From: a virus
DNA length: 39,107 nucleotides
IMG/VR virus record: IMGVR_UViG_3300048592_000798
Location: 1-39,107 of that record
Strand: one strand, 5' to 3'
A program made the translations under genes and the position numbers. The notes below the pieces were generated by a model. That model was given only the letters and a program-made list of their open reading frames with translations. It was not told the DNA's origin and did no database searches. Positions 1 through 39,107 of the stretch are shown piece after piece; within the stretch, counting starts at the first letter, position 1; every line of letters begins with the position of its first letter.

Positions 1-348
1 TACTTCGTCATGTCCAAGACCAACGCCGACCGTCTGTCCAACTGGACGGGTCTGACGCGCGAGGGCTTCCCCGATGCGCTGCTGGGCGCGGCCGGGTTCG
101 CCAATATGCAGGTCAAGGGTCTGCCCATCTTCTCGACCACGGCCATGCCCGACACCCACATCCTGGTTGTCCACCCCGAACTGGTGCAGCACCGGGTGCT
201 GTCCTCGCGGCCGATGTCGCTCAAGGGGCCGTTCCAGTACCGCGACACCAACGGCAACCTGGTGGCGGCTCAGGAGTGGTACATCGAAGAGTACAACGGG
301 CAGTGGGCATTCATCAACAACAAGGGCGGCTACGTCCGCGTCGCCTAG
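1..348 (+). CDS. Major capsid protein, C-terminal part (truncated by window start)
   Basis: The reading frame is open from the first base (Y-F-V before the first Met), so the gene starts upstream and only about 115 C-terminal residues are seen. The segment VHPELV, then SLKGPFQYRDTNGNLVAAQE, then a final KGGYVRV resembles the end of HK97-fold phage capsid proteins, where a KGPY-type stretch, an 'EE(Y/F)NG' segment and a terminal GAYV-like strand are common. It would form the icosahedral shell. The genes directly downstream are small structural proteins, which fits a capsid gene. A strong hairpin follows the stop codon, so this abundant transcript could end here. The alternative is another large head protein. 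The identification rests on recalled family patterns. Confidence 0.6.
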   Translation, partial: YFVMSKTNADRLSNWTGLTREGFPDALLGAAGFANMQVKGLPIFSTTAMPDTHILVVHPELVQHRVLSSRPMSLKGPFQYRDTNGNLVAAQEWYIEEYNGQWAFINNKGGYVRVA

Positions 349-370
349 TCCGGTTCTGAGGATGTAAGTC

Positions 371-410
371 AGGGGCGGGTAGTCGCGCGGGCGGCCGCCC
401 GCCCCTTTAA
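371..410 (+). terminator. Hairpin after capsid gene, likely intrinsic terminator
   Basis: A perfect 9-bp stem pairs AGGGGCGGG (371-379) with CCCGCCCCT (398-406). The loop holds a second GC palindrome, and TTTAA follows. Only a short T run is present, so termination may be partial. This would lower expression of downstream genes relative to the capsid gene. Confidence 0.55.
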
Positions 411-422
411 GGGATAACCACC

Positions 423-773
423 ATGAGTAACGCAGTTGTGGAACTAATCAGCCCCTTCGAGGGTCGCCTGAACGAGGGCAAGGTCGCCACGGCGGCCCTG
501 GCCGACGCGGCCGTGACCAAGCCCAAGCTGGGGACGGGCTTCCTGAAGATGGCCCTGGTCAACGGGGCCGCGGCCGGTAACGTCACCGTGACGGGCATCG
601 CCACGGCCGACGCGCTCATCGGCGTCCTGCACCTGCCGGACGCGGGCGCAATCGACGCCATGGCCGACCTGACGAGCGAGTTTTCCATCACCGCCGCCAA
701 CACCATCAACAACACCGGCGGTACGGCTTCGACCAACGGCAAGCTGCTGATCTTCTACCAGGATCGCGCCTAG
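423..773 (+). CDS. Small virion protein, decoration-type, paralogue A
   Basis: A 116-residue protein without a signal peptide or membrane segment. Its C-terminal half (ADALIGVLHL, DLTSEFSITAANTINNTGG, then GKLLIFYQDRA) is a predicted beta-rich module nearly repeated in the next gene, which ends GKLLLVIQDRS. Small proteins ending in this kind of strand and located just after the capsid gene are commonly head decoration or head-fibre components. The precise role is not shown by the sequence. The start ATG at 423 follows an AAGGGA ribosome-binding site. The first 35 or so residues (polar, then Ala/Lys-rich) are unique to this copy and could be the capsid-binding part. It sits behind the capsid terminator hairpin. 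Confidence 0.7.
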   Translation: MSNAVVELISPFEGRLNEGKVATAALADAAVTKPKLGTGFLKMALVNGAAAGNVTVTGIATADALIGVLHLPDAGAIDAMADLTSEFSITAANTINNTGGTASTNGKLLIFYQDRA

Positions 774-806
774 CGATCCGCCCAGCCAGAACACAGGGAG
801 AGATAC

Positions 807-1091
807 ATGAGCGTGGAACGTACATCTTTCACCCGGCCGATCACCGCCCCCGGTTACACCCGGGTGGCCGTTGTGCCCGGTGGCCCGCCCGGCCCCGTCC
901 CCGTCCCCGGCATCAAGCTGACCGAGGCGCTGGTGGGCGTCGTCTACTACCCCGGCGCGGGCACGATGGTGACGGACGTCATCGACCTGACGGGACAGTT
1001 CACCATCTCGGCCGACGGGACCATCAGCAACAACGGCGGGGCGGACACCTCGGCCGGCAAGCTGCTGCTGGTGATCCAGGATCGTTCCTAG
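807..1091 (+). CDS. Small virion protein, decoration-type, paralogue B
   Basis: A 94-residue protein. From about residue 35 to the end it aligns without large gaps to the C-terminal module of the preceding gene (TEALVGVVYY, DLTGQFTISADGTISNNGG, GKLLLVIQDRS). Its first 34 residues are Pro/Gly-rich and unrelated. The pair looks like a tandem duplication in which the shared module was kept and the N-terminus changed, so the two proteins may occupy different positions on the head. A ribosome-binding site (GGGAGAGA) lies just before ATG 807. Function as a virion surface protein is inferred from position and from the paralogue. Confidence 0.65.
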   Translation: MSVERTSFTRPITAPGYTRVAVVPGGPPGPVPVPGIKLTEALVGVVYYPGAGTMVTDVIDLTGQFTISADGTISNNGGADTSAGKLLLVIQDRS

Positions 1092-1101
1092 CGGATACGC
1101 C

Positions 1102-1479
1102 ATGCTCGTCACGGCCGTCAACCGGACAAACGAACCCGTGCTGGTGGGAGCGTACTTCCTTCTGCCGGGGGAGGGGCGGCGCGTCACCCTTGGCGACTAC
1201 ATCCAGGCCCGCGCCGTGCATGGCGCGGGCCTGGATTCGGCCGACGCCCCGGCGGCGGCCGTGGTGCTGGCCGAGCCGGAACTGGACGCCGACCTGGAGA
1301 CGGCGGCCGATGAGCCGGATGAGTACTCGCTCGACGTACTGGACGGCGACGTGGGCGAGCGCGATCTGTGGGCCATGACGCGGGCGGAGCTGGCCGAACT
1401 GGCCCGAACGCACGGGCTTGTGCCCGGCCGCCGCACCAAGCGGGAGCTAATCGAGGCGCTGCATGAGTACGCTGACTGA
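1102..1479 (+). CDS. Hypothetical head-region protein with SAP/Rho-N-like C-terminus
   Basis: A 125-residue acidic protein. The N-terminal 45 residues look like a small beta domain (VNRTNEPVLVGAYFLLPGE). The middle is Asp/Glu/Ala-rich. The last 35 residues (WAMTRAELAELARTHGL then TKRELIEALHEY) have the helix-extended-loop-helix pattern of SAP/LEM/Rho-N-like modules, often seen at the end of short phage proteins between capsid and adaptor genes. Such modules can bind nucleic acid or other proteins; which applies here is unknown. Its 3' end overlaps the next gene by 17 bases, so the two are probably translationally coupled. Confidence 0.6.
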   Translation: MLVTAVNRTNEPVLVGAYFLLPGEGRRVTLGDYIQARAVHGAGLDSADAPAAAVVLAEPELDADLETAADEPDEYSLDVLDGDVGERDLWAMTRAELAELARTHGLVPGRRTKRELIEALHEYAD

Positions 1480-2125
1480 ACTGGTCGCCCAACTGGCCGC
1501 GCTTGTGCCCGCCCAATCCGGCGCGCCGTCCACAGCTCAGTACCAGCAGGCGGTGCGCGCGGCGGTGGGTGACTTCGGCTATCGCGTGCCGCGTACGCTC
1601 TATGGGTCGCTGGCGGTGGTGGCCGGGACGGCCGCCTACGCCCTGCCCGACGGGTTCCAGCGCCTCATTCAACTGGAAGCACTCGGCGGCGAGACCACCC
1701 GCGACGCGGGCGGCTTTCTGGTGGCCTTCGACACGGCCGCCGCGCTCGCCGAGCGCCACGTCATCTCCGGGGGCACTATCACCTTCTACCCCACGCCGGT
1801 CTACACGCTGGCCCGCGCCCTGTGGTATGCCGCCGGGTATCCCTACGTCGCCCTGTCGGACACCTTCGACGGTCTGACGGTCGCGACCGAACAGGTGGTC
1901 ATGCTCCGCGCCCAGGCCAACGCCCTGCGGGTGCTGTCGAGCGCCACGGCCGCCGGGCGAGGCATGAGCTACCGCATCGGCGACGTGGCGGTGGACCGCG
2001 CCGTGACCCAGCCCCACGCCCAGGCGGCGGAGGAGCTGGACGCGGCCTACGCCGACGCCTGCCGGTCGCTGGTCGGGTTCATCGGCGCGCGCGGCGCGCC
2101 GGCCGGCTGGGAGGCGCTGCGATGA
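1463..2125 (+). CDS. Head-tail adaptor protein (gp6-like)
   Basis: A 220-residue protein, largely helical. Near the N-terminus it has the pattern typical of phage head-tail adaptors: a helix leading to QAVRAAVGDFGYRVPR, then a beta hairpin (LYGSLAVVAGTAAYALPDGFQRLIQLE), as in proteins that describe a 'value ... Y.LP..F..I..l' substrate-like strand. It would form part of the ring between portal and tail. The start overlaps the previous gene, and its stop overlaps the next start as ATGA, so it lies inside a tightly coupled head-completion operon. Assignment is from pattern and position, not from a unique motif. Confidence 0.55.
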   Translation: MSTLTELVAQLAALVPAQSGAPSTAQYQQAVRAAVGDFGYRVPRTLYGSLAVVAGTAAYALPDGFQRLIQLEALGGETTRDAGGFLVAFDTAAALAERHVISGGTITFYPTPVYTLARALWYAAGYPYVALSDTFDGLTVATEQVVMLRAQANALRVLSSATAAGRGMSYRIGDVAVDRAVTQPHAQAAEELDAAYADACRSLVGFIGARGAPAGWEALR

Positions 2126-2448
2126 TCCTGAGCGCGGCCGACCTGGACATCATCGCCACCGACATTCAGGCCATCATTGCCGAACGGCCGCTCGCGGTCG
2201 CCTTCCGGCGGGGCGGGCTGGCGCTCGCGGCCCAGACGGTGCGCGTGGTGGCTGCGCGCGGGGCGACCACGGCGCGGGGCGAGGCCACGGCCGCGGCCCG
2301 CTGGCCGCTGGTTGTGCTGGGGCCGCCGGCGCTGGACATTGAGATCGGCGACCGCTTCAACGGCTACAACGGGGAGCTTATCGAGGTGAAGAGCGTCCAC
2401 AACGACCGACGCGCCTTCACCCAGGCCGGAGCCGACCTGGCGCAGTAG
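2122..2448 (+). CDS. Head-tail connector / head-closure-like protein
   Basis: A 108-residue protein starting at the ATG of the ATGA overlap with the upstream gene. It has a short helical N-terminus (SAADLDIIATDIQAIIAERP), then alternating beta segments (LAAQTVRVV, WPLVVLGPPALDIEIGDRF, GELIEVKSVHNDRRAFT). The 'LDIEIGDRFNGYNGELIEVKSV' style strand pair resembles the beta-barrel of head-closure or stopper proteins (SPP1 gp16 or lambda FII type), in which a line such as 'GDRI.v.G..yeV..V' is typical. Operon position between adaptor and portal supports a role in closing the head. Confidence 0.55.
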   Translation: MILSAADLDIIATDIQAIIAERPLAVAFRRGGLALAAQTVRVVAARGATTARGEATAAARWPLVVLGPPALDIEIGDRFNGYNGELIEVKSVHNDRRAFTQAGADLAQ

Positions 2449-2455
2449 GGGAGCT

Positions 2456-3904
2456 ATGGGACTTCTGGATCGCTTCCGCCGTAACCCGACCGCCGTGGCC
2501 GAGACGCCGCACAACACGTCGCGCGAGACGGTTCCCCCGGCGCGGCCGTCGGAACTGGTCGAGCGCTTCGGCGTTGAGCGCGGGCGGCACGAGACCGTGC
2601 GCAAGGCGCGGGAGATGTACGGCCGCGACCCGCGCATCCAGGGGATGATCCGCACGCTGGCCCGTGACGCGGCCAAGAACGGATTCACCGTCACCGTCGC
2701 CGAGGGGCCGCGGGCCGAGGAGGCTCAGGCGGCCATCGACGCCCTGGTGCGCCGGCTGCACCTGAAGCGCAAGCTCGACGACTACGGCCGCATGGCGATG
2801 CGTGACGGCGATCTCTTCCTGGAGCCGGGCGTGTCGGCGGCGCGGGAGATTGTGGAGTTGACGCGCAAGCCGACCTTGCAGATGGTGCGCCTCTCCGATG
2901 AGTTCGACCGCTTTCCCGACCCGGTGCAGGCGTTCGCCTGGACGGACGCGGCCTCGGCCGCCGCCGGTTCCGTCGGCCGCGACGCGGTCACGTTCCCGGA
3001 GTTCCTGATGATCCACGCCCGCTGGAACCACGACTCCGAGAGTCGCTACGGCAGCCCGGAATTCGCCGCCGCCGTGGGGGCCTGGAAGCGGGCCAGTGAG
3101 GGCGAACTTGACGTGGCTATCGGCCGCAAGACGCGCTCCGGCGTGAGCTACGTCCACAACCTGGTGGGGGCGTCGGAAGCCGACATCGCCGCCTACAAGA
3201 ACGCCAACCAGGCGGCGCTGGACAAGCCCTTCGCCGCCCGCGCCGACTACTTCATCAACTTCGACGGGGGCATCTCCCAACTCCAGGGGGACAGCAACCT
3301 GGGCGAGATTCGGGACGTGGAACACCACATCCAGACGATGACGGCCGCCAGCCCCGTACCGCTGGAACTGGTGGCCTACGGGGCCAACCTCAACCGCGAC
3401 GTGCTGCAAGAGAAGAAGCGCCAGTACGACGAGGGTATCGCCGCCGCGCAGGGCTGGATGGCCGACCAGATCATCGAGCCGCTTATCGAGCGGCAACTGT
3501 TGCTGGCGGGCATCCTGCCGGAGAACGTCGAATACGCCATCGGCTGGCCGGCCAAGCGCGTCCTGACCCCCGCCGACATGCAGGCCCTGGCCGTGGCCGT
3601 GGCCCAGATGCGCGCCGGCGGCTGGTCGGACGCGGCCGTCTGGGCGCTCGTCGAGCGCTATCTGCCGGAGGACGTGACATTGGAGACGCTGTTCAGCGGC
3701 CCGCCCGTCGCGCCGCCGGCCGCCCCGGACAATGAAGCCGACGAGGAGGACGCGGACGACGACGAGGGGGACGACGACGGCGTAGATGACGCCACGACCG
3801 AGGCGACCGTGCCGGCGCGGCTGTATGCCGAGACGATGGGCGCGGTCAACCGGCTCGTCGGCCGTCTGGACATGGTGATGTGGGAGGACGACGATGGCGC
3901 TTAG
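2456..3904 (+). CDS. Portal protein
   Basis: A 482-residue protein of normal portal length. N-terminal residues include EMYGRDPRIQGMIRTLARDAAKNGF, the usual portal opening in which recently loaded helices lead into the wing domain. Later features are RDGDLFLEP (about residue 120), an 'MIHARWNHDSESRYGSPEF'-type segment with the Arg-Tyr-Gly-x-Pro-Glu element common in portals, and a C-terminal helix set (VLQEKKRQYDEGIAAAQ then IEPLIERQLLLAG) matching the crown/stem. The extreme C-terminus is a low-complexity Asp/Glu tail before a last short helix. It would form the dodecameric DNA entry ring and motor docking site. GGGGAG precedes ATG 2456. Its place after, not before, the capsid gene is unusual. 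Confidence 0.85.
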   Translation: MGLLDRFRRNPTAVAETPHNTSRETVPPARPSELVERFGVERGRHETVRKAREMYGRDPRIQGMIRTLARDAAKNGFTVTVAEGPRAEEAQAAIDALVRRLHLKRKLDDYGRMAMRDGDLFLEPGVSAAREIVELTRKPTLQMVRLSDEFDRFPDPVQAFAWTDAASAAAGSVGRDAVTFPEFLMIHARWNHDSESRYGSPEFAAAVGAWKRASEGELDVAIGRKTRSGVSYVHNLVGASEADIAAYKNANQAALDKPFAARADYFINFDGGISQLQGDSNLGEIRDVEHHIQTMTAASPVPLELVAYGANLNRDVLQEKKRQYDEGIAAAQGWMADQIIEPLIERQLLLAGILPENVEYAIGWPAKRVLTPADMQALAVAVAQMRAGGWSDAAVWALVERYLPEDVTLETLFSGPPVAPPAAPDNEADEEDADDDEGDDDGVDDATTEATVPARLYAETMGAVNRLVGRLDMVMWEDDDGA

Positions 3905-5732
3905 CCTGGCGCTGCCCACCGTCACGCAGGCCACCCACCCGACCCGCGCCGCGCGGGTGCGCCGGGCGCTGCGACTCTTTGTCGAAGAGACGGCCGCGCC
4001 GCGCCGCGCGGCGGCCGTGGACGCGCTGGAGCGCGAGACGGCCGGGCGCGTGGCCAAGTGGTTCGTCTTTCAGGGCCAGGTCGCGGTGCGCGTGCTGGGG
4101 GCGGAGATGGGGCCGCGACTGGACGCCTCCGCCCGGCGCGAGAGCCGTCTGCGCGAGGACATCTCCTGGGAGGAGTGGGACTACCTCTTGAACGGCGTGT
4201 TCATGGGCAACCACCCCGGCGGGATGCTGGCCCTGCGCGACATCATCAGCGACGGCCGCGCGACCGCCTACGCGCGCGGGGCGGAAGAGACGCTGGCCGG
4301 GACGGGGCTGGGGGTGCGCTTCGCCGTGGGTAGCCCCGCGGCCGTGGCCCACGCCCGCGCCGTCGCCGCCGCCCAGGTAACGCGCATCAACGACACCACC
4401 CGTGACCAGTTGCGGACGCTCATCACCCAGGCGGTCGAGAACGGCTGGTCGTGGAACCGCACGGCCGAGGCCATCACCGAGCGCTACAAGGACTTCGCCG
4501 GCGCGCCCCTCTTCCCGTCGCGCACCTTCCGCAGCCGGGCGGAGATGGTCGCCGCTTACGAGATTGGCGACGCCTACGAGGCCGGAAGCGAGGCCCAGGC
4601 GCTGGCGCTGGCGGCCGAGGGCGTGACGATGGAGAAGTCGTGGCTCGACGCCGGGGACGCGCGGGTGCGTCCGGCCCACCGGGCCAACGCCGCCGCGGGC
4701 TGGATTCCCCTGGACGCCACTTTCCCCGACGGGTCGCGGCGCTCGCCGACCGACGCCGGTTGCCGCTGCGCCGTCGCCTACCGCGCGCGCGAGGCCGTCC
4801 CCGGCGACGACGCGACCGGCGCGGGCGGCCCGGATGCGGCGGCCGTGGCCCTGGCCCCCATTGATTCGTTGTCGATGCGACCGGAGTACATCGGCCGCGG
4901 TGTGGCCGAGTCGGTCTTCCAATCCGACGCCTCGGAACGGGCGCGGCAACGGGCGATGAAGCTGTCGGCCCGCTGGGACCGCTACACGCGGCTGGGGGAC
5001 GCGGCGCTCGATCTGGACTTGCAGATCGCGCTGGCCATTGAGGGCAAACAGCCGGAAGAGCGGATCGTGGCGCTGGAGAAGCAGTTGAAGCGGACGGCAA
5101 TTTTGCGGCGCAAGGCGTATGACCACTACCACGCCGGGGCGCGCGCGGCGCTGGCCCTGCCGGAGGCGCGACGTTCGACCTTCACCGCCACCGTGACCCT
5201 CGCCGGTCGCTCACAGACGGCCGCGCGCGAGGTGCTGGACGAGGTGCGGCAGATGGTGTCGGCCACGACGCTGCCCGGCGACGTGCGCGTGCGCGTGGCC
5301 AGGACGCTGGACAGTGAACGCGCCTACGCCACCGGCAGCAACGTCTTCCTGACCGGCAGCCCCTATGAACACATGGGGTCGTCCCTGTTCCACGAGATGG
5401 GGCACGTCATCGAGGACAACAACGAGATGGTGTCGGAACTGGCCTGGGCCTTCCACCGCCGCCGCACGCGCGGCGAATCGCCGGTGGCCCTCAACGAACT
5501 GGCCGAGTACCCCACCTACGACGCGGCCGAGTTGACCTGGCGGGACGAATTCATCGACCCCTACATGGGCAAGGTCTACACGACCGGCGCGACGGAGATC
5601 GTCTCGACCGGCCTCCAGTACATGCGCCACAGCCCGGAGGATTTGGCCGCGCGCGACCCGGACTACTTCCATTTCATGTACCACCTGCTGCGCGGCGATC
5701 TGGACTATCTGGCCGAGAGGATGAGCCAGTGA
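3894..5732 (+). CDS. MuF-type minor head protein fused to a zinc metallopeptidase-like domain
   Basis: A 612-residue protein that overlaps the portal gene by 11 bases. Residues about 205-300 carry the phage Mu F / SPP1 gp7 signature: RTFRSRAEMVAAYEIGDAYE, then KSWLDAGDARVRPAHRAN (W250), ending with DAGCRCAVAYR. The 300 residues after it are not part of a normal MuF protein. They contain helices, then LFHEMGHVIE with the zinc-binding HExxH at H500-E501-H504 and a candidate third ligand E568 in GATEIVSTGLQYM. MuF fusions to enzymatic or toxin domains are an established class, the MuF polymorphic toxins, delivered or packaged with the head. The C-terminal domain may act on host proteins after injection or on the capsid during maturation. 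Peptidase activity is inferred from the motif only. Confidence 0.8.
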   Translation: MALSLALPTVTQATHPTRAARVRRALRLFVEETAAPRRAAAVDALERETAGRVAKWFVFQGQVAVRVLGAEMGPRLDASARRESRLREDISWEEWDYLLNGVFMGNHPGGMLALRDIISDGRATAYARGAEETLAGTGLGVRFAVGSPAAVAHARAVAAAQVTRINDTTRDQLRTLITQAVENGWSWNRTAEAITERYKDFAGAPLFPSRTFRSRAEMVAAYEIGDAYEAGSEAQALALAAEGVTMEKSWLDAGDARVRPAHRANAAAGWIPLDATFPDGSRRSPTDAGCRCAVAYRAREAVPGDDATGAGGPDAAAVALAPIDSLSMRPEYIGRGVAESVFQSDASERARQRAMKLSARWDRYTRLGDAALDLDLQIALAIEGKQPEERIVALEKQLKRTAILRRKAYDHYHAGARAALALPEARRSTFTATVTLAGRSQTAAREVLDEVRQMVSATTLPGDVRVRVARTLDSERAYATGSNVFLTGSPYEHMGSSLFHEMGHVIEDNNEMVSELAWAFHRRRTRGESPVALNELAEYPTYDAAELTWRDEFIDPYMGKVYTTGATEIVSTGLQYMRHSPEDLAARDPDYFHFMYHLLRGDLDYLAERMSQ

Positions 5733-5989
5733 GCGCCGACATCTACCTGAACGGCCGCCGGGCCACCGTCGAGCACGGCGTCTGGTCGGTCGAGGGCGAC
5801 GACGCGGCGGCGCGGGCCTGGACGCGACTGCTGGGCGACATGACCCCGCCGGCGGGCGTTTCGCCCACGGTGGGGCGGCCGGACGTGTGGCTGGCCCGCC
5901 GGGCGGTCGATTGGCTGGGCCGCGCGGGCCAGCGGGCGGCGCTGGTTTACGTCAGCGCCGAACAGTACGAGCCGGGGAGGGTCTACTGA
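5729..5989 (+). CDS. Hypothetical protein in neck operon
   Basis: An 86-residue protein starting with GTG in a GTGA overlap with the MuF stop codon, and ending in a TGATG overlap with the next start. This is strong evidence of translational coupling in the head-neck operon. It contains VWSVEGDDAAARAWTRLLGDM and PDVWLARRAVDWLGRAG. There are no cysteines, signal or membrane segment. I do not recognise a family. Position suggests a small structural or assembly protein. Confidence 0.6.
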   Translation: MSADIYLNGRRATVEHGVWSVEGDDAAARAWTRLLGDMTPPAGVSPTVGRPDVWLARRAVDWLGRAGQRAALVYVSAEQYEPGRVY

Positions 5990-6348
5990 TGGGTGACGTC
6001 AGCTTCACCTGGGACAAGTCGCCGGCCGACATCGGCCGCGCCGTCGAGCGCTTCAGCCACCTGGCGGGGACGCGCGTCGAGCAGGCGGCGCGGGCCGAGG
6101 CGGCCTCGTCGGCGGCCGACATGAAGCGCGAGCGGCCGTGGCGGGACATCACCGGCAACGCCCGGCGCGGTCTGCGCGGTGAGGTCGAGACGAGCGGCTG
6201 GCGCATCTCGCTCTACCTCATCCACTCGGCCGAGTACGGGCGCAATCTTGAACTGGGCCACGCCGGGCGCTACGCGGTCATCGTGCCGACGCTGCACGGC
6301 AAGACCATCCCGCGCCTGCGGCGACGGCTCCAGGGGGTGATGAAGTGA
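5989..6348 (+). CDS. Neck / tail-completion protein (HK97 gp10-like)
   Basis: A 119-residue protein. The N-terminal helix region (ADIGRAVERFSHLAGTRVEQAARAEAASSAADMKRERPW) followed by DITGNARRGLRGEV and SAEYGRNLELGHAGRYAVIVPTL matches the organisation of HK97 gp10 / lambda Z-like proteins. In these a long helix precedes 'W.D.TG.AR..L', then 'Y...lE.G..g..avl.P'. They sit at the head-proximal end of the tail. The ATG at 5989 overlaps the upstream stop; its own end overlaps the next GTG start, as expected in the gp10-gp11-tail tube gene order. Confidence 0.75.
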   Translation: MGDVSFTWDKSPADIGRAVERFSHLAGTRVEQAARAEAASSAADMKRERPWRDITGNARRGLRGEVETSGWRISLYLIHSAEYGRNLELGHAGRYAVIVPTLHGKTIPRLRRRLQGVMK

Positions 6349-6761
6349 CGCCGACGGCCGCCGTTCACGCCGTTCTGTCGGCCGACGCGACGCTGGTCGC
6401 GCTTCTGCCGGGCGGGGTGTGGTCGGGTCTGCCGGAGATAACCCGGCAACTCGCGCCGGGGGCGTTTGACGCCAACGGCGAGTTACAGACCTGCGCCCTG
6501 GTCAAGTCGGACGGGGAGCGTGACGCCGGGCCGCGTCGCATCGCCGGGGCGCAACTGGTCAACGTGTGGGTCTACGACCGCGCGAGCGACGGGCGGGTCG
6601 AGGAAGTGCTGACCCGCGTTCACGAACTGCTGCACCGGCGGCCGCTGGGCAACCAGATGTGGGAGGCGTCGCGCTTCGCTGCCACCTGGGGCTGGCGCGA
6701 AGAGGCGCTCTCGGCGCGCGGCGGGGTCGGCCGCTATGAGGTTCACGTCTACCGGGGGTAG
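6345..6761 (+). CDS. Tail terminator / completion protein (DUF3168-like)
   Basis: A 138-residue protein with a GTG start in a GTGA overlap. It opens with a helix ending in a small domain (AVHAVLSADATLVALLPGGVWSGLPEI). Later comes the pattern LVNVWVYDRASDGRVEEVLTRVHELLHR, then a C-terminal strand GRYEVHVYRG. This is the organisation of phage tail terminator proteins of the lambda U / SPP1 gp17 class, which form a hexameric ring capping the tail tube. The gene follows the gp10-like gene and precedes the tail tube region, as is usual for this protein. Confidence 0.65.
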   Translation: MTPTAAVHAVLSADATLVALLPGGVWSGLPEITRQLAPGAFDANGELQTCALVKSDGERDAGPRRIAGAQLVNVWVYDRASDGRVEEVLTRVHELLHRRPLGNQMWEASRFAATWGWREEALSARGGVGRYEVHVYRG

Positions 6762-6813
6762 CGGTTTACCCGGTGCGGTTGAAATTCGTCCCACTGGGAC
6801 AAGGGAGTGAGAG

Positions 6814-7149
6814 ATGGCACGACAGACAAAGACGGTTGAGAAGACAGTCAACACCGGGCTTGTCGCTACCTACGCCGCGGCCCACGCCGACGGCCATGCG
6901 GCCACGTGGCACCGGGACATGGTCTACCACGTGAAGCAGGGGGTCGGCGCGCGGGTGGCGACCATCGCCGTGGGCAAGACCTTCGAGGGGCGGGCCATTA
7001 CCGCCCTGACGGTCAACATCGCCCAGAACACGGAAGTGTTTATCGGCCCGTTCCACCCGGACTACGTGCAGGCCGACGGCACGGTGTGGATCACCTTCGA
7101 CGCCACGACCAACACCACGCTGGCGGCGCTGCGGACGGGGGTGGCCTGA
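6814..7149 (+). CDS. Small beta-sandwich virion protein
   Basis: A 111-residue protein starting at ATG 6814 behind AAGGGAGTGAG. After an N-terminal KTVEKTVNTGLVATYAAA segment it carries a family-like core: ARVATIAVGKTFEGRAITALTVNIA, then NTEVFIGPFHPDYVQADGTVWITFD and a last strand TTLAALRTG. Small phage proteins with this 'G.a......v.a....IGPF...y...dG.v.it' arrangement occur between neck and tail tube genes and are thought to be structural or decoration proteins. I can assign it only to that general group. Confidence 0.6.
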   Translation: MARQTKTVEKTVNTGLVATYAAAHADGHAATWHRDMVYHVKQGVGARVATIAVGKTFEGRAITALTVNIAQNTEVFIGPFHPDYVQADGTVWITFDATTNTTLAALRTGVA

Positions 7150-7577
7150 TGAACGAGACGGTCAAGATCGCCATGCGGCCGGGGATGTACCGGCGCGTGC
7201 TGGGCGAGTACGTGTGGGCAGAGGCCAACGGCTTCAAGGCGGACGTGGACATCCCCACGGCGGCCGAACTGCTGACCTATCCCGGCGGCGGTTACTGGCT
7301 GGGCGAACGGCCGCGGCCGGCGGCGCTCAAGGCGCTGGCCGAGGCCATGAACATCGACCCCAGGAACCTGGTGCTGCCGGCCGAGGAGAAGGCGGCCGAG
7401 CGCACGCTCGACCAGGTGACGGGCGGCAAGTGGGCCATGCAGCTGTCGGAGCATGGCATCCGGCGGCCGGAGCAGCTGGCGGCGCTGGACGCGGCCGGAC
7501 AAGAACAGCTGGCCACGGTGTCGGGCGCAAGCCTTGACGAGGTGCGGGCCTGGGTGCAGCAGGCCAAACAGGAGTAG
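7149..7577 (+). CDS. Hypothetical protein with HhH-like C-terminus
   Basis: A 142-residue protein. The chosen ATG at 7149 sits in the TGATG overlap with the upstream stop. N-terminal residues (MRPGMYRRVLGEYVWAEANGF then TAAELLTYPGGGYWLG) are typical of short phage proteins near the tail tube gene. The C-terminus (HGIRRPEQLAALDAAGQEQLATVSGASLDEVRAWVQQA) has the repeating helix-hairpin-helix look of HhH/DUF4332-type segments. No enzyme motif is visible. It may be a tail tube accessory or assembly protein, and I do not recognise an exact family. Confidence 0.55.
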   Translation: MNETVKIAMRPGMYRRVLGEYVWAEANGFKADVDIPTAAELLTYPGGGYWLGERPRPAALKALAEAMNIDPRNLVLPAEEKAAERTLDQVTGGKWAMQLSEHGIRRPEQLAALDAAGQEQLATVSGASLDEVRAWVQQAKQE

Positions 7578-7594
7578 TGGGACTTTAGCCCGCA

Positions 7595-7623
7595 GGGGCT
7601 TCAGCCACAAGGGGTAAAGCCCC
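7595..7623 (+). promoter_or_regulatory. Hairpin ahead of tail tube gene
   Basis: GGGGCTT (7595-7601) pairs with AAGCCCC (7617-7623). A second possible pairing is CTTTA at about 7583 with TAAAG. No T run follows, so it may tune mRNA stability or tail tube expression instead of ending transcription. The gap between genes here is only 60 bases, and the tail tube SD (GGGGAG) lies just downstream. Confidence 0.35.
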
Positions 7624-7637
7624 AAGGGGAGCAAGAG

Positions 7638-8168
7638 ATGGCAAACAAGACCTATGGCAAGTTCACCCGCGGCCTGCGTGATATCAAGATCACCAACGCC
7701 GCGGGCACGGTGCAGGAAGACCTGGACGCGGCGGTGACGTTCACCTTCAAGCCGACCGTTTCGACGGCCGTCCTGCGCGGCGATGACGTGGAAAAGGTGC
7801 GCTACACCTCGGTTTCCGGTGGTGAAGGCACGCTGTCGGCCGGCGGTTACTCGTCGGCCGCCCTGGCGATCATGCTGGGCGTCACCCTGACGGTGGCCGG
7901 TTCTTCGCCCAATGAGACGACGACGATGGACATCCCGGAAGGGCTGGTCTTGCCGTCGTTCAAGATTTACGGCATGGCCTACGACAAGAGCGGTGGGGCC
8001 AAGCAGGTGCTTCTGGGCAACTGCACCCTGACCGAGCTGCCGGAAATCTCCTTCCAGGACGAGGAGTTCTACGTCACCAACCTCAACGTGGGGGTGTCGG
8101 CCGATTCCAACGGCCGCATCGCCCGCTACATCCAGCAGGAGACGGCCGCGGCGCTGCCGACGAGCTAG
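7638..8168 (+). CDS. Major tail tube protein
   Basis: A 176-residue, beta-rich protein with a good SD (GGGGAGCAAGAG) before ATG 7638. Its order of strands is that of the tail tube fold: GLRDIKITNAAGTVQEDL, then VTFTFKPTVSTAVLRGDD, a long central hairpin (VSGGEGTLSAGGYSSAALAIMLG), KIYGMAYDKSGG and a C-terminal CTLTELPEISFQDEEFYVTN. Tail tube proteins polymerise as stacked hexamers around the tape measure. It is followed by the chaperone and tape measure genes, the conserved order in siphoviruses, which makes the assignment firm despite low primary conservation. Confidence 0.8.
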   Translation: MANKTYGKFTRGLRDIKITNAAGTVQEDLDAAVTFTFKPTVSTAVLRGDDVEKVRYTSVSGGEGTLSAGGYSSAALAIMLGVTLTVAGSSPNETTTMDIPEGLVLPSFKIYGMAYDKSGGAKQVLLGNCTLTELPEISFQDEEFYVTNLNVGVSADSNGRIARYIQQETAAALPTS

Positions 8169-8185
8169 GCCGCTGAACCGGGCCA

Positions 8186-8215
8186 GGGGAGGGGGCGGAC
8201 GGCCGCCCTCTCCCC
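8186..8215 (+). promoter_or_regulatory. Strong hairpin between tail tube and chaperone genes
   Basis: GGGGAGGGGGCGG (8186-8198) can pair over 13 positions (one G-U) with CCGCCCTCTCCCC (8203-8215) around an ACGG loop. No U-tract follows. It may be a partial terminator or an RNA 3'-end stabiliser that keeps tail tube mRNA far above chaperone mRNA, a known need in siphoviruses. Confidence 0.5.
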
Positions 8216-8236
8216 ACCGGACGCGAGGGAGAACAC

Positions 8237-8659
8237 ATGAGCAAGCGCAGCACGAGCAAGTATCTGGCCCAGTGGCAGGCGCGCCGCGCGCCGCGCACGC
8301 TGGAGTTGAGCGACGGCCTGATGGTCGATCTCCGGCCGGTGGACATCACGACCCTGATGTTCAGCGGCTCCATCCCCATGCCGCTGATGCGCGAGGTGAT
8401 GGAGATGAAGCCGGCGGCCGACGGGGAGTACGACCCCAACGACGTGGCCGTGATGATGCCGCTCATCGACGCGGTGGTGCTGGCGACCGTCATCGACCCG
8501 CCGCTTTCGCCCGATGGGGCCGAGGGGACGCTACCGCTGGATGCGATCTGGTTCGTGGACAAGATGTCCATCTACCGGGAGGTGAGCAAACCGGCAACGG
8601 CGCTCCAGCCTTTTCGTCAACAACCGGACGGAGATGAGGCTCCTGTATCTGGTGGCTAA
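8237..8659 (+). CDS. Tail assembly chaperone (G-type, zero-frame product)
   Basis: A 140-residue protein encoded between tail tube and tape measure, the fixed position of tail assembly chaperones. N-terminal residues SKYLAQWQARRAPRTLELSDGLMVDLRPVDI lead to TLMFSGSIPMPLMREV and a helical domain with LIDAVVLATVIDPPL, typical of 'ltlPsG..v.vr.....l...G.iP.pL' chaperones. The last residues (about 126-140) after the frameshift window are polar and unconserved-looking, as in a zero-frame terminus. It would coat the tape measure protein during tail assembly and is absent from the virion. The start ATG 8237 follows GAGGGAGAA. Confidence 0.75.
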   Translation: MSKRSTSKYLAQWQARRAPRTLELSDGLMVDLRPVDITTLMFSGSIPMPLMREVMEMKPAADGEYDPNDVAVMMPLIDAVVLATVIDPPLSPDGAEGTLPLDAIWFVDKMSIYREVSKPATALQPFRQQPDGDEAPVSGG

Positions 8660-8813
8660 GACCTTCGGCGGGCGGCCGAGCGACTACGTCGGCGTGCGCG
8701 ACAAGTGGGCCGCCTACCAACTGGACGCGGCCGTGCTGATGGCGTCGCTGGGCGATGAGGACGAGGACGGGGCCGGGCCGGTCAGCTCTAACTGGGACGA
8801 TATAGCAGGGTAG
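8612..8813 (+). CDS. Frameshift extension of the tail chaperone (T domain)
   Basis: In the frame one base further on from the G gene, an open stretch runs from just after a stop at 8583-8585 to the TAG at 8811-8813. It reads VNNRTEMRLLYLVAKTFGG, then RPSDYVGVRDKWAAYQLDAA and an acidic C-terminus, the expected look of a T domain. A +1 shift at TTT-C (8612-8615), where the Phe tRNA can re-pair on TTC, would join it to the G protein near residue 126 to give a GT fusion of about 190 residues. An internal start at ATG 8634 is possible but has only a weak SD. The shift site is inferred from frames and codons. Confidence 0.6.
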
Positions 8814-8840
8814 CAGAGTAGCGAACGGGAGCCGTAACGG

Positions 8841-11800
8841 ATGACCTCAATCTCGCTCGGCAGCGCGTCGGCAAAAGTCGATCTGGACGTCAGTGGCCTC
8901 CGGCGGGGTGTCACCGAAGCCCAGAAGGCTTTAGGCACGCTCCAGAACACGGCCAAGATGGCCTTCGGCGCGGTGGGGCTGGGGGCGGGGGCCGGGTTCG
9001 CCCTGGCCGTTAAGTCGGCCGTGGACATGAACGCCACGCTGGAGACCACGCGCCTCCAGTTCGAGACGCTCATGGGGTCGGCCGATGAGGCGCGCGAACA
9101 CGTCGCGGACTTGTTCGACTTCGCCAAGCGCACCCCTTTTGAGACAGGGCCGATCATCCAGGCGTCGCGGCAGATGCGGGTCTTCGGCGGTGACGCCCTG
9201 GACACCGAAGAGAACCTGACGCGCGTCGGCGACACGGCCGCGGCCATCGGCGCGCCGATTGAGGACATCTCCTTCTGGGTCGGCCGGGCCTACGCCGCCA
9301 TTCAGGGCGGGCAGCCGTTCGGCGAGGCGGCCCAGAACCTCATGCAGCTGGGCGCGGTCAGCCCCCAGGTCGTGGCCGAGATGAACCGCCTGCGCGACGC
9401 GGGCGCGTCGGCCGACGAGATTTTCGCCGTCTTCCAGACCCACATGGACGGCTTCTCCGGGGCGATGGAGAAGCAGTCGCGCACCTGGTCGGGCCTGATG
9501 GCCACCATCTCCGACTCGGTGAAGATGGCCCTGGCCGACGCGCTGCTACCCTTCTTCGAGGGGGCCAAGTCCGGGCTGGAGCAGATCGTCGCCATTCTGG
9601 ACGACCCGGACACGCAAGCCGCGATTGCCGACTTCGCCGCGCGGCTATCGGAGATGATGGCCGTCATCATCCCCCTGGCGATTGAGCATGGCCCGGCGCT
9701 CGTCAAGGTCATGGGGGCGCTGATGGCCGTCCTGGGCGCGGTCACGGTCGTCAACAAGGCCGTCAAGGGCTACCTGGCCCTGAAGGCGGTCATTTCGGGC
9801 GTGGCGGCCTTCTTCGGCCTGACGGCCACGGCCGGCACGGCCGCCGCCGCGGGCACGGCCGCCGCCGGAGCCGCGGCCACCGGGGCCACGGCCGCCGTGG
9901 GCGGTCTGAGCGGCGTGCTGGCGGCCCTGACCGGCCCCATCGGCCTGGTCATCGCCGCCGTGGGCCTGCTGGCGGTGGCCTGGAACAAGAACTGGTTCGG
10001 CATCCGCGACCGGACGGCCGAGGCCGTAGCCAAGGTGCGGGAGATCATCGACAGGGGGATGGCCCTGCTGCGCGGCCTGTGGGACAAGCACGGCGCGGGG
10101 ATTCTGGCCGCCTGGCAGAAGATTTGGGCGGCCGTCACCCTCTACTTCCGCACGACCTGGGAGAACATCCAGTCGATCTTCAAGATTTTCGCCGCCATCT
10201 TCCGGGGGGATTGGGAAGAGGTCGGCCGCCAGGTGCGCCAGATTTGGGAGCGCACACTCCACATGCTGGTGACGGTCTTTACCAACCTGTGGGACGCGCT
10301 ACGCCCGGCGCTGGCCTCGCTGGCGGCCAAGATCGTCGCCTGGTGGCTCGGCATTGACTGGGGCGACCTGGGACGCAAGGCGGCGCGGGGCATTGCCGAG
10401 GGGCTGGCCTCAAGCGACTTCGAGCGCGGCTTCGGCGGGTATGAGTCGGGGCAGCGGGTGCGCGAGGCGTTCCTGTCCGGCTGGCGTGACGCGGCCGAGG
10501 ATGACAGCTGGGCCGATTGGGCGGCCAAGGAGGCCGAACAGGTCGCCGAGCGACAGGCCGCCGCCATCCAGCAGGGGGCGGAGACGGCCGATAGGGCCAT
10601 GCTGGCCTACGCCGAAGGTTACGGCGAGGTGACCCAGGCGGCGGGGTTGACCGTGTCCCAACTGGCCCGCGTTCGCTCGGAGATAGGCCAGACCGGCGAC
10701 GGCATGAAGCTGGCGGCCGACCGGTCGGACAAGTTCGCCGCGGGCATGGACTCGCTGACGGCCGCCGCGACGCGCAACAAGACGGCCATTGATGAGGCCG
10801 CCGCCGCCGCCCAGCGGTACGCCGCCGCCTTTGCCGGGGTGCAGGCCGACTACGTGACCGAGCGGCCCAAAGCCGAAGACCCCCTCGTAACCCCGGAGCG
10901 CACCGTCACGGTGACGACGCAAATCAGCGGGCCGACCGAGGAGCAGCGGGCGCTGGCCGAACGGTACACGGCCGAGTTGGACAAGCTACGCGAGAGCTAC
11001 GTTGAGCTGACCAGCGGCGTCGGCACGTTCGGCATGGAGCAGGAGAAGCTCGACGAGAAGATCGCCGAGACGGCCGGGGAGATCGCCCACTACGAAGGGC
11101 TGCTGGCCGGACTGCCGGCGGCGGTCAATGAGGTATCGACTAGCCAGCAGGGGCTTAAGGTCAACGTAGACGCGGTGCATCAGGGCATCTACGACCAGCT
11201 GGTGCAGATGAACGCCGCGCCGGAGGTCATTACCGCCTACGCCGTAGCCACGGGCATCATGACCACGGCCCAGGCCGAGGCCGCTCTACAGGCGGCGGCG
11301 GTCAAGGTCAAGATCGAGGAGCTGGGCACCAAGATCGCCGAGGGCATGCCCATCGACAAGGCCCTGGCCGACCTCGACGCCTTTATCTCCAAGATCGAGG
11401 GGGGCGCGGTTCCGGCGGCCCAGACGATGGCCAACGACGTGCCCCTGGCGCTGGCTCCCATGTCGGAGGAGATGTCCACCCAGGCCACGGCCGCCGGTGA
11501 GGCCGTGCCGGACAACATCGCCGGCGGCATTACCGACAACCTGGAGACGGCGACAGAGGCAGCGACAGAGGCGGCCGACGCCGTGACCCAGGCCGTGCGC
11601 GACGCCCACGGCATCGAAGGGGAGTCGTCTTCGGTCTTCGCCGACATCGGCGCGCAGGACATCACCGGCCTCATCGAAGGCGCCGAAGGGCTGGAGGGCG
11701 ACGCGGTGGACACGATGGAGGGCATCGGCCAGTCCACGGTCGACGCCTGGGACCCGACCATCAGCGCGGCCGAGGGCATCGGCGTGGCCATCATGGACGG

Positions 11801-12848
11801 CATCATCGCCGGGATCGAATCGCGGCGCGGGGCGCTGAATTCCACAATGGAATCCGTGTCAGCCGAGGCCATCCGCGTAACCGAAGGGGCCAACGAGATC
11901 GCCTCTCCCTCGCGGCTGTATATGAACATCGGCCAGGAGATCATCGCCGGTATCGTGGCCGGGCTGGACGCCGAGCAGGACACCCTCTACGGCAAGCTGA
12001 CCGACATAGCCAACACCCTCTACGGCATCGGCAACCGCGTCTTCGGGCTGCAAGCCGACGCCCTGGGGGCCGACATCGACGCGACCACCGACCGGATGAC
12101 GGCCGCCTTCGACGCGTTGCGGCAGACGTTCGGCGACACGGTGGTGGACAACCTGCTGAACATGTCGGAGAGCAACCGGGCCTTCTTCGTCGCCTGGCTG
12201 CGCGGGTCGTCGGCTTACCAGAACAACGTCGAGGTGCAGCGGAATCTGGACGAGGTCATCCGGCTGGCGAACGAGCGCAACGCGCTGGAGCAGGAGTACA
12301 TCCGGCAACAGGATGAGCTGGCGGCGCTGGAAGCGGAGCGGTCGCGGCTCGACTTCCTCCAGACGCAGGTCGAGCTACTTGACCTCATCCGCGAGAACAA
12401 CCTGGGCGCGGACATTCTCGACGGCCTGACGCTGGGGCTGGACGCCTCCATGACCGACATTCTGGCGGCCATGACCGAGGCCACGCGGCAACTGGTGGAG
12501 CGGGCCAACGACGAACTTGAGATCGCCTCGCCGTCGGCCGTCTTCCGGCGCATCGGCGAGCGGGTGATGGAAGGGCTGGCCGGTGGCTTGTCCCAGACCC
12601 GCGACGTGCAGGCGCAGATCGCCGAGACGACGCGGCACATGACCGCGCTGGGCCTGGCCGACACGCGGGCGCTGGAAGGGCGCTTGCAGGCCGGGCTGAA
12701 CCGGACGATCCGGGTCGAGGCGCAGGGGTTGAACCCCACACAGCACGTCGCCATCTACGGCGGCTACAACGTCGAGGTGCAGGGGCGGCCGACCACCGAC
12801 CCGCTGCGCGATCTGTGGCAGGCCAATCTGCCTTATCAGCGGGGGTAA
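8841..12848 (+). CDS. Tape measure protein
   Basis: A 1335-residue protein. It has an N-terminal KVDLDVSGLRRGVTEAQKALG helix, then the classic TMP region (ETTRLQFETLMGSADEAREHVADLFDFAKRTPFE, cut for length) and FGEAAQNLMQLGAVS. A hydrophobic stretch at about 285-385 includes an Ala/Gly/Thr run and GLVIAAVGLLAVAW, likely the membrane-inserting part during DNA ejection. The C-terminal third repeats the 'IASPS(R)x(F/Y)xxIGxxxxxGxxxGL' motif near residues 1020 and 1228, with weaker related copies between them. Long helical segments separate them. TMP length sets tail length; at about 1.5 angstrom per residue it predicts a tail near 200 nm. It is also the scaffold for tail tube assembly with the chaperones upstream. 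Confidence 0.93.
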   Translation: MTSISLGSASAKVDLDVSGLRRGVTEAQKALGTLQNTAKMAFGAVGLGAGAGFALAVKSAVDMNATLETTRLQFETLMGSADEAREHVADLFDFAKRTPFETGPIIQASRQMRVFGGDALDTEENLTRVGDTAAAIGAPIEDISFWVGRAYAAIQGGQPFGEAAQNLMQLGAVSPQVVAEMNRLRDAGASADEIFAVFQTHMDGFSGAMEKQSRTWSGLMATISDSVKMALADALLPFFEGAKSGLEQIVAILDDPDTQAAIADFAARLSEMMAVIIPLAIEHGPALVKVMGALMAVLGAVTVVNKAVKGYLALKAVISGVAAFFGLTATAGTAAAAGTAAAGAAATGATAAVGGLSGVLAALTGPIGLVIAAVGLLAVAWNKNWFGIRDRTAEAVAKVREIIDRGMALLRGLWDKHGAGILAAWQKIWAAVTLYFRTTWENIQSIFKIFAAIFRGDWEEVGRQVRQIWERTLHMLVTVFTNLWDALRPALASLAAKIVAWWLGIDWGDLGRKAARGIAEGLASSDFERGFGGYESGQRVREAFLSGWRDAAEDDSWADWAAKEAEQVAERQAAAIQQGAETADRAMLAYAEGYGEVTQAAGLTVSQLARVRSEIGQTGDGMKLAADRSDKFAAGMDSLTAAATRNKTAIDEAAAAAQRYAAAFAGVQADYVTERPKAEDPLVTPERTVTVTTQISGPTEEQRALAERYTAELDKLRESYVELTSGVGTFGMEQEKLDEKIAETAGEIAHYEGLLAGLPAAVNEVSTSQQGLKVNVDAVHQGIYDQLVQMNAAPEVITAYAVATGIMTTAQAEAALQAAAVKVKIEELGTKIAEGMPIDKALADLDAFISKIEGGAVPAAQTMANDVPLALAPMSEEMSTQATAAGEAVPDNIAGGITDNLETATEAATEAADAVTQAVRDAHGIEGESSSVFADIGAQDITGLIEGAEGLEGDAVDTMEGIGQSTVDAWDPTISAAEGIGVAIMDGIIAGIESRRGALNSTMESVSAEAIRVTEGANEIASPSRLYMNIGQEIIAGIVAGLDAEQDTLYGKLTDIANTLYGIGNRVFGLQADALGADIDATTDRMTAAFDALRQTFGDTVVDNLLNMSESNRAFFVAWLRGSSAYQNNVEVQRNLDEVIRLANERNALEQEYIRQQDELAALEAERSRLDFLQTQVELLDLIRENNLGADILDGLTLGLDASMTDILAAMTEATRQLVERANDELEIASPSAVFRRIGERVMEGLAGGLSQTRDVQAQIAETTRHMTALGLADTRALEGRLQAGLNRTIRVEAQGLNPTQHVAIYGGYNVEVQGRPTTDPLRDLWQANLPYQRG

Positions 12849-12851
12849 GGG

Positions 12852-14792
12852 ATGTCGCATACGACGAAGGTCATCTCCATCGGGCAATTGAATGTGGCGG
12901 CGGGCGGCTACTCGGCGACGCTGGACAGATCGTTCCGGCAACCGGAATCGACCGTCTCGCGGGTGGCGCGAGACACCGACGCGCCCATCGTCACCAACGT
13001 CGCCCTGGGGCTGCACGCGCTCTACCTTGAGGTGCTGGTGTTGAGCGCCGGGGTGCCGGCCGATGACGTGGACGCCCGGCGGCGGGCGCTCCTGCGCGAG
13101 TTGGATACGACGCGCGGGCCGGTGACGCTGGTTGTCGAGAACGCCACGGGCACACCCCGGACGCGCTACATGCAGTGCATCGTCCGCGCCATCGACCCGA
13201 GAGAAGGGCAGGGCGGCGTGGGGTTTACCGTCGCGCTGGAGGCGTATGACCAGGTGCGCTGGCAATCCACGTCCGAGACGATTGAGACGTGGACGATGAG
13301 CGAATCCGGCACGCACACCGTCACCGTGGCCGGGGATTTGGACGTGTATCCGGTCTACACCCTGACGCCCGTTGACGGCAAGACCGCGCCCAACTGGCCT
13401 TACCAGCGTCGGGTGTTCGTGGAGTGGCGCTCGCCCTATGGCGGGGCGCATCCCATCGACGTGACCGGCGGCGGACTGGACACCAATACCCTGCTGGCGA
13501 ATGGGCAGATCAACGACGAAACCAACATCGCCGTCATGATGAACGGCCGCATTCACCGCCACTGGACGCCGGGCGGCAACACGACCTACCCCGACGCCTT
13601 CGGCACGACCCAGACGCGCATCTGGATCAACATGGAGTTCCAGCCGGCCGTCTACCCGGTCTTGGCTCAGTACGTCAGCGCCACGGCCACGGCCTGGCCG
13701 GTGTGGGACGACGAGGGGCTGCCGCCTTCGGGCACGCTCCAGGTCGGGGCGGAGATTGTGACCTACGCCAGCCGCGCCCCCGGCTTTCTCTATGGGGTCA
13801 AGCGCGGGCGGTGGGGCACGGCGGCCGAGGCCCACAACGGTTTCTCCAACATTACCCACTACCAGGGCGTCGGCTGGATTCTCTACGGGCCGACGGCCGT
13901 CACGCCGGAGGGGATGAAGGACAGCGCCTACCACGCCGCCCAGCCGCCGATGTTCCTCAACTACGGTTCCAGTAACGCGGTGTGGTTCTACGACGAGTTC
14001 GCCGCGCCGGGGCGGGCCGGAAGCTGGGTGTTCAACTCCTTCCTCAACAACATCGGCTACGTCACGAAATCGTCCACGACCGGGACGTTCGATTCCACCT
14101 GGACGTATCCGTGGCAGGCGTTGGGGCTAAAGGCGGGCTGGACTTCGCTCTCGGTCTTCGCCCTGCGGCTGGCCGTGCCGGTCAAGTCGCTGCGGGTGCA
14201 GGGGCGGCGCGTCGTGCGCGGGTCGCCGCTGACCTCACCCAACTCACCGCTTCTGTCGGCGCTATCCGACGACCAGCAGCAGCGGCGGCCCATCTGGCGG
14301 GCGACGGAAGGGGCGACGACAACGCCGGCCTGGTTCGATGAGGCGTCGGGCGACATTCGCCCGGCCGCCTTCGACCCCAACCCGGCCGACTATAACCGGC
14401 TGTGGTGGGCGGTCAACCACGCCAACCACTTGCAGGCCGACATCCAGCAGATGTGGATCACCCTCGACGACAACTACACGCCCATCGTCACCGTCGGTGC
14501 GCAGCAGACGGACTACGACCTCGACGTGACGCTGACCAACCAGACGACGGGGGAGAGCCTGGCGGTGCAGTTCCCCAACCTGGTGGAGGGGGAGAGCCTG
14601 GTGATTGACAGCCAATGGCAGACGGTGACCTACACGCTCGACGGCTCCAACCAGTACCACGCCGTGCAGCGGGACGCGGCGCGGCCGAAGTTCCTGCGCC
14701 TCGCGCCGGGGGCCAACGAGCTACAGGTGACGGAAACGGGCATGGGCGAGTTGGAGATCAGCGTCGCCTACCGGGCGCGGTGGTACGCCTAA
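12852..14792 (+). CDS. Distal tail protein-like (Dit), enlarged
   Basis: A 646-residue protein immediately after the tape measure gene, the normal position of Dit. The N-terminal 150 residues (TTKVISIGQLNVAAGGY, then ALYLEVLVLSAGVPADDVDARRRALLRELDT and VTLVVENATGTPRTRYMQCIV) match the Dit/ORF19.1 arrangement of a split-barrel-like domain with the alpha helix after a duplicated beta sheet. A beta domain follows (VYPVYTLTPVDG ... FVEWRS). The large remainder is beta-rich with aromatic-rich segments and a C-terminal LAPGANELQVTETG typical of Dit tails. The extra central region, about 250 residues, may hold carbohydrate-binding insertions. It would form the hexameric hub at the tail tip. The SD overlaps the end of the tape measure gene. 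Confidence 0.65.
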   Translation: MSHTTKVISIGQLNVAAGGYSATLDRSFRQPESTVSRVARDTDAPIVTNVALGLHALYLEVLVLSAGVPADDVDARRRALLRELDTTRGPVTLVVENATGTPRTRYMQCIVRAIDPREGQGGVGFTVALEAYDQVRWQSTSETIETWTMSESGTHTVTVAGDLDVYPVYTLTPVDGKTAPNWPYQRRVFVEWRSPYGGAHPIDVTGGGLDTNTLLANGQINDETNIAVMMNGRIHRHWTPGGNTTYPDAFGTTQTRIWINMEFQPAVYPVLAQYVSATATAWPVWDDEGLPPSGTLQVGAEIVTYASRAPGFLYGVKRGRWGTAAEAHNGFSNITHYQGVGWILYGPTAVTPEGMKDSAYHAAQPPMFLNYGSSNAVWFYDEFAAPGRAGSWVFNSFLNNIGYVTKSSTTGTFDSTWTYPWQALGLKAGWTSLSVFALRLAVPVKSLRVQGRRVVRGSPLTSPNSPLLSALSDDQQQRRPIWRATEGATTTPAWFDEASGDIRPAAFDPNPADYNRLWWAVNHANHLQADIQQMWITLDDNYTPIVTVGAQQTDYDLDVTLTNQTTGESLAVQFPNLVEGESLVIDSQWQTVTYTLDGSNQYHAVQRDAARPKFLRLAPGANELQVTETGMGELEISVAYRARWYA

Positions 14793-14801
14793 AGGAGCGC
14801 C

Positions 14802-15389
14802 ATGACGACATTCACGGCAACGGTGGCCGCTTCGGCCGACGACGCGCAGGAAAGCGACCACGTAAACACCATCAACGGGACGACGCTCAACGCCAACTTT
14901 GCGCACCAGATTATCGGGTTGCGCTTCACCGGCGTGACCGTGCCGCCCGGCTCGACCATCAACAGCGCCAAGCTGACGCTCAACCTGCCTAACGCCACCT
15001 ACGACGACCCGGACGTGACGATTCGCGGGGCGGGTGAGGCCAACCCGGCGGCCTTCACGACCGACACCGACCACCTGTCCGGCCGCCTGAAGACGGGCGC
15101 GGCCGTGACGTGGACGGCGACGGCCATCGGTACGGGGGCGCGGGACACGCCCGACCTCAAGACGCTGGTCGAGGAGACGATTGCCATTTCCGGCTGGGCG
15201 TCGGGCAACGCGATGGCCTTCTACATCACCGGGTCGGCCGCCAGCCTGCTTCGCATCTACAGCTATGACAACGGCAGCGGCGCGCCGCAACTGACCATCG
15301 ACTACACCGCGCCGGCGGGCGGGGCCGGGTCGAAGGTTCGCCGCGGCCGTCTGTCTACGAAAGTTGGAGGACTGCTATGCAGTATTTAG
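14802..15389 (+). CDS. Minor tail protein with a DNRLRE-like beta-sandwich
   Basis: A 195-residue protein with a strong SD (AAAGGAG) before ATG 14802. Its core, residues about 38-165, reads IIGLRFTGVTVPPGSTINSA, then KLTLNLPN, DVTIRGAGEANPAAF, SGRLKTGAAVTWTA, TPDLKTLVEETIA, and ASLLRIYSYDNGSGAPQLTI. This is the pattern of DNRLRE/TGF-beta-propeptide-like beta-sandwich domains common in secreted adhesive proteins of environmental bacteria ('GLRF.nv.Ip.ga.I.sA.l.f.......l.I.ge....a.f'). On a phage tail it may bind cell-surface glycans. It ends in a basic tail (RRGRLSTKVGGLL) and its gene overlaps the next by 13 bases. Confidence 0.65.
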   Translation: MTTFTATVAASADDAQESDHVNTINGTTLNANFAHQIIGLRFTGVTVPPGSTINSAKLTLNLPNATYDDPDVTIRGAGEANPAAFTTDTDHLSGRLKTGAAVTWTATAIGTGARDTPDLKTLVEETIAISGWASGNAMAFYITGSAASLLRIYSYDNGSGAPQLTIDYTAPAGGAGSKVRRGRLSTKVGGLLCSI

Positions 15390-16483
15390 GCGATTTTGCC
15401 GCTTCGGCCACCGTCGATTTCATGTGGTCATCGAACGGCGCGGACGGCGCATCCATCACCCGCGACACGAACGGAACCATCTCGGTCTACAAGGGCAACT
15501 CCACGACGCAGACGACGACCGGGGTGACGGATACGGAGGACTTCGATTCCCTGACCGGCGTCCACCACTGCCGCATCGCCACGACCGACGCCTTCTACGC
15601 CACGGGCAACAACTACATGGTGGTGCTGTCGGGCGCGACCATCGACGGCAAGACGGTCAACGCGGTGCTGGCTCATTTTTCCATTCAGAACCGCTACGCC
15701 CCCACGCCGCCGACGGCCGCGGCCATCTCCGACCAGGTGTGGGACGAGGCTAGAAGCGAGCACGTGACGCCCGGCAGCTTCGGTGAGGGGGTGGTGGTCA
15801 ACAGCATTGCCGACAACGCCATTGACGCCGGGGCGCTGGCGACTAGCGCCATTGATGAGCTTGTGGATGGGGTGTGGGACGAGGCTCTGAGCGGCCACGC
15901 CACGACCGGGTCGGCGGGCGAGGCGCTCTCCGACGCGGGCACGGGCGGCGGCGGTGGAGCGACGGCGGACGAAATTGCCGACGCGGTATGGGATGAGGTT
16001 GTCTGGCTTGACCATCACCTGCCCAACTCGGCGGGACTGTGGCTGACCTACGCCAAACAGGGGACGTACCTCTATAGCTCGGCCACGGCGGCCGAGAACC
16101 TGAAGAAGGTTGTCGATGGGACGGGCTTAGCCATGCCCAACGTCTCTATCGGCGCGGTCGGCGCGGTGACGGGCACGGTCAACGCCAACATGGTCAACCT
16201 GGGTTCGTCTCCGGCCACGTTCGACAAGCTGGTGGCGCTGGCCAAGGCGGCCGTCATCGGCATCGTCAACACCGGCACGAACACGACCACGGTTGTAACC
16301 GGGCTGGGGCTGTCGGCGGTCAACGGGTTCTACGTGGGCAAGACGTTCGTCGCCACGAGTGGGGCGAACGCCGGCCAGGGCGGCAAGCTGGTGACGGCCT
16401 ACGACGGGGCGACCAAGCGACTGACAATCGAGGCGCTGACCTCGGCTATGGCGGTCGGGGACACGTTCGTTTTGGTGGGCTAG
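15377..16483 (+). CDS. Minor tail / receptor-binding-region protein with VWDE repeats
   Basis: A 368-residue protein. The N-terminus (about 1-115) is a beta domain (DFAASATVDFMWSSNGADG, ITRDTNGTISVYKGN, GVHHCRIATTDAFYATGNNYMVVLSGATIDGK) seen in many phage tail proteins. The middle has three copies of a short motif, I.D.VWDEA..eH..pGS.GE, near residues 122, 162 and 200. The C-terminus (about 255-368) is beta-rich and ends GGKLVTAYDGATKRLTIEAL. The VWDE motif is known from baseplate upper-type tail proteins, where it probably forms a linker or trimerisation segment. Its role is in the tail tip or side fibre. The gene overlaps the previous one. Confidence 0.65.
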   Translation: MQYLGDFAASATVDFMWSSNGADGASITRDTNGTISVYKGNSTTQTTTGVTDTEDFDSLTGVHHCRIATTDAFYATGNNYMVVLSGATIDGKTVNAVLAHFSIQNRYAPTPPTAAAISDQVWDEARSEHVTPGSFGEGVVVNSIADNAIDAGALATSAIDELVDGVWDEALSGHATTGSAGEALSDAGTGGGGGATADEIADAVWDEVVWLDHHLPNSAGLWLTYAKQGTYLYSSATAAENLKKVVDGTGLAMPNVSIGAVGAVTGTVNANMVNLGSSPATFDKLVALAKAAVIGIVNTGTNTTTVVTGLGLSAVNGFYVGKTFVATSGANAGQGGKLVTAYDGATKRLTIEALTSAMAVGDTFVLVG

Positions 16484-16487
16484 GGCT

Positions 16488-17666
16488 ATGGCGTATTCAT
16501 CCGGCTTCTGGACGTATCGGCGGGGGACAGGGGGAGGCACGCCGCCTCCCCCGCCTCCCCCGCCGCCGCCCATCTTCATTGCCCCGCCGTCGTTGTCGCC
16601 TACGGCCTACATCCTGTACGTGGCGAACGCACGCGGCCAGGTCATCGGGGAGATGGCGGGGATGCTGGAGGCGGTCAGTTGGACAACCGACGGCTACGGC
16701 ATGGCGACGCTCGTCCTGCCGCTGTCGGCGGCGCTGACCTACGGGCCGCTGCTGGAGTTCGGCAACCGGGTGGTGATCGAGTTCTCCAACGGCCTGCCGC
16801 CGTGGGGCGGGGTCATCGACGTGCCGCGCGAGACGACGTTGGGCCAACTGCGGGTGCAGATGTACGAGGCGGCCTACACGTTCAACTGGCGGCTGACGCA
16901 GCGCAACGCGCTCTACCTGGAGAGCGACGCCCGGCCGGCGGCGGCCGTGCTGGTTGACCTGGTGCGCTGGGCCGGGCTGGACGTGGCTATCTATGAGGCG
17001 GCCGGTCAGGGCGACGGCGCGGCGGTGGAGGTGGAGTTTCACTACGAGACGCTGAGCGCGGCGGCCGACAAGCTGCGCGGGCTGGACGGGGCGTTCCACT
17101 ACTTCCTGCGCCCGCGGCCGTCGGGCGGGCGGCGCATTGACTTCGAGTTAGTCACCTTCCGCGACATGCTGACCGATGACAGTGACCGGGCCATCTTCAT
17201 TCAGGGGCATAACCTGGTGGACTGGGCGGTTTTGGAGCAGGGGCCGATCTACAACGAAGTGTTGGTGGGCGTGGGGGACTTCCTGGGCGAGAGCGAGGCG
17301 GGCGAAACCGACGCCTACGCCGAACTGTACACGGCCACCGACGCGGCCTCGGTGCGGCGCTACGGGCTGCGGCAGCACATGGCGGCCCTGCCGGACGTGG
17401 CCGGCGAGAGCGGGCCGGGGCGGGCCGGGGCGCACGCGCGGGCGCAACTGGCGGCGACCTCCAAGCCGCGGCTGCGGGTGCGCGGGGCGTCTTTGAACCT
17501 GCCGCCGGGATTGTATCGGGACTTCGGCATCGGGTCGCGGGTGCGGATCGACGCCTCCACGCCGATGGCAACAAGTGAGTACCTCACAGTTATTGGCATG
17601 GAGTTTCAGCCGAGCACGGGCACGCTGTCGCTCACGTTCGACGACGGCGGCAGCATCGAGGGGTAA
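16488..17666 (+). CDS. Tail hub / tail-associated protein (Gp37-like)
   Basis: A 392-residue protein opening with a Gly- and Pro-rich leader (about ten consecutive prolines, residues 19-28). Then follow YILYVANARGQVIGEMAGMLEAVSWTT, ATLVLPLSAALTYGPLLEFGNRVVIEFSNG and WGGVIDVPRE, the characteristic opening of siphovirus ReqiPepy6 Gp37-like and Tal-type hub proteins. The middle has ALYLESDARPAAAVLVDLVRWAG and 'GAFHYFLRPRPSGGRR', and the end is a beta domain RVRIDASTPMATSEYLTVIGMEFQPSTG. It probably forms a trimer closing the tail tube. The poly-Pro leader is probably a flexible spacer unusual for this family. Confidence 0.7.
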   Translation: MAYSSGFWTYRRGTGGGTPPPPPPPPPPIFIAPPSLSPTAYILYVANARGQVIGEMAGMLEAVSWTTDGYGMATLVLPLSAALTYGPLLEFGNRVVIEFSNGLPPWGGVIDVPRETTLGQLRVQMYEAAYTFNWRLTQRNALYLESDARPAAAVLVDLVRWAGLDVAIYEAAGQGDGAAVEVEFHYETLSAAADKLRGLDGAFHYFLRPRPSGGRRIDFELVTFRDMLTDDSDRAIFIQGHNLVDWAVLEQGPIYNEVLVGVGDFLGESEAGETDAYAELYTATDAASVRRYGLRQHMAALPDVAGESGPGRAGAHARAQLAATSKPRLRVRGASLNLPPGLYRDFGIGSRVRIDASTPMATSEYLTVIGMEFQPSTGTLSLTFDDGGSIEG

Positions 17667-17671
17667 AGGAC

Positions 17672-17980
17672 ATGGGAAGAGAGCAGTACTACCAGAACAA
17701 CCCGCTGGCCGAACTGGCGGCGTTGAAGGCCCGAGTGGCAACGCTGGAGAAGGCGGTGCTGGCCGGGCGCGGCGGGGCCACGGCGGCGGCGGCGGCCGGG
17801 ATGGCGGGCATCTCATCTGACACGCCGACGGCCGCCTTGCCGCCGGCGGGCGAGATTCCGCCGGTCTACTTCGTGGACTATGAGACGACGATCGCCTATC
17901 AGGGCGTGGTGCGAACGGTGGAGGGCAAGGTGCGGCTCTACTTGCAGCCGGTCGGCCGCGTGCGGGCGGCGGGGAGTTAG
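17672..17980 (+). CDS. Small tail-tip protein with N-terminal coiled coil
   Basis: A 102-residue protein. Residues 12-34 (LAELAALKARVATLEKAVLAG) form a predicted coiled coil, probably trimeric. An Ala/Gly stretch, then a beta segment (PPVYFVDYETTIAYQGVVRTVEGKVRLYLQPVG), follow. Short proteins with one coiled coil and a small beta head between hub and tailspike genes often act as an attachment adaptor. It has no enzymatic motif. The gene sits 5 bases after the hub gene and 8 before the tailspike gene. Confidence 0.6.
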   Translation: MGREQYYQNNPLAELAALKARVATLEKAVLAGRGGATAAAAAGMAGISSDTPTAALPPAGEIPPVYFVDYETTIAYQGVVRTVEGKVRLYLQPVGRVRAAGS

Positions 17981-17988
17981 GGGGAGAG

Positions 17989-20900
17989 ATGACGACTTAC
18001 TACGTGCATAAGGGAGTGGGTTCGGACTCCAACAACGGGCTGAGTTGGGCCAATGCGTTTAGCTCGCTGACGAAGGCCAAGAACACGGCCGGCAACAACG
18101 ACACGATCTACGTTCGCGCCGGGTCAACGCCTTACCAGGAACAACTCATTCTGAACAAGAACGGCCAGCGGTGGTTAGCCGATGACGGGCATCAGCCGAT
18201 CATCGACGGCAAGTACCACGACCAACTGACTGACTTCAACCTCGTCAACAAGCCGCTGGGCACGTATGTCGTCCAGAAGGACAGCAAGGGATCGCAGCCT
18301 TCCCTCACTGGCATCGGTGGTGACGACAACGAGTTCGCCGGTTTCTTCATTCGGAACGGGGCGGGGAATGCCCTATCCATCACCGGCGCGAACAATCACG
18401 TTCACCACATGAAAATCGACTTCCATTATGGCGCGAACATTCTGATTAACCCCACAGGCGACCCGAATGACTGTCACGATAACGTCGTGGAGGACACTGA
18501 AACCTCTCGTGGCAGCATCATGATTTTTGCGCCCAAAGACCGAGAGGAGTGGGGCAAGAAAGAGGACGGTTCGCTTGCAGGCTACATTCAGGTCTGCAAC
18601 GCCATGAAGAACTGCCATCACAACACCTTCCGCCGGATCATCTGCCACCACCAGAACGGCGAGGCGTTGGTATTGGGCAAGAACAGCGAGTACTGCGTCA
18701 TCGAGTTGTGTACCGTGTGGAATAACTTCCACATGAATCTGTACATGAACAACACCCGCTCAAGCATTATGCGCTGGAACACCTCCTGGGTGTCCTGGAA
18801 TGATGACTTCCTGCGCGGTGACAAGCCGGGCAAAGACCCCTGGCCGACGGAGTGCATCGTCATTGGCGACGAGAAGGAAGGCGGAACTTACTCGCGCTAC
18901 AACCAGGTCTATGGCAACCTATTCGTAGGCGGCAAGGCGGTCATCGGACAGCGCAACGGCAGCAATTACGACACGGTTTTGCGCGACTTCTACTTCGGCT
19001 ACAACACCTGTGTCGGCGGGGCGGGCGTCACCAAGAACATAAGCTCCTTCGGGCCGTCGGAACTGGGGGATAACCACACCAACGCCATTATCGAGAACAA
19101 CATCCTCTACCACAGCGGGCCGTTTGAACTGAGCGGCCGATTCTTCCTCAGTAATACGGCTCCCAACGTCAGCGGGCGCGGAAACCTCGTATTTTGGGAG
19201 GGCCACTCCGATCTTAACGTGCCCGGCTTCATCGGCTCAGCTATCAAGGCCGATCCGAAGCTCGTCAATCCCAAAGCGCCCATCGTGGACTACGCCGGGA
19301 ACGGCGACAACCCCAAGTTGGGCACGACGGGCAAGGGGCCGTTCGAGGGGAACAACTTCAACGCCAACAACTACAAGCTGACCGGCTCATCGCCGGCCAT
19401 CGGCGCGGCGGCCGGCGGCTATCCGTTTGGTGGACATCCCGGCGTCCCGCTGGCCGCGCAACGGGACATTCTGGGCGCGACACGTTCCGACCCCGACATC
19501 GGCTGCTACGAATTCGGCGGCCAGGTGACCAACTCGGTCACGGCCGCCTTCAACGCCTCGCCCGCCGCGACCACGCTGGTCGAGGGTACGCAGGTGAACT
19601 TCACCGACGCCTCGTTCACGACCGGCTCGGCCTCCATCACCGGGCGGACGTGGACGGTGAAGAAGGCAGGGACGACCGTCCACACGGCCACCAGCCAGAA
19701 CCTCGCCTACACCTTTGCCACCGACGGCAGCTACACGGTGCAACTGGCGGTGACGGCCTCCGGCGGTCTGTCGGATGACCACATTGTGACCTACACCATC
19801 ACCAACGACGCGCCGGGTGTGACGGTGACGGCCGCCTTCAGCGCCGCGCCGCCGCAGACGACGGTCGAGCAGGGTACGGTGGTGACGTTCACCGACCAGT
19901 CCACCGTGCAGAACGGCACACTGGCCTCGCGGGCCTGGGCCGTCCTGGAGTTGCCGGGCGCGACGGTGCAGGTGGCATCGGGCACGGGCACGACCTTCAC
20001 CCACACGTTTAACACGCCCGGCAGCTTCCGCGTGCGCCTGACGGCCGTGGCCGCGACCGGCCAGAGCGACACCGAGACGCGGGACTACACCGTCAACGCC
20101 GTGACCGCGCCGACGGTCAACGCCGCCTTTACCTCGTCCGACGGGGACGGGGTGATTAACGAAGGGGAGAGCATCACCTTCACCAACACCTCGACGGTGG
20201 CGAACACGACCATTTCGGGCTACCTGTGGACGGTGACGCGCTCAGGCGGCGCCCCGGCGACCTACACCAGTGCCAACGTCACGCACGTTTTCTCGCAGCC
20301 GGGCATTTACACGGTGACGCTGCGGGCCGACACGGCCGCGGGCATCTCCGACACCGAGACGATGACCGTGACCGTGCTGGGGCAGACCACGGCGGGCATG
20401 GACGCCATGATCGTCCCCCACTCGTTCGCCCTGGCGACTTCGACCGGCACGCAGACGGTGACGGCCGCGGCCCTGGGCACGAAGATTCCGAAGGGGGTTC
20501 ACCTGAAGGTGGTCGGGGCGACCGTGGCGGGCACGGCGGCGGCCGGGGCGCTGCTGAGTGAGGGCGCGGCCGACGGGCAGGCGCAGTGGGTACACTGCCG
20601 GTTTTCGTCCGACAATGAGGCAGTCCAGACGGCCGCCTGGCGGCGCTTCTCCACAGCGAAGATCGCCATGACCATTGACGCCACCGGGGCCAAGACAGGC
20701 GAGGCGGCGTTCGTGAAGTTCGTGCCCGGCGGCATGGAGTTGAACGTCACCGACGCCTTCCCGGCGGGCTACCTGGCTGAGGCGGTGTTCTACGCCGGGG
20801 ATGCAATGGAGTTCTGGGCCGGGACGATTCCCAGCATCGGCGCGGCCGGCCATACGCGCACGGTGACGACCGGCATCGACCAGGAGGCGGTTTACCTGTG

Positions 20901-22173
20901 CTCCACCTGGGCGGCGGTCGAGGACGTAGCCGAGGCCCACGCCGACATCTCGCGCGGCTGGGCGGTACGCAACACGACGCAGTACCACATCCGCAACCGC
21001 GACACCTCCGGCGCGGCCGAAGGGACGCTTATCTCGCGGCTGCAACCGCGCATCGCCTCGTCGGGCGACGGCACGCCGGGCTACTGCTCGATTGAGGCGG
21101 TAGCGTTCACCGCCGCCGGGTCGTTCGGGTTGCTGCCCTACGCCTCGGCCATGAACCGGCCCTGCTCCATGTTCGCCTTCAAGGCGGGCGGGGCGGCCGT
21201 GTGGCTGGGCATGGTCGAGCTTGCGCCGGCCACGCCGCTGGCCGTGGCCCTGCCGTTCGAGGCCCAGACGGTGCAGGCGATCACCTCGTCCTACGGGCAG
21301 GTGACGGTTGACCCGGCCGGGCAGTTGGGCGGGACGGACGCGGAGGGCATCGGCTGGGCGACCCACTCGACCCACGGGCCGTATGCCTACTCCGGCAGTA
21401 TCACCGGCGACCAGGGGGCAATACCGACCGACACCCACTCGCTGGCCGGGAGCGGCTTCCGGGCCGTGGCCGCGGGCGGCGGCGACCTGTTCAGCGGCAC
21501 GCCGGCGCTGGACGCCGATTCGTTCGACGTGACCTGGACGACGGGGCCGACCGGGCGGCCGCGGCTCATCCTGCTGGCGGTGGAGGCGGGCGAGGAGGTG
21601 GTAGACCCCGGCGACGCGCCGACGGCCGACTTCACCGTGACGACCGAGGTAGACCCGGCCGGCGGGCGGCTGGTGGCCACCTTCGACGGCTCTATCTCCA
21701 ATGGCAACGGCGAGACGATCACGGCCTGGGCGTGGGAGTTTGGCGACGGGACGACCTCGACCGGGCCGACAACGAGCCACCTGTACGAAGGGGCCGGGTC
21801 GTACACGGTGACGCTGACCGTGACAACGGCGGCGGGGACGGACAGCAAGTCGGTGACACTGGTCGTGCCGGCCGCGCCGCCGCTGCAAGCGCCTACCCTG
21901 GTGGGGCCGATTGACCCGGCGACGAGCGGCGGCGATACGCCGAACGAGATTGACGAAGAGACGGCCAGCCACACGCACGAGATTGCGGGCAAGTGGATGA
22001 AGTTCAAGCCGCTGACGGACGAGGAGTTCTGGGATTTCCAGTTCTCCGAACCCGACCCGGATCATGTGCTGCTGGCGTTCTGGAATGACAGGTTTGTGGT
22101 CAAGCGGCTGGATGGTGTCATCCGCCACCTCTATCCGACGACGCTGCCGCCGCCGGGATCGGAGGGGGAGTAG
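17989..22173 (+). CDS. Tailspike-type protein: beta-helix plus PKD domains
   Basis: A 1394-residue protein. Residues 1-505 begin TYYVHKGVGSDSNNGLSWANAFSSLTKA, the usual opening of pectate-lyase-like right-handed beta-helices. Asn-rich repeats such as DDNEFAGFFIRNGAGNALSITGANNHVHHMKID (cut) and NNILYHSG follow, and it closes with DPDIGCYEFGG. Three PKD-like repeats follow (about 516-605, 610-698, 702-800), each with 'vtFT..S' and 'H.F..pG.y.V.L.a....G.SDTET'. A central beta domain is at about 803-1205, and a fourth PKD repeat with WEFGDGTTS at about 1207-1294. Its C-terminus has a short helical tail. This is a plausible host-glycan recognition or depolymerising spike. Base composition of the first 1.2 kb is less G+C rich than its neighbours, suggesting separate acquisition. 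Confidence 0.75.
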   Translation: MTTYYVHKGVGSDSNNGLSWANAFSSLTKAKNTAGNNDTIYVRAGSTPYQEQLILNKNGQRWLADDGHQPIIDGKYHDQLTDFNLVNKPLGTYVVQKDSKGSQPSLTGIGGDDNEFAGFFIRNGAGNALSITGANNHVHHMKIDFHYGANILINPTGDPNDCHDNVVEDTETSRGSIMIFAPKDREEWGKKEDGSLAGYIQVCNAMKNCHHNTFRRIICHHQNGEALVLGKNSEYCVIELCTVWNNFHMNLYMNNTRSSIMRWNTSWVSWNDDFLRGDKPGKDPWPTECIVIGDEKEGGTYSRYNQVYGNLFVGGKAVIGQRNGSNYDTVLRDFYFGYNTCVGGAGVTKNISSFGPSELGDNHTNAIIENNILYHSGPFELSGRFFLSNTAPNVSGRGNLVFWEGHSDLNVPGFIGSAIKADPKLVNPKAPIVDYAGNGDNPKLGTTGKGPFEGNNFNANNYKLTGSSPAIGAAAGGYPFGGHPGVPLAAQRDILGATRSDPDIGCYEFGGQVTNSVTAAFNASPAATTLVEGTQVNFTDASFTTGSASITGRTWTVKKAGTTVHTATSQNLAYTFATDGSYTVQLAVTASGGLSDDHIVTYTITNDAPGVTVTAAFSAAPPQTTVEQGTVVTFTDQSTVQNGTLASRAWAVLELPGATVQVASGTGTTFTHTFNTPGSFRVRLTAVAATGQSDTETRDYTVNAVTAPTVNAAFTSSDGDGVINEGESITFTNTSTVANTTISGYLWTVTRSGGAPATYTSANVTHVFSQPGIYTVTLRADTAAGISDTETMTVTVLGQTTAGMDAMIVPHSFALATSTGTQTVTAAALGTKIPKGVHLKVVGATVAGTAAAGALLSEGAADGQAQWVHCRFSSDNEAVQTAAWRRFSTAKIAMTIDATGAKTGEAAFVKFVPGGMELNVTDAFPAGYLAEAVFYAGDAMEFWAGTIPSIGAAGHTRTVTTGIDQEAVYLCSTWAAVEDVAEAHADISRGWAVRNTTQYHIRNRDTSGAAEGTLISRLQPRIASSGDGTPGYCSIEAVAFTAAGSFGLLPYASAMNRPCSMFAFKAGGAAVWLGMVELAPATPLAVALPFEAQTVQAITSSYGQVTVDPAGQLGGTDAEGIGWATHSTHGPYAYSGSITGDQGAIPTDTHSLAGSGFRAVAAGGGDLFSGTPALDADSFDVTWTTGPTGRPRLILLAVEAGEEVVDPGDAPTADFTVTTEVDPAGGRLVATFDGSISNGNGETITAWAWEFGDGTTSTGPTTSHLYEGAGSYTVTLTVTTAAGTDSKSVTLVVPAAPPLQAPTLVGPIDPATSGGDTPNEIDEETASHTHEIAGKWMKFKPLTDEEFWDFQFSEPDPDHVLLAFWNDRFVVKRLDGVIRHLYPTTLPPPGSEGE

Positions 22174-22524
22174 ATGGGCATTGTGGCGGCGTTCCTGACG
22201 GCCGCGGGCGAGCGATACTCGCCCATGCTGGTGGGGCTGTGGCTGGCCCTGGGCGGTTTGTCGTTTCTGGCCCGGCACTGGGCGCAGACGCGCCACGGCC
22301 GCATCCGCGAGTATGGCGCCGCGGCCGTGGGGCTGGCCGCGGCCTTCGGCGGGCTGGCCCTGTTCTACGCCATACTGTATCTGGCGGACATGCCCTATCC
22401 GGCGCGGCAGGGCGCGGGGCGCATCCTGCTGACGCTGCTGGCCGGGGCGGCCGTCGGTTTCAATTGGGGCGGCGTGGTCGCCGCGGGGCGAGACCTGCGC
22501 GACGCAATCACGAGGCGCGTATGA
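22174..22524 (+). CDS. Small membrane protein, holin-like
   Basis: A 116-residue protein with three strong hydrophobic segments (about residues 15-33, LVGLWLALGGLSFLA; 48-71, AAAVGLAAAFGGLALFYAILYLA; 82-101, ILLTLLAGAAVGFNWGG) and basic loops (ARHWAQTRHGRIRE) and a basic C-terminus (RRV). It starts one base after the tailspike stop behind GGAGGGGG. Small three-helix proteins at the start of the lysis region are often holins. With three other membrane proteins in this cluster, which one is the true holin is not decidable by sequence. Confidence 0.6.
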   Translation: MGIVAAFLTAAGERYSPMLVGLWLALGGLSFLARHWAQTRHGRIREYGAAAVGLAAAFGGLALFYAILYLADMPYPARQGAGRILLTLLAGAAVGFNWGGVVAAGRDLRDAITRRV

Positions 22525-23084
22525 GTCCTGAACTGGCGCTGACCGCGCTGCTGCTGGCGGCCGTGGCGGTCATCGTTCTGCACTCGGCCTGGCGCGGGCG
22601 GCGGTCATCGACCATCTTCACCCAGATGGATCACCTGACCGACCAACTGGAAGAGCTGACCCTGCGCGTCGTCGGGCTGGAGTTGAACCTGTCCGGCTAC
22701 CGCGTGTGGTCGGCGCAGCTGCGCGGCCAGGTCGTGGAGCTGGGTGGGACGCCCATCCCGCCGCCGCCGTGGCTGGTCGTGACCGGGCCGGCGGCGGCCG
22801 ACGGCGGGACGGATAACCCGCTGGTCGCCATCTACCACCGGATCGGCGACCACTTCTCGGTAGAGGAGATCGACAACCTGGCGCGGGACATCGGCCTGGA
22901 CGCCGAGGAGCTGGGCGGTGAATCGAAGTCGGCCCGCGCCCGGCATCTGGTGGAGAGCGCCTACCGGAGCCACCTGTTGCCCGATCTGTTGCGCGTGGCG
23001 CAGCAGCGGCGGGCGACGGCCGACTGGCCGTCGCTGGCTTCGGTCAAGGCGTATCAGTCATCTATTGGTAAGAGCAAGAAGTGA
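22521..23084 (+). CDS. Membrane-anchored protein with an effector-associated (EAD-like) domain
   Basis: A 187-residue protein with an ATGA overlap to the upstream membrane protein. It has one N-terminal membrane helix (about 4-22, ELALTALLLAAVAVIVLHSAW), a likely coiled coil (about 35-62, TQMDHLTDQLEELTLRVVGLELNL) and a Pro-rich spacer. At residues about 100-165 is YHRIGDHFSVEEIDNLARDIGLD, then EELGGESKSARARHLVESA and LLPDLLRVAQQRR. That pattern (f...EL..L...LG.d.e.L.g..k..kAreLv.y..r.g.l..L.....) is the death-like effector-associated domain found at the ends of bacterial conflict and STAND NTPase systems. Finding it on a phage membrane protein in a lysis operon is unusual. The function is unknown: a decoy, an anchor for a host defence protein, or a lysis regulator. 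Confidence 0.65.
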   Translation: MSPELALTALLLAAVAVIVLHSAWRGRRSSTIFTQMDHLTDQLEELTLRVVGLELNLSGYRVWSAQLRGQVVELGGTPIPPPPWLVVTGPAAADGGTDNPLVAIYHRIGDHFSVEEIDNLARDIGLDAEELGGESKSARARHLVESAYRSHLLPDLLRVAQQRRATADWPSLASVKAYQSSIGKSKK

Positions 23085-23094
23085 AAGGAGAGCT

Positions 23095-23391
23095 ATGGAG
23101 AACAATCTGTTGACGATGGGCGCGGGTATGCTGTTGTCGCTGGCCTTCGGCTACCTGCCCGGGCTGCGCGGCTGGTATGAGCGCCAGGACAGCCAGCGCA
23201 AGGCGCTGGTCATGCTGGCGGCGCTGGCGGCGACGGTCGTGGTCATTCTGGTCGGGTCGTGCTACCTGCGCTACGCCTGGATTACCTGTGACGAGGCCGG
23301 GTGGAAGCTCCTGGCGTCGATGTTCCTGTACGCGCTGCTGGCCAACCAGGGCACGTACCAGATCACCAGGCATTTCAAGCAGGCGGCTTAA
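23095..23391 (+). CDS. Holin candidate
   Basis: A 98-residue protein with SD AAAGGAGAG before ATG 23095. It has three hydrophobic segments: LLTMGAGMLLSLAFGYLPG (about 5-23), ALVMLAALAATVVVILVGSCYL (about 37-58) and WKLLASMFLYALLANQGTYQI (about 69-90). A charged loop (YERQDSQRK) lies between the first two, and the C-terminus is basic. Holin-like small proteins with these ends and this length often precede endolysin genes. It is the best holin candidate by size and topology, but the two nearby membrane proteins compete for that role. Confidence 0.65.
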   Translation: MENNLLTMGAGMLLSLAFGYLPGLRGWYERQDSQRKALVMLAALAATVVVILVGSCYLRYAWITCDEAGWKLLASMFLYALLANQGTYQITRHFKQAA

Positions 23392-23416
23392 CGCGCCCTG
23401 GGGTAGCGGGGTTCGG

Positions 23417-23656
23417 GTGAACGGACTGGGCGCGGAGTACTGGCACAACCCGGCGGCCGTCGCGGTGGAGTACCGCGACGGCCGCCGCGAGACCGTACCC
23501 TTTACCTCACGGGTCGAGGCCGAGCAGTGGCTTGGGCTTCTGCCGTGGCGGCAGGGCGCGGGTGACGACGAGGTGGCCGACGTCGCGTCGGCCATGATGG
23601 TGGCCGTGGCCGTTCTCCGGCCGGAGGACGTGACGGCGGCCGTATCCTGGAACTAG
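23417..23656 (+). CDS. Small hypothetical protein
   Basis: A 79-residue protein whose best start is GTG 23417, with GGGG-rich sequence upstream. It reads NGLGAEYWHNPAAVAVEYRDG, then RRETVPFTSRVEAEQWLGLLPW and a hydrophobic-leaning C-terminal helix (VADVASAMMVAVAVL). The first part looks like a small 'YRDGrRETVPFtSR.EAEqWL' beta-alpha domain, similar to short phage proteins that decorate phosphoesterase or lysis operons. No certain family assignment can be made. It sits between the holin-like gene and the phosphoesterase. Confidence 0.5.
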   Translation: MNGLGAEYWHNPAAVAVEYRDGRRETVPFTSRVEAEQWLGLLPWRQGAGDDEVADVASAMMVAVAVLRPEDVTAAVSWN

Positions 23657-23736
23657 CGATGAGTACTGGGTGGGAAGGCGCGTTTGGAAGCGGGCGGCCC
23701 GCCGGCGTAGTCCGGTCTGGGTAGCACGCGCCACGC

Positions 23737-23754
23737 CCGCGACGCACGTCGCGG
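23737..23754 (+). promoter_or_regulatory. Perfect 8-bp dyad before the phosphoesterase gene
   Basis: CCGCGACG (23737-23744) and CGTCGCGG (23747-23754) form a perfect inverted repeat around CA. It lies in a 130-base gene-free gap and could be an operator or RNA hairpin controlling the TTG-started gene downstream. No promoter elements are visible next to it. Confidence 0.3.
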
Positions 23755-23786
23755 CCGGCGGGTCGCCGCTTCGAGAGAGGAGAGAT

Positions 23787-24851
23787 TTGACACCGGCAAC
23801 GGACGAGACGCTGATGGTCCAGGCGCTCGATTTGTGGCAGCGCAGCGGCGGTAAGTTCGACACCGTTTACCCCCTGTTTCCCGGCATGACGCCCACTTCG
23901 GTGCGGCGCAAGGTCTACGGCTTTCGCGACCGGCTGGCCCGCGAAGCCGACCCCAGGTATCTACCCCCGGCGGCCGTGCCCATCATCGAAGGGGCGCTGG
24001 ATCAACTGGAGACGATTGACGAAGAGGCCGTCTGGCGACGGGCGGTGGAGCTAAGCCGCAAACGGCTGGCGGCGCGGACGCGCGAAGGGCGGCTGGTGTT
24101 CGACTACGGCGCGGTGGGGCTGGCCTTCCTAGCCGACCTGCACCTGGGCGGCGAGGGCGTGGACTACGAACGCATCGACCGGGAGATAGACCACATCCTG
24201 GCTACACCCGGCCTCTACATCGTCGCCGTGGGGGATTTGCTCGACAACTTCATCGTCGGCAAGCTCCTCAGCCTGCGGGTAGACCAGACGCCCTTCCGCA
24301 TCTCCGAGGAGTGGGCGCTCGTGCGGCGGGTCTTGCGGCGCATCGCCCCGCGGCTGGTGGCCTCGGTGGCCGGCAACCACGACAACTGGACGGGACTGCT
24401 GGCGGGCGTGGACTACTTCCGCGAGGTCACGGAGCAGATCGTCGGCCGCCACATCCTCTACCATCCCCACGAACTGCGCTTCACGGTGCAGGTGGGCGAG
24501 GCGGCCGTGCCCTTCAAGGCCCGGCACAAGTGGCGCGGGGCCTCCATCTACAACCCCACCCACGCCACCGAACGGGAAGCCAAGTTCGACGGGTCGTACT
24601 ACTGGCGGGTGGGCGTTGCGGCCCACACCCACGCCTCCGGCGTGGTGAGGGAGTTCAACAACCGCGGGCAGACGGCGCTGTCGTGCCTGTGCGGCAGCTA
24701 TAAGGTCGATGACGACTACGCCGTCGCCTCCGGCTTCCCCGCGCCCAACGGGGCCACGGCCGTGGTCGTCGTGGTCGATGAGGACGGCGACTTCTGGGGC
24801 ACGTCGAACCTGCGGGCGGCGGCCAAGTACCTGAGCGCCGTGCATCGTTAA
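23787..24851 (+). CDS. Calcineurin-like metallophosphoesterase
   Basis: A 354-residue protein. The chosen start is TTG 23787, because GAGAGGAGAG sits five to ten bases upstream; longer starts read through unlikely Arg-rich sequence. Residues about 5-50 look like a helix-turn-helix or homeodomain-like segment (ALDLWQRSGGKFDTV, FPGMTPTSVRRKVYGFRDRL). The catalytic domain has the complete metallophosphoesterase motif set: D117-x-H119 in ADLHLGG, GD150LLD153N, GN197H198D199, H247 in ARHKW, and AH280TH282 ('GHxH' equivalent). It may cut nucleic acid or nucleotides; related phage enzymes occur beside lysis and DNA genes. HTH plus phosphoesterase suggests a DNA-associated function, an inference. Confidence 0.85.
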   Translation: MTPATDETLMVQALDLWQRSGGKFDTVYPLFPGMTPTSVRRKVYGFRDRLAREADPRYLPPAAVPIIEGALDQLETIDEEAVWRRAVELSRKRLAARTREGRLVFDYGAVGLAFLADLHLGGEGVDYERIDREIDHILATPGLYIVAVGDLLDNFIVGKLLSLRVDQTPFRISEEWALVRRVLRRIAPRLVASVAGNHDNWTGLLAGVDYFREVTEQIVGRHILYHPHELRFTVQVGEAAVPFKARHKWRGASIYNPTHATEREAKFDGSYYWRVGVAAHTHASGVVREFNNRGQTALSCLCGSYKVDDDYAVASGFPAPNGATAVVVVVDEDGDFWGTSNLRAAAKYLSAVHR

Positions 24852-24861
24852 TTGGGCCGGG

Positions 24862-24889
24862 TTGCGTTGAGATTGGTTGAGATTATAAT
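24862..24889 (+). promoter_or_regulatory. Candidate promoter upstream of endolysin
   Basis: TATAAT at 24884-24889 is a perfect -10 in otherwise GC-rich DNA. A weak -35, TTGCGT (24862-24867), lies 16 bases upstream. The same stretch has a direct repeat TTGAGATTGG / TTGAGATTAT (24867 and 24877), a possible activator or sigma-specific site. The endolysin gene begins 149 bases on, leaving a long leader with no gene. The repeats are seen; promoter activity is inferred. Confidence 0.5.
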
Positions 24890-25037
24890 GAGCGACGGGT
24901 ACTGTATTTCCAGCCGAGTGTAACGGATTGACAGAGAAAGACGTAGCGGATTGGGGCGGGGCGGTCGCGGCTGGGCCGCTCGCCCGCGTCGCGGTTGCAG
25001 CCGGTTGCCGGCCGCGGCCGTGGGGAACAGAAGCGAC

Positions 25038-28000
25038 ATGAAGATGCACATCGGATTCAAGTTCACGGCCGTCAACGCGGCCGACGGGTGGGGGGCGCGC
25101 TACCTCGACCCGCTCATCGCCGCGGGCGTCGCGCCGGTGGTGATGAGTATCGGCGCGGGCGGGCCGGTCTGGGAGGCCCAGGAGAAGATGAAAGCCGCCG
25201 GGTGGTCGCGCGAGAAGCGCCGGTCGGCCGGGCTGGTCTATCGCCACGCCGACTTCGACGTGCCGGAGTACGGCCTCGACCCGCGCGAGGCGGCCACGCG
25301 CCAGTGGGAGTACCACCGGCTGAAGTGGCCCAAGGAGCTCGACCGGGATGTCGTCTGGTTCGGCATCACCAACGAACCGGCCTTTGTGCTCTCACCGGAA
25401 GACCTGGAAATGGTCGGGCCGGGGCCGTACCGGAAGCTGGTGACGTGGAACGGCGGCATCTATTGGGACAACAGCGAGTGGCTGGCCGCCCACGCCCTGC
25501 GGCTGGCCGAGCACGCCGCGGCCGAGGGGGTGCGGCTGACGCTCTTCGGCTGGTCGCCGGGCACGCCGGAGCCGTGGCAGTGGGCCGGGCCGCGCATGAC
25601 CGAGCTATTGAAGCTGCTGCGGGCCAACCCCGACACGCTGGCCCTGGACGTGCATGAGTACAGCCTGCGGGCCGACACCCTCGACGCGCCGGCGCTGGTC
25701 GGCCGCTGGCAGGCCATCCCACGGCCGTGGCCGACCCTGTTCGTGACCGAGTTCGGCTGGACGCTCAATGACGCGCCGGAGACGGTCGATGGCGTGGCGC
25801 AGATCGTCGCCGCCTACGGCCGCCTCTACGCCCGGCCGGAAGTGCGCGGGCTGGCCCTGTGGACACTGGGCAAGGAAGGCGCGGCCTGGGGCGATCTGGG
25901 CCGGAAGATGAACGGCTACCTGGGGCCGCTGGCCGAGGCCATCCTGACTATCGACGCGCCGCCTCTGGGTGGGGAGCCAACGCCACCCCCGACGCCCGCG
26001 CCGACCCCGGCCCCCACGCCCATTCCCGCGCCGACCCCGACGGCCGCCAACCTCCTGGTCAACGCCGGGTGGGAGGAGGGGCACTATCACCCCTCGGACG
26101 CCAACGGCTACCCCATCATGGCCCTGCAAGTGCCGACCGGGTGGCGCATCAACTGGCGCGAGACGAAGGAAGGCGCGTGGCCCAACCCGCTGTCGGAGTG
26201 GCCCTTCCTGCGGCCGGAGATGAACCGGCTGCCGGCGTCGAAGCTGGCCCCGGACGAGCAGATCGACGCGCCGCAAGCCCTCATCCTGGAGGGCGGGCAT
26301 ACGCTGAAGCTGTTCAAGGGGGGCGGGGCGATGAACGCCACGCTGATTACCCCGGTCGCGGCGGCCGACGCGCCGCGCCGCCTGCGGCTGGTCGTGCCGG
26401 TGTTTGCCGATCTGGTCAAGGGGTACACCTCCAAGCCGCAGCAGGCCAAGGTGTGGGCCAACGACCCCCAGCAGCGGGACGGGTTGTTCCGGGTGCGCGT
26501 GGGGGACAGGGCGGTGACGAGCGGCCGCCCGGAGTGGGCGGCTATCACCGCCGGTTCAACCGCCGGGGGCTGGCTGGCCCTCGTGCCCGGTCAGTGGAAC
26601 CACGTCGTGGTGACGTTCGACGCCCCGGCCGCGGCCTTCGACCTGAAGCTGGACTTTATCCTGCCGTTCGCGTTGCCGCAGAACGGGGTGTTTCTGGACA
26701 GGCTGGAGCTGCGCGAGATAGCAGCCGCGCCGGCCCCGGAGCCGCCACCGGCCCCACCGCCCGCGCCGGAGCCGCCGCTCGTCCCGCCGGTGGTTGACGT
26801 CAGTCACCACCAGGGGGAGATCAGGTGGGACGTGCTGGCGACGCGCATCGGCGGGGTGGTCATCCGGCTGGGCGACGGGCTGGGCACGGACACTCAACTG
26901 CGGCGCAACGTGGCCGAGGCCAGGCGGCTGGACGTGCCCTTCCTGACCTACCACTACTGGCGGCCGTCGCTCGACCCGGTGCAGCAGGCCGAGAAGGTCG
27001 CCGCGCTGGTAACGGAATTGGGCGCGCCGCGGCTGGTGTGCGCCGACTTCGAGGAGCCGACCGGCGTGGGGCCGGACACGGCCGCGCGGGCGCGGGCCTA
27101 TCTGGACAGGCTGGAAGCGCTCCTGGGCACGCCGCCCATCATCTACACCTCGCTCAACTACTGGCGCAACACGCTGCGCGCCCCGGCGTGGGGCAGCCGC
27201 CACCGGCTGTGGATCGCCGCCTGGACGAGCGCCGCGCGGCCCATTGTGCCCGCGCCCTGGACGGCGTGGACGCTGTGGCAGCACGAGGTGCGCGACATCC
27301 GCGCCGACCGCGCCGCCTGGGGCGTGCAGTCGGCGGCGCTGGACATCAACCGTTTCAGCGGCACGGCGGCCGAGTGGCGAGCGTTGTGCCGGCGGCCGGC
27401 GGCGGTCGAGCCGGGGCCGGAGGTGTGGCGCGTGGCCACGGTCGAAGCGCCGGAGTGGAACCCGACCTTCGCCCTGCACGCGGCGATTGTGGCCGACGGC
27501 TTTTCGCCCATCCCCGGCGAACGCGGGGTGATGATCAACGGCCGGCACTACCGCTACATGCGCGCCCTGCCGCCGGCGGCCAAGACCCCGCTGCGGGTCT
27601 ACTGGTGCGAAGTGCCGCGCTACGACCAGGTGTTCGTCTGGGAAGACGGCCGTCCGGTGGTCGATACGCCGCCGCCGACCATCCCGCCGCCCGCGCCGCC
27701 GCCCCAGGCCGGGATCGACATGTCGGAGTACCTGTGGGGCGACGGCCGCGTCCACGTGCTGGCCTACCGCATCAACGGGCAGACCGGCCACCAGCGGCTG
27801 ACGACGGCGCAGAAGGGCAATCGCTTCTACCAGGTCAAGGACGGCGAGTTCGAGGAGTTCTGGGCCGATGAGGCGGCCATCTACCGGGGTGTGGACACCT
27901 CCTACGGCAACGGCAAGTACTACGTGCAGCGGCGCGACAGCCTGACCTACGGCGCGCCGTGGTGCCCAAGACACTGGACGGTGGGCCAGACCTACGAGCG

Positions 28001-28337
28001 CAACCCGCTGGTGTCCTTCTACTATAAGGCCGACTGCCGCAAGGCGGCCGAGCCGAAGGAGGGCTACCACCGGACGTGGCTGAAGTTCGCCGCCCGGCAC
28101 GCCACATGGACGAGCGAAGGCGGCGTAACCCTGCGCGACGTGGTCGAGCTGCACTGGCTGACCGCGCCCGGCGGCGCGCCGGCCGAGGTCTACTTCTACG
28201 CCCGTCGCACGGGCAGCCAACCCGGCGGGCTGGTGGCGTGGCGCTCCTCGTCGGGCAACGCCTCGTGGATCGTGCCGGGCGGCGAAGGGCAAGAGCCGCC
28301 GGCGATGGAAGTCATCCCCTGCCTGAAGCTGGGGTGA
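25038..28337 (+). CDS. Multidomain endolysin: clan GH-A-like glycosidase, binding domain, GH25 lysozyme
   Basis: A 1099-residue protein starting at ATG 25038. Domain 1 (about 1-300) is a (beta/alpha)8-like glycosidase: FGITNEP with acid/base E113, later DVHEYSL, and TEFGW with nucleophile E238. A Pro/Thr linker (about 312-335) leads to a beta-sandwich carbohydrate-binding domain (about 337-560, opening NLLVNAGWEEG). A second Pro linker (about 562-583) leads to a GH25 muramidase (about 585-785): D587 in VVDVSHHQG, D670-F-E672 in VCADFEEPTG, then YTSLNYWRN and LWQHE. The C-terminal 300 residues hold an aromatic-rich module, a third Pro linker (about 877) and a beta domain of unknown type. No signal peptide is seen, so holin-dependent release is likely. 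It is much larger than typical 200-350 residue endolysins. Confidence 0.85.
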   Translation: MKMHIGFKFTAVNAADGWGARYLDPLIAAGVAPVVMSIGAGGPVWEAQEKMKAAGWSREKRRSAGLVYRHADFDVPEYGLDPREAATRQWEYHRLKWPKELDRDVVWFGITNEPAFVLSPEDLEMVGPGPYRKLVTWNGGIYWDNSEWLAAHALRLAEHAAAEGVRLTLFGWSPGTPEPWQWAGPRMTELLKLLRANPDTLALDVHEYSLRADTLDAPALVGRWQAIPRPWPTLFVTEFGWTLNDAPETVDGVAQIVAAYGRLYARPEVRGLALWTLGKEGAAWGDLGRKMNGYLGPLAEAILTIDAPPLGGEPTPPPTPAPTPAPTPIPAPTPTAANLLVNAGWEEGHYHPSDANGYPIMALQVPTGWRINWRETKEGAWPNPLSEWPFLRPEMNRLPASKLAPDEQIDAPQALILEGGHTLKLFKGGGAMNATLITPVAAADAPRRLRLVVPVFADLVKGYTSKPQQAKVWANDPQQRDGLFRVRVGDRAVTSGRPEWAAITAGSTAGGWLALVPGQWNHVVVTFDAPAAAFDLKLDFILPFALPQNGVFLDRLELREIAAAPAPEPPPAPPPAPEPPLVPPVVDVSHHQGEIRWDVLATRIGGVVIRLGDGLGTDTQLRRNVAEARRLDVPFLTYHYWRPSLDPVQQAEKVAALVTELGAPRLVCADFEEPTGVGPDTAARARAYLDRLEALLGTPPIIYTSLNYWRNTLRAPAWGSRHRLWIAAWTSAARPIVPAPWTAWTLWQHEVRDIRADRAAWGVQSAALDINRFSGTAAEWRALCRRPAAVEPGPEVWRVATVEAPEWNPTFALHAAIVADGFSPIPGERGVMINGRHYRYMRALPPAAKTPLRVYWCEVPRYDQVFVWEDGRPVVDTPPPTIPPPAPPPQAGIDMSEYLWGDGRVHVLAYRINGQTGHQRLTTAQKGNRFYQVKDGEFEEFWADEAAIYRGVDTSYGNGKYYVQRRDSLTYGAPWCPRHWTVGQTYERNPLVSFYYKADCRKAAEPKEGYHRTWLKFAARHATWTSEGGVTLRDVVELHWLTAPGGAPAEVYFYARRTGSQPGGLVAWRSSSGNASWIVPGGEGQEPPAMEVIPCLKLG

Positions 28338-28401
28338 TGAGAACGGCTACGTACCGGTAATCGCACCAGGCGCGCGGGAGGCGCGTCAGGGACTTGGACA
28401 G

Positions 28402-28623
28402 ATGTCGAACAGGAGTAAGGAGCAAGGCGGCCGTGCGGGTGTGGGCTGCATTCTACTGGTGGGCCTGGTGCTCTTGGGGGCCGGGTGCTTCACCGCCTCG
28501 GTCGTGGTCAGCGGTCAGGCGGGCCTGCTGAGGGATGACCCGCAGGGCATGTTGTTGTTGGCCGGGCTGGCGATTCTGGGTGGCGTGGCGCTGGTAGCTG
28601 TCGCCATCCGCGGCCGTCGCTAG
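28402..28623 (+). CDS. Small two-helix membrane protein
   Basis: A 73-residue protein after a basic N-terminus (SNRSKEQGGR). It has two hydrophobic segments: VGCILLVGLVLLGAGCFTASVVV (about 14-36) and MLLLAGLAILGGVALVAVAI (about 50-69), and a basic RGRR end. The short loop QAGLLRDDPQG is acidic. Its position after the endolysin fits a second holin, antiholin or spanin-type protein, though no lipobox is present. Its start is ATG 28402. Confidence 0.55.
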   Translation: MSNRSKEQGGRAGVGCILLVGLVLLGAGCFTASVVVSGQAGLLRDDPQGMLLLAGLAILGGVALVAVAIRGRR

Positions 28624-28653
28624 AGAGGAATGTATCGAGGTATTGGTCTGGAA

Positions 28654-28693
28654 AACACGTGAGCGGCCGTGTCTGGCCGCTCGTGTGTTGCTT
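28654..28693 (+). terminator. Long hairpin ending the lysis region
   Basis: A 15-position stem with two G-U pairs pairs AACACGTGAGCGGCC (28654-28668) with GGCCGCTCGTGTGTT (28675-28689) around GTGTCT, followed by GCTT. This is the strongest terminator-like structure near the end of the lysis genes and marks the boundary with the accessory region. Confidence 0.6.
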
Positions 28694-28802
28694 AAACCGT
28701 ATTCACCAGCCGTTAGGTCGGTCAATCCCGCACAGTGTACCGGTAACGCCGGTGGGCGTCAAGGGCCGGTCTACAGGCGGCCTACAAGGAGTGGAACAGG
28801 CT

Positions 28803-29342
28803 GTGGATAAGCATCTTTCGGTCAAGGAGTTTCGCAGCGCAGGCTACCATCAGGAGTTGAACCGCCAGTTCCTGCACCCGTTGGGGCTGGCACTGTTCGT
28901 CACGGTGGACGCGGACGGCGCGGAGACGTTCGGCCCCATCGTGGACAACCGCGACGACCCGGAAGGTATGGAATTCGCAAAGTTCGCCCTCGACTCGGAT
29001 AAGGCCCTCCGGGTTGAAGACGAGCAGCAGCGCCGGGCGGCGATTCGGACGGCCGCGCTGGGGTACAACGTCCAGCCAATAACTCCGGTGTCTGCATCCA
29101 ACAAGATCGCCGCCAAGTTGCTCAGGCTGCTTGCCGCAGTCGTTTATGGACTGGGAACGATGGCTATCATGCTAATCGGCTGGGCACAGATCATCAACCT
29201 CGTTGATCATCACACCGCCGGCGGACTCCTGTTCCTCTTCGCCGTTGCCCATGCGGTCGTGACTATCGACTTTGCCCTTACCAGGGTAGAAAGGCCCCGG
29301 CGTCACAACCGCCATAGAGGAGGAAGGGAACGTGGCAAATGA
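28803..29342 (+). CDS. Phage protein of unknown function with C-terminal membrane helices
   Basis: A 179-residue protein from GTG 28803 (AAGGAG 11 bases upstream; GTG 28791 is too close to that SD). The N-terminal 90 residues read SVKEFRSAGYHQELNRQFLHPLGLALFVTVD, then IVDNRDDPEGMEFAKF, a pattern I recognise from small phage proteins ('FR..G.l.E.NR.FlHPLGLAL.v..D.dG......I.D.RDDPEG') of unknown role. Unusually, it continues into two membrane helices (LLRLLAAVVYGLGTMAIMLIGWAQI and GGLLFLFAVAHAVVTIDF). The basic tail RPRRHNRHRGG stays inside. The gene overlaps the next by 11 bases. Confidence 0.6.
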   Translation: MDKHLSVKEFRSAGYHQELNRQFLHPLGLALFVTVDADGAETFGPIVDNRDDPEGMEFAKFALDSDKALRVEDEQQRRAAIRTAALGYNVQPITPVSASNKIAAKLLRLLAAVVYGLGTMAIMLIGWAQIINLVDHHTAGGLLFLFAVAHAVVTIDFALTRVERPRRHNRHRGGRERGK

Positions 29343-29643
29343 AGTGATACTGGCCGGAGAGACGGCTGACGACCAGGAGCTTTTTGACGAAGGGTACACG
29401 GCCGGCAGACGAGCCGCGTACAGCAACGTGCTGAGCTTGGCGTTCCGCGAGCTGGACATTGAAGACCCGAAGGGGCATGCGGCTCTGCTGCAAGCGGAGC
29501 TGATGGAAGCCCGGCTTAAGGCTAAGGAACTATGGGAGATCGTGATGGGCGAGGATGAGCCATATCCGGGCGACAGCACCTATCTCCCAGACGTACTCAA
29601 CCGGATCGCTGACAAGGCGCCATACGACTACGACGGCGAGTAG
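29332..29643 (+). CDS. Hypothetical protein
   Basis: A 103-residue protein starting with GTG 29332 (SD GAGGAGGAAGG) and overlapping the upstream gene. It is mostly helical: TADDQELFDEGYTAGRRAAYSNVLSLAF and HAALLQAELMEARLKAKELWEIV. It ends acidic (YDYDGE). No conserved motif is recognised. A small soluble accessory protein is the best description. Confidence 0.55.
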   Translation: MANEVILAGETADDQELFDEGYTAGRRAAYSNVLSLAFRELDIEDPKGHAALLQAELMEARLKAKELWEIVMGEDEPYPGDSTYLPDVLNRIADKAPYDYDGE

Positions 29644-29668
29644 ACGGCCGTCGGCGATGGAGGCACGC

Positions 29669-29923
29669 ATGGACATCTGGAGTGGACTGACATTTGGCGC
29701 GGCGCTGGGCGCGTGGTACGCGCTGGCCGATATGTGGGCGACGCGGCGCATCATCGGGGCCGAGCGGGCCTTCCACCAGGCGCTGGAGAACCTGGCCGCA
29801 CCGAACGACACAGTTACCGCGCGTGTGTGCGACCGGGATGGGCGAGTCATCCGCCACATCTACTGGTCGCGGAAACAGGCGGCAACTATGTCGCCGCGCA
29901 CCTATAGAGATCCGCGCATCTAG
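29669..29923 (+). CDS. Small single-pass membrane protein
   Basis: An 84-residue protein; ATG 29669 is preferred over the ATG at 29657 because GGAGG (29659-29663) is correctly placed for it. Residues about 2-22 (DIWSGLTFGAALGAWYALADMW) are hydrophobic, then a cytoplasmic helix (IIGAERAFHQALENLA) and a short beta segment (DTVTARVCDRDGRVIRHIYW). The function is unknown. Confidence 0.5.
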   Translation: MDIWSGLTFGAALGAWYALADMWATRRIIGAERAFHQALENLAAPNDTVTARVCDRDGRVIRHIYWSRKQAATMSPRTYRDPRI

Positions 29924-29988
29924 TGGCGTGATGAGTTACCGCACTTCTGCCCCATGCCCAGGGCGTCACGCTCGATATACCGATAGTG

Positions 29989-30035
29989 TTACTAATACAG
30001 TTTAATTTAAGTATAAATACCTACCTATATATAGG
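29989..30035 (+). promoter_or_regulatory. AT-rich promoter/operator with 12-bp palindrome
   Basis: This is one of the few AT-rich stretches in the window. TATAAA (30012-30017) lies 17 bases after TTACTA (29989-29994), a possible promoter. The perfect palindrome CCTATATATAGG spans 30024-30035. It overlaps the AGGA that would serve as SD for ATG 30044, so it could block translation as a hairpin or bind a repressor dimer. The gap 29924-30043 otherwise holds no gene. Confidence 0.5.
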
Positions 30036-30043
30036 AAGCCATT

Positions 30044-30286
30044 ATGAGTGACCCCCACCCCACCGGAGCGGCGTCCGGGCCGGCGGCCGACAATGGCAAG
30101 TTGGCCTGGCTGGGCGCGGCGATGAACGACACGCCCTCGGCCGCCGTCGCGGCCACGGCCGCGCTGTACGCGACCTTCTACAACGAACTGGTGACGCGCG
30201 GCGTGCCGGGCGACGTGGCCGGCTACCTGACGCGCGAGTTTATGTGCGCGACGTTGGCCGGTCAGCCGCGCGGAGGTTGCTCGTGA
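30044..30286 (+). CDS. Hypothetical protein
   Basis: An 80-residue protein just after the palindrome. N-terminal residues 1-20 are polar; then a helical body (LAWLGAAMNDTPSAAVAATAALYATFYNELVTRG, cut for length) and YLTREFMCATLAG. It overlaps the next gene by four bases. No family is recognised. As the first gene after a strong regulatory stretch it might be an early gene, an inference. Confidence 0.5.
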   Translation: MSDPHPTGAASGPAADNGKLAWLGAAMNDTPSAAVAATAALYATFYNELVTRGVPGDVAGYLTREFMCATLAGQPRGGCS

Positions 30287-30594
30287 GCAACGATGCCTCC
30301 ACCCCGGTCGAGCTACTGACCGTCTCGGAACTCATCAAGGTTCTAGAAGGGCTGCGTGCGTGGTACGGCGCGAACTCGCCGGTGGCTATCAGCGACGCCG
30401 ACACCGGGATGCAGATGCCCATTATCGCCATCGAGCGCACGGCCGACGGCCACTTGCTGTTGATGGGCACGGGTTACGGCGACCCCAGTGATGGCGTCAA
30501 GGCCCCGAACGAGCCGACTGAATCGGTGTGGGTGCAGAACGGCTACCGCCGCGATAGCGACGGGTTCGCTGTGTACTGGAGTGTCAATGAGTAA
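30283..30594 (+). CDS. Hypothetical protein
   Basis: A 103-residue protein starting with GTG 30283 after CGGAGG, overlapping its neighbour. The first 30 residues (TPVELLTVSELIKVLEGLRAWYGANSPVAISD) are the pattern of short phage proteins with a helix and 'p.dapV.I.....g....I', followed by beta strands (IIAIERTADGHLLLMGTG). It ends overlapping the next start by eight bases. The function is not known. Confidence 0.55.
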   Translation: MSNDASTPVELLTVSELIKVLEGLRAWYGANSPVAISDADTGMQMPIIAIERTADGHLLLMGTGYGDPSDGVKAPNEPTESVWVQNGYRRDSDGFAVYWSVNE

Positions 30595-31105
30595 AGAGCA
30601 GACCATCTCCACGGCCGCCCGCGCGGTCGAACTGTACGGCCGCTACCGCGCGGCGGTGACGGCCTTTCCCTATGACCCCATCGCCGCCGGCGAGGCGTTC
30701 CGCGCCTGGCTGGGGGCGATGGAAGCCCTCTCCGGCGCGGCGCGGGCGCAGGTCGGCCGCCGCATCGCCCGCGAGACGAGCGCCGACGCCGTGGCGCGGG
30801 CCGCCGCCGCCCTGCCCCTGGCCGCCCCCGACGCGGTGCGCTTCCTGACTCAGACGCGCATCCTGCTGGAAGAGGGCGCCGGACTGGAAGCGCTGCTGGC
30901 AGGCATGGCCGCGGTCGAGGCCGCGCCGGGCGAGGCGGCCGTCATCCGCGGCACGCACGGCGACGTCACCTTCGAGGCGCGGCGGCTGCCCGACGACGCC
31001 TACGCGGTGCGCGTCGAGGACGCCGACGGCCGCGTGACCATCACCCGCGTGGCGTCGCTGGAGGATGCCCGGTCGCTCCTGGGGCTGCGGGATGAGCTGG
31101 ATTAG
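30587..31105 (+). CDS. Hypothetical helical protein
   Basis: A 172-residue, Ala-rich helical protein starting at ATG 30587 inside the end of the upstream gene. Helices include VELYGRYRAAVTAF and AVRFLTQTRILLEEGAGLEALLAGMAAVE, with a final beta segment (DVTFEARRLPDDAYAVRVEDADGRVTITRVAS). A perfect 8-bp GC dyad follows the stop at 31107-31124. I do not recognise it. Confidence 0.5.
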   Translation: MSKEQTISTAARAVELYGRYRAAVTAFPYDPIAAGEAFRAWLGAMEALSGAARAQVGRRIARETSADAVARAAAALPLAAPDAVRFLTQTRILLEEGAGLEALLAGMAAVEAAPGEAAVIRGTHGDVTFEARRLPDDAYAVRVEDADGRVTITRVASLEDARSLLGLRDELD

Positions 31106-31106
31106 C

Positions 31107-31124
31107 CGGCCGCCACGGCGGCCG
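31107..31124 (+). promoter_or_regulatory. GC-rich perfect inverted repeat after hypothetical gene
   Basis: CGGCCGCC and GGCGGCCG form a perfect 8-bp repeat with AC at the centre. There is no T run. It may slow transcription, or stabilise the mRNA end. Confidence 0.3.
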
Positions 31125-31164
31125 TTGCCGCAAGTGGCAGGGATTTGTAACTTATCGCCACGGA

Positions 31165-31376
31165 TTGGCGCGGGATAGCTCCATCGGCTATACTGCGCTC
31201 ATAAGTCCCAGCAAGTGGGCGTGGATTGGCGCTGATGGCCGGTTGCGAGTGCACGCGCGCACCGGCCGGAGTCGATCGCCCCGTAGCCGGCGGGTATCCG
31301 GTTTTCTTGCCCCTCCGTCGGCTTCGGCCGGCGGACGCGGGGGCCGTGGGGGTCACCCTTCGGCCCTCTGCTTTTT
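31165..31376 (+). ncRNA. Candidate non-coding RNA unit (promoter to terminator)
   Basis: The 385-base gap 31106-31490 has no convincing gene. TTGGCG (31165-31170) and TATACT (31189-31194) at 18-base spacing resemble a sigma-70 promoter. About 170 bases follow that fold well: GGCCGGT (31237-31243) pairs with ACCGGCC (31261-31267), and another GC hairpin is near 31314-31333 around TTC. The stretch ends with GGGGGCCG / CGGCCCTC (31339-31346, 31361-31368) followed by TGC and five T. The arrangement fits a small RNA or a long terminated leader. Reading frames across it are poor, and no known RNA family is recognised. Confidence 0.4.
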
Positions 31377-31409
31377 CTCCCTGCCCCACCCGGCGCTTGG
31401 CAGAGCCTA

Positions 31410-31438
31410 TTGAATCCTGTCAGGTGGTATGGTATGAT
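31410..31438 (+). promoter_or_regulatory. Promoter of RHH/HTH gene pair
   Basis: TTGAAT (31410-31415) and TATGAT (31433-31438) are separated by exactly 17 bases, a good sigma-70-type promoter. The RHH gene begins 53 bases further on at GTG 31491. The leader contains the GC dyad GGCGGCCGCC. Confidence 0.6.
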
Positions 31439-31490
31439 ACGGGTTGGCGGCCGTATCTGTCCCATTGCGCGGCGGCCGCCCGGAGGCGAG

Positions 31491-31709
31491 GTGAAGGGAA
31501 CGGCAAATCCCCAGGACGAGAAGGGTCGCCCGGTGCAAGCGTGGATGTCCTATGACCTGATGCGCGAGTTGGATGAGGCGGCCGAGGAGCTGGGCTGGTC
31601 TCGCTCGCAGATCATCGTCCGCGCCTCGAAGTACTATCTGGACGAGATTAAGCGACGACGCGAGCGGCGGGCGGCCGCCGCCCCGTTCCCCCCACCCCCC
31701 GCTCCCTAG
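31491..31709 (+). CDS. Ribbon-helix-helix regulator
   Basis: A 72-residue protein starting with GTG 31491 after CGGAGGCGAG; earlier ATG starts lie upstream of the SD and are less likely. Residues about 13-55 read RPVQAWMSYDLMRELDEAAEELGWSRSQIIVRASKYYLDEI (cut), the beta strand then two helices of the Arc/MetJ/CopG fold, with a basic RRRERR stretch and Pro-rich tail. It would bind DNA as a dimer, probably the strong operator downstream at 31954-31975. It is co-transcribed with the HTH gene six bases on. Confidence 0.65.
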   Translation: MKGTANPQDEKGRPVQAWMSYDLMRELDEAAEELGWSRSQIIVRASKYYLDEIKRRRERRAAAAPFPPPPAP

Positions 31710-31715
31710 TCCCCT

Positions 31716-31940
31716 ATGGCCGGTGAATGGATTTCGGTCGCGGAAGCCGCCGAACTGAGCGGCTACCATCCCCAGCACGTGCGCGACCTGGTGCGCGACG
31801 GCCGCGTCAATGCCCGTCGCTTCGGCCGCCGCGCCTGGCAGGTCGAGCGGGCGTCGCTGGTGGCCTACATCGAGGCCATGCGGCAACGCGGTGAAAAACC
31901 CGGCCCCAAACCGGGCGCTGACGCGCCCGAACCCGGTTGA
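31716..31940 (+). CDS. Excisionase-like HTH (MerR-type, HTH_17) protein
   Basis: A 74-residue protein. Residues 4-52 (EWISVAEAAELSGYHPQHVRDLVRDGRV then NARRFGRRAWQVERASLVAYIE) are a clear helix-turn-helix of the excisionase/HTH_17 family: 'yltv.EaA..lg.s...v..lir.G.i.a.r.gr.w.i....l..yl'. In phages such proteins act as excisionases or regulators. No integrase is visible nearby, so a regulatory role is equally likely. The C-terminus is a short Pro/Gly-rich tail. Confidence 0.8.
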   Translation: MAGEWISVAEAAELSGYHPQHVRDLVRDGRVNARRFGRRAWQVERASLVAYIEAMRQRGEKPGPKPGADAPEPG

Positions 31941-31975
31941 CAATCCCCCACGGGATACTATACTATTGTAGTATC
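31937..31975 (+). promoter_or_regulatory. Consensus promoter with operator-like dyad over the -10
   Basis: A perfect TTGACA (31937-31942) overlaps the stop of the HTH gene. TATACT (31959-31964) is 16 bases further. GATACTA (31954-31960) and TAGTATC (31969-31975) form a perfect 7-bp inverted repeat covering the -10, the expected layout of a dimer-repressed promoter. It stands out in very GC-rich surroundings. The RHH or HTH protein just upstream is the obvious candidate repressor. Confidence 0.7.
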
Positions 31976-32062
31976 ATATCGTAATCGGTGACGGGAGTGG
32001 GCCGTGCTGACGACACGACCCACCCCCTGACCCGTCCGCGGTGGAGGCCGCGGCGCGGGCGA

Positions 32063-32077
32063 TTGGTATTCTACCAA
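32063..32077 (+). promoter_or_regulatory. TTGGTA/TACCAA hairpin in leader
   Basis: TTGGTA (32063-32068) and TACCAA (32072-32077) form a perfect six-base inverted repeat around TTC. It sits between the consensus promoter and the strong hairpin at 32082, so it may be part of a structured leader or small RNA, or a second operator. Confidence 0.4.
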
Positions 32078-32081
32078 ACAG

Positions 32082-32122
32082 GCGGCCCCGCGCACCTTCC
32101 CGCGGGGCCGCGCGTGTTTCTT
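32082..32122 (+). terminator. Strong hairpin, terminator/attenuator-like
   Basis: GCGGCCCCGCG (32082-32092) pairs over 11 bp with CGCGGGGCCGC (32101-32111), loop of eight, followed by GCGTGTTTCTT. It lies about 110 bases after the probable start of transcription from 31959, so it either ends a small RNA of about 150 bases or attenuates the operon starting at 32200. Confidence 0.55.
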
Positions 32123-32199
32123 GCGCCGGTCGTCCTCGTGGTGGTGTGTCTGTCGGCGCGGCGGTTGTTCGTTGCGCCACCCGGTGGAGGCCGGGCCGG

Positions 32200-32421
32200 A
32201 TGAACAAACAGTTGTGGGTCGATCTGTGGCAGGAGATGGCCGACCATCTCCAGGCGGCGTTGCTGGCGATTGAGACGGCGCTGCTGGCCGGGCCGAACGA
32301 GGCGCTGACGCTGGCCCAGCGCGAGGCGCTGGCGGCCTGGGAGACGTTCGAGACGGCGGCGCGGCCGTATGCCCTGGGCCAGGGCGAGAACGGGCACGTG
32401 GGGCCACGGGAGGGTGTATGA
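32200..32421 (+). CDS. Hypothetical protein, first gene of FtsK-like unit
   Basis: A 73-residue protein starting at ATG 32200 after GGAGGCCGGGCCGG. It is helical: LWVDLWQEMADHLQAALLAIETALLAG and LTLAQREALAAWETFETAARPYAL. It ends four bases into the next gene (ATGA-type overlap), making it part of a three-gene unit with the membrane protein and the FtsK-like ATPase. No family is recognised. It may be a soluble partner of the ATPase, which is inference. Confidence 0.55.
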   Translation: MNKQLWVDLWQEMADHLQAALLAIETALLAGPNEALTLAQREALAAWETFETAARPYALGQGENGHVGPREGV

Positions 32422-32849
32422 AGCGACTGGGAGACCTCCTGAACCGCGTCCTGGTGGTGGGGCTGGTCGCCGTGGCCGTGGCCGTCTTCCTGGTGGGGCG
32501 CGAAGCGGTAGGCCGCGCGGCCGACTACAGGGAGATGACCGCGCCCAAGAGCCTGCACCAGCTCACCCTGGAGACGCGGGCCGAGCCGGAAGGTCGCGGC
32601 GGCGTGCTGCTCTTCGGCGCGGCGCTGGGCGTGGCGGCGCTGGCCTACGCCGGCGTGGTGGCCTTCGGCTTCCCGGCCGGGCGCGAGTTCGGCCGCTCCC
32701 TGGCCCGCCGCCGCAAGCGGGCGCGGCCCGCCCCTCCGGCCGGCTCCGGCCCGGCCCCCCTGCCCCTCGCCCCCCGGATGCGTGTCCTGCCCCCAGCCGA
32801 GACGGTGCGGTCGCTGCCGCCGGGGTACGAGGAGGGCCGCTATGAGTAA
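32418..32849 (+). CDS. Membrane protein paired with FtsK-like ATPase
   Basis: A 143-residue protein. Two membrane helices (VLVVGLVAVAVAVFLVG, about 11-27; GGVLLFGAALGVAALAYAGVVAFGF, about 60-84) enclose a short extracytoplasmic loop (AVGRAADYREMTAPKSLHQLTLETRAEPEGR, cut). The C-terminal tail is basic (RRRKRARP) and then Pro-rich, probably cytoplasmic. It overlaps both neighbours, and the next ATG starts inside its last codons, so it is probably made together with the ATPase and may form a membrane complex with it. Confidence 0.6.
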   Translation: MKRLGDLLNRVLVVGLVAVAVAVFLVGREAVGRAADYREMTAPKSLHQLTLETRAEPEGRGGVLLFGAALGVAALAYAGVVAFGFPAGREFGRSLARRRKRARPAPPAGSGPAPLPLAPRMRVLPPAETVRSLPPGYEEGRYE

Positions 32850-34557
32850 GACCATCCGCTCTATGCTAGGGACGGCTGTCGTACTGGCGCTCGTGGCCGT
32901 GGCCTGCGGCGGCGCGCCGGCGACGGGCGGCGCGCCGGATGTGAGTGGGCTGGATGTCCTCAAGGCCCAGTCAACGATCGACGCCTGGAACGCCATTCAG
33001 GCCACGGCCCAGACCGAGGCGCTGGCGGCCACGCGCCGGGCGGAGGAGGCTACGGCCCAAGCCGTGCAGCAGACGGCCGACGCGGCGGCGGCGCTGGCCA
33101 CGGGCACGGCCGTTGCCATCCAGGGCACGGTCGCGGCCCAGACCGAGGCGACGGCCGCCGCCCAGGCCACGGCCGGAGCCGTCGCCGCCCAGGCCACGGC
33201 CACGTGGGACGCCCTGATGCTCGACGCGCAGGCCGTGGCCATCCGGCAGACGGCCGACGCCGGGGCATACACCCTGTCGGCCACGGCCACGGCCGACGCG
33301 GCCATTGCCGCCTTCATGCGCCAGGAGGCGGACGCGGTGATCCGCGAGCGCAATGCCCAGGCGGCGCGGCGCGAAATGTGGAACAGTCTGGCCCCCTGGG
33401 TGGTCGGCGGCGTGGGGCTGACGGCCGTGGGCGTGGTCTTCCTGCTGGTGGGCGGCTACGTCATCCAGCAACTGCGGCAGTCCCGCCCCCAGCGAGCGGG
33501 GGAGATCGGGTTCGTGGTCTGGGGGCCACAGGGGCCGGTCGCCATCGCCGCGCCGCCGCCGCGGCCGCAGCTGACCGCCCGCGTCGAGCCGCCGGTGGAC
33601 GTCACGCCCGCGGCCGGGCCGGAGGCCGCGCCCATCCCCCTGCCGGTCATTGACAAGGGGCACATGCTCATCGCCGGCGAGACGGACAGCGGCAAATCGA
33701 CGGCCGCCCGCCTCATCGCCGGGCAGCGCGGCGACGTGCGCGTGCTCGACCCGCACTGGAACGGCCGCGACTGGGCCGGGCTGGAGGTCATCGGCGGCGG
33801 GCGGGACTTCGACGCCATCCGCGACTCGATGGACTCGCTGCGCGAGCTGCTGCGCGTCCGCTACAGCGAGCGACTGGACGGCCGCGACGACTTCGCGCCG
33901 CTGACCGTGTTCGTGGACGAGATGCCGGCCATTGTCGCCGCCCTGGGCCGCGACGTGCGCGACTTCTGGCGCGAGTGGCTGCGCGAGGGGCGCAAGGTGG
34001 GGCTGTTCCTGGTGCTGCTGACGCAATCGACCCGCGTGCGCACCCTGGGAATCGAAGGGGAAAAGGACGTGCTGGAGAACTTCGGCAACGTCCTGGTGCT
34101 GGGCAAGCTGGCCGTGGCCGAGCATCCCCGGCTGGTCGAGGGCATGGCCCGCCCGGCGGTGCTGCGAACGATGGGTAGCGCCCTGCCGGTTGTCATCCCC
34201 CACGTGCCGGACGGCGCGCGGCCGTCGGCGGCCCCCACCGCCGATGGGCCGCGGCCGGCCGCGGCCGACGTGCCGCCGCCCATCATCTACGCCACGACCG
34301 AGTGGCCGACGCGGCGCGAGGACGCGCCCATCGACCTCAACAACATCGACGGCCGCGCCCGGCAGCGGATCGTGGACGAATACCGGCGCACGATGGTCTT
34401 CCGGCAAGTGCAACTCAACCTGTTTCCGAACTACGCCGACGACGGCGGCCAGGCCGGGCAGGTCATCCGGCGCGTGCTGGCCGACGCGGGGATGATCGAG
34501 CGCGGCACGGACGGCCGCTGGCGTCCGACGGTCGAGGCGCTGGGCTACGAGGCTTAG
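32842..34557 (+). CDS. Membrane-anchored FtsK/TraB-like P-loop DNA translocase
   Basis: A 571-residue protein. Residues 1-22 look like a signal peptide with a lipobox-like AVAC (C22; Ala at -3 is less typical). Residues about 45-170 are an Ala/Thr/Gln-rich helical stalk (ATAQTEALAATRRAEEATAQA and similar). A membrane helix is at about 186-210 (WVVGGVGLTAVGVVFLLVGGYVI). The cytoplasmic ATPase follows: Walker A G279ETDSGK285ST, Walker B LTVFVD359E360MP, and LLTQSTRV as sensor region. C-terminal residues about 490-571 (RARQRIVDEYRR ... GQVIRRVLADAGMIERGTDGRW) look like a winged helix. This matches hexameric dsDNA pumps of the FtsK/TraB class, with an unusual outside stalk. A dense repeat array follows immediately. 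An alternative is a VirD4/HerA-like ATPase with another role. Confidence 0.75.
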   Translation: MSKTIRSMLGTAVVLALVAVACGGAPATGGAPDVSGLDVLKAQSTIDAWNAIQATAQTEALAATRRAEEATAQAVQQTADAAAALATGTAVAIQGTVAAQTEATAAAQATAGAVAAQATATWDALMLDAQAVAIRQTADAGAYTLSATATADAAIAAFMRQEADAVIRERNAQAARREMWNSLAPWVVGGVGLTAVGVVFLLVGGYVIQQLRQSRPQRAGEIGFVVWGPQGPVAIAAPPPRPQLTARVEPPVDVTPAAGPEAAPIPLPVIDKGHMLIAGETDSGKSTAARLIAGQRGDVRVLDPHWNGRDWAGLEVIGGGRDFDAIRDSMDSLRELLRVRYSERLDGRDDFAPLTVFVDEMPAIVAALGRDVRDFWREWLREGRKVGLFLVLLTQSTRVRTLGIEGEKDVLENFGNVLVLGKLAVAEHPRLVEGMARPAVLRTMGSALPVVIPHVPDGARPSAAPTADGPRPAAADVPPPIIYATTEWPTRREDAPIDLNNIDGRARQRIVDEYRRTMVFRQVQLNLFPNYADDGGQAGQVIRRVLADAGMIERGTDGRWRPTVEALGYEA

Positions 34558-34595
34558 TCGGATGCGCCGGGCGCATCGCGCGAGCATCCGACTAA
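34554..34595 (+). repeat. 12-bp inverted repeat spanning the FtsK-like gene stop
   Basis: TTAGTCGGATGC (34554-34565, contains the TAG stop) and GCATCCGACTAA (34584-34595) are perfect inverted repeats with an 18-base centre that itself holds GCGC...GCGC. Each arm contains one copy of the array unit (AGTCGG / CCGACT), so it is both a probable hairpin terminator and the left border of the array. Confidence 0.75.
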
Positions 34596-34815
34596 CCCGG
34601 CCGCCTGTCCCGACCGCGTCCGACTAACCCCGCCTCGCCCCGCCAGCCCGTCCGACTGACGGCCGCCGGGCGTCCGACTAGCCCCCTGCCCGCGTCCGAC
34701 TAACCCTCAAAAACCATCCGACCTGACCCTTCAGTCGGGTCTAGTCGGGCGTAGTCGGGCGTAGTCCCTTCCGACTGGGCCGCGCGCGGGCAGTCGGGCG
34801 GTATTCGTCGGATGC
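34554..34815 (+). repeat. Phased CCGACT repeat array (iteron- or clt-like)
   Basis: CCGACT occurs at 34588, 34620, 34652, 34674, 34696, and as CCGACC at 34718: spacings 32, 32, 22, 22, 22. The three best units read TCCGACTAACC. Then the orientation flips: AGTCGG at 34733, 34743, 34753 and as AGTCCC at 34763, every 10 bases. CCGACT follows at 34771 and AGTCGG at 34792. GTCGGATGC bounds both ends (34557-34565 and 34807-34815). The region is gene-free (34558-34905). Spacings of about 2 and 3 helical turns, then one turn, put sites on one face of DNA. It may be an origin, a centromere, or a recognition site for the neighbouring translocase. Confidence 0.85.
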
Positions 34816-34818
34816 AAC

Positions 34819-34859
34819 ATAAGCACCATGCCGCGTATAATACACAGCATGGTGCTTAT
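34819..34859 (+). promoter_or_regulatory. Promoter within a perfect 13-bp inverted repeat
   Basis: ATAAGCACCATGC (34819-34831) and GCATGGTGCTTAT (34847-34859) are perfect inverted repeats. The 15-base centre contains TATAAT (34836-34841). The -35 region is weak (near 34813). This is the look of a promoter whose -10 is flanked by repressor sites, controlling the antirepressor gene 47 bases on. It lies directly beside the CCGACT array. Confidence 0.7.
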
Positions 34860-34862
34860 CCA

Positions 34863-34888
34863 AAGGGTGGGTCATATGGCCCACCCTT
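34863..34888 (+). promoter_or_regulatory. Leader hairpin before antirepressor SD
   Basis: AAGGGTGGG (34863-34871) pairs with CCCACCCTT (34880-34888), a perfect 9-bp stem with an eight-base loop. The SD GGAGGG (34893-34898) begins five bases later. There is no T run, so it is likely an mRNA structure, not a terminator, possibly controlling translation of the antirepressor. Confidence 0.5.
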
Positions 34889-34905
34889 GCCCGGAGGGAA
34901 CGGCG

Positions 34906-35697
34906 ATGCAGGTGATGGTTCAGAAGGAAGTTGAGTTCTACGACGACCGGCTGACGGCTGTGCGGGCCGACGACGGCCGTATCTACGTTTCGGTCAATGA
35001 GGTCTGCGGCGTGCTGGGGCTGGATCGCAAGGCGCAGCAGCGACGCATCCGCGAGCATGACGTGCTGGGCGAGGGCGTGGCGGCGCTGGTCATTGACACT
35101 GCCGGCGGCCCCCAGTCGGTGCTGATGCTGCGCCACGACCTTGTGCCCTTGTGGCTGGCCGGGGTGCAGGGCCGCGCCGTGCGCGACGACGTGCGGCCGA
35201 AGCTGAAGACCTTCCAGCTTCGCGCCGCCCAGGTCTTGGCCGAGGCGTTCACCGACGGCCGCCTGACGGCCGAGGGGGAGGTGAGCGACGCGCTCTCAGG
35301 GGTCAGCGTAGAGACCGCTCAGGCGGTCGAGATTGCCCGCGCGGTCTTCGCCCTGGCGCGGGCGCAGGCGGCGCTGGAGGCGCGTCTGGGCGGCCGTCTG
35401 GAGGCCGTGGAAGGGCGTCTGGAAACGATCGAGGCGGCGATGGGCAACAAGGCGCGGCTCATCACCGAGGAGCAGGCCACCGCGCTCAGCCAGGCGGTCA
35501 AGGCCGTGGCGATGGCGCTTGGCAAGGCGTCGGGCCGCAACGAGTTCGGCCAGGTGTGGTCGAACCTCTACCGGCGCTATGGCGTCGCCGCTTACCGCCA
35601 GCTCCCGGCGCGACGGTTCGACGAGGCGATGAAGTGGCTTGACCAGTGGTACGCCGAGGCGACGGCCGCCGAGCCGGGCAACCCCCTGCCGTTCTAA
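34906..35697 (+). CDS. Phage antirepressor (P22 AR N-terminal type)
   Basis: A 263-residue protein. ATG 34906 is chosen because GGAGGG is seven bases upstream; a longer start at 34828 would lie inside the 13-bp repeat. Residues about 6-115 read VEFYDDRLTAVRADDGRIYVSVNEVCGVLGLDRKAQQRRI (cut), then VLMLRHDLVPLWLAGVQ and LKTFQLRAAQVLAEAF, the P22_AR_N domain. Residues 135-185 form a coiled coil (LEARLGGRLEAVEGRLETIEAAMG), and the C-terminus (FGQVWSNLYRRYGVAAYRQLPARRFDEAMKWLDQWY, cut) matches the ORF6C-type domain. It would bind the phage repressor and trigger lytic growth. Its own promoter appears tightly controlled. Confidence 0.85.
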   Translation: MQVMVQKEVEFYDDRLTAVRADDGRIYVSVNEVCGVLGLDRKAQQRRIREHDVLGEGVAALVIDTAGGPQSVLMLRHDLVPLWLAGVQGRAVRDDVRPKLKTFQLRAAQVLAEAFTDGRLTAEGEVSDALSGVSVETAQAVEIARAVFALARAQAALEARLGGRLEAVEGRLETIEAAMGNKARLITEEQATALSQAVKAVAMALGKASGRNEFGQVWSNLYRRYGVAAYRQLPARRFDEAMKWLDQWYAEATAAEPGNPLPF

Positions 35698-35708
35698 GGA
35701 CACCCATC

Positions 35709-35927
35709 ATGCGGCCGTTTGTGGACAACACGCTCTTCTATGGGGATAACCTGCCGATTCTGCGTGAGTATGTGGCGGCCGAGTCGGTGGACTTGATCTA
35801 TCTCGACCCGCCGTTCAACAGTAACCGGACGTACAATGTGCTGTTTCGGCAGGAGGGGGGACAGGATTCGGAGGCGCAGATCGCGGCGTTCGAGGACTCG
35901 GCTACTGAGTTGACCTCTGTCGGGTAG
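35709..35927 (+). pseudogene. Truncated DNA methyltransferase fragment
   Basis: The 72 codons encode NTLFYGDNLPILREYVAAESVDLIYLDPPF, with the DPPF catalytic motif of N4/N6 amino-methyltransferases, then NSNRTYNVLFRQEGGQDSEAQIAAFEDS, typical of the beginning of a site-specific DNA methyltransferase. It then runs into unrelated residues and a stop. Intact enzymes of this kind have at least 300 residues including an AdoMet motif absent here. The fragment is a remnant, or the first part of a gene interrupted by deletion. It could not methylate DNA alone. Confidence 0.7.
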
Positions 35928-35968
35928 CGTCTTCTGACACCCCTGCCCTGCTGCGCGTGGCGATGGCG

Positions 35969-35997
35969 AAAGCGGCCGATTGTTCGGCCGCTTTTTT
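35969..35997 (+). terminator. Intrinsic terminator
   Basis: AAAGCGGCCGA (35969-35979) pairs with TCGGCCGCTTT (35984-35994), loop TTGT, followed by further T to give six in a row (35992-35997). This is the clearest rho-independent terminator in the window, separating the antirepressor unit from the partition genes. Confidence 0.9.
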
Positions 35998-36019
35998 CAT
36001 ACAGGCGATTCTACGGGGA

Positions 36020-36078
36020 TTGACAATGAATTACTCATCTGCTAGACTGTTTGTAACATTGAGTAACCTTGTGTAAAC
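36020..36078 (+). promoter_or_regulatory. ParA promoter with operator/centromere-like repeats
   Basis: Perfect TTGACA (36020-36025) and TAGACT (36043-36048) are 17 bases apart. TTACTCA (36031-36037) and TGAGTAA (36060-36066) form an inverted repeat around the -10. GTAAC occurs at 36053 and 36063 and GTAAAC at 36073, exactly every ten bases. RHH-type partition proteins bind short repeats of this kind at the promoter of their own operon, which can double as the centromere. Confidence 0.75.
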
Positions 36079-36091
36079 GGAGATGAACGCG

Positions 36092-36943
36092 ATGGGAGTT
36101 GTAGTTGCAGTATTGACCGCCAAGGGCGGCACGGGCAAGACGACGACGGCCGTGAACCTGGCGCTTGGTCTGGGCCACCGGCTGGCTCACGAGGGCAAGG
36201 ATGATGACGTGATCATCATCGACTGCGACCCGCAGGGCAATGCGGGCGACTACCTGGGGGCGCACGCGCACATGTACCACCCCACCCGCAACCCGCAGGG
36301 CGCGTGCCTCAGTCGGGTGCTGAAGGGCGAGACGGCGGCGCTCGACGCGCTGGTCGAGGTGCGCGAGAACGTGTGGCTGCTGCCGGCGACACCGGCGCTG
36401 AATGAGGCGGTTGAGGACATTGCCCTGCTCAGCGCGACCAAGGCGGCCCGCGGCCGTCGGGCCGAGTCGCTGCGCGACGTGTTCAAGCGCCAGTTGGGGC
36501 CGCTGGTGCGCGAGGCGCGGTTCGTGGTGCTGGACTGCCCGCCCAATCCGGGACTCCTGGAAGTGCCCATCACCGACTTCGCCGACTTCGTTGTCTCGCC
36601 GGTGCAGCTGCAATACCTGAGCGTGATGGGCGTCATCCAGTTCGCCGAGTCGCTCAAGGCGCTGCGCGAGACGGAGAAGGTCAAGGCGCAGATCGCCTGT
36701 ATTGTGCCGTCGATGACTTCCCCCTACCGCGACGGCGAACCGCACCAGCTGGCCGAGCGGCAGATGCTGGCCGAGCTGGCCCAGGTCTTCGGCGCGAAGC
36801 GGATGAGTCCGGCGATTGAGCTGGGCGCGAAGGTCAAGGAAGCGCCCGGTATTCACCAGTCCATTTTCGAGATGGCCCCCGCGTCGCCCCAGGCGCGGGC
36901 CTACGGGCATCTGGTCAACAGGGTGTACGCCTATGGCAAGTAA
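36092..36943 (+). CDS. parA: ParA-family partition ATPase
   Basis: A 283-residue protein; ATG 36092 is preferred to ATG 36083 because GGAGA lies eight bases before it. It has the deviant Walker A K11GGTGKTT, Walker A' IIIDCDPQGNAG, and Walker B VVLDCPPNPG. It lacks the N-terminal HTH of larger ParA proteins, so it is of the small type (Ib), in which the partner protein, not ParA, binds the operon promoter. It would use the nucleoid to position plasmid or plasmid-prophage DNA. The next gene, overlapping by 11 bases, encodes an RHH protein. This pairing is strong evidence of an extrachromosomal state at some stage. Confidence 0.9.
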   Translation: MGVVVAVLTAKGGTGKTTTAVNLALGLGHRLAHEGKDDDVIIIDCDPQGNAGDYLGAHAHMYHPTRNPQGACLSRVLKGETAALDALVEVRENVWLLPATPALNEAVEDIALLSATKAARGRRAESLRDVFKRQLGPLVREARFVVLDCPPNPGLLEVPITDFADFVVSPVQLQYLSVMGVIQFAESLKALRETEKVKAQIACIVPSMTSPYRDGEPHQLAERQMLAELAQVFGAKRMSPAIELGAKVKEAPGIHQSIFEMAPASPQARAYGHLVNRVYAYGK

Positions 36944-37289
36944 GATGAAAGCGAAGCAGGCGGAGCGTGGAACGCCCGCGCGAGTGATAGGCAGTGCCAC
37001 GGCCGACCGGGGTTTCACGGCCGAGACGGCCGACGCGGTAACGTCATCGGCTATCCCCACGTCGCTCCAGGCCGGGCGCTTCGTGCGCAAGACCATCACC
37101 CTACTCCCGGCGCGACTAGCTCGCGTGGATCAGATTGCCGAGGAACTCAAGGCCGAGATAGAGGCGCGGACGGGAATGCCGTCGAGCGTTCCGCTGCTGA
37201 CGTTGTACCGCTGGCTCATCGACCAGGGCATCGCGGCCTACGAGCGCGGCGAACGGCCACCGCTGGAGAACCGGGCGCGTATTCAGTGA
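36933..37289 (+). CDS. RHH centromere-binding partner of ParA
   Basis: A 118-residue protein beginning at ATG 36933 inside the end of parA. The first 48 residues are basic and disordered-looking (ASKMKAKQAERGTPARV), as in ParG-type partners, where this tail stimulates ParA ATPase. Residues about 50-105 (RFVRKTITLLPARLARVDQIAEELKAEIE then SVPLLTLYRWLIDQG) have the strand-helix-helix order of RHH DNA-binding proteins. It would bind the GTAAC repeats upstream of parA, serving as repressor and centromere-binding factor. The role is assigned from position and fold pattern. Confidence 0.7.
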   Translation: MASKMKAKQAERGTPARVIGSATADRGFTAETADAVTSSAIPTSLQAGRFVRKTITLLPARLARVDQIAEELKAEIEARTGMPSSVPLLTLYRWLIDQGIAAYERGERPPLENRARIQ

Positions 37290-37296
37290 GGGACAT

Positions 37297-37608
37297 GTGA
37301 CCAACGATCACCAGATGACCCACGTTCCCGCGCCGTCGGCGGTTCAGGTGCCGCTGCCGCCGGCGCGCGCGGGTGACACGCTCTACCTGAGCGACCTTAT
37401 CCTCGCCCTGACGGCCGTCTACCGCGCCCACGGCGATGGGCCGGTAGCGACCCGCGACGCCCGCGAGGGCTGGGAGCGATCTCTGATTGCCGTCAGTCGC
37501 GCGGGCAAAGGCTACTATCTGCTGGACGGTGGCTTCGGCTTCCGCCCGCGAGAGCCGGAACCTGTACGCGAGGTGTTCCGGTTCCAGACCGGCGAGGAGC
37601 AGGGATGA
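37297..37608 (+). CDS. Hypothetical protein
   Basis: A 103-residue protein starting with GTG 37297 after GAGGGA. It has a Pro-rich start, then AGDTLYLSDLILALTAVYRAHGDGPVATRD, SLIAVSRAGKGYYLLDGGFGFRP and VREVFRFQTGEE. It has the look of a small alpha/beta phage protein. It ends in an ATGA overlap with the next small frame. No recognised family. Confidence 0.5.
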   Translation: MTNDHQMTHVPAPSAVQVPLPPARAGDTLYLSDLILALTAVYRAHGDGPVATRDAREGWERSLIAVSRAGKGYYLLDGGFGFRPREPEPVREVFRFQTGEEQG

Positions 37609-37739
37609 CCAACAAACAACCAGAGACGCCCCTGTCCCGGTCGCGGCGCTACTGCTGCCGGCCGGTAGCGTGCTGGGTGGCGTCCTGGCCCGGGCGCAAG
37701 ACGAACCGGAGAAGAACCCATGAGCGAACGCCCCCCTGA
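37605..37739 (+). CDS. Very small basic ORF (doubtful)
   Basis: Forty-four codons from ATG 37605 in an ATGA overlap with the upstream gene, with SD GAGCAGGG. The product is basic with Cys and Trp residues (RRYCCRPVACWVASWPG). It overlaps the next gene by 20 bases. Overlap and SD support translation, but codon use is poor and no homology pattern is recognised. Confidence 0.25.
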   Translation: MTNKQPETPLSRSRRYCCRPVACWVASWPGRKTNRRRTHERTPP

Positions 37740-38088
37740 GTATCACGACGGCCGTCCGGCCGCCCCTTCCCGGCAGGCGTATTCGACCACCAGCGTCCGC
37801 CTGCCGGTCGATGATCTGGACGCCTGGCGGGCGGTCAAGTGGCGCGAGGCGGTGGCGGCGGCCGTCGGCCGCCTGGCCGCCGACGGCGCTTTCGCGCCGG
37901 GCGACACGCTGCGGCTGGAGCAGGTCGCGCTGCCCAACGTCGTCGCCGAGGGGTGGCTGCAAGTCACCGCCCGCGTCGAGGTCGAGCGCGAGGGCGAGAC
38001 GCCGCCCGTCGCCGCGCCCCTGAGCGGTGCGCCTCCGACCCGCCCGAAGCCGGAGACATCCCATACAGAGGTTCGCGAGGGCTGGTAA
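37720..38088 (+). CDS. Hypothetical protein, tandem paralogue 1
   Basis: A 122-residue protein beginning SERPPEYHDGRPA, with a core DLDAWRAVKWREAVAAAVGRLAADGAFAPGDTLRLEQVAL and a Pro-rich C-terminus. The next gene shares both the opening and the core, so these are tandem copies. The core looks like a short helix plus beta hairpin (LDAWR..V..AV.RL...G.F.PGDTL.L). No known function. Confidence 0.6.
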   Translation: MSERPPEYHDGRPAAPSRQAYSTTSVRLPVDDLDAWRAVKWREAVAAAVGRLAADGAFAPGDTLRLEQVALPNVVAEGWLQVTARVEVEREGETPPVAAPLSGAPPTRPKPETSHTEVREGW

Positions 38089-38120
38089 TATCCCGGCCGA
38101 GCCGGAGGAGAAAGAGAAGC

Positions 38121-38519
38121 ATGAGCGAACAACCCCCTGAGTACGACGACGGCCGTCCGGCCCCGCTCGCCCCGCCGCCGGTAGGCGTGGCGCAGATTCC
38201 CTTTGCCAAGACCTTCGCCGGCGACGACGGCGACGCGCTGGACGCGTGGCGGCGGGCCGTGGCCGAGGCGGTGGACAGGCTCGTCGCCGAAGGCGTCTTC
38301 CTACCGGGCGACACGCTGGCGCTGAGTGGCGAGATAGGCCAGACCGGCCGCGTCATGGACAGGGGCGACTACCGGCAGGTGGTGGTGAATGGCGTCGTGG
38401 GCTTCGCCCGCGTCGAGGTGATGCGACCGGCCGCCGCCCCGCCCTGCGGCTGCTACACGTGCCGGATGCTGGCTGAGGTGTGGGATAACCCCGCCGACGC
38501 CGAGTACGATAACCTGTAG
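38121..38519 (+). CDS. Hypothetical protein, tandem paralogue 2
   Basis: A 132-residue protein starting at ATG 38121 after GGAGGAGAAAGAGA. It begins SEQPPEYDDGRPAP and contains ALDAWRRAVAEAVDRLVAEGVFLPGDTLALSG, matching the preceding gene. The C-terminal third differs (a CGCYTCRM segment with Cys residues that could bind metal). The nucleotide match over the first 45 or so bases of the two genes is high, suggesting recent duplication or gene conversion. Confidence 0.65.
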   Translation: MSEQPPEYDDGRPAPLAPPPVGVAQIPFAKTFAGDDGDALDAWRRAVAEAVDRLVAEGVFLPGDTLALSGEIGQTGRVMDRGDYRQVVVNGVVGFARVEVMRPAAAPPCGCYTCRMLAEVWDNPADAEYDNL

Positions 38520-38528
38520 AGGGAGCGT

Positions 38529-38663
38529 ATGACGATCCTGAAGTTCGACGGCAGGTTGGTCTGCGCATGGGGCCACTGCGGCACACTTCTGACCATCGGC
38601 GGCCGTGACGTGTTCGCCGCCGTCCGCGGCGCGGCGTGGCGTTACTGGAAGCGGCAAGGCTAG
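38529..38663 (+). CDS. Small hypothetical protein
   Basis: A 44-residue protein with SD GAGGGAGCG before ATG 38529. It reads TILKFDGRLVCAWGHCGTLLTIGG, with a CAWGHC segment that could bind metal, then RDVFAAVRGAAWRYWKRQG. Spacing, SD and codon use fit a real gene. No family is recognised. Confidence 0.5.
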   Translation: MTILKFDGRLVCAWGHCGTLLTIGGRDVFAAVRGAAWRYWKRQG

Positions 38664-38694
38664 AACAGGCGCAAGAGGACTCAGGGGGAACGTG

Positions 38695-39107
38695 ATGCAA
38701 CTGAGACTTACCGGGGTCGTCAAGGAACAACGGCCGTCGGACTCCCCACCTGACTACGATTACGAAAATGTCATGATGATTGGGGAGCAAGACGTCATTG
38801 AGCGTATCAACAAACTTTTCTGGGCGCACCTGAAACGGCCGATGATGGTTGTCCTGAATGGTGAAAAGCTCCTCGGCATGATGAGCGCCTGGAGGGGCCT
38901 GCCGGATGATGTAGACGATTACAGTTGGGTTGAAGGTCGGTCGCCAGAACTTACCATTGGTGACATCAATTTGTATGAGCGTTTGCGAGCAATGGACGGG
39001 CAGACCGTTACGCTATGGATCGCCGACGAGCCGTTCAATACCCTCGACCCGCCGCCGGTGCTCGGCGGCCGTCCGGCAACCGCGACCGCCGAGCAGGAGC
39101 CGTCGCG
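38695..39107 (+). CDS. Hypothetical protein, truncated by window end
   Basis: An open frame of at least 137 codons from ATG 38695 (CAGGGGGAA SD) to the window edge. It reads QLRLTGVVKEQRPSDSP, then VIERINKLFWAHLKRPMMVVLNGEKLLG and LTIGDINLYERLRAMDGQTVTLWIADEP. It has noticeably more A/T-ending codons than its neighbours, suggesting a different origin. Function unknown. Confidence 0.6.
   Translation, partial: MQLRLTGVVKEQRPSDSPPDYDYENVMMIGEQDVIERINKLFWAHLKRPMMVVLNGEKLLGMMSAWRGLPDDVDDYSWVEGRSPELTIGDINLYERLRAMDGQTVTLWIADEPFNTLDPPPVLGGRPATATAEQEPS

Follow-up and report, generated by a model that had tools for sequence, protein, structure and literature searches.

The window, a whole IMG/VR record of 39,107 nt without end repeats, carries a compact unit at 36020-37289 in which a promoter with short phased repeats is followed by a gene for a ParA ATPase and by a small gene overlapping it. 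The preliminary description had reported all of these elements and each was found where it had been placed. Ahead of them lies an intrinsic terminator hairpin (35969-35999, plus strand) with perfect 11-nt arms, AAAGCGGCCGA and TCGGCCGCTTT, a 4-nt loop (TTGT) and a following T-run; a comparable hairpin stands ahead of parA in the sister record G009, described below. This predicted terminator closes the upstream unit, insulating the par operon. The promoter (36020-36048, plus strand) is of sigma-70 type, TTGACA-17-TAGACT with a TG extended -10, and promoters of that kind number two in 4.6 kb against 0.5 expected. A putative operator (36031-36077, plus strand) consists of TTACTCA and three cores lying over the transcription start, GTAAC at 36053, GTAAC at 36063 and GTAAA at 36073, at a spacing of exactly 10 bp, and the TTACTCA at 36031 forms a 7-bp inverted pair with TGAGTAA at 36060. 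Between 4 and 39 of 1000 shuffles of the promoter region equalled these repeats, depending on word length; the GTAAC array is better than chance, but it is short. No array big enough for a clear centromere adjoins parA, and the three repeats are more likely to be an operator than a centromere.

The ParA protein and its overlapping partner

The gene parA (36092-36943, plus strand) encodes a Soj-like ATPase of 283 aa. A longer ORF runs from 36083 (286 aa), and the most likely start is at 36092, with a GGAG Shine-Dalgarno sequence at 36079-36082. The protein matches Pfam AAA_31 (3e-24) and the PHROG ParA family (7e-35), its closest solved chain is Thermus Soj, and a deviant Walker A motif, KGGTGKT, at about residue 10 is the sole KGGxGK in the window. 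Type Ib ParA ATPases are about 190-310 aa long, and the window protein agrees with them in size, in the deviant Walker A and in the absence of an N-terminal HTH, so that its earlier description as a small ParA without HTH holds. Single-sequence scans of IMG/VR with this ParA and with the small partner gave no match, and a scan of genome_contigs with ParA gave a Caballeronia ParA of 28% identity only. In a ParA tree the window protein is weakly joined to one ParB-partnered plasmid ParA and does not group with RHH-partnered ParAs; as its branch is long and unresolved, the type of partner is not readable from this tree.

The small gene (36933-37289, plus strand) encodes 118 aa, a candidate centromere-binding protein or repressor, and overlaps parA by 11 nt. 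Its counterpart in G009 encodes 112 aa with a 4-nt overlap (start at 5494, parA stop at 5497), and in both genomes the gene lies downstream of parA and overlaps it, as in type Ib systems, a layout that was also found in many viral contigs. The preliminary description had called this an overlapping RHH gene. The overlap is real, but no RHH support came from Pfam, PHROG or NCBIfam, and the partner has no plasmid match, no solved structure and no profile match to the partners of cyanobacterial plasmids. A single-sequence AF2 model has a disordered N-terminus and two helices in the core, and a fold search with this model returned no significant match. A profile of phage RHH-like partners ranked the window protein first among the real ORFs of the window and of its longer relative G001, with 8 of 1000 shuffles scoring higher. 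In a direct pairwise comparison the window and G009 partners are homologous (E 6e-13), and the G009 protein has, by eye, a typical RHH-like strand-helix-helix spacing. An RHH-like C-terminal half is therefore plausible for the window partner as well. This protein is longer than that of G009 by about 12 residues in the helix region, which may explain why family models miss it.

Sister genomes and the exchange of the cassette

The IMG/VR record G001 (62,994 bp) is 99.8% identical to the window over positions 1-23456 and adds 39.4 kb upstream; the two were taken as separate records of one near-identical phage whose accessory genes may differ. The additional part of G001 carries a terminase, RusA, an RNA ligase, a MutS-I domain, MazG, an ORF of the capsid region (37479-39800) and, next to a PAPS reductase, a complete ParB. 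The terminase was recognised by family match, as were the portal, tail, tape measure and endolysin genes, and the capsid region was placed by synteny. A 203-aa protein of this part (L013 6557-7168), which is 100% identical in G009, joins a phage zinc finger to MutS domain I, the mismatch-recognition domain, with the rest of MutS missing. The sister record G009 (100,464 bp) aligns with the window and G001 along nearly its whole length at a nucleotide identity of 66-98%, mostly 77-95%. Its two ends, one of them with poly-C noise, overlap by about 150 bp (94%), giving a genome of about 100.3 kb, and the window spans the join, 31389-31706 matching the end of G009 and 31570 onward its start. On both counts the G009 sequence reads as a circular map, of either a circular genome or a circularly permuted virion genome. 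Runs of poly-G or poly-C and junk sequence occur at contig ends (L016, end of G001; L090 start, G009 end), and because of this assembly artefact end-repeat tests miss the overlap in G009. A stretch of about 7 kb of the window phage, from 39107 to position 1 of G001, is known through G009 alone, in which the counterpart encodes DnaB, an initiator-like wHTH protein and a protein resembling a response regulator. The response-regulator-like protein (L087 7743-8435) has a receiver and a Trans_reg_C domain and lies near the replication genes. Two more distant relatives, G004 and G007, have portal proteins at 41-42% identity; G004, which bears an integrase, also encodes a 326-aa protein (L017 8967-9947) that by eye resembles a ParM/StbA-type actin-like ATPase.

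At the locus of the par genes G009 has a ParA and an overlapping partner of its own, at 33-35% and 33% identity, and the repeats of its par promoter are GAATACA/TGTATTC in place of GTAAC. The left flank of the swap is an antirepressor gene (34906-35697, plus strand; P22_AR_N and ORF6C) at 76% amino acid identity to that of G009, and the right flank is a conserved small gene (37720-38088, plus strand) at 93% over the first 89 aa. Between the antirepressor and par lies an N-terminal fragment of an adenine methyltransferase (35709-35927, plus strand; 72 aa), missing there in G009, which is probably a recombination scar beside the cassette. The small gene at 37720-38088 is itself one of a tandem pair of paralogues with 38121-38519, sharing blocks of 61 and 79 nt at 80% and 73% identity. 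The overlapping gene is swapped along with ParA, whereas the full-size ParB encoded elsewhere does not track ParA, and on these grounds we infer that the small gene encodes the cognate ParA partner. The arrangement fits a type-Ib-like partition cassette exchanged between sister phage-plasmids, and by analogy such a swap would mirror the exchange of incompatibility determinants among plasmids.

The ATPase gene and its repeat array

Upstream of the antirepressor lies a gene for a putative membrane-anchored FtsK/HerA-like ATPase (32842-34557, plus strand), in which a Walker motif and a hydrophobic segment were identified by eye; its FtsK_SpoIIIE match, at 19.2 bits, is below the 24-bit cut-off. 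The gene ends where an array of 11 CCGACT/AGTCGG sites begins (34556-34797), with start spacings of 32, 32, 32, 22 and 22 and then 10 and 10. Elsewhere in the window there are at most 2-3 such sites per 270 bp, against 11 in these 242 bp, and no short word of the window, at parA or elsewhere, clusters as strongly. When 300-bp stretches of three records were scanned without bias, the leading word cluster of each lay just after a homologous ATPase gene. The word is AGTCGGA in the window, GGTAGGA in G009 (L087 3025-3141) and CGTTTCA, in 13 copies, in G011 (L089 11099-11309). No such array stands beside the plasmid relatives of the ATPase (pDU1, Tolypothrix, Pseudanabaena) or beside that of L088. 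Between the window and G009 the core of the ATPase is about 99% identical, the C-terminal end beside the array 60-80%. Between array and antirepressor gene there is also a 41-bp near-palindrome (34819-34859) with 13-bp perfect outer arms and a TATAAT centre, largely conserved in G009, which is probably an operator or promoter upstream of the antirepressor gene. Within 34819-34888 there is a second hairpin (AAGGGTGGG...CCCACCCTT), and the DNA fold z-score of this region is -4.2. The near-palindrome had raised the possibility of a protelomerase and a linear, N15-like prophage, which was rejected as PF16684 is absent from the window and G001; attP arm sites, considered for the array, were likewise rejected, no integrase having been found.

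The array lies 1.2 kb upstream of par, and it might be thought that these sites, and not the GTAAC repeats, form the centromere or an iteron origin of the par/rep functions. Eleven phased sites in so short a stretch would suit such a role, and G009 differs both in the word of the array and in its par cassette, as expected of a cognate pair. The C-terminal end of the ATPase next to the array diverges too, however, and G011 keeps the arrangement of ATPase and array while having neither a ParA match nor a ParA-type KGGxGK protein, so that the array tracks the ATPase rather than par. It adjoins par but is probably not part of it, and a centromere or iteron role for it is unlikely. Slightly better placed, though still doubtful, is the suggestion that the ATPase reads its own downstream array, the word and the C-terminal reader diverging together in a self-contained DNA-translocation module. 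This combination resembles the TraB-clt/TRS system of Streptomyces, in which the C-terminal winged helix of TraB recognises the short clt repeats (PMC3583192, PMC4170104). There too a single membrane-anchored FtsK-like ATPase adjoins arrayed short repeats, with a word that varies between relatives (PMC4170104, PMC3583192); unlike TraB, the window ATPase has a weak FtsK_SpoIIIE match only and is carried on a phage.

Partition, plasmid life and the alternatives

The full-size ParB (G001 7877-8932) offers ParA another possible partner. It is a real ParB, matching ParB_N (1e-25), HTH_ParB (3e-10) and TIGR00180 (131.9 bits, cut-off 58.45), and a split system in which it serves ParA from a distance as a CTPase-type ParB, with the small overlapping gene acting as a repressor only, would accord with chromosomal Soj being the closest solved relative of ParA and with the weak joining of ParA to a ParB-partnered plasmid ParA in the tree. 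Against this, ParB is 92.5% identical between G001 and G009 while the ParAs of the sisters share 33-35%, which argues against co-evolution, and it is the small gene that was swapped jointly with ParA. Canonical parS sites, allowing up to 3 mismatches, are absent from the window and from G001 1-20000. The ParB gene stands directly before a PAPS-reductase-like gene (L013 7877-10090; PHROG 12882, 9e-124), and ParB/PAPS gene pairs are known from phages. Taken together, the split system is very improbable. Only a little less improbable is an ordinary phage, integrating or obligately lytic, in which ParA and its partner have another role, such as regulation, the positioning of replicating genomes or interference with resident plasmids. 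Tyrosine integrases do occur in the distant relatives G004 and G007, in the latter with a serine recombinase as well, and the window has an excisionase-like HTH gene (31716-31940; TIGR01764, 30.7 bits) and no identified CI-type repressor. Yet searches for tyrosine integrases (PF00589) and for serine integrases or recombinases (PF00239) found none in the window, in G001 or in the circular, complete G009, through which the roughly 7 kb of the window phage lying outside these records is inferred, and the integrases of G004 and G007 used as queries gave nothing beyond E 0.27 in the three records. An integrase with att sites and a chromosomal junction had been named beforehand as what would overturn the plasmid reading; no junction was seen either. 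The antirepressor argues for a lysogenic cycle, and strong, locus-specific diversification of the cassette is typical of maintenance or incompatibility determinants. A transposable phage was rejected, rve being absent from the window and G001.

The genome combines the genomic features of phage-plasmids, for which a definition is given in PMC12977533: virion genes, no integrase (about 7 kb of its own genome lying outside the records), and partition and replication genes. The latter are the DnaB helicase and the initiator-like wHTH gene, a weak HTH_36 match, which lie downstream of par in G009, in a region that the window lacks. The preliminary description had proposed a search for a Rep protein; no recognised plasmid Rep is present, PF01051 being absent. 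Plasmids use such a two-gene kit to distribute their copies to daughter cells. An integrase-free, complete sister with a different version of the kit at the same spot makes a plasmid existence probable for this virus of bacteria, and the earlier proposal of a phage living as a plasmid is partly supported.

Among known systems, the type Ib partition systems (TP228 parFGH, pSM19035 delta-omega, pCXC100), whose layout and partner mechanism of repression and ParA activation through the N-terminus have been reviewed (PMC5016525), share with the window a small ParA without HTH, a small partner encoded directly after it whose N-terminus is flexible and whose RHH is, in the window, putative, and repeats that lie ahead of the operon and cover its promoter. 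The type Ib pattern proposed earlier stands as regards ParA and its downstream partner. As differences, the fold of the window partner goes unrecognised by sequence databases, the promoter has three short repeats only, more likely an operator than a centromere, and the cassette is carried by a siphophage. Mycobacteriophages of cluster A that carry parABS have it in place of the integration cassette, and their prophages are extrachromosomal (PMC7157519). These phages (RedRock, LadyBird, Miko) are likewise a temperate siphophage lineage with a par cassette and no integrase, and their partner proteins are diverse between close relatives (PMC7157519), but the window phage has an unrelated genome of about 86-100 kb, its lineage swaps ParA as well as the partner, and its par genes adjoin an antirepressor and an FtsK-like ATPase. 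The best database relatives of ParA come from cyanobacterial plasmids (Nostoc, Acaryochloris, Euhalothece, Pseudanabaena) and the cyanophage-like contig L038, which have the same gene order with a small gene overlapping parA; the ParA identity is only 28-32%, however, the partners are not confidently alignable and those genomes are AT-richer. Paper searches found no relevant host literature.

We consider, with a probability of about 0.72, that the unit at 36020-37289 serves a phage-plasmid as a type-Ib-like partition cassette, that it regulates itself and that sister lineages have swapped it. The RHH-like partner would bind the promoter-proximal phased repeats and repress the par operon, and would also bind a centromere to form the partition complex. 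Its disordered N-terminus would stimulate ParA, and nucleoid-bound ParA-ATP would move and space the prophage copies, so that the circular prophage is inherited. Together the records make a nearly complete genomic case, with a circular sister among them, for a phage lineage that lacks an integrase and probably lives as a plasmid. Since two close relatives differ at exactly the partition cassette, incompatibility-driven diversification of phages becomes directly testable. The ATPase with its array, present in three phages with three different words, is a testable lead on an undescribed DNA-handling system; if the ATPase does read its own array, the phage would have a system like TraB/clt or KOPS, and with it plasmid-style DNA transfer or active segregation besides virions.
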